Both the position numbers and the translations under genes were made by a program. From Hysterangium stoloniferum (lineage: Eukaryota; Basidiomycota; Agaricomycetes; Hysterangiales; Hysterangiaceae): a DNA stretch of 64,000 nt. Below are positions 1-64,000 of this stretch, in pieces (positions within the stretch are counted from its first letter, which is position 1; each line of letters opens with the position of its first letter). Where the stretch lies: the NCBI GenBank assembly GCA_015178975.1, contig WHVD01000096.1, forward strand, positions 1-64,000. The letters are read 5' to 3'. Under the pieces are notes generated by a model. It did not search any database, was not told the origin of the DNA, and was given only the letters and a program-made list of their open reading frames with translations.

Positions 1-840
1 ATGTGAAACGTGACTGCATTGGAACTTCATCCCAGATAATCAGTCGGACATTCTTCATGAGCTCTGCTTTTTCTGAACCCTTTTTGATATGACATAGAGC
101 ATCCTCTCCACAGGGAACAGGGATTGAAAATGTACTGTGAGAAGTGCGACCACCCTTGAGAATCATTGATGCAATTCCAGAAGAATGCCACAACAAAGCA
201 CAATGTAGCCCTTGGCCCTACATGCATGTGCCAAAGTATTCCATACAAAGGACTTGCCAGTGCCACCTGGACCATTCACAAAAAACAATTTGCCCTGCTG
301 CTGCTCATCCACTGCCTTCATAATAGTCTCAAAGGCAGCTCGTTGTTCAGGATTGCACTTTTCAAGATTGGCTTGGGCACTGGCAAGCTCATGTGCAACA
401 TTATAATTCTTTTGCTCCTTAATGAGACGGTTGCCAAGAATACCATCCCAAACGTCAGTGCAGTTTGGCATGGTTGGATAGTGTGAGAGGGACTTTCCAG
501 AATAGCGTAGGATCTTATCAATTTCATAGAGACCAAAGTCATAAACTTGGTTTGGTGATGGATTATCAATGCCATGTGTTTGCTGGAGTATGAACTCCAA
601 ATCATCACAAAGAAATACTTTAAAGTCATTCCAGAGTTCATGGGGTTGTGCAGGGGAGGACATAGTCAAAATGATAGCAAACAATCTGCGAAGTTGAAAC
701 CCAGACTCTATGCGACTGGCTTCTGTGAGGCACATGTGCCACTGGCGGTCATCTTCAAGCAAACCACGTGCAACACAGGCTTGCTGAAATGTGGGATAAG
801 TCTCACCCTGAAAGGTCCTGAAGCTGTTCAAATGAGGTGG
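1..840 (-). pseudogene. PIF1-like Helitron helicase, N-terminal part, frameshifted and truncated by the window
   Basis: The segment continues the Rep frame after the break near 830. It shows the region just before the helicase core (LASAQANLEKCNPEQRAAFE) and then Walker A in GPGGTGKSFVWNTL, about 250-295. Near 185 the frame shifts again: after YIVLCC the conserved SSGIAS, GRTSHSTFSIPVP and LIIWDEVPM (Walker B type) blocks continue in another frame down to position 1. PIF1-type helicases unwind the displaced strand during Helitron rolling-circle transfer. With two breaks this copy cannot make a normal protein unless one gap is an intron, but I see no convincing splice pair at either break. Confidence 0.8.
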
Positions 841-3800
841 CACCTTTGACAACAGTGAGCAATGTACGGAGGTGGAATCTTTCCCCACTGGCAATATTAA
901 CAAAATGAATACGCCCTATGGAAAAGCCACGTTGACGTGGCTTCCATGATTTAGTCTTGGGTACATATGTGAAATACTCAGGAAAGTCCATATAAAATGT
1001 ATCCTTGGCATGCTGTCCATTATATCCAATGAGATCCTTAGCATTAGCCTCAAAATAAGCCATGAGAGTTGTGCCTGAATGCTCTGCCCTTTGCAAAGCC
1101 TCAGCAGGACCTTGATCACCATCAAAAACTACAGTGTTTTCCCCAGGGAGATGGACACGAAGTGCCATTACTGCAGGAACCTGGGTGTGGAGTTCATTGC
1201 GCATTAATCGCCAGACAGACTCATGTGCACTGACATAACGTGCATCAAGGTACTGTTGAATCTCATCTGGTGTTGTTCCAAATTCCATAGTTGTACGATC
1301 ATGGCCCTTGTAACAATATTTATGCATGTACTTCATTGACCTATTGGTAAAGGTCAACTCGACATTGATGTGGCATTCAAAGGTGAGAATCAAAATAGGG
1401 GAATAAGGGACAACATGTCTGTTGTCATATGTAAACTTGGGAGTTTGATAAACCCTTCCATTGTTAGGGCGACGGCATGTTGGATAGCCTTCCTCATTGA
1501 CAATGGTGGCTTCACACCACTCCTTTGGATAGTGTTTACTACATTTCTTATCTACCATACAGGCAGCATTTGGATGATCAGTTCCACAGGGACCATGGGT
1601 CATAAGTTGTCCTACTAAATTAAATAGTCTGGGATGTGTTTCAGGATCTGGAAAACAGGCAGAGACCATTGAGTCGACATCTTCTGGTGTCCTTGGCTTA
1701 TTCTGGTCATCAAACCATATGAGGCAGTGCATGTGTGGAAGACCACGCTTTTGGAATTCAATAACATGGATATGAGCTACTGTTCTACCAAAGATGTGAT
1801 CTTCTGTGATCATCTTGAGTAACTTAGCCTTCTTGGCAGCAAAGACACGGGACACCAAATCAGGCCGATCAGCAGGGGTCTGGCCAGGAAGCAATTCACG
1901 GGTGACCTCCTCCCAATTGGGATTGGCAGTCATAGTGATGAAGCAGCTGGCATTGCCATACTTGCGTGCAATTGCAAATGAATTCTGTAGACTTTGCCTC
2001 ATATCCCTTGAACCCCCAGTAAATGAAGAAGGTAGTATCACCCTCTGACCAATATTATTAGCATCTGTATTGACATCCTGATTTGTAAATGCATCAACCA
2101 CCTGGTTGTAGAGTTCTGCACGTAACCTTGGTTGATTATCTCTCAGAAATCTCAATCTGCGCTGCTCTGTTATGGCCCAGGCATTGACAATATACTGCTG
2201 GAATAGCTTTTGTGCATAAAAAATGGTCATGGCTTCATTTGCTCTGGGAAATAGGCGATAGGCATAATATTCACATTGGGTCACTTTCCGACTTTTATCT
2301 TCATCTTCACCTTCTTCATCCTGCTGTCCAGGCTGGGGCTGCCAATTTTGATTTGCATAGGGAATGTCCCATGACCAACCACGCTCACCCCTGGGGAAGA
2401 GCATGACATAGTGAAGGGGTGTATAAATGGCTTGTGCATCATGCACACGATGGAACTGGCCACCCCTTCTCTGAACAATAATATCCCTTGAATCACCATG
2501 ACCTGTGTCACCCTCTCCAGGGAGAATGACTGCAAGTTCATCACCGGTTGGAAGGTTGTACCGTCGTGGATCATTAAAAGCCTTGTAGCTCAGTCTAACA
2601 TGCAACCTTGGAGTCTCTGCCTGTGTCCTCAATCGTTCATGTGCCTGGCGATAGAGTTCTATAAAGGGATTATATTGCTCCATCATATCCTGGAGGTCAG
2701 AAAAGGTTTGGTTGTTCAAGTTTCGATTTGCCCTGTGATTCTGCCTTTGCTGCAATGCCTGCCTCAATCCATCCTCCTGTGCCAATGCAGGATCATGGAT
2801 GTAAAGCTGAGCATAACTACGTGATACACCTTCTGTGTAAGGAATCAAGGCACCATGTTGGTGATACAATTCACCATGAATTTTGAAGACATATGGGCCA
2901 CCACCACCTTGCAAGACAGACTCATCCAAATTGACACCAAGTGATGTAAATGCAAATGCATTATTATATGCCCGAATATTTTTCCGAAATTCTTTGCCAT
3001 TGTCTGTATTATCCTCAAGGAGAGACCTTAAAGTATGAGGGACTGGCTCAAGTATTGGGAGGGCCACCTTTCCTTGCTTGCAGCACTTACCAAATTTTGG
3101 ATGTATCTTGGAGCTATTTGCCAGACGCTCATCTATCCAGTGAAAGGCTCCACAGTCTGGACACTGTATGTTCATATGCCCCAAGTCATGTCTTGGAAAC
3201 CTGGCCTCCACAACCGGTTGCCGTCCAATGGGTAATTGTGCAACAGGAGGTGGAGGCATAACAGGAGGTGGAACCCATTGTAGCTGTGGTTGTGCAGCTG
3301 CATTGGCTGCTGGCTGTAGAATGGCTGGAGGTGGAGGCATAGCAGGAGGTGGAGGCATAACAGGAGGTGGAACCTGTGCAGCTGCATTTGCTGCTGGCTG
3401 ACCATGCTGAATAAGTGGTAATGGGTGCAGAGGTTGGTGGTGGTGTTGTGGTGGTGCTAATTGCAAAATAGGTACTTGTGCCTGTGGTTGTTGAGGTATA
3501 TTTGCATTTACACGTGTACGCCGAGAAGGTTGCAAAGCTGCTTGTAGAGCTTCAGCCTGAGCACGCATGGCAGCTACTGCAGCAGAGCCAAGTGGGGGTG
3601 GCACACCATGATTTGCAGGTCCAGGTCTATGTGGATTCTGTGGAGGCTGCAATGGTGGTAGAGGTACATGCTGGGGTACAGAAGGATTTCTACCATGGTA
3701 AGGCAAGACCGCAGGATGTCCAGGAACCAAAAATGGATCATCATGAGATGGGCCTGCCCTCACTGGAGGTTGAGATGGGCCTGCCCTCACTGGAGGTTGA

Positions 3801-4009
3801 GATAGGCCTGCCCTCACTGGAGGTTGAGATGGGCCTGCACCCACTGGAGGTTGTCGGAATGGTTGAGAAGGTGGTGGGATAGCATGTAACTGATTCTGCA
3901 CATTAGAACGTTCACGGCGGACAGTTGGAGAGGTCATTTGCAAACGCTGCCTACGCTCCTCATCTCGCTCCTGCTGGCGATGGCGTTCAGGTGTTCGAGG
4001 GGGATCCAT
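803..4009 (-). CDS. Helitron Rep/endonuclease part (helitron-like N domain), frameshifted at its 3' end
   Basis: This 1068-residue frame starts with a proline- and glutamine-rich low-complexity region (about residues 1-270). A CPDCGAFHW zinc-type motif follows near residue 285. The Helitron-like N domain carries the HUH metal-binding motif in GLPHMHCLIWF (plus-strand region about 1713-1750). Further on is the tyrosine-rich YMHKYCYKGH segment (about 1290-1330) that resembles the catalytic Tyr region of Helitron Rep proteins. HUH endonucleases nick DNA at the transposon ends and stay bound through tyrosine. The frame ends 34 codons too early: after TSFEQL the expected helicase sequence continues in the neighbouring frame (TFQGETYPTFQQACVARG). 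I infer a one-base frameshift near 825-835. The next part is in the helicase entry. Confidence 0.85.
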   Translation of the reverse strand: MDPPRTPERHRQQERDEERRQRLQMTSPTVRRERSNVQNQLHAIPPPSQPFRQPPVGAGPSQPPVRAGLSQPPVRAGPSQPPVRAGPSHDDPFLVPGHPAVLPYHGRNPSVPQHVPLPPLQPPQNPHRPGPANHGVPPPLGSAAVAAMRAQAEALQAALQPSRRTRVNANIPQQPQAQVPILQLAPPQHHHQPLHPLPLIQHGQPAANAAAQVPPPVMPPPPAMPPPPAILQPAANAAAQPQLQWVPPPVMPPPPVAQLPIGRQPVVEARFPRHDLGHMNIQCPDCGAFHWIDERLANSSKIHPKFGKCCKQGKVALPILEPVPHTLRSLLEDNTDNGKEFRKNIRAYNNAFAFTSLGVNLDESVLQGGGGPYVFKIHGELYHQHGALIPYTEGVSRSYAQLYIHDPALAQEDGLRQALQQRQNHRANRNLNNQTFSDLQDMMEQYNPFIELYRQAHERLRTQAETPRLHVRLSYKAFNDPRRYNLPTGDELAVILPGEGDTGHGDSRDIIVQRRGGQFHRVHDAQAIYTPLHYVMLFPRGERGWSWDIPYANQNWQPQPGQQDEEGEDEDKSRKVTQCEYYAYRLFPRANEAMTIFYAQKLFQQYIVNAWAITEQRRLRFLRDNQPRLRAELYNQVVDAFTNQDVNTDANNIGQRVILPSSFTGGSRDMRQSLQNSFAIARKYGNASCFITMTANPNWEEVTRELLPGQTPADRPDLVSRVFAAKKAKLLKMITEDHIFGRTVAHIHVIEFQKRGLPHMHCLIWFDDQNKPRTPEDVDSMVSACFPDPETHPRLFNLVGQLMTHGPCGTDHPNAACMVDKKCSKHYPKEWCEATIVNEEGYPTCRRPNNGRVYQTPKFTYDNRHVVPYSPILILTFECHINVELTFTNRSMKYMHKYCYKGHDRTTMEFGTTPDEIQQYLDARYVSAHESVWRLMRNELHTQVPAVMALRVHLPGENTVVFDGDQGPAEALQRAEHSGTTLMAYFEANAKDLIGYNGQHAKDTFYMDFPEYFTYVPKTKSWKPRQRGFSIGRIHFVNIASGERFHLRTLLTVVKGATSFEQLQDLSG
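3240..3402 (-). repeat. Imperfect duplication encoding proline-methionine and Ala-rich stretches
   Basis: Two imperfect copies of a roughly 75-base block (about 3240-3315 and 3325-3402) encode PPPVMPPPP followed by an Ala/Asn/Gln-rich segment in the Helitron protein. This is a low-complexity linker in front of the zinc-type motif. Confidence 0.7.
3745..3852 (-). repeat. 27-bp coding minisatellite, four units
   Basis: Four nearly identical 27-base units stand head to tail. They encode a nine-residue repeat, read on the minus strand as variants of SQPPVRAGP, in the proline-rich N-terminal region of the Helitron protein. The unit length is a multiple of three, so changes in copy number keep the frame. 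Confidence 0.9.
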
Positions 4010-5429
4010 AATGATAGATCAGCTGAATTGGGAGGGAGGGAGAGAGGGAATGTGAAATGCAAATAGTGTGTAGCAAAATCGGGAGGCCAAGGAAAATGTA
4101 AGAAATACACTGATATAAACTGTTTGGTTGTTAAAAAGTGCACAATAAATATCAAAAATGGAATTCACCTTGAATATTGCCTGACTATCTGGAAGCAGCC
4201 ACAAACAATAGGAGGAGCAGAAGGATGTCAAATTTGAAAGAGTAGACAAATCCAGAGTCTAATCCAAGGAAAAGGTCCAGAGAAAACTCCAATAAAATAT
4301 AATCAAGAGAGCTATATGGCTTATCTGGAACCTAGCCAAGTTCCCACCAGAATGGAACACCAAACAGGGAAATCGCTGCAAGACAGTGCAAAGATAGGAA
4401 GGCTTATATGTGACCCCTCAGTCAATGTACAAATCCAAAGATTAATGCACGTGACCCAGGTTAAGCCCCTTGCACCGCTAAGTGAGAGAGGTACTTGGCA
4501 ACAGCAAACTAAGGCTGTGCAGGTGCACTTCACACTCAATAGGCTTGTTCAACCTGTAAGGTACACCTCCTCCAACTGGCAAGCACGTCACTGATACACA
4601 AAAAAAAAAAGCCAAATAATCGCAAGGAAAGCAGCAGCAGTAGACAAAGAAGAGCTGTCAGAAGAGGTCAGAAGAGGAAAGGAAGGAAAGTGGAAAAAGA
4701 AACCTTATATAGAGAGTGAATCCTAAAATAGGGCAAAAATGTGAAATTAAATTGTAAATAATTTTGAGCTAAGAAATAGCATCTAAAATAACATACCTGG
4801 AGATTTATAAAAAGAGACAGAAAGGGTGACAGGGCAAAAAGGTGGCACAAAAGGGCCAACTATTATCAAATAATATATTTTAACTTTTTAAACCAAGCAA
4901 AAAATGAATTAAAGGCCAGGACTCACCTTGTACCTTAAGAAAGCACTCAATAGAAGAGGAGGAATATATGGATTGATCAGGGAGAGGGAGAGGGAGAGGG
5001 ATTGAAGTAAAAGACACTTGAGAAAGCATAGAAAAAAGGATTAAATATTTTATAGCAATATAAATGGATGATAAACATACCTGAAGACAGTATATATCCT
5101 TCAGGGAGTGGACTACCAAATTTAGAGGCAGAGAAAAGTGTGGAAAGAGGGCAAAACCGGCTGCATAGATATTATTTAATGATTAAAAAAGGCAAAAATA
5201 GAGAGAAATAAATACAGGACTCCACACACCTTTAATAATGCCCTAATACCTCAGAGAATTGTTTCAAGAAGACTCTACAACAATATAGGTAGTAGAGCCT
5301 TTGCTGGGAGGGAGTGGAAGTGGAGATAGGAGTAGCAGCCTCGAGGAGTAGCAGCCTCGAGGCTTACTGTGGACTTCCGGTGGTTCCATGGAGCGTGGGA
5401 ACCTGGGCCGAAATTACCCCTGCCCTGAG
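4010..5429. other. No gene seen; AT-rich non-coding DNA, probably Helitron 5' flank
   Basis: No frame in this stretch resembles a protein I know, and the short open frames on both strands look random. Around 4976-5000 there is a short run of GGGAGA units, and at about 5326-5362 a 16-base word (GGAGTAGCAGCCTCGA) occurs twice in tandem. The part next to 4009 should contain the promoter and 5' end of the Helitron, but I could not place the terminus. Confidence 0.5.
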
Positions 5430-5583
5430 AGAATAGTCCCGCGCACGTCACAGAATACTCCCGCGATGTCACAAAAGCTCCCGCGGCAGACGAAATACTC
5501 CCACGCATGCCATAAATGCTCCCGCGATGGCATAATTGCTTCCGCGTTGGGGGAAATGCCTCCGTGCTGACATAAGCTCGGCG
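5430..5583. repeat. Degenerate minisatellite with a unit of about 20-22 bp, seven to eight units
   Basis: Successive units begin with CTCCCGCG or a one- or two-base variant, continue with a GTCA/GGCA-like core, and end in AAA/ATG/ATA. About eight can be counted. The array is GC-rich compared with its AT-rich surroundings. There are no unique spacers, so it is a tandem array and not CRISPR-like. It lies between the Helitron and the gypsy element, so it may belong to the latter's terminal region. Confidence 0.75.
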
Positions 5584-5989
5584 CCTTAATTACTAAAAAA
5601 GGCAAGGTGGACCCACAACCCACCAAGCAAAATTCATTATATGGATGATATATGGATGATGGTCACTTGTTGTGACAATGGTCACTCATTGTAATGAATA
5701 TTCCCACACATCATGTAATAAGCGCTAGGTGGCCGGTTTGAAGATATATAGTTAAAAAAGAATAAAGTAGAAATTTCGTAGTGTACTCAGTTTTTTAGAT
5801 AAAAATACAAAATAATTTGCATAATTTTGAGATAATTCAAAGGAATACTGTACAATTTTACCATAGCGATATAAGTACATTTTTAGAGCCTTTGTTAAGA
5901 ATCTCGTTTGGGGAAATTGCGAAAAATAAAAAAAACCTTTAAAAATACATAACAGGTATCTTTATACATGTAGACTGGAAAGATCCCTA
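5584..5989. other. No gene seen; AT-rich stretch before the gypsy element
   Basis: Apart from a short duplication of ATATGGATGAT near 5640-5665 I see no coding signal. A 5' LTR of the gypsy element would be expected here, but no matching 3' copy can be recognised downstream of the integrase remnant. Confidence 0.4.
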
Positions 5990-6558
5990 TACGAAGCCTC
6001 TCTCCATTGGCCTACCACAGCCTGTGACATAGGCTCATTCCCTGCCGTGAGAAACGAGACAAGTTGTTCATGGAAGTTCTCCACTTGTATGACAATAGTA
6101 CCAAATACCTGCTTCCCCAGCTCACACGTCCGAAACCTTCATTCGAGATCTCCAAGGATCCCCCGGCACTAGCTTTCTGCGCTCTCTCAATCATAAATCT
6201 ATCCTCGAGAGTTTTCCCCAGGATACGAGGGAGGAGATGTTGGGAAGACTCCACGAGAAATCTATTGTGCCTGTCCTTCTGGCAGCAGAATCAAGACCCT
6301 CGGCATATCACCCCAGGATGACTGCAGACCAGGAACTTCAAACAGACCACAAAGGGTCGAAGAGCCAGATACTCCCCGCCATCGAGTTGCTTTTGGGTCT
6401 GAAGTAGCTCCCCCTTTATGACGGTTAGTCACTCCAACGTCCCTATTAGATCCATCGCAAATTGAAACCATTCTTCCTTTGCTACTACCTTCGTTGAAGG
6501 AATCACTGGACAAATACCCGGGAGGGGAACTTCTTACCTGAACAACACTCTCCCACTT

Positions 6559-8154
6559 TTGCCAATTTTGCGGGCCCCCTTCTTTCCCCCAGGAGGACTG
6601 CCCGGGGATTCTTCTGATGGATCCAGCAATTTGGACCACAGAAGAGACTGGGACGAGAGAAGGCGAAACCCAAGAAACCCAGGAGGCCCAGCAGGTACTA
6701 ATAAGAACACTAGGAGTGCCACTCCTGAGACTGACACTGGGAAGTTGACTTTGAACACCAATGATCTCAAAATCAAATGGTCTGATCTCCCAGAATATGA
6801 CAGCTCGCAATCTAAGGCACTGGACTACATAATGGACATTATGAGCTTGTCAGAAATCTCAGAATCCATGACGACGATCCTAGGCATTGCTCTTCCCAGA
6901 CGACTCAAAGGAAATGCAAAAGTCTGATGGACTACTTTGGATCATGAGTATCGCACTGAATTCAGTCAATCACACAGATCCTTCCTTTGGAGCATAGTCG
7001 AAGGGTTATTGGGTACACGATGGTGTGAATCCTTGTCCTTAGAATGGGAAGAAATGAGGTTTCACCAGCCCCACCATAACCGTGAAACCCCCGTGCAGTA
7101 TATTCAAAGAAGAGTTAAGCTCTACAGATTTCTATATGGATTCTACCAAGAAAAGGAAGAGGAGACTCGCCGGTTAATACTTATCCTGCCCACAGAATGG
7201 TTATACTTAATACAAGGGCAAGCCATCAATGACATCATGAGCCTCCAAGCACATGCCAATAACTTATAGGAAGCTCTAATTAATGCCTGGAATCAAACAC
7301 ATAGAGATAGATTTCGCCCCATTAGACCTCAGGTCATGGTCACGGAAAAAAACGAATTAGAATTGGAGGCCCCGGAGCATACTCCAACTTCCCCCGATTC
7401 CATCCACCCCCATCAGGTCCTCACCAGTGAAGTAGATGACAAGGGCATGATGAAGACTCCCAGAGCAGGAGGGACCGATCCTATGTGAGGGAAATGACAC
7501 GGGAAGCTCTTCTTTGAGAGGAGCGACAAAAGGAGTAGCACTAGACCCCCCAAGGAGTGTTGGATTTGTGGGAGTGCAGAACACTTCAAAATTGACTGTC
7601 CTCACTCAGCTAAAATGGCTCACTATGTCTCATTGAATCTATGCTCCAGGCAGAATCCTTCAGAGGAGGCAGAGGAGCAAAGACTATATGACACAGTTTA
7701 TGGACTAAGTACAGGAATGCGAGTATATAATGTCGAAAGCAAATCAATTTTCATTCCTGCTTATACTGCTACCCCTGAAGATCACGAAATAATTGAGAGG
7801 TCACCCGGAGATGAGGAACCCTGTGGTGGGGAAGTATACATTTCTATATCTCATGAGGATTTCATTGAAAGGGGAGATTGTTTGGAAGTGCACTGTCAGC
7901 ACCACGAAGGTCTGTCAGGGCTTAAGAATTCTTCAAACAACATACCACCATTGATTGAAGAAATCGCAGATGAGGAAATGTCTATCAATCAGGTTGCCTG
8001 CCTTAACGAGCAACATCTAATAGAGGACATAAGAAACGATACGGAGGAGGAAACCTTTCCTTTTGACCCCGGACTTCCTCCTGACCTCTTAATTGATGAC
8101 AAATCAGACTCTGAGGGGGACCGTCTTGAACAGATGACTCCGTTGGAATGCTAA
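6559..8154 (+). pseudogene. Gypsy gag remnant with CCHC zinc knuckle
   Basis: The first two open pieces (6559-6927 and 6937-7269) give a capsid-like segment containing WSDLPEYDSS and then WEEMRFHQPHHNRETPVQY, typical of fungal gypsy gag. A TGA at 6925-6927 and a TAG at 7267-7269 break it. Around 7550-7605 a CX2CX4HX4C knuckle (CWICGSAEHFKIDC) marks the nucleocapsid part that binds RNA. The frame continues to 8154 as an acidic linker. Gag packages the RNA in virus-like particles. This copy cannot make a full-length product. Confidence 0.75.
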
Positions 8155-8289
8155 ACTAGCCCTTATAAAAGAGGTGAAATGACCTAGAATACAATATCCC
8201 CAATCCAGTAAGCTAATGAAAGAGGACACCTCAATCATATACTGAAAGAGGGAGCCACCGGGAGGATATTCTAGTGTTGGGATTTCAGC

Positions 8290-9004
8290 ACTACATGTAC
8301 TCGGAGGAGTAGGGAACCCCGATTGGGAAGAACCAATCAAAATTAGACTGGATACTGGAGCCGATTTGTCCCTCATGTCAGAGGAATTCTACCGAGAACT
8401 GAAGGATCAGCCTAAGCTGAAGCAAGGACTTAAGCTGCGATTAATACAGCTTACCGGGAGTGCCCAAGTACTGGGTTATATTAACGTTCCTGTCTACCTT
8501 AGGGATGATAAAGGAACCCTGCTGCGATTTAACGCAGAAACCTACGTAGTACGAGGGATGACTGTACCTATCCTCTTAGGAGAAGACTTCCATATCAACT
8601 ATGAGATAGGAATGTTATGAGACCAACCCCTGGGATCAAGACTAATCCTCCCTGGGAGAGCGGGATTCATTCCTGCCAGCTCCTCCAACGAACCAGTCCC
8701 ATTGACCTTTTCAGTCAACAAGATCTCTCTGGAAGACGAACTAATCACGCTGACTAATCTAACATCCAAACCTGACAAGGGCATGCATGCTGAGAGAGTC
8801 ATGAGAGCCCTAGGAGATTGCACAATAGATCCCGGGGCAGTTAGATTAATACCCATCTTTACCGGGGACCTAGAGGATGGGGAATGGATCGTGGAGGGCA
8901 TAGTTTTACAGAACGAAGATGGGACTATCCTTGCCACTCCCACGACCGCTATCTCTAAAGAAAAGGGTGTGGTGCCACTGGCTAATCTGAACTTAACTCC
9001 TTAA
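8290..9004 (+). pseudogene. Gypsy aspartic protease remnant plus linker
   Basis: The active-site motif DTGAD is encoded at 8351-8365, preceded by KIRL and followed by LSLMSEEFYREL. The second half contains PILLGEDFHINYEIG, a typical retropepsin flap/C-terminal region. A TGA at 8618-8620 interrupts the frame where family pattern suggests an Arg before DQPLGSRL. The linker to reverse transcriptase (8702-9004) is open but ends at another stop. In the intact element the protease cleaves the gag-pol polyprotein. Confidence 0.8.
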
Positions 9005-9076
9005 ACTATCAGAAGAGGAGAGATCGTAGGTCTAATTCACAATGCCTGAGCCTGGGCCCAAAAGCCTTGATCTTGA

Positions 9077-10105
9077 GTGGAAGAGGAATCGATGCGAGTC
9101 GCAAGCTCGAAGATTGCCCACTTCATAGAAAGCATCTCCAAGCTGGAAGCAGACAACACCTCCAGTCCCCGACCATCTATGGTATCCTCAGGGAATGAGA
9201 CGGTAGATGACTTTGATCCTGCAGGCCCAAAGACTTCAGAAGTTCCTTCCTTGGAGATGCTCTCCCTGGAGGATCTGCATAAATTGGTCAACTTAGGACC
9301 TGACGTCCCTCCTGATGTTATGCCTCACCTTAGCTCAATATTGACTAAGAACGTGCAAGCATTTGGAGTTGACGGAAGACTGGGCCAGGTAGACAGCAAG
9401 ACCACTATCCCGCTGAAAACCGATGTGCAACCAGTGTCTGTACCGATGTTTCCAATTTCCCCTGCCAACAGGAAGGTCATAGATGAGCAAATGGACACCT
9501 GGTTCCAACAAGGAGTCATCGAACCTTCAAAAAGCCCTTGGGGAGTGCCTGTCTTCATAGTCTATCATAATAATAAGCCTTGCATGGTCATTGATTATTG
9601 AAAACTGAACAGCCTTACTATCCCAGATGAGTTCCCCTTGCCCCGACAATCAGAAATTATGCAAGCACTCTCGGGATCCAACGTTTTATCCTCGTTCGAT
9701 GCCCTAGCTGGTTTTACCCAACTAGAAATGCTGGAGGAAGACCAACACAAATGGCCTTTCGATCATATCGAGGACTATGGCAATTTAGAAGGATGCCTTT
9801 CAGATTGAGGAATGGACCTTCCATTTTCCAGCAAGTCATGCAAAACACGCTGGCACCCTATCTGTGGATATTCTGTCTAGTCTACATAGATGATATAGTA
9901 ATCTTTTCTAAGACCTGGGAGGATCATATTGAACACCTGGACCGAGTATTACAAGCAATAATTTCAGCTGGCATCACTCTTTCTCCCAAACAATGCTATG
10001 TAGGCTACAACTCTATTCTCCTTCTTGGACACAAGGTGTCGCAGTTAGGCTTTTCGACCCACAAGAGAAAGTATGAGCCATATTGGAACTAGCAACCCCA
10101 ACTAA
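9077..10105 (+). pseudogene. Gypsy reverse transcriptase remnant
   Basis: The N-terminal part reads through GVIEPSKSPWGVPVFIV up to VIDY, then meets TGA at 9599-9601 where Arg is expected (VIDYRKLN pattern). The same frame continues with LNSLTIPDEFPLPR and SSFDALAGFTQLEM. One base is then lost near 9750 and the frame resumes as MAFRSYRGLWQFRRMPF. The catalytic box YIDDIVIFSKT (about 9880-9912) is intact. So the active-site residues survive, but at least one stop and one frameshift separate the parts. Confidence 0.85.
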
Positions 10106-10860
10106 GGTGTCTGAGCTTCAACGTTTTCTGGGTATGGTATTGTACTTCTCAGCTTACATACCCTTCTACGCATCGACTGTATCCCCACTCTTCTTGCTAC
10201 TCAAAAAGGGCACACGATGGTCTTGGGGAGTAGACCAGGAATGAGCCTTTAATGACATCAAGGCAGCCCTGAGCTCTTCTCCAGTTCTAGCACATCCCGC
10301 GATCAGAATGCCCTACCGTCTCTACATGGACGCCTCTGACTTCACCCTAGGCTGCTGTCTGCAGCAAGTACAAAAAATGACTCTATGGGATCTAAAGAAC
10401 ATGAAGATCTATACCCAAGCGAAATCAGCATTTGAGCAGTCAAAACCAGTGCCAACGTTCGTCACCTATTTTAACACCAAGGTTCCCAAGATCACTTGGA
10501 CGGACTCCTGGGCAAAAACATTCGAGGATACTTGTGTTACAGTAGAGTGGGTTATCGCTTACTGGAGCTGTACCCTCAAGAAACCAGAATGCAACTATTC
10601 AGCCACAGAGCGGGAAGCATTAGCTGCTAAGGAAGGCCTGGGTCATTTTCAACCATTCGTGGAAGGGGAGCATGTACGCCTCATCATGGACCATGCCACT
10701 TTACAATGGGCTAGGTCATACGAGTACACCAATCGATGACTGGCCACATGGGGGGCAGTGTATGCAGTGTACCCAGGCCTCGAAATACTACATCACGCTG
10801 GACAAGTACACAGTAACGTCGATCCCCTATCTAGACTACCACGAGTACCCCACTCAGTGA
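10106..10860 (+). pseudogene. Gypsy RNase H remnant
   Basis: The connection region reads VSELQRFLGMVLYFSAYIP. It is followed by RNase H with LYMDASDFTLGCCLQQ (first catalytic Asp), YSATEREALAAKEGL (catalytic Glu) and VRLIMDHATLQW (Asp). TGA codons at 10242-10244 and 10737-10739 stand where Arg is expected (DQERAFNDIK and NRRLATWG patterns). RNase H degrades the RNA of the RNA-DNA hybrid. There is an unusually long insertion of about 60 residues (about 10370-10530) between the first and second catalytic blocks. Confidence 0.8.
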
Positions 10861-11980
10861 GTCCAGCTGGAGATGATCTTCTGACAATCGTGTCAAGCTC
10901 GCTCAGCAAGGGAACTGAGGAAAAACCACAGGAGGATAATCCCCCGAGGAGAGCCATTTTTGCCACACAACGAGAACTAGTAGAACCCATCGGAACCCCA
11001 GAGGACACCCCACAAACTGAATGGGATTTGTATAACTTCCCCAGAGATGATGAAGTGGATGAATCGCTATTCTGTTCATTAAACCCACAGCTGCTTGTAA
11101 GTATCAATGAAAGATTCCTAAAAGAGTTCTCAGAAGGGTATCAGAAGGACCCCGCCTTCAGAAGCTACTATGTCGAGGAACTGAAATCCCCAAACGCTGT
11201 AGCTACCCCTTCACATTTCTTCATTAGAGAAAAGGGACTGTCGTATTTTCGCAATTCAGACTGGAAAAGTCAAATCTGTGTTCCTAACAATATGACAACC
11301 ACAATTCTAAAGCTGATACATGATAATCCCTTTGAAGGAGCTCACGCAGGAGGGCGTAAACTATTCCTGCTCATGAAAGACCCCTTCTTCTGGCCTAGAA
11401 TGTTACAGGATTGCACGGCGTATGCTTGCAGTTGTGACACCTGTCAGAAGATGAAAATAGATCACTCCGCACTGCAGGGAGCCCTCAGACCAGCTGATGT
11501 ACCTTCTAAGCCATTCGAAGTAGTCTCCATGGATCTCATAACCAGATTACCAACTTCCAGCAGCGACTCTTACTTGGCCATTTTCGTGGTGGTTGACAAC
11601 CTGACACACTTCATTATCTGTGAATGCACCTTTTCTAACTTGTCTGCCGAAGGATTTGCATAGATCTTCGTAAACCGAGTGGCATCTCCTTTCAGACTAC
11701 CCTCCAGGATTATCTGCGATAGAGACAAAAGGTGACCTGTAGGTTCTGGAGGGAAGTTTGCAAGATATATGGAACCGCTCTAGCCGTCTCTTCTTCTCAC
11801 CACCCTCAGACGGATGGGCAGACAGAAAATGTGAATGCCACCCTCAAACAAATGCTGAGGGCTTACTGCTTATCAGCCAAGGAAGAATGGTCGAAATGGA
11901 TTGGGATAGTAGCCAACACTTACAACTCCACTGTTCATAGTTTGACTAACTATGCTCCCACCTTTGGCAGATCGCGTGTT
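10861..11980 (+). pseudogene. Gypsy integrase remnant, truncated at the 3' side
   Basis: The H2C2 zinc-binding region is visible (LIHDNPFEGAHAGG, then YACSCDTCQKMK). The catalytic core has MDLITRLPTSSSD (first Asp) and HHPQTDGQTENVN (region before the catalytic Glu). A TAG at 11661-11663 and a broken frame after IICDRDKR interrupt the core. Homology ends at about 11970-11980 within the segment after LTNYAPTFGRS, exactly where the sequence switches to the reverse complement of the HNH gene. No chromodomain is present. Integrase inserts the cDNA copy into the host genome. Confidence 0.85.
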
Positions 11981-12795
11981 TCCAGATTCATGATGCTGTT
12001 GGTCATTGTACCTTCACTCTCAGCATCAGACATAATTTCATCTACTTTCAACCACTCCTGGAACTCGGGCATTGGAGGAATGTCATTGGGCTCATGGATG
12101 AATGGCCAGAAACCTCGTACCTGCTATTCATAGATAAGGAAGATTGATGGGAATGGTGCATGGTGGTGAGATATGTCCAGATTAATTGCTTTGCCATGGT
12201 AGATTGCATTATTAACTTGGCGACTATAATTTATAAACACAAATTTCTTGTACTAATAGGCAGTGAGGATTGTGTGGCAGTTTAAAAATATAAAGGTCAC
12301 GCTTACTTGAGGAACAAATCAGATGAAAAATTGATATTGGTCAAACATAATGTGGTGGTTATGGCACATCAACAAGCCATTTCGTGGTTCATGCTGGACA
12401 GATTTCACTGCAGATGGAATGTATGGTCTCCTTCTGAGATCTTCCCACTATACTTCAGATTAGAGATGAGAATGAACTGTAATGATAAAACTCACAGTTT
12501 GACTCTCAGAGCGAGGGATTACATGACAGTGCTCAATAATATTCATACCACAAACAACACAGTGCTGTTGGCCATCCCAAAGATCTCTTTGGTTTATCCC
12601 AGTCTTGAAAGCAGTTGAGGTAGATAATTGTGATAGTGGGCATTCATTGTACTCAAGTTCTGAAGGTAGTTTTTTAGGAAGAGGAAGTGGAGAGTGGTAT
12701 AGGACTGACATGGTTGCACAATAAATTGGAGTTTGATGTGTAAGCTTGGATGGTGTTAATAAGGACCTAGCTGAGTTTGGAGTACACCAATCAGG
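11981..12795 (-). pseudogene. Truncated inverted copy of the HNH-nuclease gene, introns retained
   Basis: On the minus strand this matches the gene at 22773-23705 from about 85 bases before its ATG into its third exon. It contains the start region, the HNH core (RDLWDGQQHCVVCG, HCHVIPRSESQT) and both intron sequences. The retained introns show that it arose from DNA and not from a spliced RNA. It stops about 200 bases before the end of the coding sequence, inside gypsy integrase. Its tail has stops where the other copy is open (for example after the CSWIRKIDG-matching segment). It is probably not functional. Confidence 0.85.
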
Positions 12796-12814
12796 AGGAG
12801 CAATCCTCAATCAG

Positions 12815-13239
12815 GTTGTTTCAAATGTGGAGATTCATCGCATTGGGCAAGGGATTGTCCTAAAAGAAGACAGAGATTTGCTCAGCAATCCAAAAATCAG
12901 AAGAACCTAAATAAGAAAACAGATGACTCATCTGGGAGTACATCTTCCCCTTCTGTCGCTAGCAGGGGTATATTTACCACCGTCTAACCCACATTCTTCT
13001 TGAGTAAGGAGAGTGTGCAACATAGATATTTCTTGGATTCCACAGTATCAGGACATTATGTGCCAAGTATGTATGACAATTCTATAGCATATAAAACCCC
13101 GAAGAAAATACAAACAGCGAATGGCACTTATATCCATGTCAAAGGTATTGGGACCTTGGGATTTAAAGTTACGAAATTTGGATCAGAATTTAAAGGTGAA
13201 ATTCCCAATGTTGAATGGACCCCCGAAGTTAAGGTGTGA
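12815..13239 (+). pseudogene. Copia zinc knuckle and protease-region fragment
   Basis: The translation gives a knuckle CFKCGDSSHWARDC (CX2CX4HX4C) followed by a Lys/Ser-rich linker. After a stop near 12986 comes the copia protease-like region RYFLDSTVSGHYVP and KKIQTANGTYIHVKGIG. The usual Asp-Ser/Thr-Gly active site is here LDSTVS, so the canonical glycine is missing and the enzyme would be dead. The knuckle begins almost at the edge of the inverted HNH fragment. Confidence 0.65.
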
Positions 13240-13504
13240 CTCCTTAATCCTGTACAGTTTTTCAAGGACGGATTGTTGAAGTAAATGTGTTGTGTAAGCC
13301 ACAGTATCTCTGATAAGCTGGAATGTAGTACATATCAAGGAACCGTATAGTCGAGCCTTCAGATTGAACCGCAAAAGAAGTTTGAGATGCAGTGTGCACG
13401 AAACACGAAGGCAAAGCACTGTCTGTAAAGATAGATATCAGATGCTGCATGTATGAAATGAAATGCAAAGACAACTCGGCTGTTGTTACCCACCTTGATG
13501 AGTT

Positions 13505-13918
13505 GATGAAATACAGGCTCAACTGGAAGGCATGGGCACTGGACTCTCAAATGATGATTTGATCACCATTATGCTCGGATCACTACCAAAGTCATACCGT
13601 CCGTTAATCAGCATTATATCAATATCAGTGAAGTTCTCAGCCACACCTTCAGAACCGGTAAAGGTGGTCAATGCCATAATTGAAGAGTATGAACGACTTA
13701 CCATAGATGAGAAAAAGTCAAAACAATCTGAGATGGCAATGGCTACTTCAAAGGGGTGCAGCAAGCCAAGAGGTAGTGAAAGGCCACAGAGATCTGTCGA
13801 AAATGTTGAATGCTGGAACTGCAAATGGAAGGGTCACTTTGCAGCTGACTGCGGCAAATGGAAGAAAAAGTGCAAGGAAAGGGATGATAATCGAAATGAC
13901 AACATGGTGAGAATGTGA
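13505..13918 (+). pseudogene. Copia gag fragment (UBN2 type) with zinc knuckle
   Basis: The frame shows LSNDDLITIMLGSLPKSYRP and then IIEEYERLTIDEKK, the common copia gag pattern, ending with the knuckle CWNCKWKGHFAADCGKWKK. It is open for 128 codons from 13532, but the upstream part of gag is missing or scrambled. The function in an intact element is RNA packaging. Confidence 0.75.
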
Positions 13919-14994
13919 GCATTGCCATATCAAGTATGGATTTTGTGTTAATGACAACATTCACCAGACCTACCTTATCGTGGGAAACAAGTCCACCTAA
14001 GCACATGGAAACCGACGTTTATAATGTTGAACCACAAGTCGCCTAATCGCTGTCGATTTGCTGTCTTTAATGAAAACTGCGTGAATCTTGAACTCAAGGC
14101 TAAAAAAGGACATGGTACCTATTCACCTGGAAAATGATGGACCACAGTAGAATGAAATGTCAAGATTGATGAAAGAGTCATTGAAATTTTGAACGACACA
14201 CTGGTTGAGGGAGGGAATGACCCTACAAGCACTCAACGGGTTGTACAAAACACACTGACAGACTGATCCGTACAATATGGACCATGGGATGAGATCACAT
14301 ATGCAAGGATGGAACCTCTTGAGGATCTTGAGGATATCATGGCAACCTGAGAGTCAGTGATGCTATGTCGAAGCCACCATGGATGTAAAACCATCAGGAT
14401 ATGTCTGTGATATTAACAGCAGACAAAGGACGAGGGAGATAGAGCCAAAAGGTCCAGAATTTGATAGAGGACTCCAGACAGCTCCAGTGATGTTGCCCGA
14501 CATTGCAGCTGTCGTGGCATTACTAATTACTAAAAGCAGACAGAACTCTGCAGGATGAAATAAATGAGAGCTTACTGGCATTGTCGACAACGCTTGAAAA
14601 TGGGACAGCCACAGCTATCCATGAATCGGAAGAACTGCCCACTAGTGTTGAGGACATGAGGTGCTGAATAACCATGGAAAGAGACATGGAAGTCAATGAG
14701 GCAGGTCAAAATGATTTTGATAACACGATACCGGTGATTTTGATGCCATGTGAGGCCACTATGGGAATGGGAATGCATGAGCTGGATGACCCACCAGTGA
14801 GCATTGAAGAGACAGAATGCGGACTGACTATCGGGTGGAGCGTTAGGCTCAATGAATTGAACACTACAGTTTTGAACGACATACCGATTGAGGAAGAGAA
14901 AGAATGGACCCCTGGACGCTCAGAACGTTATGCAAAATACACAAAACAGCAATGCCATTATGCTCTATAAGCATGGTCCCAACGGTGAGATAAC

Positions 14995-15235
14995 CGACTA
15001 AAAATCTAGGTTCGCCGTGCAAGGATTCTCTCAGCAAGAAGGAACCAATTATAATAAAATGTTCTTACCTACCATTAAGCTGACCGCCATCCACGTTATC
15101 ACCACTATTGCTGCTCGAAATGATCAGGCTGGAGCAAGTGGATATCAATGCTGCGTGTCTCAACATGCCCCTTACTGAGACAACTTATATATGCCAATGC
15201 AAGGGACTGGGAATTCCTGGAAAGGAACATGTGTT
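14995..15235 (+). pseudogene. Copia reverse transcriptase fragment
   Basis: One frame reads SRFAVQGFSQQEGTNYNKMF and then LPTIKLTAIHVITTIAARND, which corresponds to the start of copia RT (pattern RLVARGFSQ...YDETFAPVVK). After a frame change the words VDINAACLN and PMQGTGNS follow (pattern VDVKTAFLNG...QPPGF). The catalytic YVDD box is not found nearby. The duplicated block at 15245-16032 interrupts the domain. Confidence 0.7.
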
Positions 15236-15244
15236 GAGGATGTG

Positions 15245-16032
15245 ATTGAGATTAATAAAAGACTGGATAAAATGAATATAAGCTTACCGCGATTTTGCAC
15301 CAGGGGTGAAAATGAGATGGATGCAGTCATGCATGAATGGGAAGACCAGCCCAGTGTTAAGGTGGGGAGTAACTATGGAAAGAAAGACTAAAGTCATAGT
15401 TAGCACAAGAATTCATAAGCAAAAAGGACAAAATGGGACAAGTTCAAAAATGGCCTTCATGGTAAGATACAAATATGACTCAGGCTACTTGGTTTGGTGT
15501 CCCAGATCCAGGGGAATAAAAAAGATACAAGGTGTACCTCTCAACATGATGTCATATAGTCCCTGTAAGCTTGGTGTCCCAGATCCAGGGAATAAAGAAG
15601 ATACAAGGTGTCCCCTCACCACAACATCATATGGTCCCTGTAAGCTAAGCAGGGGAGTGCCGGGCCCATATGACATCACTGCAGTGTGAACAGCTATTAA
15701 TAAAAGAATGAATAAAATCAATGTGAGCTTACTGTGATTTTTCACCAGGCATGAAAATGAGATGGATGCAGTCATGCATGAATGGGAAGGGCCCCCTAGT
15801 GTTGAGGTGGGAAGTAACTTCAGAAAGAATTAAAGTCATAGTTAGCATAGGAATTTGTAAGCAAAAAGGACAAAATAGGACTCACATTCCAAAATAGCCT
15901 TCATGGTAAGATATACAAACATCACTCAGGCTACTTGGTTTGGTATCCCAGATCCAGGGGAATAAAAAAGATATGAGGTGTGCCCCTCACCATGATGTCA
16001 TATGGTCCCTGTAAACTACACGGGGGAGCGCG
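15245..16032 (+). repeat. Tandem duplication inside the copia remnant (A-b-b'-A'-b'')
   Basis: A block of about 245 bases (A, 15245-15490; A', 15697-15937) contains GAGATGGATGCAGTCATGCA in both copies. Each block runs into a shorter element of about 95 bases (b at 15490-15570, b' at 15571-15665, b'' at 15938-16032) marked by CCCAGATCCAGGG. The copies differ by scattered substitutions, so the duplication is not recent. A more diverged trace of A is visible near 14565-14670. No protein function is apparent. Confidence 0.8.
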
Positions 16033-16039
16033 CTATGTT

Positions 16040-16720
16040 TTACAGATGTGCAGAGGAAAACACATTTATGATCGCCATGGATATAGACGATGTGATGCTG
16101 GCAGGAAATTTGAAGGAGAACTTAAATTGAAGTAAAAAGGGAGCATATGACAAGGACAATCTCATTTTTACAATGTATGTAGATTGAGAAAATTGTAGCG
16201 TGTTTTGGTCTACAGGGCACAAAACTGTTAACTGCAATTGACCCCACCAGCATCTCTTGATGACGCAACACCCAAGCATGTCCTGCCAACACGAAGATAT
16301 GCAAAATATACCATATGGCAAAACAATGGTATCGCTATTGTCACAATACATACAGAACCCCAACGGTGCGCATTGGAAAACGGCAAAGAGAGTTTTTCGG
16401 TACCTGAAAGGAATGCAAGACAAACGTTTAGTGATTGGTGACAAGCATAATGACCCACGCAATGGCATTGAAGTTTTCACAGACATAGATTGGGGCTCAC
16501 AAGGGATCAAGATACGATATTGGGAAATGAGAAGGGCAATTCCTTGGAGTTCAAAGAAGAAACCTATAATGGGACCATGATAGACAGAAGTGGAATATAT
16601 AGCTGCGACTCAGGTCAAAAAGAAATTTTTTTTGACACAGTCAATTGCGATCACCAATCCATGATTCGGATTGGTGAATTTGACACTCGAACGAAGCACA
16701 TGGATATTCAAGACTAATTT
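16040..16720 (+). pseudogene. Copia RT end and RNase H remnant
   Basis: Short pieces in changing frames match the end of copia polyproteins: MIAMDIDDVMLAGNLKE (pattern VxVDD...AG near the RT active site), AKRVFRYLKGMQDKRLVIG, then TDIDWGSQGIK, WSSKKKPI and EVEYIAATQVKK (the RNase H region), ending with TRTKHMDIQD at about 16690-16716. Stops and shifts make it non-functional. The terminal KH-I-D motif marks the end of the pol frame, so an LTR would be expected just after 16720, but none was recognised. Confidence 0.75.
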
Positions 16721-17296
16721 ATTCGTGATGTGGATGAGACGGCACGCCTTTGTGCGGCTACATCCGTACAGACCACAACCCCATTGGCCTCCAAAACATT
16801 AGCTAAATCAAAGGGGGAGAGAGAGAGAGAGAGAGAGAGATGGGCGGGAGAGATGGGGTGGGGCTGGGGGAGTGCGGTAGGGCATCGGTGCGTCCACCGC
16901 CGCGTCCTCGATCACGATGTGGTCATTTGGAGTGGTACGATAAAGTTGAGGGAATAAATGATATCCTTTGCGGAGGTGTCATGGTCCTTTGTTGTTGGTG
17001 GGGTAGCGTATATCCGTTCTCAACACTGGGGTCATGACCAGAAGCTCAAAGACTGCCCCAATTAGCACCAAGCAAACCTATCGAATGATGATCAATTTGA
17101 CATTTATATATAAACAAGCCAATAAAATAGTCATACTTCTCATTGAATGCCCATTCCACCTCTTGTTGACATTCTGAACTGTACCAAGCCACTGCAGATA
17201 AATGGTATGGTGTACGCGTAGCAGTCCTTCCGCCATATTCGCCACCACATCTGCGAGTCCGATGTAGTAATTTCAATAGTACGTCGCATCATCCTC
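16721..17296. other. No gene seen; GA tract and GC-rich repeat module
   Basis: A (GA)n tract lies at about 16814-16839. It is followed by a GC-rich module (about 16840-16930) containing CGCGTCCTCGATCACGA, which recurs at about 18185-18210 and 18450-18475. The remainder shows no recognisable coding sequence. Confidence 0.6.
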
Positions 17297-18131
17297 CCAG
17301 ACCAGAGAAGCTGCGTTACATGAAATGAAGATGTTTTTGCGAAGACATGCTGGGTCAGTTGGGCACTTCAAAGTGGGGTGTGGTTTGAACCATTACGTAA
17401 GCAATTTGACCGCTGAGAGTGATACGACGAGGAGCAACTGCCCACGCAAACTTGCACTAGATTAATCAATTTTTGCATACAAATATATATATATATATTT
17501 GTTGGTTATAAATTATAAATTTTTTGAAGAACCATTTGGAAGTGTGCCGCCCGGATGTGTAAATCTACGGTAAATCCATCTGTAAATCTCGCTAAGCGCT
17601 CACTTACCTCCCTATCTTACCTGCTCTTACCACCGTAAATCTAGCCAAAATGAAAACAGATGGCTATATAAAAAATCAAGGAACATGCCGTGATCTCCCA
17701 GAAATGGGACTCATGTAATTTATATTGATAATTTGAATATGGCAGGGTCTATATGTCTCATAAATGATATAACAAAACTCATTGCCCCCCCTTACCCAAT
17801 GAAAAAGAACTCGCTAGAAAAAATAGTTTTTTGGTGGTGCAAATGGAAATATTTATTTATTTATTTATATATATAAAATAAAATAAATCACGCTGTGACT
17901 TTGTTGGCAGTGCTATCTTACTACGACAAAAGAAAGAGAGAGGAGTGTGTGTGCGTGCGTGCGAGCGTGGAACCCACCAAAAAAAAAAGTGCGCGCAGCC
18001 ACCTACGGCAGGTCCCCTGGAGCTGGGTCCCTGGATGTCACTGCCATGTGGCGGGGCGCAGCCGTCGTGCCGGCGCGATGCCGCGATTTACGGGGGTCGA
18101 CGAGATTTACGCGCTTAAGGTGTAAATTTTG
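17297..18131 (+). repeat. Long direct repeat, copy A (about 835 bp)
   Basis: This copy starts with CCAGACCAGAGAAG and is matched almost base for base by the block starting at 18984. Inside are an AT-microsatellite, several GTAAATC words in a row, a TATTTATTTATTTA stretch and a GC-rich end with GCGATTTACGGGGGTC. No open frame is convincing. The length, the non-coding content and the sharp composition changes suggest part of a non-autonomous element or its terminal region. Confidence 0.85.
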
Positions 18132-18983
18132 GGTGGGGCTGGCGGGCTGGCTGGGGGGTGCGGTAGGGCACTGGTGCGTCCGCCGCCGCGTCCTCGATCA
18201 CGACGTGGTGTCTGTCTTGGAGTGGAGATGGGCGATACGGGGGTACCGTGACAGGCGAGAATGCCAGAAGAGGGAAAGAGAGAGAGAGAGAGAGAGATGG
18301 GCGAGAGATGGGCGATGCGAGTACCGTGACAGGCGGGCGGGAGAGATGGGGTGGGGCTGGGGGAGTGCGGTAGGGCATCGGCATCGGTGCGACTTATTTC
18401 TGTAGGTAGTGACTTACTCGGTAGGTTTCAGGTTTTGTTATTGTATCCACCACCGCGTCCTCGATCACGACGTGGTGTCTCTCTTGGAGTGGAGATGAGC
18501 GATACAGGGGTACCGTGACTGGCGAGAATAGCCAGGTGACCTTGACAACGCGAGGTCACCAGCGTCCACCAGAGCGCCGCTGGGCGGACCACCACCTTAT
18601 CACTCGCCGCAAACAGTTGTCTCCAAAGATTGAACTTTGTCAGCTAGTGTAGAGGGTGGCTAGGGGAAACGGGATAGTAACGGTTTCGAGCCGACGAGAG
18701 CTCTCATCAGGGGGATACCGCTACCCCGACCGTTTCGCCCATCCAGAATTACTGATTAGGAGTCTACTACTGAGCCTGGTCCAAAGGGAGTGATAAGATA
18801 GTCAATTCGTGCCGACCTACGCGTGCATCGAACTCTGAGAATCTTGGTGACCCAGTGGTGGGTAGTATACGGTTGGGAGCGTGTACCGAGGCCAGCAGGT
18901 TTCCCTGCTGGATCGGATTTGTCGATGTCCATACAGCAAGACGATGGTGGAATCGAGAATGCCACGTTCTGAACCGTACCAAG
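18132..18983. other. Spacer between the long direct repeats; nested GC-rich repeats
   Basis: The spacer contains a second (GA)n tract (about 18274-18297) and two copies of a GC-rich module with CGCGTCCTCGATCACGACG (about 18185 and 18455), related to the module at 16900. There is also a palindromic GAGAGCTCTC at 18696-18705. The open frames here come from high GC content and short repeats and resemble no protein. Confidence 0.6.
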
Positions 18984-19856
18984 CCAGACCAGAGAAGCCG
19001 CGTTACATGGAATGAAGATGGATGGATGTGCGAAGACATGCTGAGTCAATCGGGCGCTTCAAAGTGGTCGAGGTTGTGGGGGTGGTTTGAACCATTACGT
19101 AAGCAATTTCGCTGAGAGTGACACGACGAGGAGCAACTGCCCGTGCAAACTTGCACTAGATTAATCAATTTTTTGTATAGAAATATATATATATATTTGT
19201 TGGTTATAAATTATAATTTTTTTGAAGAACCATTTGGAAGTGTGCCGCCCGGATGTGTAAATCTACGGTAAATCCACGGTAAATCCACCTGTAAATCTCG
19301 CTAAGCGCTCACTTACCTCCTATCTTACCTGCTCTTACCACCGTAAATCTAGCCAAAATGAAAACAGATGGCTATATAAAAAATCAAGGAGCATGCCGTG
19401 CTCTCCCAGAAATGGGACTCATGTAATTTATATTGATAATTTGAATATGGCAGGGTCTATACGTCCCATAAATGATATAACAAAACTCATCGCCGCCCCC
19501 CCCCCTAACCCAATGAAAAAGAACTCACTAGAAAAAATAGTTTTTTGGTGGTGCAAATGGAAATAATTATTTATTTATTTATATATATAAAATAAAATAA
19601 ATCGCGCTGCGACTTTGTTGGTGGTGCTATCTTACTACGACAAAAGAAAGAGAGAGGAGAGTGTGTGTGCGTGCGTGCGAGCGCGGAACCCGCGTGAGTG
19701 AGCGGACAGTGTAGAAGTGAGTGAGTTGCCAAAGGTCCCCTGGAGCCGGGTCCCCGGACGTCGCTGCCGAGCGGCGGGGCGCGGCCGTCGTGCCGGCGCG
19801 ATGCCGCGATTTACGGGGGTCGGTGGGATTTACGCCGCTTGGGGCGTAAATTTCGC
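18984..19856 (+). repeat. Long direct repeat, copy B (about 870 bp)
   Basis: Second copy of the block at 17297-18131 in the same orientation, with small insertions (for example an extra GGTAAATCCAC near 19270 and a longer poly-C near 19500). The high but imperfect identity indicates a duplication that has aged. Confidence 0.85.
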
Positions 19857-19945
19857 CGGGTACGGTGACTTACTGGTGGCTGAGGGTGTTAACGTAATAG
19901 CGTTATGTCAGCCACCTCTGGAATGAAGTATGATTGAGATTGTAA

Positions 19946-19976
19946 CCTCTTAGTGAAGTTATCCCTCACTAAGAGG
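19946..19976. repeat. Perfect 10-bp hairpin, first of a pair
   Basis: CCTCTTAGTG is followed after 11 bases by its exact reverse complement CACTAAGAGG. A shorter version of the same hairpin lies about 105 bases downstream. Confidence 0.75.
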
Positions 19977-20051
19977 TATGCAAAGTTTTTATACAAGCTG
20001 TCTGTGTTGACTTACTCATTCTACCTGTTAGTAGGTAGATATCACTATATA

Positions 20052-20076
20052 CTTAGTGAAGTTATATCACACTAAG
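20052..20076. repeat. 7-bp hairpin related to the one at 19946, followed by CTAA
   Basis: CTTAGTG and CACTAAG form a 7-bp stem. The loop resembles that of the upstream hairpin (AAGTTAT core). CTAA occurs at 20082-20085, a few bases after the stem, and is followed by T. This is the layout of a Helitron 3' end, but the match is short and could be chance. Confidence 0.55.
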
Positions 20077-20226
20077 AGTTCCTAATAGAACTATGTTAAG
20101 TTTTCGGTGCGGACCTCGAGAGAGTTAACAATGAGTGATATTCACATTTATCTGAGCTGTCAAATCATAAGGAAAACTGCACAGCGCTGACCACCGAAGC
20201 ATGACGGAAGGTGGAGAGGGACATGC

Positions 20227-21060
20227 ATGGAAGAGTTTACTCTTTCGCCACCGGGCAGGATAATAGCTGAGGGTCTCGATCGCAAGAATGAAAGGGCCAT
20301 CAACGTCATGGACTGGCTGGCAGCAGCAACAGCCGTGGTCGATCGTATGAGGGTGTATGGTGGTGACACAAGGGCTATTGCACTTTTGGCACATCATTCT
20401 ATCGTCACAACAATCGCGAAATCACATACTGGGAAATCCCCATGGTGTTGTAGTTAAGGGGCTATCGCATGCTCCCGGTCACAAGAACAACCAAGGCTGT
20501 TATACCATACCACAGGTGATGCAAGGTACCGACTATGTCTTACAACCATTTTCCATTGCTACGTACTATATTTCTTCGATATTGTTCCCAACTCATTTTC
20601 TTGATCTTGGACTTCATATAAGAACAACTAAAGTTACCAGATTATACCTCAGTCGATTTACACTGCGTGTCGACTGAGGTACGTTAGCCCATCTCTATTC
20701 CGCGTTCTACAATAGTATTAACCCATTACTTTTCTCGATGGTAGATATCTACGTCTATTACACATGGAATATGCCCGAAACCTATCTCACGACTTGAGTT
20801 GCTTGGATAGCAACTCTCTGCTGATTACTTCGACACGGGCAACTCTTCAAGCAGCAAAGGCGAGTGTCGCTCTCACGACCCCACCTAAGTGCACATTGTC
20901 AACAGGACCGCAGTAATCAGCGCACTGAGAGGGAGAGACCCCATTGCTTTCGGTGCGGAGTGCAGGGGCATTTTCCAGCCGATTGCAATCCAAAATCACA
21001 GCAGCAGGAAGGGGCGTTGCCCCGGTGGCACAAAATGTCAAGAGCAAACACACTCATTGC
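20227..21060 (+). pseudogene. DIRS-like gag remnant with CCHC knuckle
   Basis: The first frame (from 20227) reads ERAINVMDWLAAATAVVDRM and later AIALLAHHSIVTTIAKSHT, a pattern I associate with the gag-like protein of these elements. It then shifts. About 400 bases later a CX2CX4HX4C knuckle (CFRCGVQGHFPADC, about 20945-20990) appears. The pieces are in different frames. The assignment rests on pattern memory only. Confidence 0.6.
20646..20680. repeat. Perfect 11-bp hairpin
   Basis: ACCTCAGTCGA is followed after a 13-base loop by its exact reverse complement TCGACTGAGGT. It lies inside the gag-like remnant of the DIRS-like element. I see no coding reason for it. Confidence 0.75.
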
Positions 21061-21130
21061 TCCCAACAGCAAACAGTTCTATTTTAACTGGGCCCTTGGA
21101 TCACAGTGAGGCAGCTGCAACAACACACGC

Positions 21131-22330
21131 ATGCACAAAGAAGGCCACGGAGTTGGCGATTGCAAACTCGACTCAGTTGACCCGGTGCGTACGTTAAGTA
21201 TATTCGGTATATTTATGGACTGGCAATACATCATATCAGGTTTGATAGATGGATTTGACATTGGATTGAATGAACATATAAGACGCACAATCATTTTCGA
21301 AAATCACGGGTCATCATTATTAAATATAGACTTCATAGACCAGTACATACTGAGCGAGCAGAAAGCCCGGCGTCACTCCAAATGCTTCACACCAGAAGAA
21401 TTGGAATGGGCTATTGGACCATTTCGGACGTCACCTTTGGGGCCTAGTACCCAAACCGAGTTCAGACAATTTCAAGACCTTTCCTTCCCTCAAAGAGATC
21501 CAACATGTTCCTCATTAAACAGCATGATCAATTCCGATGATTTCTCCGACGAAGTGTGGCACCTTGGCAGAGGCTTCAGCGCTCATTTTATCGTTACCAG
21601 AAAGTTATGTAGCAGCCACATTCGACATTTTAGCGGCATACAGGGTGATGCACATAGACCGGACCAGCGAAACGCGTTTTGTATATACTGGAACGGGTTG
21701 GTCTACACCGACCGGGCAGTGATGTTAGGGCTAGCATCAAATGCAGGAGTGTTTGGCAGCATAGTGGACATGCTGCTGGCCTTGTACAGGACAGTGGTGG
21801 ATAGAAGAATATTTCATAGCCTTAACGGCACGGTTTGGAGTACCATGGAGCAGGAGCAAAACAAACCCATTTTCGACAGCGCAGAGATACATAGGCTTCA
21901 TATGGAACTTGGAAACCAAAACAATAACAGTGCCAGCGGAGAAACTAGAGGTCGCCTCGAAACTTATTGAAAGATGGACACACAATTCTCAGCGAACGAT
22001 GCAAAGAAGCTGCACGGGAAGCCAGTACACGTCTCGTCCATTTTTCCGTGGACAAGACCGTTTCTTCACTCCATAGGATGGGGGGCGACACCAGTACATC
22101 ATTTGGATGAGGTATAGTAATGGACGATCAATGGGCTGCTTGGAAATGGGCATCCCACTTCAAACCTCAGAAGCCGGCTTGCGTAAATTCCACATCTTCC
22201 GCGACTTTTTCTCTGTGGTAGAGAAAGGCTGCCAGCATCCGATTAGCAGGCAGATGGAGATCCTTAGCGTACGAGGCAAACATTAGGGCCTTTGACAGGT
22301 TGCATCACGGCATGTAGGGAACCTTTCAGT
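21131..22330 (+). pseudogene. DIRS-like reverse transcriptase and RNase H remnant
   Basis: The 279-codon frame from 21131 contains YIISGLIDGFDIGLNEH, EELEWAIGPFRTSPLGP, DLSFPQRDPT, INSDDFSDE and WNGLVYTDRAVMLGLASNAG. Between about 21560 and 21655 the conserved block (ILSLPESYVAATFDILAAYR) lies in a different frame, so two frameshifts cancel and leave a long but garbled frame. At the catalytic box the expected V-D-D reads VVDRRIFHS, so the second catalytic Asp seems lost. Weak RNase H traces follow (DDQWAAWKWA near 22120-22150). Confidence 0.7.
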
Positions 22331-22772
22331 CGCCCTCCCTCTACCCAACTGTACAGCTCCTCACAGAGATTCCGCATTAGACAAAGCTGGAGCTATGGTT
22401 CATATGTTCTATGGACTGCTTTAAATTATACTTTTGATCTATTTACATTCCCTTGTTATTAGGAATTATTGGCAGTCTCAATATACGGGGCGAAGCACAT
22501 TAATATAATGTTAACTACATGACCTTTATATACTAGGACATCGTCGATAAGATTGAATCACTACATCACTTGCATCATAAGTCTCATCGTATGCTGCATC
22601 ATATGTGCGGCTCCACTGGTTCCAACGCTTGGACCTTCAATACTCGTAACTCAATACTTGTGAATAATGACTCGGGAAAAACTTCTGTGACATCTGTTGG
22701 TGGTTTTCAAACTCAGCTAGGTCCTCCTTAACCCCCTGAGCTACATACTGTACTCCAATTTCTTGTGCAACC

Positions 22773-23705
22773 ATGCCAGTCCTATACCACTATTCACTTC
22801 CTCTTCCTAAGAAACTACCTTCAGAACTTGAATATGATGAACGGTCACTATCACAATTATCCACCTCAACTGCTTTCAAGACTGGGATAGACCAAAGAGA
22901 TCTTTGGGATGGCCAACAGCGCTGTGTTATTTGTGGTGTAAATGTTATTAAGCACTGTCATATAATCCCTTGCTCTGAGAGTCAAACTGTGAGTTTTATC
23001 ATTACAGTTCATTTTCATATCTAATGTGAAGTGTAGTGGAAAGATCTCAGAAGGAGGAAATACATCCCATCTACAGCAAAATCTGTCCAGCATGAACCAC
23101 GAAATGGGTTGTTGATGTGCCCTAACCACTGTGCTATGTTTGACCGATATCAATTTTTTATCCGATTCATTCCTCAAGTAAGCTTGACCTTTATATTTCT
23201 AAATTGCCACACATTCCTCACTGCCTGTTAGCACAAGAAATTTGTGTATATAAATTATAGTGGCCAAGTCAATAATGCAATCTACCATGGCAAAGCAATT
23301 AATCTGGACATATCTCACCACCATGCACCATTCCCATCAATCTTCCTTATCCATGAACAGCGGGTACGAGGTTTCTGGCCATTTGTCTGTGAGCCCAATG
23401 ACATTCTGCCAATGCCTGAGTCCCAGGGGTGGCTGAAAGCAGATGAAGTTGTGTCTGATCCTGAGAGAGAAGGTGGGATGAGCAACAGCAGCATGAACCT
23501 GGCCTGTAAAAACATGGGATCTGCCCTTGGAGGTGAAGAAAGACCTGGGATGACATCCCTTGATTTGGATGCAAATGCCATCCAGGAGATACTTCTCGCA
23601 ACTTACAGGTCACCATCATGGAAGGCTTGCATGCAAGAAGGGACATCTTGGGAGGGCACTGCCGAGGAGAATGTTGCTAAATACAATGGTTTGGTTGAAT
23701 TGTAG
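22773..23705 (+). CDS. HNH endonuclease domain protein, three exons, intact
   Basis: Exons at 22773-22988, 23037-23177 and 23232-23705 join in frame to a predicted 276-residue protein. The HNH-type fold is indicated by RDLWDGQQRCVICG (CxxC zinc/structural pair), IKHCHIIP (His-His catalytic region) and RNGLLMCPNHCAMFD (Asn and His of the motif), within the first 150 residues. HNH domains cut DNA using one metal ion, but the role of this mushroom-expanded family is unknown to me. The intron borders are GTGAGT...GTGTAG and GTAAGC...TTAG, phase 0 in both. A truncated inverted copy lies at 11981-12795. The C-terminal half is polar and has no recognised domain. The gene sits among dead transposons yet shows no break, so it may be a domesticated or cargo gene. 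Confidence 0.8.
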
Positions 23706-24293
23706 TGCTCATTCAGTTATGCTCACATGCATTTTATTTATATTTTCTACTGCTTTGCCTTCTTGAAACCTAGTTACAATGTAAAGTCCAATATTGACTA
23801 CCAAAGCTTCACCAGTTTACAAAGCAAGTTCCCACAAACTCGAAGCGTACTACAGTAAAGTGCTATTTGGTTTGGCACCAAACATGCTAGGATATATACC
23901 ACAAACATATATACGCTGCTAATCACTCGATGCTATTACAAGAAACAACAACCGAGCCGCATTCATTGATTTCTGCCAAGGTTTATCTCCCCAGCAAGCA
24001 AAGCTGCATCCAGTTATCATGAGTGGAAGGTTCGCTAGGCCCGTCAATCCTCAAGGAGTATCGTCACATTGTTTGCTCTTCACTAACTTCTTTGTCTCCT
24101 GATCAGCCAACCGGACCAGCACCTAACATCTGGGAACATTACCTTGTATCTGATCAGCGCTAAAGATATTCATACTTTCCAGGCTACAGTATCAGGATGT
24201 CAACTATCGTGGAACAACGGATACAGCTACAATATCTCTCAAACTACAGAGACATGGATGATACAGTGTGATGCAGGCTCATCAAGTAGGCAA
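23706..24293. other. No gene seen
   Basis: This stretch contains the presumed 3' end of the HNH gene and then AT-rich sequence with short random frames. I recognise no transposon motif or RNA gene. Confidence 0.5.
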
Positions 24294-24911
24294 TCATGCC
24301 TCCGCGTGCTCAATGCCTCGTAGACCCCTATGTCGAACTTTTCTACCAGTGACCGAACCACTAGCGGCTGCAGACAGATGTGTTGCGCAATGTTCCCTAA
24401 TTCGCGCTCGAACCCTCGGTGGTGCGGAATGCAGATGCTTCGAGCGCGCCGTGGCCACCTTCGCAACCGGTCGCGAGCCCGTGAGTGCCCCCCGCAAGCC
24501 GTACTTCTCCTTCAGCGTCTCCCAGACCCACTGCGTGACCGTAAGCGTGTACTCATGGCAGTGGATGGTATATGCGCTCTCGAGGATGTCCTCGAGCGGC
24601 GTCGGGTCCGTCCGAGAACTCGGCATGCGCGCGAGGTTCGCCCATGTGGCGTGCAGCCGCGCCTCGCACCGTCGTCGGAAATGCGTGGCGAGACGGAGCA
24701 TTTCGCTCGAAATGGACTGGGCCCTGTCCTTTGGCACCCCCATGGAGACGAGCCGGGGGGTCATAGGACTGAGGGACGGGAATGCGGGGACGGTGGGCAG
24801 AAATATGGTTGGAGAACTGCACGGCCGGCGGCAGTCGCGGTGTGCATGTGTGCTCGATGAGGCCCACGATGTCATATCCTGCGACGACTTTTGTGAAATG
24901 GTGTGGTGCAT
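24294..24911 (-). CDS. Hypothetical protein in a GC-rich island, possibly a gene fragment
   Basis: A 205-codon frame on the minus strand lies in sequence clearly richer in G and C than either flank. The middle part looks protein-like: LESAYTIHCHEYTLTVTQWV followed by ETLKEKYGLRG, with an upstream Arg-rich helix-like segment (LRLATHFRRRC). The N-terminal and C-terminal parts are Pro/Ser- and Arg-rich. No domain is recognised. A 235-codon frame on the plus strand overlaps it. I prefer the minus strand because its composition is more protein-like, but coding is not proven. It could be an exon of a broken gene. Confidence 0.35.
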   Translation of the reverse strand: MHHTISQKSSQDMTSWASSSTHAHRDCRRPCSSPTIFLPTVPAFPSLSPMTPRLVSMGVPKDRAQSISSEMLRLATHFRRRCEARLHATWANLARMPSSRTDPTPLEDILESAYTIHCHEYTLTVTQWVWETLKEKYGLRGALTGSRPVAKVATARSKHLHSAPPRVRARIREHCATHLSAAASGSVTGRKVRHRGLRGIEHAEA

Positions 24912-25623
24912 GGCAGAATATCTAGTGGTACAGTGCTTGTACGCGCTTTTCTCCTTTAATTTTTCTCCTATATAGGCCTAATTTATAGAGAGAGTTTTCG
25001 ACAACAGTCCACGAGTCGAGTGGAACGGCTTTAGATACTACGAAAGGGGGCACTGGGACCTGTCCAGGTGGCTTGTAGTTGTGAAACCTAGCAACGTTCC
25101 TGCCATTTATATGTACAAAGAAATGAAACGATGTGACTCGCCTCTCAGCTACCTCACGAAAGCCTCCCTGGTTGTGATAATAGAAAATATAATTCAAAAG
25201 GTGCAAGCGAGATATTCTCACACTTAAAACAGATTCGCGGAGACATAACAATTACTCGATACATACGACAACAAGACGAAACATTCCGTGCTCTATATGC
25301 CATGAAGTACGGAACAAATTCAAGAGATGTACGTCGTATACAAGGTCTCGGAGGACTTTTCCAACAAAATAAATTCATAAGTATGCAATCCACAGTCCAC
25401 TGTGAAGGCGATATATTGTCCTGTTTACTAGAAGTATTCACACAAGCCTAATCTTGTTTTAAAATCAATTCCCCAATATATAAGCATCGTTATAACAAAA
25501 TACTCTCGTCACATCTCATCGTAAATACTCATCGTAAATATATTACAGCGTTGACTCGCTCGGTTTTAAGGAGACGGAAGTTTGCATTTCTGACGCGCAG
25601 ATCTGAGGGAAGGCTAGCCTGAA
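24912..25623. other. No gene seen; flank of the RING gene
   Basis: AT-rich sequence with no protein-like frame. A short duplication, ATCGTAAATACTCATCGTAAATA, is seen near 25518-25542 (about 11 bases, twice). The part next to 25623 should hold the 3' untranslated region of the RING-ligase gene. Confidence 0.5.
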
Positions 25624-27600
<1,977 letters not shown>

Positions 27601-27963
27601 GGCTCGAGCTGTTATCTCGCTTCAACTTAGAAACGTCGTAGAGGGCCAGACGATAATGTGTGAAGAAGGAGAGGTTATGAGAGAGAGAAGCAAGTGCGGG
27701 TTTGAATGACGGAGCACAAACGTCACGGGAATTGAACGAGATTACAGCCTACAGGTGACATAATATCTGTTGATTTATCCGACCACTCCATGCAGAGGGC
27801 AATATCATAGCATGTGGAATTAGGGGTCCTCCGCACCCATAAGGGATAATGGATCTAAACCCTAAACCCGGCGCAGCCCGAGCATCTAATGGGCGCTTAT
27901 CATCATCACATATGGCGAATCACATAAAAACGTTACATAACGCATCATTCTGGTCAATTGCTC

Positions 27964-28080
27964 TGTTCATTTCTGATCAATTCGTCTCATCCTGTGTTCA
28001 TTGCTCGAGTCTCATCATGTGTTCATTTCTGATCAACCGCCCGAGCCTCATCCTTGCTGTGTTCATTTCTGATCAATTGC
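27964..28080. repeat. 3'-UTR minisatellite built from the end of the aminotransferase gene
   Basis: The word GTTCATTTCTGATCAA occurs at 27964, 28021 and 28061, with a partial copy at 27995. The copies are separated by CTCATC-containing spacers. The copy at 28061-28080 includes the stop codon and last codons of the aminotransferase (AIDQK and stop on the minus strand). The array therefore looks like a tandem duplication of the gene's own end into its 3' untranslated region. Confidence 0.8.
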
Positions 28081-29665
28081 CTCTTCCACTGCCTCTTTGA
28101 AAATTTCTATCCCCTCTGCGAGCTCCGCCTGAGTAATATTAAGCGCCGGAATGAATCGGATGACCTCGAATATTGAAGTGGTCAAGATCAGCATCCCTTT
28201 CTCATGACAAATACTTGCGACTTTGCTGGCTAATCCCGATATGTCTGATGTTCCATTTGCCGGATCGTTCTTTGTCTTGCCCGGGCATGTAAACTCCACC
28301 GCCACCATCAGACCTTGGCCGCGAACGTCAGCGATATATGGAGCTGTTTTCGCCCCTGTGCGCAATTGTTCCAAGGCTGCGAAAAGTTCAGACGATCTGG
28401 ATGTCACGTTTAGACCAGACTCCCCATCAAATTTACTGACACATGCCTGGCCTCGACGTTTGCCAAAATGTTCTCTTCTTTCATAACTTCGGCACAAGCT
28501 ACTCCTGCAGCACATGCAACCGCGTTTCCTGCGTAGGTGCCCCCGACGCTGCCTGGTCCTTGTGTGTCCATAAGAGCCTTCGTACTGACAATTCCACTCA
28601 ACGGGAATCCGTTCGCGATACCTTTGGCCATAACCATAATGTCTGGCCGTGTTTTACTGTGTTCTATCGCAAAATATTTTCCCGTTCGACCAAATCCGCT
28701 CTGTACTTCGTCTATAATTAAGAGCATTCCGTGTTTATCGCAGACCTCTCGCAAACCATGCAAGAACGGAGACGGTGCCGGGACGTAGCCCCCTTCTCCA
28801 AGAACAGGCTCTACAATAATGGCTGCTGTATCTTCTGGCCTTGTTTGCTGCGAGAGAACCAGGTCTAATTGCCAGAGGGATTGCCTACAAAGTTCATCTT
28901 CAGAGGTGGATTGTGGTACAGACAGCTGGTGCCAATAAGGGAATGCGGTTGTAAAAACTCCAGGCTATTATTGGTCGAAGAAAAAGTCAGATAGTATGGG
29001 TCGCTGCTAGTGACCGATTTACCATTAATGGCCCGACCCCCTGAGCGTAGACCGTCTTGCTTCGGGTCAATCCCATGGCACCGTACGTGCGCCCATGGTA
29101 CGCCCCTGTCATATCTGTGAATTCTAGTAAAAGCAAGCAAGTTGCTGCAGTCGACTAGCCTTGCATGGTGATGATGTTCTGCCGTCCTGTGGCCGTGCGA
29201 GCCAGCTTGATAGCGGCCTCGACAGCTTCAGAACCCGAGTTCCAGAAGAAGAAAGTATCCAACGAAGGATCCGGCATGACGGGGAGTAATTTCTCGATTA
29301 GTTTGAGGTATGGATTGTGGAATGCGATGCTGCACTACTATGGTGTTCGAGACGATTAGTCGATATTGAAAGAAGCGACATCTCACTTGCAAATGTATGA
29401 TTTTGTCGCATTGTTCTGCGGCTGCTTTGCTAACTTTAGGGTGGCAATGTCCTATGGAAAGATGAAATGAGTGAGGAGGGGCTACAACCAGATTGTCTCA
29501 TATACCAAGGTTGGTAACACCAATACCACAAGTAAAGTCAAGTAAAGTCTTCCCGTCTTCGAGCACGAGACGGGAACCATTGCCACTGGTTACGACGGCA
29601 TTGGCAAGACGATTTACACCTCTTGCGACGTGTCGTTGACCAAACTGTACTAAAGATGTTGACAT
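28063..29665 (-). CDS. 4-aminobutyrate aminotransferase-type class III PLP transaminase
   Basis: The protein starts MSTSLVQFGQRHVARGVNRL at ATG 29665, followed by GITNL-type and SIGHCHP motifs, then FFFWNSGSEAVEAAIKLAR (substrate region). Next come GAYHGRTYGAMGLTRSK and AAIIVEPVLGEGGY. LLIIDEVQSGFGRTGKYFA carries the Asp that binds the PLP nitrogen, and MVMAKGIANGFPLSG carries the Schiff-base Lys. GGTYAGNAVACAA follows. It ends with EEAIDQK and TGA at 28063-28065. All key residues are present over about six exons. It resembles the bacterial GabT branch more than the yeast Uga1 branch. The reaction moves the amino group of 4-aminobutyrate (or a related omega-amino acid) to 2-oxoglutarate. The true substrate cannot be read from sequence alone. 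It stands in tandem with RAX2 upstream. Confidence 0.88.
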
Positions 29666-29836
29666 TGATATCAATTGATGGTGGGTATGAGAAGGAGATA
29701 ACTATCTTTGCTCTTGACGTCAAGCGCATATATAGAGGGTCAAACCCACACGCCCCGTAATCTGGCGTTTCCAGTTTAACTAATACCCTGCATACGCTTG
29801 TGATGTGACAAGATTTCATGGAATGTCAACAAACTG

Positions 29837-29844
29837 TATATATA
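29837..29844 (-). promoter_or_regulatory. Possible TATA box of the aminotransferase gene
   Basis: TATATATA lies about 170 bases before the start codon at 29665, in the position expected of a fungal core promoter. The only support is the motif and the distance. Confidence 0.35.
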
Positions 29845-30071
29845 CGAGTCAGGCGAGATGCTGCTCGCCGTCAGCTGACATCCAACAGAGTTAACCAAGA
29901 ACCATGATAACGGCATACAATGGCTCAGTAGATGGGAAAAACCAATCATTACTTTCATGAGTAGTAAACGATAGAAATACGATCACAAGAAGACAAGAGA
30001 AATTAATCGATTTTGAAACAAAGAAAGAGAAAACAGTCCTCGCTCTCAGCGAGGCACCAGGCTCTCTATCA

Positions 30072-33000
30072 TCAGTACAAGTATGACGCCGGGATGACTC
30101 CCTCACGCCCTGTGTTTGGATCCCGTGCATACCACCATCTGGTTAAAATGTCAGTCTACACTCACTGGAAAACGGCCGAACGCCGAAGACTTACGCAGGG
30201 TCGCGGTCATCCAGAACAGTCACTTGTGTTCCGGCTGATACTGGTAATTCCCCTTCACCGCCCCCTTCGAAAGAATATCTAACATGTACTTCTCGGGCAA
30301 TTTCGTCCCCTTCGCCTGCCATTAGTGTACCAGGCGCAGCGTCAATGGGCGTATCGGTAGAACGAATATATGGGGTATTATCATAGCCCTCAGTTGTAGG
30401 TGAGTGGAGATCGTTCTTCTTGTGGTCACCGTAGGGACTTTCCAGCCCAACACCTACAATGGCGCCACGAGTGGCCGCATTAATGTGAGCAAGAAGCGAC
30501 GACGGTCGGTGAAGGCTATCGTCATCATATTCGGCTGATTCGTACTTCCCGGCCATACCATCATGGTCCCGACGCGAGAACAATGTCCATAATATGCCAA
30601 TGAGCAGGAGAAGGAAAACAATGCCAGTGGCCATTGCAACCGAAATTAAGATAACGACCCCAATTGGCAGGAAATCTGCAAGAGTGGCCCAGGCCCATAA
30701 AATCAGAATCGTATCGAGAAAGCGAGGATAAACGGATAATACTAACGACGTTGACTGAAACTGAATGAGCTGAAAGAATGGAATATTTGCGAAACAAAGC
30801 CAGGACCACCTGTGGAAGAGCTAGCAACCAAGAAAGGGTAGAACGCCGAGCCATCGAACAGGGCCGAAGAAGCATTTCCGAATGCGTTTGATTCCAAAGT
30901 ACCAGAAATAAGCAGCATACGGTCAGGTTCAATTATCCCATTAGCGGCATGAGTGTCTCGAAGGGGTACCATTGCTAACTGAGATATTGATGTCGCTGGT
31001 TGCAAAGTAGAGTCTTACAATATATCTTAGTTTACAATATCTCAATAAACGAATAAATAACTTACCCAAAGTTTTCCACGTTAAACCATTCCAGAAAGTT
31101 AAGAATGGCGTCGAGCCATCAGAGGAACTAAAACACAATAAGTGCTTATCGGCACCCCAATTGCAGAATGGCCCACCTGCCTGCAGCAAATATGCTGCTG
31201 AAGTTGCCGTTGTCCACCTCACATGCAGTCACAGGACCTGGGATTTGAGTACCTTGTCCGACAGCAGACCACGTGCTATTAGTGAAACTATACGCTGCCA
31301 CATTTGCAGACGTGCCGTCGCTAAGTCGAATGGAACCCGCGGCAATGAGAAGGTCAGGGTTAGACTGCAAGAACTGAGTTTACAGTGAAACACGATGTGA
31401 CAAGAGAAATATACATACAGTGTATAGAACTGTTGATACGTCGCCCTGTATACCTGAACCAAGCTGGGCCCACTGTTTCAATGACGTATCGAATTGACAA
31501 ATGCCTTGACAAGGCAATGTCCCGGCGGACGTGAAATTACCGGCAACAACCACTGTATTCGCTTTGAAAGGAGGCGATGTGATCGAACGGATCACAACGG
31601 TAGATCCTGCGGGATGATAAGTAAATACGGTATAATAAAGAAACACACATATATATACCCTGAAGCCCCTGGAAAGAAGTATCCCACTGTTGCTGCTTCA
31701 AATCATAAATAGCAAGACCGCTCGACTGGACTCCAGACAGCGTAAACTGGCCGCCAACAAAAAGGGTGTTGTCAGAAACTTCTAGTGCCCTCACTGTCCC
31801 ATTAACCTGCGCTCCACGTGCACCGTTAATGCTTGTTTGTTTGGGATCGTAGAAAGCCAAATTCTGAAAATTTACTGAGCCCAACGTGAAAGAAAAATTA
31901 CCGCCCAGGACGATGGTCTGTGCCGAAGACGAGGTATTTGTCCAGAATGCCCCAGTGAGCACAGAAGGTGCAGAGGCTACAGGACTCGCAGGAAGGGCAG
32001 AAGGCTGCCCAGATGCCTGACGAGAGACCAAATCAACAAGTTCACGGCGGGCAAACCAAGGCGAGGTCTGCAGACTACGTCTTTGTTGTGTTAGAGTAGA
32101 TCCACCGCCCAAATCAAGCTGCGCCGACAGTGGCGTAACCACGGGATGATCATCATTGCCTTTAGGGTTTGAGAGCACAGCGAAGCCATCCCCTCCAAAT
32201 TGGCGGGACGCTGAGACGCTCCCGGCAAGGAATTCCGACGCGGCGCCAGTTCCATTGGCCACAAAGCTCATTGAACCTTGAAGGAACCCACCAGAGTTGA
32301 CCCAATTCTCGCCACTAATGTTCCAAGTGGCGAATCCGTCTGCACTGGCACCGGTAGTCGAGTTCGGAGTAGTAGGGAGTAAAGTGAAACTACCCGTCAC
32401 GTCTACTTTACCGTTCGCAATGTTGATACTAGTCACAGCGCCGTTTACACCTGCAAGAAGTGCATCCCATGTATTACTGGTGACGTTGTAGTGCACAATA
32501 CCACGGAAAGCGCCATTGCTAGATGCAGAAGCTGTGTCTGAAAATACACCTCCAACGAATAAACTGTCGCCGATGACGGAAAGGGCATTTACAGGACCAT
32601 TCAGACCGCCATTCGGCAAACCAACCAAATTGTTGTCCTTAAACACGACAATGTTTGCAGGCCCGGATGCTAATGTGAAGTTGCCAGCCACAAAAATGGC
32701 GCCGGAAGAATGAGTCGCGACAGCATTAATAATAAACTTGGTATCCGCCGCAGTATCATTGCCCAAAGCCGAAAACAACTGCAAACCCAGGGCATCGGTG
32801 GGAGTCTCCGTCGAGTTCGGGATGACACCCGTCGCATCGACGGTGGTCTTTTCGTTTAAGTTCCACTCATAGAACCCGAATCCTGTTTGCGCACCAGCCG
32901 TACTGCTGGTGCTGCCATTAAAACTCGATCCGGTGGCGCCAGTTAGATTTACAGAGGTAAGCACGAGCTGCACCCTGTCTGCAACCAGTTGGAACTTGCC

Positions 33001-34722
33001 ATCCTGGCCAGTGCCGAAAGGGCTGTCGGCAAGCTCCATCGTAATGGTGGTTTGAAGGTCCGCGCCAACAGGGTAAATAGGTCCGCGATAAATGCCCGTG
33101 GTCGCGTCCGCTGTCACGTCTTGTCGTACCGTTGTAATAACGGGAGGCAAACCTCCACCTGGATTGATAGTCACCTTAACTGAGGTACGGAAAGCACAAT
33201 CCTGCATATTAGTACAGCCAGGTATGAGGAGATTAATATCGTAATTCCCTGAAGCGGAAACATATGGCAACCATGTGACACTCGGGGACGAGGAGGAAGG
33301 GGTACCGACATTCACCGATGCTACAAGGATGGGCTGCGTTGTCCCTGCGATAGAAGTCGAAACTTGTTCTGGAACCCAATCACCGGAGAGGGTGGAGGTG
33401 GATGCGGCGGGAGAAAAGCATGAAGCAAGATTCTGGCTTTGAACAGCAGATGCAAATGCCCCGCTAGAAAGTAATTGAAGGATGTGGAGACCGGATCCCG
33501 CACCTTTCCACTGAGTTAATGTGATCTGTACACCAGTGAGTGATTGGGGAACGCCATTGAATAAGAAGTCTTGATATAAAACAGACGGGTCCGTTCCCAG
33601 GGGGCAAGACTCTGAACATGATTTGTTACTAAGCGTTATCGGATCCACATAGTTGAAAGTAAGAGGTTGGTTATCTGGAATTGTCAAAACGCTGGGACAA
33701 AGTGGATAAGTGGGACTTGAGCAACGATGGGGACAATATTACCTGAAGGCTGTCGTACCACGCCCCTCAACAAATGTATTCCCAAGACGAAGCCCACTTG
33801 CGGTTGAAAATTCAAAAGTTCTCACAGTTATCACGGCTGTGGAACCATCTTGGGCAAGCCATGTGTTATTAGGCCCGTCGGCCCCAGCAGGGCAGAGTGC
33901 ATTGGTAATATTGGCGAATTCTGGTCGTGAATTACTCGGGGACGAGTTGATTTCAGTTCCAGTGCTTGTGAGAGCAATCGGTACAAGGGACGACGAAAAT
34001 GGCGTCGCGCCAATGGAAAACGGGACATTCGGGTTGTTCGTGCCAGTTACTTGTGGTGTATTGGACTGAAACGCAGTCAGAAAAGACCCCGCGAAATATA
34101 AACTTGAGCCAGCCGGGTTAGAAGTGATGGACCGCACTCGGGCAGTAGCTCCTGCTAATCCACTGAAAGGCGCCGTCGACCAAGAATTTTGTTTAACATT
34201 GTATACGGCGACACCTCCCTTGAATCCTTGAGAGTCCGATGCGGAAATGGGGGCGCGGAAGGCGCCACCAGCCCAGAGGTTACCCCCCGATTGATCGCAG
34301 TACAACGCATCTACCTCGCCATCCAGCCCACCAGCCAAAGCTGCGAATGAGCCTGTCGACAATGTATAAGAGGCAATATTGCTCGCATTGGTCCCGCCGA
34401 TGGAAGTAAATGATCCTGCGAAGTAAAAGGTGTTGGCCAATGTGCAACCAGCTACTATGCGACCACCTGAATTTGTAGACGCAATAGGTGATATGGACCC
34501 ATCTGTTGTGCGCGATAAAAAGGTAGCGGTACTTTGATCGAATGAAAATGTCGCGTTGTCAGAGAAGTCGAATCCGGCGAATGAGCCAGCTAGACCGACT
34601 ATTCCCATACGGTCGAAGTCGACCTCTACCAGTGCAGCGAAAGCGACATTGATCCAAATTAAAAAAGATACGAGGAAGAGATTTCGTGGCAGTTGATGAG
34701 TGGATTGTTTTCTTGAAGTCAT
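30072..34722 (-). CDS. RAX2: RAX2-like cortical polarity marker with C-terminal SH3 domain
   Basis: A signal peptide (NLFLVSFLIWINVAFAALVE) opens a very long secreted region. It is made of repeats of the type FYFAGSFTSIGG, LFVGGQFTLSG and VAGNFTSAG, each followed by a short strand pattern. This is the Kelch/galactose-oxidase-like repeat of RAX2. A single membrane segment follows (about 30590-30660; LPIGVVILISVAMATGIVF and onward). The cytoplasmic tail ends in an SH3 domain: HVRYSFEGGGEGELPV, GTQVTVLDDRDPA, then after an intron (about 30140-30195) WWYARDPNTGREGVIPASYL, ending at TGA 30072. I infer at least eight introns. In yeast Rax2 marks old division sites and directs bud-site choice; in filamentous fungi it helps hyphal polarity. 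It is divergent from the complex I gene at 35281. Confidence 0.9.
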
Positions 34723-35280
34723 TGCGTGCCTAAGAAATTTGCATCAAGGGTATACGGGTGTTAGGATATAAGACAGCGACCCTTGTGGCCTCTGTGAAGA
34801 AAGAACGAACGCGCTTGGAACGGGGTAAAGGCGAGTCGTTGGCTCGGCAAACGTGGCTCCCAACGACTTTAAGTATCTGAGAAAGAATGTTGTGTGCGTT
34901 TGGTTTCAGCACACAAGCGCCCATACAAGCGATTGACATGTATACATCTGGATGATGATAGAAAGTCTGCGATGTGTGAGAAATTATATAAATAGTAAGT
35001 GCATTTCATAGCATTTCGCGAGACAGGTGCTCTCAATCCACACAATCACCCAGAACCAAATGTTTTTTGAAGAGGATATAGCAAGAAACCAATTGCACTT
35101 CAGTGGAATAGATCTTCGAGTTGAAACAGAGATATTATCCTGTATTTTGAGTTTTATTAGATATTAACCCGTATTTTGAATTTATTAAATAATCTCGACA
35201 TTCCCACAAGCTGCAACTTCCCACTATCTGCTCGAAAACATATCCCGTGACACGTCACAAGTCACACTTCAGATTCAACC
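34723..35280. other. Divergent promoter region between RAX2 and the complex I subunit gene
   Basis: There are 558 bases without a gene. TATATAAATA stands at about 34984-34993, roughly 290 bases before the plus-strand start and 260 bases before the RAX2 start on the other strand, so it could serve either. No other motif is convincing. Confidence 0.5.
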
Positions 35281-35869
35281 ATGTCGCTCACCCGTCAAAG
35301 GATCCTTGGCCTGTGTCGGCGGTCAGTCTTCACCACTCCTTATGTTCGGACACGACAAGCATCCTCAGATTCTCACCATGACCACCACGAGGATCCTAAT
35401 GTCTACCCGGAAGAGTGTAATGTATTGTTAACAGTTCCATCTTGTCTTTGCTCACTGTGGAACGCCTCCGTATAGCCTTTAACACTCCTTTCTGGCGTAA
35501 TACTGTTATTGTAGCCATTGCTGGCATTGCAATCTATAACATCGTCCCGTATTTTGACCGGGATGGCACCTACATTGCTCGTTATATTGCTCGTTACAAG
35601 ACGTCAAGTCACGTGTGGGCCGACATCAACAGCAAACATCTCGAGCAAAGTATACAAGCTGCCGAAAATCAGTTGTTGACAACAAGTGCATTACGCTCAC
35701 CCGTAATAAGAATGCGATACCCGAGGTTAGTAGCCAGATTTCTGGTTACATATTTCTCATTACCCTCCCTCACAGCTCATTGGACTATGCCTCGTCACGC
35801 AATGTCCCGGTTGGCAGTCAGGTGGATTTCAGCGATTTTGTTGTGAAGAAAGATGAACCATGGGCATAG
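35281..35869 (+). CDS. Probable mitochondrial complex I accessory subunit, 17.8-kDa (Nuo17.8) type
   Basis: Exons 35281-35416, 35476-35725 and 35776-35869 join in frame to 159 residues. The N-terminus is Arg/Ser-rich and has no acids for the first 28 residues, like a mitochondrial targeting peptide. A His-rich piece follows (DSHHDHHEDP). One membrane segment is visible (TVIVAIAGIAIYNIVPYF). The C-terminal half has the spacing KHLEQSIQAAENQLL ... YPSSLDYASSRNVPVGSQVD, which resembles the fungal NADH:ubiquinone oxidoreductase 17.8-kDa subunit. I assign it from pattern memory, so family membership is likely but not certain. Its 3' end converges on ATG27 (104 bases apart). Confidence 0.6.
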
Positions 35870-35973
35870 ATATCCTTAGAAATAAATAATAATATTCTCC
35901 AATGCAAATAATTGGGGGATTTAAAGTGGCGATGAGCTATGCATCAATATCAAGCAAATGCATAAAATCCAGA

Positions 35974-37106
35974 TCAGACGGCCATATATCCTCGCCTTGA
36001 TCCTTTGTGTCCGGGTCGTAATGTCGTGCATAAATGGTCTGCAAAGTCACGGAATAGGTATGGAACATCTCGCCAGAAATCTCGATGGCTAGGGGGAGCT
36101 TTTTGTGAGTCTTTAGACACTATCAAGTCAAAATACACTGCGTACGGGACTAGATCCCAACCTGTGGCACCAAAATTGTTGTAGTTGTAATAAGCCCCTA
36201 ACGCAAAGTAGCCCGCAAAGGCAATTAACACTCTGAGAGGCATTTAGTAGACCCAGCGGAAGGAATTATATTTACTTACACGAGGAAAAACCACCCAATA
36301 CTGCTTCCACCAGTATTAGAGGGTTCCTCTGCCTTCTCGCCGCCATCACCCGCTCCGCCATTGTTATCGTTTCCACTATCTCCGTCACTTGCAACGGAAC
36401 AGCCACTTTTAGATTTCCACTCAACGCTAACAATCCCATCCGTGTAGTTCAAAAATGCGGGGCTTGATTCCCTGCCATCCTGTGTGCATAGCAACGTAAG
36501 GTTCAAGCTTTGGGGTGTTGAGGGTAAGGAATCCGGAGGATATGAAGGGCCATGTAACTGAAGAGATATACCAAGGGGCGCTATGCCATTTCATGAATGA
36601 GAACAGAATGGTGAACGAGTAGTATGTACAAGCTCACATTGTAAAATGGTGTACTCGGGATTGAGCTGCGACGATTGAGCCACAGGTACAACCGTAATTA
36701 TACGGTCATCTAGACCCTCCTTTTTGTTTATTTGTGACAAACAAGCTCGGGTTCCTGCTGGACACTACAAAGGCTCAAAACACGCGAGTAAACAAGAACA
36801 TACGAAACTAACCTGATCAGCATCCGAGATGCCATCACTCCTCGACAAGTCTTGACATATGTTGAAGCGAAGCTGAAATACATTTTTTGTTGGTGGAGTG
36901 TCCATAATACCACTCTCGATAGTCTGTTCACTGGCTACAGAGCTGAAATCATAATTGACACCGTTCACAGACACGGGCTCATTACAGTCCAGAGCACTTT
37001 GAGATAAGACCATCGAACCTGAACCAAGGATTGCGAATATAGTTGCATAGAGAAATTGACGGTGAAATATACGAAATATATCCCCTGCTACCAGAGAGTA
37101 TCGCAT
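35974..37106 (-). CDS. ATG27: Autophagy-related protein 27
   Basis: The protein begins with a signal peptide (QFLYATIFAILGSGSMVLSQ) and a cysteine-bearing lumenal domain (LDCNEPVSVNGVNYDFSSVA, VFQLRFNICQDLSR, NLTLLCTQDG). This is the mannose-6-phosphate-receptor-like fold of ATG27. A Gly/Asn/Asp-rich linker, one membrane segment (IGWFFLVLVIAFAGYFALGA) and the conserved YYNYNNFGATGWDLVPHRDFW tail (joined across an intron near 36090-36145) follow, ending at 35974. ATG27 is a type I membrane protein that cycles between Golgi, vacuole and Atg9 vesicles and helps supply membrane to autophagosomes. There are about five exons. It is head-to-head with the ataxin-3 gene, with only 132 bases between start codons. 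Confidence 0.85.
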
Positions 37107-37238
37107 CTCATAAGAGAGCTATGCTAAAGACCTTAGATTGAAGACTGACTAAGCCATTCAGTGACGCGTACATATTTGTGGCGTTGAATGCTAGCGACCT
37201 TTGTTCTTCTTTTCTGACCTGTTAACTTTACAACCACT

Positions 37239-38984
37239 ATGTCTGGGCTAGAGAGACTCGTTCCCCTCATATACCACGAGAGACAGCAACAAGGATCACA
37301 GCTATGTGCTCAACACGCGTTAAATTCAGTTTTACGTATGTGGACATAACTTGATTGGTGGGCAATGATTTCCTAACACCACCAAATATAACAGAGGGTG
37401 ACTATGTTTGTCCAACACATTTCTTTGGTAAAAATGGGCCTTGACGCGTCTGCTAGTTTCAAGCACCAGAGCTCGCACAATTTGCCCAACAGCTTGACGC
37501 GCTTGAAGGTTCCGTCAATGAGGATGCGGGCCCAGTGAGCAATAACATGGATGACACAGGTACGCCTAGTTTTTGTTATTATTATCTCTAATATCCACTG
37601 TATGTCACTAGGTTTCTTTTCGGTGGAAGTTCTCGAACGCGCGATCAGAGTAATGGGCTTCACGTAGGTACTTTTACAGGTAAGCTGATTTGTATTTAAC
37701 TCGGTCGATTTCAGTCTCGTTCGATGGCGAAGTCAGGAACTTCGCGACCAGCAAGACAAACCACAGTAAGAGTTGTCTGCATGTACCGATTGTCGCTGAT
37801 TGTAAATTATGGTGCAGTTGCCAGATGGCCTATATCCTAAACCACCAGGAGCATTGGTTCAGTCTTCGTCGATTTGGTAACCTTGCAGACCCGGATAGCG
37901 GCCATTGGTTCAATTTAAACTCGTTTTTGAGTGAACCAGAGTGGGTGGGTAAACTTTACTTGGGTATGGTGCTCTCTCAAGCCGAAGATGAAGGTCAGAG
38001 GTGAAGCATCATTCAGTTGTAAACATACATTGACTTTTTGGTACGGCAGGTTACTCCGTATTTGCAGTTTTACCTCACCACCAAGGCGCTAATGAACCGG
38101 TGGTATTGCCACATACAGAGGCGGATGACATTGCAGCCACGCTTCCTGAACCGACATCGAGGAACATTGGAACACGTATTTCAACATCCCGTGTCCACCC
38201 TGTCTCCGGTGCTTCGTCACCGAAGCATTCAGCTCCCCCAGCCGGATTTGAGGACGAAGATATGGGGCTTCAAGCGGCTTTACAGGCTTCATTGAGTGGC
38301 GCGGACTCCTTCGACTATTCTGCCTTTGCACAAGGAACTGCCATTCGCCCTGCAGCCAGTTTCCCGCCGCCGCCGCCGCCTGCGTTGTCGAAGGCTCAAG
38401 GTTCTGAGGATGCATTTGAAGATCCAATTGCTGCAAGTATGGCCAGAAACCTTGCTAGGAACAAGGCGATGATGCAAAGAATGCAACGAGAGCAAGAAAT
38501 GGCCCTCAGGGAAGGTTATCAAGAGGAGATTGAAAGGAATTTTGGCGGCGGGTCTTCTCACCGACTTCCCTATACAAATGCCACCAATGAAGAAGAGGAG
38601 GAAGAGGAGGAGGAAGACGCTATTCAGACAACCATAGAAGAGACTCGGCCAGACGAATCAGGCAACCTACTTGGAGTGGATGTATCAAATGACGATGGAA
38701 TGTGGCGACAATCCGTTCCAACACGAGGATTTGGCGACAGAGTCTATGATGATGAAGACTCAGAACTTCAAGCAGCTTTGAAGGCTTCACTGGAAATGCT
38801 TCCTGATGGCTTCGTTATTCCAGCGACACCCCCTCGCTCTCCGATGGCAGGCCCTTCTCACAGAATGGAAAGTGATGTGCCTACCACAGTTGAGACGCCA
38901 ATTCAACCTGAACCACCTAAAGCAGAACTTGATGCTGAAGAGATCCGACGCCGCAGACTTGCTCGCTTTGGTGGTGGAAAATAG
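37239..38984 (+). CDS. ATX3: Ataxin-3-type (Josephin) deubiquitinase
   Basis: The first exon reads MSGLERLVPLIYHERQQQGS and then QLCAQHALNSVL with the catalytic Cys. The His is in HQEHWFSLRRFG and the Asn in SGHWFNLNSFL, so the Josephin triad is complete. At least six short exons carry the Josephin domain, which ends with EGYSVFAVLP. The large last exon holds two clear ubiquitin-interacting motifs (DMGLQAALQASL and DSELQAALKASL). A charged helical segment (AMMQRMQREQEMALREGYQE), a run of nine Glu and a basic end (RRRRLARFGGGK) complete the protein. No polyglutamine tract is present. Josephin enzymes trim ubiquitin chains and work with Cdc48/p97 in protein quality control. Confidence 0.92.
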
Positions 38985-39620
38985 ACGGAATTGTTATTAG
39001 TATTTACATATCATGTGGTAGTATCCTCGCCGACTCATAACTCATGCTTAAAGCTATGTACGGTTTGGTGAATGAAGTGACTCTAAGCTGGTTTGGACAA
39101 ATTAGTTTGTCCATTTTCTCTGAAGGAGGCACGTGACATTAGCAAACAATGCTACGCATTATTTCTTTGTTCTCCCCACTCTATTTTCCTCTTTGTTCTC
39201 TCCTATTGTCCTTAGGCCATATATAGTGCATTCCATAGTACATACCTCTCCATCTCGTCCCGTCTCAATTCCGCACTCGATCGTCTTCAAAGACTTCGAG
39301 TTCCGCTCAAAACTTTTACCCACCCTTCCGCTTACCCTAGTTTATATTCGGTAGACTTCATGTATTTTCGCTTCCGCCGGCTTGAGCACGGCCCGATCTT
39401 TTCTGGTCACGCAAAAGAGCGGTGGCGACGCAATAGAACTCTATTCGCTTGCCCAGAGTCACGAACAAACGACAGAGACTATAAGCAGCCAGCAACACGT
39501 GACTAATAAAGACATTCGATTATTGCGTCATAGTGGCATGTCTATACATGACGTACCTAATGACTAGACAAATCTTTTAAAGGTCTCTTCGGATTCTAGC
39601 AGACCATCACGTCAGTCATC
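38985..39620. other. No gene seen; intergenic, upstream of the BLI-3-like gene
   Basis: There are 636 bases with pyrimidine-rich stretches (about 39165-39340) and short random frames. The CT-rich part may act as the core promoter of the gene at 39621. Confidence 0.45.
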
Positions 39621-40536
39621 ATGTCTTCCAACCCTACGCTCGACCCCTACACAAAAAATGCTGAAAAGACAGATCTTACGCTTCAGGTCAAGATTGATGG
39701 TGACTCATAGTGCTGAATGACCAGATCATGTTTTCATATACGAAATGTCAGGTTTAAAGGCTATCGTCAAGAATTGCGAGACTGGGATGCTAACGACCCG
39801 CTCCCGCGAAGGGCATCTGCATTCACGTGCAATGACGCCAGCAAAGTCGAGTAAGTGGCTCTCTCCAGACAGCAGAAAGCGACAAGCGACACTGATAAGA
39901 TATATCAGGTAACCAGGACGATTTGCATTTCGTGTTCATTGGAAATAACGCATCCGATAAATTTGTTTGTTTTGAAATAGTAATTTAAAAGATCAAAAAC
40001 AGTTGACCAAGTTGCAGGATGAAATAAAAAATGATGATCATGTCAATGTTTCCTTCTACGATCACTCTACGACAGATTGGGTGAGCGTGGCGGGAACTGC
40101 ATGTGTGACCCAGGACAAAACATTCATCAAAAGGTTCTGGAGTCCCAAGTATGTTTATATCTTGCCAGGATATTCTAATATCACTGAGCAGCAATGCAGT
40201 TTGGCAGGCTATTTTGGCGATCTCCATGACGGAGTCCATAAAGGTGATGTTGACGATCCTCGCGTTAGCGCCATTGAGGTAATACCGCGGGAGGTAAGTC
40301 CAACGGGTATATCTGGTATAAGGATTGATTTCCTGTGGAAGATCCGTTACTGGGTTGTTAACAAAGGCAAACTCGCCCAAAGCGTCCAGGCCGTTATTGG
40401 AGTGGCTACGGACAAGAGAAAAGCACAAGGAGAGTTAAGAACCATCACCCCAGGGGAGGTAAGTCGTGCGATTTTGACCAATACGATGCCAAAGGTTTGT
40501 TAGATCCAATCGGTGGAAGGCCTGCATCAGAAGTGA
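39621..40536 (+). CDS. BLI-3-like protein, pyridoxamine 5'-phosphate oxidase/FMN-binding family
   Basis: After splicing the protein reads TLDPYTKNAEKTDLTLQVK, then GLKAIVKNCETGMLTTRSRE, GHLHSRAMTPAKSS, NQDDLHFVFIGNNASDKF, IKNDDHVNVSFYDHSTTDW and YFGDLHDGVHKGDVDDPRVS. Then come IRYWVVNKG and GELRTITPGE. This block order is that of the fungal blue-light-inducible protein BLI-3 and bacterial general stress protein 26, split-barrel proteins that bind flavin or a related cofactor. The biochemical role is not established. About seven exons with introns of 45-65 bases are inferred (for example after GAT G near 39697, and GTAAGT...AAG before IRYW). The last exon gives IQSVEGLHQK and TGA at 40534-40536. 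Confidence 0.85.
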
Positions 40537-41114
40537 ATGATGCTGAGATGAACCATCGGAATCTAGCATGTAACAGTAGCTATTTTTACTCGAATATCAT
40601 TTTCTTGCAACATCTCGTGCAGTAGTCTGTAAGTGGATGTTAGACCAAACATGGAAAGTACGCCAAAATGGAAGTCTTAAGTCTGATAACCAGATTCGTC
40701 TACGGTGGCACGACAGTTAGCAAAAGCTATGACTAGTGGTTAAGCGCCGGCCAGAAGGAAGTGATAGTACACCTTAGCAGAAAAAGCAGAAATATACAGA
40801 GTGGAAGGGGTGGGGAGAGAAAAACTAATATATTATGAACAGCCCTAAGGCAAGGACTGTCAGGCAACGAGGGAAAACTCGTGTACATAACAAACATGGG
40901 TCTAACAGGCACCAGCTGCGAGCAAGGAGCCTGAGATTCCTTTACCACTCTGAGACAGAGTGAGACATATCAGTGCGTAACGACTGACCCGCGGGGCGTA
41001 CACAAGCTAAGGGGAAAGCGAGGACTCTGTTCAAGAGGCACAAGTGGAGAGCTCACGCTGTTGCGGTACTTGAGTTGTCACATAACGTCACGCCTTTTTG
41101 TCACTCTCTGAAAG
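40537..41114. other. No gene seen; intergenic
   Basis: There are 578 bases without a protein-like frame. Nothing resembling an RNA gene or a repeat was found. Confidence 0.45.
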
Positions 41115-41722
41115 ATGCGTATGGTAAGTAAAATATACATCTACTATTGATCTCAGATGGCCAACTCGAATATCAGCTCAATGCAGATGACGAAACAGAT
41201 GATGCTGAAGTTACTTGGGGTGCGTGACCCCCATACATCTGGTTCAAAATTGACGACACCCTACACACCACAGAGGACCAGCAACGAATAAACACGTTCT
41301 CAAAGCTCAATTCTCGTGCCAGGGATCTCGAAGAGCAACTTACTCAATTGAAGGTATATGGGTAGGTTGATTTTCGCTGCCCACGATGCTCAATGGCTAC
41401 AGGAAGAAAAAGAAGCACTGGATGATTTATCCATGGAGCTTGAGTTAGCTGATGAGGATAAACACATTTTGTCAGTGAATTGGTTAACACTATATTCTCG
41501 TGGCTAATCATGGCCGCATTGACTGCTAGATATCGAATTGGCGAGGCGTTTGTTCACATCCCGCTTACAAAAGCTCAAGTAATGTTAACACGAGATCAAG
41601 CTTCGCTTAATTTAGAAATGGACAAGGTTCAAGCAAAAGCTGATGAATGCGAAAAAACCATGAAGGAACTGAAGGTTTCGCTTTACGCGAAGTTCGGCAA
41701 GGCAATCAACTTGGATATTTAA
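41115..41722 (+). CDS. GIM3: Prefoldin subunit 4
   Basis: A nine-base first coding exon (MRM, 41115-41123) is followed by exon 2 from 41177 (LNADDETDDAEVTW). Later exons give EDQQRINTFSKLNSRARDLE, KEEKEALDDLSMELELADED and then YRIGEAFVHIPLTKAQVMLT. The pattern is a beta-prefoldin: two coiled coils around a beta hairpin (IGEAFVHIP). The length after splicing is about 130 residues, normal for the family. Prefoldin is a jellyfish-shaped hexamer that hands unfolded actin and tubulin to the TRiC chaperonin. The gene converges on muskelin (110 bases between stops). Confidence 0.9.
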
Positions 41723-41832
41723 CGGCACACAACTTTTTGTTCATATGTGGGCCACAAATAACAGATTACAAAATCCAAAAGGTGCACATAGGGATACAAG
41801 TCATCCTAATGTAAAAGTCTAAGAGTGTATAG

Positions 41833-44800
41833 TTACAAATGTTCCCTTCCCGCTCCATCCATGAGGTCTATAATATCCGTAGGGGGCTGTTTCGCATCTG
41901 TATTAACCAATTTTAGCAAATCCTCGAAGACGCGCGTTCGCTCTTGAAAACGCGAGGGAGTAACCTTCGCATGAATCTCGTCTTCAGCTGGATCAGTGAT
42001 ATACGATGGAATTCCCGCCTCTCTATTCTGATAATCTGATTCGGGGGTATCTATCATTTCAACGTCCCTTCCGGACTCACTGCCAGGCGGTTCGACGGTT
42101 TGTGGTTGATCAAACAGATGTGAATGAAGGCCTCTAAAAATCGTCGTCTCGTCTTCGGAAAAGTGGTCCACCACTGCATGTACGTCTCGTTGTAGGAAAG
42201 TTAATGCTTGAACAGGCGAAACGGACTCGCATAGCTCTTTAAATCTAAAAGCGCCAAGTTAACTTACAAGTCGAAACAAGTATATCAGGGCTTAACTCAC
42301 TGTTGACGACGAGTTATAAATTTCGCTCTCCGAATTACTTCTCCACGAGCAGGACTGTTCGCAAAATCTGAATAAACAGATCAATAAGAGTTCAGACACT
42401 TACTGTTCAAGTTTCATGCTCCAGAAATCATCCAACCGTCTGGTACTCTCTTGTCCCGAATTGCCACCGTGAACAAAAAACTCTCCTCGTATAGTGTCAT
42501 ATACCATCTCATGAGCATATCGAGGTTGGGGCTCCAGCTCAACTCCTGATGGAACTTCCCACTCACTACTCGAAACTAGAGCACGTAAGGCAGCAATTTG
42601 AGTCCATTGTGAGCTTTCTGGCTTGAAAATCCAGAACACAGAACGCAAAGCCGCGTTCGTATCCGAGGTCTTTTGACCCTTCGGCTTAATAAAACCTGGA
42701 AGCCTACAATGTGAGGTGAGATATAATAACGACGTGAAGCGAAAATAACGTACACGTAGACGTGGCCCGACTCAGGGTTTAGTACAGCTCGTTGGCAGAA
42801 ACATGGGTCGGGGCCACCTATTGCGCTGAAATCGGGCGTCGCATCGACGACTGAATGGGAATCTACGTCGTAGATGTACGTATCAGGCAAGAAATCATTG
42901 TGGGTTTTTCCCGCCAACACGATCAAGCGTCGCCTCTTGGGATCAAAAACCATTGAATGTCCTGATAGTAACATCCAACGACATTGAAAAATATGAGTTA
43001 TCAAAGTTAACACATATGATGCCGAAGCTCAAAATCTCACCATAACGTACGGGGATCGTGCGGGATGTATTGGATGTAATGCCACTTTCGTGCCTGCATA
43101 AATTTGTTTTCAAATGATGGCAACACCGTTTTAACATTCCAACTTACATCAGATGCTCCCATTTACCTGTTACTATGTTGTACTGATAAAGTCCAGAGAA
43201 TCTTGCCGGTCCCAAATCAGTTTCCGCTTGAACAATACGACCCCCAAATACGTAAAGCATCTGCTTTTCTGAATCTATAGCTAATTGGTGATCGTAGATA
43301 AGAGGCGGCCCCCCTTCAGCCTAAATAACAGATTAGTTTCAGATTTGCTTATGACACGCAGTGACATACGGCAGTGTCTGGACTCAATAAAGTCCACTGT
43401 CCGGCATTTAAACCGCGCGTAGCATATCGGTAGAAATCTGATAAGTGTCGACCTAACCCATTCTCGACGACGCTGGTACCAGCAGAACCACCTTGAGGTG
43501 GCGATGAGACAGCCGACTCAGGCAATGTCGATACCATGGTTGGTGGCGCTTGGGTGGATGTACCTGAAGATGGACTATTGACATCACCTACACGACCAAG
43601 GACATATATATAGCCGGTTAAAGGATCCAGTACCATTTTATGGCAACTCCTTGGTCCAGGTCCATGGTCCAATGCAGTGGCTGAGCTCAGCAGTTTCCAT
43701 CGTCCTTCAAAAATCGAATATGACCACAAATCATCCAGGTTATTCTGACCATCCCAACCACCAAAGAGATAAATAGTGTCGGATTCAGGATCAATACACA
43801 TCTGATGGCCGCCCCTTTGACTCGGAATATCGCCATCTAAACTAGTACCGCTTAAGCGGTGCCACACCGCCTTGGGATCGCATTTTTGGATGTACACGTC
43901 GAAGAGCGCCTCGTCAGCTGCCGTCTGGATAAGCGATTCTACAGCACTCCAATTCCCCAATATCATATTATCATGCATCATTGTCAGGATGGGGTGCTCC
44001 AATGAAATGCTAGTTCGTGACAACAAGGCACGAAATGAAGATATATATCGGCGCTGTCGAAGGTACTTGAGAACATGGAGTAACGCGGATGTCTCCCTGT
44101 GCTATAATGTCATTTATAACCGGCCTCATGAATTGATAGTATATTTACTAACTGTCTCATACACCTTTTCAGCATGTTGTACAACAGTAGCATCTGCCAC
44201 CCCGAGAAGAGCAACATGCCATATGGATATATGGAAACTCGGTTTATGAGCACTAACAAAGCAATCAGCAAATTTGACGGCGTAATGGCTGTGTTACACA
44301 CGACAACGGGACAATTTTTATATAGCGTATGGGAGTGAGAGGGCCAGTGTTGCCGTCTCTAGCTAGTTTAAAGGTTTCGGGTGTGGAGTTGTTCATTAAG
44401 TCTGCATGGAGAACAAGCGATAGCGAGTCAATTGTACGTCCAACATATACCTTACAATGAGTGTGAGATATTTGAAAATAATTTATCAAACAATATTGAA
44501 CGGACTTTAAACCCTTTCATATTGCAAGGATGCTCTGACAAAGATTGTCGACTGGATGAAATCAAAGCCATGTTGATAAATGCTCACCTTTATAATGTTT
44601 CCCAAACATAATATTTCGAACAAGACTAGGTGAAGCGAGCTCTAATATCAACCATTGCTGATGATTGGCCGTCTGGATTGCGCCACTCCATCGTGACGAA
44701 GGATCCGTCGGATTATTGACAAGAATGTGCTAGATTGAAGCGTCAGTTGGGCTCAATGTGTTTATGAATTAAATTACTTCGGGAGCATACTTTCCGCTGT

Positions 44801-44864
44801 GTCCAGTGCATTTGACTATGCTGTATCCCAAAGGAACACTGGGAACACTGGTTATATCCGTCAT
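41833..44864 (-). CDS. MKLN1: Muskelin (discoidin-LisH/CTLH-kelch protein)
   Basis: The start is MTDITSVPSVPLGYSIVKCT at 44864. The N-terminal discoidin-like domain has GKYAPEHILVNNPTDPSSRW, WLILELASPSLVRNIMFGK, LMNNSTPETFKL, TPIRYIKIVPL and PSFHISIWHVALLG, the muskelin signature order. A CTLH-like helix follows (PILTMMHDNMILGNWSAVES). Kelch repeats come next: SQRGGHQMCIDPESDTIYLF, PRSCHKMVLDPLTGYIYVLG, GHSMVFDPKRRRLIVLAG and PRYAHEMVYDTIRGEFFVHG. The acidic C-terminal tail ends at 41833. At least ten short exons are used. Muskelin is a substrate-side subunit of the CTLH/GID E3 ligase in animals. Its role in fungi is inferred from this. It is followed in tandem by Duo1 upstream. Confidence 0.88.
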
Positions 44865-45087
44865 GCCCGAAGCATGAGTTGAGAAAGAACACCAAAACGC
44901 GTGGCGTAAACGCGTAACGGATCATGTCACATCACGTTGCAATGTATTCACTAATACAATATAGACAAAACGAGCCTGGAATCTAGGCAAACAACAGAAG
45001 CACGAAACGGTATAGTACATGAATTTGGAATGATATAAATTATTGAGTAAATAGATTTTTGAAAGAATATGATATGATGGACCGAAA

Positions 45088-46143
45088 CTACGCCCGCCGA
45101 ACACCTCGTGAGATTGAAGAACCTCTTGAAGAGATCCCTGAATCACCACGTCTATTGGGCATTCCAGTGGTGGATGTTGTAGCAGATGCACGTTCTCGAG
45201 TCCCGGAAACGTCTACGTCGTACTATTAGGAGGGAGGCTGAAACTCGGATTAAAAAACTAACCTCGAACGGTTCTCACACGCCCTCGAGTTCCTCTAACT
45301 CCCCGAACAGGAATCGAAGTCTTCTTCAATAGTTCTTTGACCTCCCGCTCCTCTCTAATCTTGCGTTCTTCCTCTTCTTTCACCATTCGTTGTTGTTCCA
45401 ATTGAGCCTTACGCTCAAGCTCTTCCCGCTCTCGCTCAGCTTTACTCACGGCTTCAGCGCGTATTCTTTCCAACTCTTCCAGGTCCTGTGTAAATGCCAT
45501 TAGCAACGCGTCGATCACGAGCGCAACAGACGTGCATTTGAACCACCTTGCCACATCTCGTCGAATACAAGCTTGGAGTTCTTTTCAGTATTTTGTAAGA
45601 GATGGACATATTGATTAAGTAAACGATCGGTTCTTTCCAGCTGCATAGAAACATTCTATCAACTAAGGATTAGTCACGAGGCCGCTAGGTAAAACAACAA
45701 AGAAGCACCTCAGTACTCGATCTAGCATCTTTCAACGCGTTATTATAGAGGGAAAATGAGGCATTCAACTTTTTTAAGACAAAGAGATCGTGTTGAAGTC
45801 GTTCCTCTCGTGTTCGGACTTCGTTTAGCGATTGTTTCCCTTTCTCGAAGATTATGCCGTCTCCATCATTTGATGCCTCAACCTGCGCATCACAATCGTT
45901 AAAAGAAGTGGCCTCGTCCTTGATATCCTGGGGCGTTGTAGTTTTATTTGCATGCGGAGGAAGGAGACTAAAGGGTTCTTCCTCGACAGCATCTGAGCGG
46001 CCAGAGATGTAGAGCTCGGAGAGAGAGAGATCAGCAACAATCGCGCCTGAATCGGCCCCTCGGTGAGACCTGAAAGGGGGCGACTGTCGAAGAAGAGAAG
46101 AATCTGCGAAGGAAGGCGTGTCTGCGGATGTCCAAGACGCCAT
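45088..46143 (-). CDS. DUO1: DASH/Dam1 complex subunit Duo1
   Basis: The first exon starts MASWTSADTPSFADSSLLRQ and has an acidic linker. The conserved core follows: QSLNEVRTREERLQHDLFVL, KKLNASFSLYNNALKDARSS and, after an intron, LERTDRLLNQYVHLLQNTEK. Then come a coiled coil rich in Glu/Arg (about 45310-45480), KKTSIPVRGVRGTRGRV, and a Ser/Arg tail (GSSISRGVRRA) ending with TAG at 45088-45090. The DASH ring couples kinetochores to microtubule ends and is specific to fungi. The border of the intron near 45480-45545 is unclear, since the simplest splice pair changes phase. Its start codon overlaps, on the other strand, the first possible ATG of the S1P lyase gene. Confidence 0.85.
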
Positions 46144-46243
46144 GGAGGCAAGGTTGAACACGCTGACTAAGCCATATGTCGATTTTGTTTGCCGGATCAA
46201 ATTTATGGATCCATGTGAATATATACTTGGCCTTTCATCCGTC

Positions 46244-48662
46244 ATGTCCACCGGCACCAAACTCCTAGCTATGTCAAAGGACGCACTCAGTGCTGCGATT
46301 TCTGCGATGACAGTTGAGAACGCTAAGACAGCTATCATTGGTTACTTTGTCTTTTCATACGCTCTCGAATCAAAGCGTCATATATGGGCAACCGGTTTGA
46401 GAAACTCTGTCCGCAATGCATGGGCCCGGATACAACGGGTTAGTTAAAAATTGTGCATCCATATTGTTAATGGACACGGCTCTCAGCAATGTATCCTGCT
46501 TGTCCTTCGTACGCCTTGGGGAAAGCACAAACTCGAGACGTCACTAGCAGTGACAAGGGAACAAATCAGACATAAACTGATTAAAACGGGTCCGAATATT
46601 ACCAGTTACCCCACCCTTCCCAAAGAAGGACATTCACTACAGTGGATTGAGCAAGAGATGGGTTCGTTGGACGCAACTCTCAATAGCACAGACTATAGGC
46701 TTGGGAAGCTATCGGGAGCAGTCTACCGTTAGCAGTCTTGTCCGCTCTATCAAAGCGCATTTAAGTCTGAATCTATTCCAGATGGGGGTGAGGATCTCGA
46801 GAAGGTTCTTAATATGGCTTTCCAGAGGTACACGGTATCCAATCCGCTTCATCCTGATGTTTTCCCTGGTGCGTAATTTGTATTTGCGAGCATTTCTAAC
46901 GTATTTCGATCTTATATGGATTAATGCTGAGCATATAGTTATCCGAAAAATGGAAGCTGAAATCATCGCAATGTGCCTACAAATGTCAACATAGGTATTC
47001 TCAGTGCACCCCTGTCTTTAGTTCTGATATCGCTCTTAGGTACAACAATCCGGGTGGTGCAGGCTCGACTACGTCGGGTGGAACGGAATCTATTGTTATG
47101 GCTGTTAAAACTCACCGTGACTGGGCTCAGGCTGTCAAGGGTATCACACGACCAGAAATGTACGACGCTTTTCTGAGTGGGCTTGTTTCGGCCCTGACAG
47201 TTGCATTTTTAGCATTATACCATCGTCTGCTCATCCGGCTTTCGACAAAGCTGGCGCATATCTCAAAATCAAGGTATATCGCATTCCTGTTGATCCGATT
47301 ACTCGCAAGGTCCCAGTAAGAAAGGTCGCCCGCGCCATGTTTGTGATATCCAAAATATTTACTTTTTATTATATATTAATGCTGGATAAACCAGAAATCC
47401 AAATACTATAATGGTAGGTTTCAAAGAAATTTTCTTTAAACAGTAGCTTATAAATACGCGGTTCAAATAGCTCGCTGGATCTGCTGTCAATTTCCCTGAT
47501 GGCTGTATGGATGATATTGTTGCCCTGGGCAAACTTGCAAAGCGACACAAGATTGGTATGCACGTCGACTGCTGTTTGGGGAGTTTCATCATGCCCTTCC
47601 TTGAGGAGGCTGGATTTCCTGTGGATCCTTTCGACTTCCGTATTTCAGGTGTTACCAGTATTTCATGTGATACGCATAAGGTACGATCTAACATCATTGA
47701 ACCTTGATTTACCACCTAACGACGCATCTTGCTCAAGTATGGATTCGCTCCCAAGGTTGGTTTCATATTTCGAATTATTCGACATGTATTAATGCACATC
47801 CAGGGATCATCCGTTGTCATGTACCGATCAGCTGAGCTACGCAGATTTCAATACTTCATTAGCCCGGATTGGTCAGGTGGGTTGATCAATTTGTAGTTAT
47901 ATCAGCTATTGAGTACGACTGTCTTAAGGTGGCGTGTATGCCAGCCCCTCGTTGGCAGGTTCTCGGTAGGTTCTGGATTTGGTTGTTCTCTTAATTTCAA
48001 CTAAATTCCCAGACCGGGTTCTTTGATTGCGGGCACTTGGGCTGCCATGCAATATATGGGCCACGAGTGAGTGACCAGCGGATTTTTCGGGCATTTGACA
48101 CTCATCTTTTGGATCAGTGGTTATCTTGAATCATGCCGTTCAATTGTATCTTGTGCCCAAAAAATAGCTGCAACCATCAAATCGGACATTCCTGAGTTGT
48201 ATATTCTGGGAGAACCACCCGCATCCGTCGTTGCCTTCGCGTCGACGGATCGGAAAGCGCTGGATGTCTTGGAGGTAGGGGATGCCATGAGTAAAAAAGG
48301 ATGGCACCTTAACGGTTTGAGAGATCCCCCGGCCGTACACATTGCGTGCACTGTGAGTCTATACGCTGTAAAGGAATGTAGTCCCTAAGCCCAATCCCTT
48401 TCTTCTTGCAGCGCCTCACAGTAGGAGCTATAGATCAGTTTATCACTGATCTGAAGGAGTGTATTAAAGAAGCCAAAACAAAGTCCAGTAGTGGTTCAGG
48501 GGACATGGTGACCGTGTATGGTACGGCGCTGAGACTCGAAATTTTCCCATGTTCTCTTATGCTAACTTTATTCATGTAGGTTTAGGCAGTTCGAGCGCTG
48601 CTGGTCCTGCGTTAGTGTCGCAGGTCGCAGCTATATTTCTGGATACCCTCTACATTGTCTAA
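46244..48662 (+). CDS. DPL1: Sphingosine-1-phosphate lyase
   Basis: The protein has an N-terminal membrane segment ([15 protein letters not shown]), then [15 protein letters not shown] and [12 protein letters not shown]. Next are [25 protein letters not shown] (PLP-phosphate region), ITRPEM and [38 protein letters not shown] and [20 protein letters not shown] (with the Schiff-base Lys) follow. The protein ends [10 protein letters not shown] with TAA at 48660-48662. All catalytic parts are intact after removal of about eight introns. One donor is GTCAAC and another GTTTGT. The enzyme cleaves sphingosine-1-phosphate to hexadecenal and phosphoethanolamine in the ER and ends sphingolipid breakdown. 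I chose ATG 46244 because it leaves about 100 bases to Duo1; in-frame ATGs at 46142 and 46205 are alternatives. Confidence 0.9.
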
Positions 48663-48907
48663 AGGACGTTTACTTGTTTCTATCAATAGGATATATCTTT
48701 CTTATATTTTCCTTTTCCTCACACAATCGTTTCAATGTTTGTTTGTTTTTTGATTCTTTCAATTATATTTGTGACGACAGTCAACAATGAAAGCCTCATC
48801 GGTATTAGATACGACTCGTCACATGTCACACGGATCGCTTGTTGCTCATATTTATATACTATGCGTATACAGCAAGCACGCTTCATTCTTGCCACATATC
48901 GTGAAAG

Positions 48908-49898
48908 ATGTCAATCGCACCTCCTCCTGGAGTCTACGTTCCTGCTGTGATATTTTTCAAGGATGACGAACTAGATATCCAAGCAGTGCAGTCCCATGTT
49001 CTACGATTGGCACGAGGCGGAGTAACAGGCATCCTTGCTCAAGGCTCCAACGGCGAGGCCCAACATCTCTCACATGATGAGAGATTTCTTGTGATCAAGA
49101 CCACTAGAGATACACTGAACCAACATGGTTTTGAAAAAGTTGTAGTGATGGCAGGCACTGGGGCGTCCTCCACGAAGGAGACTAAACTCCTTAATGTTCA
49201 AGCCAAAGAGGCAGGAGCGGATTTCGCACTAGTTTTGACACCGGGTGTATGGCCCCGTCAAATGTCAAGGGAGAATATATTAAAATTCCATCGAGACGTG
49301 AGACGAATTGCGATCTGGAATCATGCCATTCGTTGCTTATTGTATAGCCACGCAGGTAGCAGATGCTTCCCCCCTCCCTGTCCTGATCTATAACTTTCCA
49401 ACGGTTTGCGCTGGAATCGACCTGGACTCTGATATTCTCAACTCTCTCGCAGAACACCCTAACATAGTCGGCACGAAACTGTCATGTGGCTCGATCGGAA
49501 AGTTACACAGACTGACAACGACCAATCCCATCGCATCTTTTGCCGTCTTTGCCGGCCAATCACAATTGGTCTTACCTGGCCTTTTTTGTGGATCAGCTGG
49601 TGTTATCGCTGCGACCGTAAATTTGTTTCCCAAAGTACATGCCAGGCTGTATAAACTTTGGAAGGATGGGAAAGTGGATGAAGCTATGAAGATTCAGGAA
49701 GAATTGGGTCACGTAGACTGGGCGGTGTCAAAAATAGGAGGTGTTACAGGGTTAAAGCGAGCGGTGTCAGAGTTCTTTGGGTACGGTTCCTTCGACATGA
49801 GGGGTCCTTGGACTCCTGCTGCCCCGGAGAAATTAGTAGGTAAAGAAGGAGATCAACTTAGAAAGATGTTAGAATTGGAGAATTCCATTTCTTCATGA
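48908..49898 (+). CDS. DapA/NAL-family class I aldolase (dihydrodipicolinate synthase-like)
   Basis: Exons 48908-49297 and 49356-49898 join in frame to about 310 residues, the family's usual length. Visible motifs are ILAQGSNGEAQHLSHDER (the GxxGE substrate-binding loop), VVVMAGTGASSTKET, LPVLIYNFPTVCAG (catalytic Tyr) and PNIVGTKLSCGSIGKL (Schiff-base Lys). FAVFAGQSQLVLPGLFCGSA and GGVTGLKRAVSEFFGYG follow. Fungi do not make lysine by the DapA route, so the protein more likely splits or forms a 2-keto acid such as 4-hydroxy-2-oxoglutarate or a deoxy-sugar acid. The substrate cannot be fixed from sequence. It sits about 245 bases after DPL1 in the same direction, so it has its own promoter. 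Confidence 0.88.
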
Positions 49899-51298
49899 CG
49901 ACCCACCACCATTCTATTTCCGAATGTTCAGACTAGAAAAATTCTTGGAGAGACAATACAACTTGTAGAGACTGAGATGGTATCTAACCACGTTTTTTTG
50001 GCATGCAACGCATTGACTCCACTGAGTTATACTGCAGCTTGTTGTTGATATACGGCCGTGACAATGAAATGGGTTACAGTAACTTGTTCAGAGAAACAAA
50101 TTAAGCATCAAGTACTAGCACCTTATCATATGATCATACAACGTCGGCGTCGTGTTGCAAGGCAACGCAAGATTTATTGAACAATCAGTCATAGTTCCAC
50201 CTGCGTAGGGAATTCAATTAAGTACTCTCATCATAATAAAAAGATCGAAAGTGGCCCTCTATTGTGACCTAAATTAATAGTCCATATGTATCCTAGAACG
50301 TCGAAACATCGCTCTTACACAGAAACTCCAATCTGATTATTTTATTATATTGTTGGCTCTATCCATAAAAGGCTGCAGTGCCTAGTACTTAGTACTAGTG
50401 TTTGTCGCGTTGAACAGGGGCTGGCCTTGGCCTCACCCATCAAGAGATTTCAACTGGAACATCATACTTCTCGTGAATGTGAGGTAATGATTGCTGTTGA
50501 TATTAATAAGACCATTGGATGAATAAAGCCAAAGTACTTTTATACTTTTTTTTACTATGTGGAATAGTGTCCTACAAGCGGCTCACTTGTCAACGCATCA
50601 TGTATCATGCTCAACCTGAGTAATCCCGATCGATATCGAACAAGTGATTTCGTGATATTGCCCCTATTGACCCGCAAGATATCGGGCACATGCCTGTGAT
50701 CAACGACATATGCATGCTGCCAATGTGGCAAAGGGTAAATCGCCTTGCCCACAATCGGTGGTTTGGAACGAGTCTGCTTTCCGTACCCTTAAATATTACA
50801 GCTATTGTGAAATATATATTTCTAAGTTGCACAGTACACCTAATGGTAAGGGAAATCAAGGTAGGTATAATGACTAACTTTATGCCAAGTTCACCAGCAC
50901 TCACCGCTTATCATTTACGTACACTCATAAAAATACCCTTCTTTTAAAGAATGCTGATGCTGATCCACAATTTTTCGTACGCACACATAAGATATCCGAG
51001 TCTTGGTGGCGCAGATTAAACACGCCTGTTATGCTTGTTGGTGAGCCCCAGCTCCTGGTTCATTTGATTTAACCATGCGCATTCGGCCATACAGAAGCAA
51101 ATAACTAGCTAGGGTTGATCCTGTTATAACGCAACGAAATTTTTTTCGTAAACCGTTCCACAGCCAGCAACGTTGGACTTGCGCGAGAGCCTGCAGGAAA
51201 AGTTTTCTCCCCCATATTAGCCCCCCAGGCCCGATCCAGCGATAAAACCTACGGTCCTTTATTTCTTTGTATCCTCTTACCGTCCCGAGTACTCATAT
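49899..51298. other. No gene seen; 1.4-kb intergenic region
   Basis: Short frames on both strands (for example 50555-50947) look random and resemble nothing I know. The DNA is AT-rich. I see no transposon motif, tRNA or long repeat. Confidence 0.5.
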
Positions 51299-52236
51299 AT
51301 GTCCATATTCTCGAGGCTTCGTAGGAGTTCAACAGCGGCGGATCGGTACGCTATTCAAGCTGCCTCGTATGCCACGTCGAATATTTCGCGCAGACACGAT
51401 CCTTACAACAGGCAGCGACCAGATCTCGGGGGTGTCATTCCTGAGGTTTCTTTTGATAACGTCCCATATCTCTCGACAGACACACCTGTACGAGGGGCAG
51501 CTTCCGAAATTTCACTGCATTCCGAATACACGAATTTAGACAACGATACCAATCGCTATCCGAAGCTTGCCCGAACGCCGTCTGGCTCATCGAACGTAGC
51601 ACGTAGCAGTCCAAAAGAGGGTGGTCAACAGTATCAGCAGAAACAACCGAAAGACAGTGCGTCATGCATTTCATATTAGAAAAAATTACGCTCTGAGTAT
51701 GAGCAGGCATTCGAGCCCCCGCCGAAACCAGACTCGCACCTACGCTAGAAGTCGGGTCTTACGCAATTAGATGGGACGTTCGAGACCCACCAGATAACTT
51801 ACGGCAACGATATCGAAATAAGCGTCCGAGCGATAGTCTCGCTGCGCCTGCAATATCCACACAGTCCCGGTACCTGTGCATCATTTCTCATGATTTTCCA
51901 TGGACAGTGGCAATTTCCACCAACGATGCACGGCCACTCACAGTCATTGATGTCATAGAGGGTTTATATGACAGCCTGAATAAAGCAGTAAGGCGCTCGG
52001 AATGGGCCCTAGCAGCTGATGTGCAAAGATATCTGATGCTGAAAGCCAACAAAGCTCGCCGCCGCGCCACAGTTGCAATGGGAATTAGGAGAGTGGATTG
52101 GTTAGGAACAAGATGTATGTTTAAAGGTCTAGAAAAAGACGAGGAGTTGGCTAGGAGGCGTATAATGCCAGGAGATCGTCCCAGCGATGTGTGGGTGGTT
52201 CGATTCGGGTCCACAGGGTTGCATGGTCTTGGTTGA
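51299..52236 (+). CDS. DUF6699-type protein, first of two in the window
   Basis: Exons 51299-51656 and 51707-52236 join in frame to 295 residues. The N-terminal part is Ser/Arg/Pro-rich and probably disordered. The C-terminal domain reads YAIRWDVRDPPDNLRQRY, RYLCIISHDFPWTVAIST, VIDVIEGLYDSLNKAVR, SEWALAADVQRYLMLKA, RVDWLGTRCMFKGLEKDEEL and VWVVRFGS. This is the pattern of the DUF6699 family of Agaricomycetes, for which no function is known to me. A paralog with the same motif series is encoded at 56129-56893 on the other strand. The small intron (50 bases, GTGCGT...GAGCAG) restores the frame. The domain looks compact and lacks obvious catalytic residues. Confidence 0.8.
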
Positions 52237-52731
52237 CTCGAACCAGTGCTGCCTTGGTAATCTCGTGCCGCTCGATTCATTGTAGCCCAGGGGTTCGTGT
52301 GAATCGACCGAAACGTATTCTGGACGAGTTTGCTTCTTGTGAGATTTATTTGGACTAATGCTCAAAAGTCGGTACATGACTTTGAAATTGCCTACTAGCA
52401 CTTGATAGCTAATCTATTAGCATTGTGCGCCATAATCTATGTGTTTGGAATCCCTAGTAGTGCTATTAGTTTGCATAGGTTCCTTGGAAAATATCTTTTA
52501 TTATGCTGTTTATGCAATCGATCCGAGCTGATGCATTGAGAATATGTTCAATGTTAAAAGTGGGCGTGAAGCCTTCGGAGCCTGGAGCTTCAAAAACGAT
52601 TTGGAAGGCTTAGCGTGCAATTGAACAAAGTCATGGACGCGTTAAACCACGTGACATTTCTATTGGCCACCCACTAGTCCAAACAATACCCCTGCACTAT
52701 CCGAACGACCACGACTATCACGAAGTTTAAC
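52237..52731. other. No gene seen; promoter side of ATG3
   Basis: There are 495 bases without a protein-like frame. They should contain the 3' end of the DUF6699 gene and the ATG3 promoter. No clear motif is seen. Confidence 0.45.
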
Positions 52732-54277
52732 ATGCATGCTATTCAAGTAAGTCATATTTGGTCATTTTCAATGCTCGGAGGATTAAAGCATGTCATTAGC
52801 AACAATACTGGGCGATGCGAGAGTATCTAAGCCCGGTGCGTTCACAATCTTCTTGCCGCTTGTCAATACTGATTATCCCTCACAGGTCTTGAAAGAGAGC
52901 AGATTTAAGGAGCATGGCCAAATTACTCCAGGTACGGTATCTAAAATTTAGGTGATTGTATCTACTGATCTGGCGATCAAGAGGAGTTCACTGCTGCTGG
53001 TGATTTTCTGACCTACAAATTTCCAGTTTGGTCGTGGTGCGCCATCCTTTAACGAGAACGTCTGCTTTGAACTTACCACCACGCCTGTCAGGGAAAAGGG
53101 AGAGCCTGGTAAAGCCCGTGACTACTTGCAGCCAGAGAAGCAATATCTTGTGACTCGCGGAGGTTCGCAATTTCTCATTTCCCAACCCATATTACCTACA
53201 TTTTGAACTTAGTCCCATGTTTGCGCCGTGCCACCTCTCTCGCATACACCGATGCTGACGAGGATGCTGAACGTCTTATTTCATTTACCGATGGAGGTTC
53301 CAAGGACAAAGATGATGAATGGGTAGAGACGCATGCTGGACGCTGTGAGTATCTCATCTTGTACTACGTTAACATTAGTGCTCATAGTTGTTGTTTCCTA
53401 CTCTCATAGTAACAGTTGACCCGGCTGCAAACCCAGGCATCATCGAGGACATCCCCGATCTTGACGGACCCTCTTCCGTCACTCACAATCTAAACTCACT
53501 AAATCTTAATGGAGATGGATCAACAACTACAGAAGGGGAAGTACTTACTGTTATCCCTGATATGGATGATATACCAGACATGGAAGAAGAAGGGCTCGAG
53601 GGAGAAGAAGACGAGGCCACGATCAAGGCTCCACCGAAAATCGCAGAGTGAGTGTTGTATTGTTTCTGTCTGATGCCTTTAGCTAAGTCATGGTTACCAG
53701 GGGAGTGGAGGTAGCCAAGGGGAATTTGTTGCAGGTCAGAACATACGATGTCATGATTACTTATGACAAGTACTATCAAACGCCAAGAGTCTGGTTATTG
53801 GGGTATGATGAGGTATCTACTCCTCTCTCCCTCTCCCTCCACTAAGCTCATTTTTGCATTCTTCAGAACGGAAAGCCATTAACAACTCCCCAAATTTTCC
53901 AAGATGTATCGGCTGATCATGCCCTCAAGACGGTTACCATTGAGGCGTTTCCTCATAGTTCGATGCAAGCGGCTTCAGTTCATCCCTGCAAGCATGCAAG
54001 TGTAATGAAGAAAGTCATCGAGCGTATGAATGCTGGAGTAGAGGAACATCAACGAAACTCCCGATCACCTGGTAAGGACGGAGGAAAACGGAAGTGGCTC
54101 ATCCGCAAAGTTACCGGATCGGTAGGCGATGATGGTAAGAAGACTACGACCCAGTCAGATAGCGGGGATGGCGAAGAAATTGAGGGTATGAGGGTGGATT
54201 TCTATCTGGTCGTATTCCTCAAATTCATTGCCTCGATCGTACCGACGATCGAGGTCGACTCAACGACAGCCTTCTAA
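52732..54277 (+). CDS. ATG3: Autophagy E2-like enzyme Atg3
   Basis: The short first exon (MHAIQ) is joined to [20 protein letters not shown], then [21 protein letters not shown] 55-base intron follows VWSW (GTGCGC...GTCAG) and gives [30 protein letters not shown] and an acidic flexible region. The E2 core has [59 protein letters not shown] and [12 protein letters not shown] with the catalytic Cys. [20 protein letters not shown] closes the protein. Atg3 transfers Atg8 to phosphatidylethanolamine on the autophagosome membrane. About eight exons are inferred and all parts are intact. The gene converges on the LYAR gene, 126 bases apart. Confidence 0.93.
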
Positions 54278-54403
54278 AGGACTATTCCAGAATGTGGTGC
54301 GGATTATGATACCCAAGTTAGCTATTTGGGGAGGGAGGTGCATGTAATGATAGAGTTGAGCAATGTCCTAAATACAGTAAAGATGAAAAGAATAAAGCCA
54401 CGA

Positions 54404-55896
54404 TCACTTGTCGGACGCTACTTCCTTCCTTTTCTTTGTCTTTTTTTCTTCGGACTCCCGTTGCTCGTTAACCTCTGGTTCATGGCGTCGTTTCTTGGAA
54501 GACTTTTCAACGGATAGATCATCAGCGCTCTTTGTACCGTTGGACAAAGATTTCCGCTTTTTCTTCTTTATAGTTGATTCCTCGACGTCTGCTGCAACCA
54601 TCGATTCGAGCGCAGTAGCTCCATCAGTAGTAGATTCGCTCTTCTTCTCCTTCTTGCTTTTCTTTGATGCTTTGGACTGTTCAACGACAACCGGCGGTTC
54701 AGCAGTTGGTGTCTGTGAGGCAGTCTGCTCATTAGTAGCCTATCGATAGGCCTGAGATGTTTCTTATTTCGCCCAAGAAAGGAACATACCTCAGTAACTA
54801 CTAGGCTTTTGCGTTTTTCCTTCTTTTCCTTCTTCTTCTTCTTCTTCTCCTGTTCCTCCCCCTCTGCCCTCTTCTCCTCCTCCTCTTTCTTCTCGGCTTT
54901 CTTCTCCGCCTTCTCTTCCCTTTTCTCTTTCTCATCCTCTTTCTCCTTCTTCTTGCCTTCCTTCTTCTCCCTTTTCTTTTTCTCCTTTTCTCCTTCTACC
55001 GCATCTTGTGGAACCTGTCAAATTTAATGAGACCCGAGAATAGCGACATTGTATAATATAAGCCTTACGTCTAGCCCCGTCTTCATTACATCAATTTTTG
55101 GCTTTTTGTGCGACTTGTCCTTTTTCATGATGTCATCCCGACCGGAAGAATTGACCTTGTCCATCGAAGAGGGCCTAAGTATCATGTATCACTCATTTTA
55201 AAGGTCATATCTCTACCTGAGCTTCCGTCACGTCCCCGTCAGCTTTCCGCTTTCCGCTTGACCGCTCTGAGCTACCATTTGGGGTGGCATGAGATTTTTC
55301 AACAGTCACGGAGTTCTGCTCAGGTTTTACCGGAGGCTGACCTGTCACTGGAGACATACGAGGTGTCCCCAAAGGTGTGCCATTAGCACCGGTCGCTTGA
55401 TACCTTGACGGGCCCCTGTTAAAGGAACCTCCGTTTTGGTACATACCCAAGCCATTTCGCTGTTGGTTGGCATTGGCGTTCTGACTGCGACCCTGTATGC
55501 AGACATGAACTAGACGTCAAAGGATGAACACCCCAGGACCGACATTTTTGGGCTTATACAGGGACTTTTGGTATTTTTGCTCTTCAGATACGCACGAGGT
55601 GTGACCTAGGGAAAGTATTAATTTCGGAACGAGACGTCGTGTTAGATCACCTTTCCAATCGGCCGGTGTGGTAAAAGTGTTGGAGCAATCAATACACGTG
55701 AAGGATGAATGGCATCTTAGTCGGTGTTGGTCAAGCTTCGGCTTTTTCACAACATCCGTGCAGCCTGTGTATCAGAGTCAAGGTAGTTCATTTCGACTGA
55801 CAGCGATACGACTCACCGTCACATCTATGAAAGAGATGGCAAAAATATATGATGAAATGATACATGAGCTGACGATACTCACTGGAAGGATACCAT
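54404..55896 (-). CDS. LYAR: LYAR-type C2HC zinc-finger nucleolar protein
   Basis: The N-terminal zinc finger MVSFQCDGCTDVVKKPKLDQ is encoded by a 14-base first coding exon (55883-55896), an 8-base microexon (55817-55824) and exon 3 starting at 55764. It continues HRLRCHSSFTCIDCSNTFTT, PADWKG, then HTSCVSEEQKYQKSLYKPK. This LYAR-type finger pair uses C, C, H, C ligands. The rest is disordered: Asn/Gln/Pro-rich, then a very long Lys/Glu helix (about 54790-55010), and a Lys-rich tail ending KKTKKRKEVASDK at 54404, like nucleolar-localisation tails. LYAR proteins act in nucleoli in ribosome biogenesis and transcription control; the fungal role is inferred. Confidence 0.87.
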
Positions 55897-56128
55897 CGCT
55901 ACCTTATTGGATTGGTGTGGCCAGCAGAAAAACTTCCCAGTTTGGTATTGTTATTTGGTTCCGCGGCTCACCTATTCGCTTCTGCGCCAGACGCGGTGTC
56001 TAAGCTACCACGACAAGACTGGATATATGTAAAGAATATAATCATAACCTCGTAACTATCGTGGTACAAGTCTAGGCTCTCTATGGTGGAATACACATAA
56101 ATATACAAAAGGGACTAATCACTTCTAG

Positions 56129-56893
56129 TCAGCGAGATCCAAATTTCACTACCCAGGTGTCCGGCCATAAATCTTCCTCAGGAAGGAGCCTCGATCTCCC
56201 CAAGCCATCATCTTTGAAAAGTCCTTTGAAATATACTCTGGATCCCAACCAATCAATCCTGCGGAGGCGTCGCACGCTTCCTCCTCTCCGATTTCGATTT
56301 GCCCTCATCATGGAATCCTTCTTGACGTCGTCGGCCAATGTCCACTCAGAGTCTGTGAGGGGGACACTCAGCGCCGCATATATGACATTGAATACGTCAG
56401 CGCAAGTGACAATGCTTTGATCGCGGTTGGACACTTCTAGCGTCCACGGAAACTCTCGAGAAACGATGCGAAGGTAGCGCGCCCCGCTGGCGGTGGCAGG
56501 TTCTGTTAAACCTTCTGCTGGGTATACTGTGGAAGGAGCGAGACGTGCATCGAATCTTGCGTGTGTTTCTGGAACAAGGCGGGGATGTAGAGCGGGCCAT
56601 GGACTCCGGCGAGGAGCCTGGCATGGGTTCGAAAATGCAACGGTGGCAACAGTGACACTAGAAATGGCCAAGCAGGCTAATGCTCGTCAGATTGATGAAG
56701 AAAAGAGGGGAAGGGAAGAGGTTTGCTCACTCTTAGGAATCTTGGCTGGTTTCGAATCGCTTTTATCGATAATGGCGGGGTCCCATGTTACGCTGCGTGC
56801 TGACCTAGCAGGACTTGAATTGCTGGTGTTGCTCGTTGACGCGGCTTGCGCGGATTGAGGTTGTCCTCGTTTATGGAGGCTTGAGCGGAGCAT
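56129..56893 (-). CDS. DUF6699-type protein, second of two in the window
   Basis: The first exon gives MLRSSLHKRGQPQSAQAAST and a Ser/Ala-rich segment. A 54-base intron (GTGAGC...GCATTAG) joins it to an exon reading ARYLRIVSREFPWTLEVSN, DVFNVIYAALSVPLTDSEWT, RIDWLGSRVYFKGLFKDDGL and DTWVVKFGSR. The motif order equals that of the protein at 51299-52236, so both belong to one family. They lie 4 kb apart in convergent orientation around ATG3 and LYAR. The function is unknown to me. The N-terminus is disordered and poorly conserved between the two. Confidence 0.75.
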
Positions 56894-58540
56894 AGTAAGG
56901 AATGTGGGGTGTCTGGTTGGGGTGCAGAACTAGAGAGCCGTTCAAAAACCCGCTTTTTATCTGGTCCTCCAAATTTTTAGGTGACGTGTGTCATGTCACC
57001 CCCATTCAGCCCTCCCTGACCCTGTCTAGTTTGTTCCGATGCCCTTCGTTGCACGGATTTCAAGTAGCACAACGTGCCGGGGATCTTACTGTCTCAGCTC
57101 TAGACCGGCGGATTTGGCCCCTGTATCTTGAAGTAAACGTAATCGCTTAGCCGTTCTTGTTGAGGATTACTCGCTTATGGAATGGATGTTACTTCTTACC
57201 TCGTGCCGCTGGACTGAGAATCCTTACATGGTCATACTTCTTTGATTAGAGGTATTCGCGTGGCAAACAGATTTGTAGTTGCCAACTAGGTCTCGCTCTC
57301 GTTCACCGTTTTCGTGCGCAGCATGAGGCATTGAAATGTGTCTATGCACTGACTGTATACAGCCAGTCTTGCTATAGACAGCAGTGAACTTTACTTGACA
57401 TTTGTTGGAGACGACGTCGGAGACTGGAGTTTGTTAAAACAGCTTGTCGCTGGGGTTTTCATGCAATAAGGTACTTTTTTATTATTTTACAAAGTTGATG
57501 CGTTCTTTCAAATCTATGAGATGGTGGCAGGGCCCGAGGACAGGCACGAGCTTGAGTGCAGTGCTGATAGAAGACGAGAAGACGAAGTGAAGCGTCAGAC
57601 CCCAAATGAAACCGGAGAGAAGTATATGAATTTCCTTGTACAGAGGGTATATAGCAAAAATAATCTGACTATCCGTGAAGTCTCGCAGATGTGCGTTTCC
57701 GGTCCGGTCGATGACGAGCTTCGACATCAACGTTCGTTCGTGAAGTTAACTTCTATTCACGAGAAGGCATTCATGGATGCGCTTGCTATACAGCGCATGG
57801 TGCGAGTCAATGTATCAGATCCGATCGATACTCTTAGAAGTTCAAGTGTGAGTTCATGATACATTCAACGTCGGGGTACCTGGTGGAACATGTATGCATG
57901 CAACGAGTACACCGATGGTGACAACACGCAAGGCCGCGAGACCGGACGAATGAAATTGTATGGTCTTCGCTGGATGTAAGGAAAGGGGAAGTTTATGCCA
58001 GCTCAGGCAATTGCTGTGTACTCTTCTGGCCCGTGTAATCATGAATTTTTAATGGAGAAGCATGATGACGATTCTGGCTTAAATTCCTCTCATCAATCAA
58101 CCCACCCTACCCGATACATTGGAATTTTCCTTTTATTCCAGGGTTGTTTTTGCCACTGGTTATTACCATCTAACTAGTATTTCTGCTCTGGACACATCCG
58201 AAAATATATTCTCCCGGGAGAATTCCCACACTTAGACCCGAGAAAGTACGGGCTGATAAAAATAGACCACGAATGCCCATGCTCTTGTAAAAGATTTAAA
58301 ACCGACAAAATACGAACATATTCTTGTAAAAGATTTAAACCCGACAAAAATAAGCCACGAACGTCGTATTCTTTCTTGTTGTAAAAGATTTATAACCGAC
58401 AAAAATAAGCCATGATTCGGATGCATGAAATATTATCGCAAGTTCAACGTTCAAGTGCCCGCGAGTTCAAAATTCGGCTAACCCACAATTAGTCGCGCTG
58501 CGTGCAACACAGGTGCAGGCTCTCATCCTGTCTTGCGATT
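56894..58540. other. No confident gene; 1.6-kb intergenic region
   Basis: Frames on opposite strands overlap at 57482-57859 (82 and 112 codons). Neither resembles a family I know, and no introns extend them convincingly. The segment 57860-58240 is AT-rich and empty. A minisatellite stands at 58250-58420 and is listed separately. Confidence 0.45.
58250..58420. repeat. AT-rich minisatellite, about three to four units of 40-55 bases
   Basis: Units contain TTGTAAAAGATTTA and CCGACAAAAATAAGCCA or variants, separated by small differences. The array lies upstream of the enoyl-CoA isomerase gene and might form part of its 5' region. Confidence 0.8.
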
Positions 58541-59831
58541 ATGAACGCCGTCGCTATACATATCACTGATTCGATTGCAACCATAACTCTAAATCGCCCG
58601 GAGTCGTACAATGCATTAACTGCCCAAGGTGAGCCCATTCTGTGTCCTGATCATGCTTCTCAAGCTTAACCGGTTATCTCTGGCTGAGATTACGACGACT
58701 TCGGTGAGGCTTTGAGGGTGATAGACAAGAGGGAGGATGTGCTAGTAACTATTTGGCAAGCAACCGGAGAATATTTCTGCTCGTAAGCAACGCCGAATGT
58801 CTTGAGACTGAGCTAATTCGAACGGTTGCATTGTAGTGGCACAGACGTCGCTCGGACGTCCAAGGCTCAAAATCCTTCGGAGACCGAGCGACAGTTCTTT
58901 ATTCAACAAGTAACCAGATCTAATACAGATGTTACACATGCGGTAATCTCTCATAAAATGCAAGAAGCTCCTACTAGGAGACCACTGATGTCCGTGTGCA
59001 TTTAGCTGTACACTCACTCGAAAATTCTGGTGGCAGCTTTGAATGGCCCAGTGCTAGGTGTGAAGATAACATAGCCCTTGCCGCTAGCACACCTGATCAC
59101 CAATGGGAGACAGGCATCGCCGCTGGTAATCGCAGTCTGCCGTGTTAATCAAATTCGCTGGCCTAACTGTGAATATGCAGCGTTTCTCGGACAATTTGAC
59201 TTCATCTATGCACTCACCCACGCTTGGCTGGCCGTTCCGTTCTCATATCTAGGCGAGTATCCCCGATTCCAAGGACAGGAGCTGTGATCTATCTAATTAA
59301 TCGGACAGGCCTTATTTCAGAAGCGGGATCTAGTGTCACTTTCGTTGAACGGCGTACGCAAGCCGTTATTTTCAATCTGAGACCCTTTATGCTAACCAAT
59401 TGTTGCTTTGGTTTTTGATTCACTTTTATAACAGTCGGACTACCGTTGGCAAACGAGGTTCTCCTGTTCGGGAAGAAACTGACCGCTGGAGATCTTGAAA
59501 GATCGGGATTCATAAAGTTTGTCTACCACTTCACTTGGCAGTAAATCTTCACCACAGCTTCATCTATCATAACAGCAAGGTATTTCCCGATCAAAGTATC
59601 GAATCGTTCCAGGCTTCTGTGAGAACACACCTTCTTGAAGAACTTCGTGGGTTGGATCCCAGAGCACTCCTAACTACAAAGGCTTTAATTAAGGCCGGTA
59701 GACGTGAGAGAAATGCGCCAGAAACCGTCAATCTCCGAGAAAGCTATGCACAAGCGGCTCAATTCGCAACAAAGGTGCCTCAGAAGAGATTCATGCAGCT
59801 TGCAACAAAGCAAATTAGACATAAGTTATAA
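58541..59831 (+). CDS. Enoyl-CoA isomerase/hydratase family, peroxisomal Eci1-like
   Basis: The protein starts MNAVAIHITDSIATITLNRP, followed by ESYNALTAQ and a crotonase core. The core has YDDFGEALRVIDKREDVLVT, ATGEYFCSGTDVART, LVAALNGPVLG, GIAAAFLGQFDFIYALTHAW, LAVPFSYLG, LISEAGSSVTFVERLGL and ANEVLLFGKKLTAGDL. It ends near KQIRHKL, where the last residues, HKL, could act as a weak peroxisomal signal. Splicing needs a 12-base microexon (59114-59125) and a GC-AG intron (59253-59308). These restore the family sequence exactly. The enzyme shifts double bonds in unsaturated fatty-acyl-CoA during beta-oxidation. The symbol is left open because the isomerase and hydratase branches are hard to tell apart by eye. 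Confidence 0.82.
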
Positions 59832-60902
59832 AGTAACCTTTGTATTGCATTTACGAACATGTCTGTATGGATGGTCGAAAATCATGAAAGATGATTTGAG
59901 CAAGAATCAAAATCACAATAGGAATTGCTGGTAATTGGACTATGGATGAACAAGCTGACAGTGTGAAAAACCCATGCTGCAATAAAGAGAACCTTGCTCT
60001 TTGCGCATGTAAAACCAATAATTCGCACGATAGTCGCGAGGAAGACTTCAAGACATTTACTCTGAAAAAACTTTTTGATAGGCCATTTTGTGCGGGATAT
60101 ACCGTCAGGTTTGCTCAACTCCGTATTGCAATCTCCTCGCAAGATACCGCGAATGCCAAAAGGGAATTTGTCCAAATCTGTCTTGTCGGATCTTGGTATC
60201 GTAAAGGGTGGTCCTTAATTCATGGTAGTGCGACAGCCGAAGATAAGCCGCAGGGCTGATGATAAGTTTTTGAATGCATTCACCAACCTTTCACTGTGCT
60301 TTCAGAGATATTTTTGGAAGCCGAGAAAGATACAGGGTAAAGCAGCCATTTTGTATTGGTTGAATGTCCATCTAGTGCTGTTCGCGTGTAGTGGAGAAGT
60401 TTTCGCAAGTTACAACGGAGAGCGCAATATTGATTCGACTTGGTAGAGCATCGCACGTACCTTTTCTGCGTGTCTATGACTGAAATTGGGGTAGATAGAA
60501 GGAACACGGGAGATATCAATGAGTGGACAAGGGTTTGAGCTGCGTGCGAAAACAGGCAGATGATAGAAGTTTGTGCCAGAAACAGCATCCTATTTGCTGG
60601 CGTGCACATTCAATGCATCCGTCGGTAGACTCGGGTGACCTTATACGACTCAATGCATCCTTCGATAGACTCGGTGACCTTATACGACATTTGACAGCGT
60701 GGATGGTGAAAGTGTTGATGCACGACGAGACTTATGGAGAAGAGCTAGTGACAGACTTTCTACAAGTTTTTAGCGCGGCGATCCAGGGAGTCGGAGTTCA
60801 AGAAATAAAACATAAAACATAAAAAACATAACCGGCGTTACTGTGATTTTTTAATATAATATCAATCCTTCCATAGACCCTGCTTTCTAATCACCAACCA
60901 CC
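59832..60902. other. No gene seen; 1.1-kb intergenic region
   Basis: Several open frames (for example 59942-60259) look random. A 38-40 base tandem duplication at 60611-60688 is listed separately. The 3' part is AT-rich and leads into the pyrimidine-rich leader of the peroxidase gene. Confidence 0.45.
60611..60688. repeat. Two-copy tandem duplication of about 39 bp
   Basis: CAATGCATCC and then TAGACTCGG..TGACCTTATACGA occur twice in direct succession with three or four differences. No coding function is seen. Confidence 0.9.
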
Positions 60903-62425
60903 ATGACTTCTGTCCTTCGCACCCGTCTCCCTCTATCTCGCAGCCTCCTTACTGCCAAGACTGGTTTTGCACGCATACCTGCTCGCAGATTCAGCACGCC
61001 GACTGGCGACGTTCCCCCACCAAAATCAAGCTCAACCCTCTATCTTGGTCTCGGAATCGGCGCTGCACTCGCGGGTGGTGCTTACTATATTTTTTTTTCT
61101 GACCAGGGCGCAACAGATGCCAAGTCCGCCGTGCAGGTCGCAAAGGTCAAGACAAAGTTTGTCCCCGCCAAGGAGGATTACCAGAAGGTATGTGGCCTTT
61201 GGCGGTGACGGCTACCACTCAAGAATGCACCCCGTCGCCAACTGACAGGTCTACAACAAAATCGCCTCAATTTTGGAGGCCGATGACTATGACAATGGCT
61301 CTTATGGTCCCGTCCTTGTTCGTCTAGCATGGCATGCGTCGGGTACATATGATAAGAACACTAACACCGGTGGAAGGTAGGCGCGTTATATGCCCCTCAG
61401 TCTTTTTGTTTCTTGACATTATTAGCAACTATGCAACCATGCGATTTGCACCAGAGTCCCTCCATGGTGCCAACAACGGTCTCCACGTTGCCCGCGGCAT
61501 CATGGAGCAAATTAAGAATGAATTCCCCTGGATCAGCTACGGTGACCTCTGGACTTTGGCCGGTGTTGCTGCCATCCAAGTATGTACCGGTTTTCTACCA
61601 GTCGCTTTTTTTAGTGACGCCTCTCTGCGCCGTCCAGGAAGCCCAAGGTCCCAAAATCCCCTGGCGCCCTGGCCGCATTGACGGCTTTGAAAAGGACGCG
61701 ACTCCCGATGGCCGTCTTCCCGATGCTGCTCAAGGGCAGGACCATATCCGTGACGTATGTGTGCGGCTCGCAATCTAATATGTATAATATTCAAACCATC
61801 TCCTGTAGATCTTTTATCGCATGGGGTATACATCGAAATAATTAATTTATAGCTCCTTGTCATCCCCCTTACACCTTTTTTTGTAGCTTCAATGACCAGG
61901 AAATTGTTGCTCTTGTGGGTGCTCACGCCCTTGGCCGCTGCCATCCCGACCGCTCTGGGTTTGAAGGCCCGTGGACCTTCTCCCCCACCACGTTCACCAA
62001 TGACTTTTTCAAGCTTTTGAACGAGGAGAAATGGATTTGGAGGAAGTGGAATGGGCCAAAGCAGCTGCAGGACAAGAAGACTGGAACTCTTATGATGCTG
62101 CCGTACGCGTGTTGATTCTGTCTGTCGCCTGTGCTGATTACCTGATTTGATCTGGTTTGGTTTGCGGGATGTAGGGCGGACTATGCGCTCATACAGGACA
62201 AGAAGTTCAAGCAATGGGTGAAGAAGTATGCTGCGGATGAGTCGGTGTTCTTCGCCGAGTGCGTAGCTTTTTTCTCTCCCTCGGCTCTCATAGTTGTTTG
62301 ACGTCGCTCTTTCGTCTAGTTTCTCCAAGGCGTTCGGCAAGCTTCTCGAACTTGGCGTTCCCTCCTCACAGTGGGTTTCCCCCGAACCCTGGGAACTGAA
62401 GACTGTCGACGAACAGTCTAAATGA
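60903..62425 (+). CDS. CCP1: Mitochondrial cytochrome c peroxidase
   Basis: An Arg-rich presequence ([20 protein letters not shown]) and a hydrophobic segment ([19 protein letters not shown]) are typical of the two-step import signal that sends this enzyme to the intermembrane space. The peroxidase core has [19 protein letters not shown] (distal Arg, Trp, His), [39 protein letters not shown] (proximal heme His) and [18 protein letters not shown] (the radical-forming Trp). It ends TVDEQSK at TGA 62423-62425. The key residues are all present. The enzyme reduces hydrogen peroxide with electrons from cytochrome c. About nine exons are inferred. The start context CCACCATGA is favourable. Confidence 0.93.
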
Positions 62426-63088
62426 TGAAGATGCCCCGACCGGAAGTTTCGCCGCCCACAATTATCATACCTCGTAATTCTAAGAATCTATAAATGCGCC
62501 TAGATAGATATGGTCCATCGAACAGCTATACCTTTCAAATACCAGTAGAGATGTTGCGATTATATACTGTCGTCTGATGGTGGTGTTATGATAACTATAT
62601 AATGTAGATTCCCTCTGGACTTTGCGCAAGAGATATGTCTTGTAAACTGGAGGGAGGACAATTGTCTAGGGTATTTAGGGATGATCATACATAAATAATC
62701 TATGAGTGGACGAGTGACTCTATGGTAAACTGGGGTGGTGGTACACAGGGGATGACAGACGACAACAGAATAAGAAGCGAGAGCAGAGGCTTCCTTGTAG
62801 ATTAGTATTATAGTGGTTATGCATCTAGTGTGAGTGGTGAGTGGGCGGTGGCGGCCCTGACAAGGAACGAAAATCAACACGACAAGGTAACAACAGTGAA
62901 CCCAGAAAAGAAAATCAGATAGAAAGGTATCCTTTGACCCACGTCAGGCATTCGAGGATCCCCCCCAGGAGGGATCGACGCACACCGTGTCGGAGACGGA
63001 AAACTGTGCAGCACGGGAAGAATCGTTAAGAATATGAATAAAGAAGGAAGACCGAAAGTAGGGGGTGGTGTTCACCAGTCCTCATGCC
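62426..63088. other. No gene seen; between convergent 3' ends of CCP1 and the arrestin-like gene
   Basis: There are 663 bases of AT-rich sequence without a protein-like frame. They should hold the 3' untranslated regions of both neighbours. Confidence 0.5.
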
Positions 63089-64000
63089 TCACCGCCGAAG
63101 CGCACTGGCAAATCTCGCCGCCAGATCCCCGTCACTGAACGATCTCTCGGCTGTCCGCCCCGAGGCCTCCTCGTAAGACGGTAGGCCTTGCATGCTGGAG
63201 AGAGGGGTGACGCCACCGCCTAGGAATCCTCGTGAGGCGACGTCGTAGTGTGGCACGCGGGAGAGGGTGTCGTTGAGCGGGAGCGCGCCAGTCGGGGAGG
63301 CAGAGGTGGAGGTAGATGCGCCGGCGGGGAAGGGAGGAAGGGCCGTAAACGAGGCGGAGGGCGTTTGGGGAAGGGAGGACGAAGTAGGCGCGGTGGGGGG
63401 AGTGTCGGCGGTCAGGGGGAAGGCCGGTGAGGAGGACGAGGAGTCGTTCGCAATATTGTGATTCTGGCTTTGTTGGCGGGAATGAGACTGGTTTGAGAAA
63501 GTAGAGGCGACCTTTGTGAACGGCTTGAGGGAGAAGATCCCGTGATGGTGGTGGTGACCCCGGTCGCGTTCATTTTGGCCACTCTGGCTAGTCAACCGTT
63601 CTCTCTCCCGAGGCGCGCTCCGCTCGGGACTCGAAGCTCGGCTCCCCAACCTGCTCCCGGCACGACTGCCCATTCTGCTGTCAGGCGGCGTAGTGGCTGC
63701 ACTCAACACCCTATCCATCATTAGCTGTGTATTCACCCAATCGAGTGCAATATCCCCCGTCGCGCTAGATGCCACACCTTCCCCACCTGGGTCAGGGACC
63801 CTGTCCATAATATGTGCGGGATAACTTGGGAGTTCCATCTCCTCGCCCTCTCCCGCGCGCTCCGCCGTGTCGAGGCCGAACAGCAGACGCCGCGTCAAGC
63901 GCGTTGCGGCCCTGGCGTCTTCAAGGAGCGCATGATCAAGGATGTGGACAGGGAGTGAACAGCGCAATTCAGAGACGTGGCCATCGAGGTTGGACATAAC
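63089..64000 (-). CDS. Arrestin-like (ART-type) adaptor, C-terminal part; gene continues past the window
   Basis: The frame opens with DGHVSELRCSLPVHILDHAL, which resembles the end of a fungal arrestin C domain (pattern VSELRISLPLHLLD). RLLFGLDTAE and a conserved ELPSYPAHIMDRVPD follow. The rest is Ser/Pro-rich and disordered, with a run of His and with a PPxY-like GLPSYEEAS near the end (around 63175). Proteins of this family bring Nedd4-type ligases (Rsp5 in yeast) to membrane transporters for endocytosis. The ATG at 63997 is probably internal, because the arrestin N and C domains should lie before it and are outside this window. Confidence 0.65.
   Translation of the reverse strand, partial: VMSNLDGHVSELRCSLPVHILDHALLEDARAATRLTRRLLFGLDTAERAGEGEEMELPSYPAHIMDRVPDPGGEGVASSATGDIALDWVNTQLMMDRVLSAATTPPDSRMGSRAGSRLGSRASSPERSAPRERERLTSQSGQNERDRGHHHHHGIFSLKPFTKVASTFSNQSHSRQQSQNHNIANDSSSSSPAFPLTADTPPTAPTSSSLPQTPSASFTALPPFPAGASTSTSASPTGALPLNDTLSRVPHYDVASRGFLGGGVTPLSSMQGLPSYEEASGRTAERSFSDGDLAARFASALRR

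Follow-up and report, generated by a model that had tools for sequence, protein, structure and literature searches.

An intron-retaining HNH_2 pseudogene that bridges two broken retroelements, probably formed by DNA-level duplication

Gene capture by Helitrons has been described in Pleurotus ostreatus (PMC4289320), CpG-type decay of basidiomycete transposons in Microbotryum, Melampsora and Puccinia (PMC4352252), and MIP in Ascobolus (PMC13297926), as set out in the accessible portions of these reports; that portion of PMC13297926 does not report MIP in mushrooms. In the available text of PMC11708051, an HNH endonuclease is one of four transferred genes whose Ka/Ks exceeds 1; beyond this, our literature search on HNH in mushrooms found nothing related, and the term HNH is absent from the main texts of both PMC4289320 and PMC10799480. 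Here we analysed an HNH gene and its inverted copy in a 64,000-nucleotide stretch of Hysterangium stoloniferum DNA (the window), for which a preliminary description had proposed capture by a mobile element.

The gene, identified as HNH_2 (PF13391) by its open spliced frame and profile match, occupies 22773-23705 on the plus strand. Frame reading gave exons at 22773-22988, 23037-23177 and 23232-23705, GT-AG introns at 22989-23036 and 23178-23231, and 276 open codons (276 aa), confirming that the three-exon gene has no breaks. The frame is likewise preserved with an alternative acceptor at 23237. The predicted protein matched the PF13391 profile at 48.4 bits (cut-off 21) over profile positions 1-65 of 66 and contains CxxC, HIIP and NG motifs on reading of the sequence, and searches of it returned no family in NCBIfam, no match in PADLOC and no match among PDB sequences at E values up to 1. 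At what is probably the third catalytic position of the HNH triad, the gene encodes Cys, and the inverted copy and the paralogues L081 and L083 encode His.

The copy, a truncated, intron-retaining pseudogene, lies at 11964-12779 on the minus strand. Alignment with both ends mapped showed that the inverted pair is real (E = 0), with 728 of 832 positions identical counting gaps and 719 of 816 (88.1%) without them, and with arms about 10 kb apart, as described earlier; at the settings used, it was the sole inverted pair of at least 60 bases in positions 1-40000. Both introns are retained, the 3' truncation falls within exon 3, and the exons carry two stops and a frame-shifting 7-base deletion. 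Because both introns were kept, the copy does not qualify as a processed retrocopy, and it was made at the DNA level and not from a processed transcript of the gene, in agreement with the preliminary description. The limits of the copy required correction, as its homology extends about 68 bases upstream of the ATG, as far as 12779, rather than about 85 bases, and reaches 11964-11966 on the gypsy side rather than stopping at 11981. The last bases of the copy, allowing for its 7-base deletion, are nearer to relic L004, elsewhere in the genome, than to the gene, and because its 3' end resembles relics L003 and L004 more than the gene, the sequence suggests that the copy need not have descended from the gene at 22773. 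The gene itself is without 18 bases in this stretch, where the copy is nearer to the L003/L004 sequence.

On its left, the copy adjoins a gypsy pol fragment (10062-11964, plus strand; H2C2 and weak rve matches) that is broken inside the integrase and upstream of which a frame with a CCHC knuckle begins at 7498. Among the matches listed, with at most 40 scored candidates per element, 33 of 41 gypsy matches ended at 11964. Past the right edge of the copy, copia sequence takes over from 12784-12790, with 36 of 40 copia matches among those listed starting at 12784 or 12790; it belongs to a copia-type zinc knuckle/protease fragment without its 5' part (12784-13273, plus strand), named by eye from its translation, whose homology stops at 13273 in three relatives. 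Searches with three relatives of each element as queries found the missing parts of gypsy and copia absent from the window. Contrary to the earlier placement, the copy is not inside an integrase, because beyond it comes a copia fragment and not the rest of gypsy; it forms a bridge between two broken retroelements. A further element, an LTR-like repeat of about 200 bp recognised from repeat copies and from an empty site in relic L007, is inserted upstream of the gene at 22457-22656 and is flanked by CTTGT at 22452-22456 and 22657-22661.

Since both retroelement pieces run antisense to the copy, intron retention would be compatible with an RNA route in which gypsy or copia took up the unspliced HNH gene in antisense and template switching at reverse transcription made the chimera, and both junctions do fall inside the elements. 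However, the arrangement integrase-HNH-gag/protease does not match a single element, the missing parts of gypsy and copia, as represented by three relatives of each, are absent from the window, and a genome search in which all 9 candidates were scored found HNH DNA between gypsy and copia only at this locus. We consider this route unlikely.

Capture of the HNH gene by a Helitron or other DNA transposon, leaving the fragment at 11964-12779, can draw on the captured genes of Pleurotus ostreatus and on Helitron replication/helicase frames in the window itself, which were noted earlier and which we placed at 163-4018 on the minus strand (Helitron_like_N and PIF1 matches). These frames, however, stop some 8 kb short of the copy, with gypsy lying between, and the copy is on the other side of the helicase from the genes that the accessible portion of PMC4289320 places downstream of it in one family. 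A CTRR-like CTGA at 12771-12774, the nearest on the plus strand, sits within a few bases of the right border, on its inner side, but it is part of the sequence homologous to the gene, and the base after it is G instead of T; the nearest minus-strand CTRR starts at 11985, about 20 bases inside the copy, and our scan found no CTRR at either border itself. The borders have no inverted repeat of at least 7 bases, and the direct repeats near both of them are CACC (4 bases) and TTTGG (5 bases). Shuffled flanks gave on average 0.77 five-base direct matches, with at least one in 47% of trials, and TTTGG, the one 5-base repeat, was rejected as a target duplication since it is no more than chance. Considering further that the HNH stretch occurs in a gypsy-copia setting only once and that the relics differ in their cut points, with no recurring terminus found among them in the genome search (9/9 candidates scored), we regard transposon capture, the interpretation offered in the preliminary description, as very unlikely.

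Genome-wide, PF13391 gave 26 matches including the gene and the copy, several of them short and single-exon-sized, which bears out for this genome the earlier remark that HNH proteins of this type are multiplied, but not the capture suggested with it. The subfamily of the gene comprises one open gene, the copy and seven other relics (9/9 candidates scored), and these seven are cut differently instead of having the common borders sought for capture, a result that largely contradicts it. L007 and L049 have upstream ends near 22403, and L003 and L008 have downstream ends near 23841-23865 (gene coordinates), which, together with the nine places in the genome, would suit a short mobile unit (about 22403-23851) of which the relics would be old copies. 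Yet no exact inverted match of at least 8 bases was found between 22380-22470 and 23780-23920, the agreement of L003 and L008 continues past the gene's own edge, L004 and L005 end elsewhere, and L005 and L006 have a different common upstream flank, found at those two places only. We judge such a unit very unlikely. The L005/L006 flank is taken as the presumptive ancestral flank, and L005 looks like an internal deletion joining an L006-type upstream flank to the 3' end. A mobile flank common to L004, L006 and L007 was also considered and rejected: the L007 stretch is a very abundant repeat, and in the best 40 of 2425 candidates its matches elsewhere break off at query base 128-144 (of 211) before reaching the HNH junction, which makes it uninformative. 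L003 and the copy, on different contigs, are both broken near the same bases, TGGCA, and might be two halves of one split gene, although coincidence is not improbable given several relics.

We assign a probability of roughly three in four to the reading that a small HNH_2 subfamily gave rise to the copy as an unprocessed pseudogene truncated at its 3' end, through DNA-level duplication with breakage and repair in transposon-rich DNA. A break in such DNA would have been closed by uniting the broken ends of gypsy and copia across a piece of HNH DNA, by templated filler, template switching or fragment joining with 1-2 bases of overlap, too little to be diagnostic; alternatively, an older duplicate may have had its flanks worn away by deletions. 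Filler insertion and deletion erosion cannot be told apart at the copy. Afterwards, CpG methylation and deamination would have degraded both gene and copy, the gene at 22773 keeping its frame.

CpG o/e was 0.21 in the gene and 0.25 in the copy, and did not fall below 0.64 in the lowest 933-base window of 24301-64000. Around the gene, values were 0.59-0.69 in the flanks, 1.06 in the LTR-like insert and about 1 from 24400 on. The gene has lost 11 of 18 inferred ancestral CpGs and the copy 13 of 18, and eight of the 24 adjacent double mismatches between them are TG against CA, which implies that a single ancestral CpG decayed in a different way on each side. In the gene, as many as three Arg codons have changed to Cys, one of them at the putative third HNH position. 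Because of its CpG o/e, an ancestral-CpG loss like that of the copy and these Arg-to-Cys changes, the open gene at 22773-23705 is not clearly healthy despite its intact frame.

Depletion is equally strong in relic L005 (0.22, with flanks of 0.87 and 1.09), relics L008 and L049 show no CpG depletion, and six HNH_2 loci, taken irrespective of close copies, gave 0.87-1.03. Homology-directed CpG methylation (MIP-like) may mark gene duplicates and erode donor and copy alike, leaving the HNH gene as a CpG-poor island with its frame under selection, an account that we find unlikely. In C496, the second inverted HNH_2 pair, one arm has a CpG o/e of 0.65 and depletion in the other arm extends 2 kb into mostly unpaired DNA; decay directed by duplication, hinted at first, is unsupported by this wider stretch.

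Signals of selection on the gene, as far as its sequence can suggest them, appear mixed. Third positions account for 10 of 14 gene-L003 differences in 23545-23705 (p = 0.004) and for 20 of 68 gene-copy differences (p = 0.52), and of 12 exon 1 differences between gene and copy that are comparable with L006/L007, five fall to the gene, four to the copy and three are ambiguous. Inferred CpG sites in CGA codons were kept in the gene at 4/4 against 3/14 of the others (one-sided p = 0.011), a test with few sites and inferred ancestors in which, at 22842, L006 sides with the copy. Under simulated neutral change, the frame stayed open in 4-43% of runs, depending on the assumed number of changes. Gene and copy also have an identical run of 81 bases (23271-23351; permutation p = 0.0018), and because this hints at possible later gene conversion, their 88% identity gives no simple date for the duplication.

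These results indicate that proximity to transposons does not on its own make a gene/pseudogene pair a case of capture, and that both borders need mapping before a copy is placed inside an element. The CpG-poor open gene serves as a warning that a gene whose frame is intact among relics may itself be on its way out, and if homology-directed CpG decay were shown, the gene duplicates of this genome would serve as natural reporters of the process. Compared with the Pleurotus ostreatus captures in the available text of PMC4289320, the locus likewise brings a gene fragment and Helitron frames together in a single region, but the copy has neither Helitron ends nor a repeated association. The loss of CpG to TpG/CpA reported for transposons in the accessible part of PMC4352252 is also found in the gene and copy here, with the difference that an open gene is affected and that a trigger by duplication is unsupported by C496. 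The gene resembles HNH_2 proteins in its PF13391 score and motifs, and differs from L081, L083 and the copy in having Cys where they have His. The closest likeness is to unprocessed pseudogenes, which likewise keep introns, are truncated, carry stops and a frameshift and arise at the DNA level; nothing of substance sets the copy apart from them, its position between two broken retroelements being a local detail.

The gene and its inverted copy offer a well-preserved case of unprocessed gene duplication, with decay in transposon-rich surroundings. The gene (22773–23705, forward strand) has three exons that splice into an open frame of 276 codons, and its protein gave a single Pfam match, HNH_2 (PF13391; 48.4 bits, cut-off 21). 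The copy (about 11964–12779, reverse strand) was 88.1% identical to the gene over 816 aligned bases, the pair being the sole inverted repeat of at least 60 bases in 1–40000 at the settings used. Homology in the copy extends 68 bases before the gene's ATG to a right border at 12779, retains both introns and ends inside exon 3, and the copy carries two stops within exons and a 7-base deletion. The preliminary description, whose sequence work we judged to be good, had proposed copying at the DNA level, and the presence of both introns bears this out. An 81-base run without mismatch between gene and copy (23271–23351; permutation p = 0.0018) hints at local gene conversion or uneven constraint.

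The borders of the copy were compared with related elements in the genome. Gypsy-side homology stopped at 11964 (query base 405) in 33 of the 41 left-flank matches listed (40 of 340 candidates scored), one of the remainder being the window itself; among 11 gypsy loci compared, all seven in the same register differed from the window past 11964, the other four being in the opposite register. Homology on the copia side started at 12784 or 12790 in 36 of the 40 right-flank matches listed (40 of 107 candidates scored), the remaining four starting at 12787, 12792 or 12796 or being the window itself. By its translation, this right flank reads as a copia-type zinc knuckle and protease, and in all three relatives compared the similarity stops at 13273. 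Neither the sequence following 11964 in three gypsy relatives nor that preceding 12784 in three copia relatives was present in the window (1.5 kb beyond each junction tested). The copy thus lies outside any integrase, bridging two broken elements, one gypsy and one copia; its earlier placement inside a gypsy integrase is not supported, since a copia piece, and not the rest of the gypsy element, lies beyond it.

Capture by a mobile element, for example a Helitron, had also been put forward and finds no support at these borders. At the left junction the homologies overlap by about 1 base and at the right by about 2, as read from the alignments, and the one direct repeat, the 5-base TTTGG, compares with an average of 0.77 such matches in shuffled flanks. 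No inverted match of at least 7 bases was found between the two borders and no CTRR at either; CTGA at 12771–12774 is part of the gene's own homology. An LTR-like repeat of about 200 bp upstream of the gene (22457–22656) is flanked on each side by CTTGT, and L007, a relic of the gene's subfamily, shows the site unoccupied; a real insertion here has this appearance, which the HNH copy lacks. Copies of this repeat elsewhere, among the matches listed, were mostly 92–97% identical (one 84%), and some were paired 2.1–2.3 kb apart (C19, C36, C542), suggesting a short LTR element.

The window covers bases 1–64000 of contig C551 (331 kb) in a genome of 111 Mb and 554 contigs, where genes with introns, relics of Helitron, gypsy and copia elements, and HNH_2 proteins point to a mushroom-type fungus. 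DNA and protein searches of this genome, with 9 and 10 candidates, all scored, located the subfamily at nine places: the gene, the copy and seven more relics, which lie on C538 (two), C531, C551 at 66 kb, C223, C301 and C35. The 3' end is kept in L003, L004 and L005 and the 5' end in L006 and L007, while L008 and L049, which are older, have lost internal parts. In L005, an upstream flank otherwise found only at L006 adjoins the 3' fragment, pointing to an internal deletion. The gene, L007 and L049 have in common a short upstream flank that stops near 22403, and no exact inverted match of at least 8 bases links the gene unit's two outer ends. Several other repeats lie nearby: blocks totalling about 625 bases are directly duplicated in 17411–19835 (spacing about 1.7 kb, 89–97% identity) with normal CpG content; a downstream stretch (24546–24961) has counterparts on C538 with 92–95% identity, about 9 kb from L003 and in different order; and 20180–22332 is related to C10:55882–57761. 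Within the last, the ORF 21110–21970 had no Pfam match and by eye resembles a DIRS-type reverse transcriptase.

Both gene and copy are CpG-poor (observed/expected 0.21 and 0.25). The left 22 kb of the window contains transposon relics, and 480 of 859 overlapping 933-base windows in 1–22400 fell at or below 0.5, against 0 of 1551 in 24301–64000 (minimum 0.64); 2-kb steps from 24001 on gave 0.75–1.09. Beside the gene, values were 0.69 at 21970–22402, 1.06 in the LTR-like insert, 0.46 at 23706–23851, 0.59 at 23852–24260 and about 1 from 24400, so its flanks are intermediate and not fully normal. TG stood against CA in 8 of 24 adjacent double mismatches between gene and copy, which would mark single ancestral CpGs lost in opposite ways. 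Together with CpGs kept in the gene only (5), the copy only (3) or both (2), these mirror sites bring the inferred total to 18, with 11 lost in the gene and 13 in the copy. Exon 1 changes polarised against L006 and L007 numbered 5 in the gene and 4 in the copy, with 3 ambiguous, so that gene and copy have changed to a similar extent.

Up to three of the gene's changes would have turned Arg into Cys: in one the copy shows the Arg, and the other two are deduced from mirror sites. One of these two falls on the HNH motif's third position, where the copy and the paralogues L081 and L083 have His. Signs that the gene is still useful are mixed: differences favoured third positions between gene and L003 (10 of 14) but not between gene and copy (20 of 68). 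Relative to L004, 18 bases are absent from the gene with the frame preserved.

HNH_2 is multiplied in this genome, with 26 PF13391 matches listed from 52 candidates scored, gene and copy included and several short. Besides the C551 pair, inverted arrangements occur at two places: L085/L086 (C496:163600–171400), about 5.5 kb apart and 78% alike, and L084 (C178:65000–68500), a palindrome (99.4% across 3492 of the 3501 bases retrieved) that may be an assembly artefact. CpG ratios were low in the C551 pair, one C496 arm (0.21) and the C178 palindrome (0.04), whereas six other loci (L079, L082, L083, L087, L088, L089; not checked for close copies) gave whole-locus values of 0.87–1.03, which suggested duplication-directed methylation; L081 gave 0.63. 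This idea did not hold and is improbable: the low C496 arm adjoins 2 kb of outer DNA that is just as depleted and for the most part unpaired, its partner stands at 0.65, and two of the seven relics are not depleted (0.74, 0.80). Among the five depleted relics (0–0.31), flanks are lowered on both sides in L003, L004 and L007 and on one side in L006, L005 being the only clean CpG-poor island. For comparison, a survey of ten fungal genomes reports that transposons of three basidiomycetes, all of them other than mushrooms, show CpG-type decay, for which it proposes a MIP-like process (PMC4352252).
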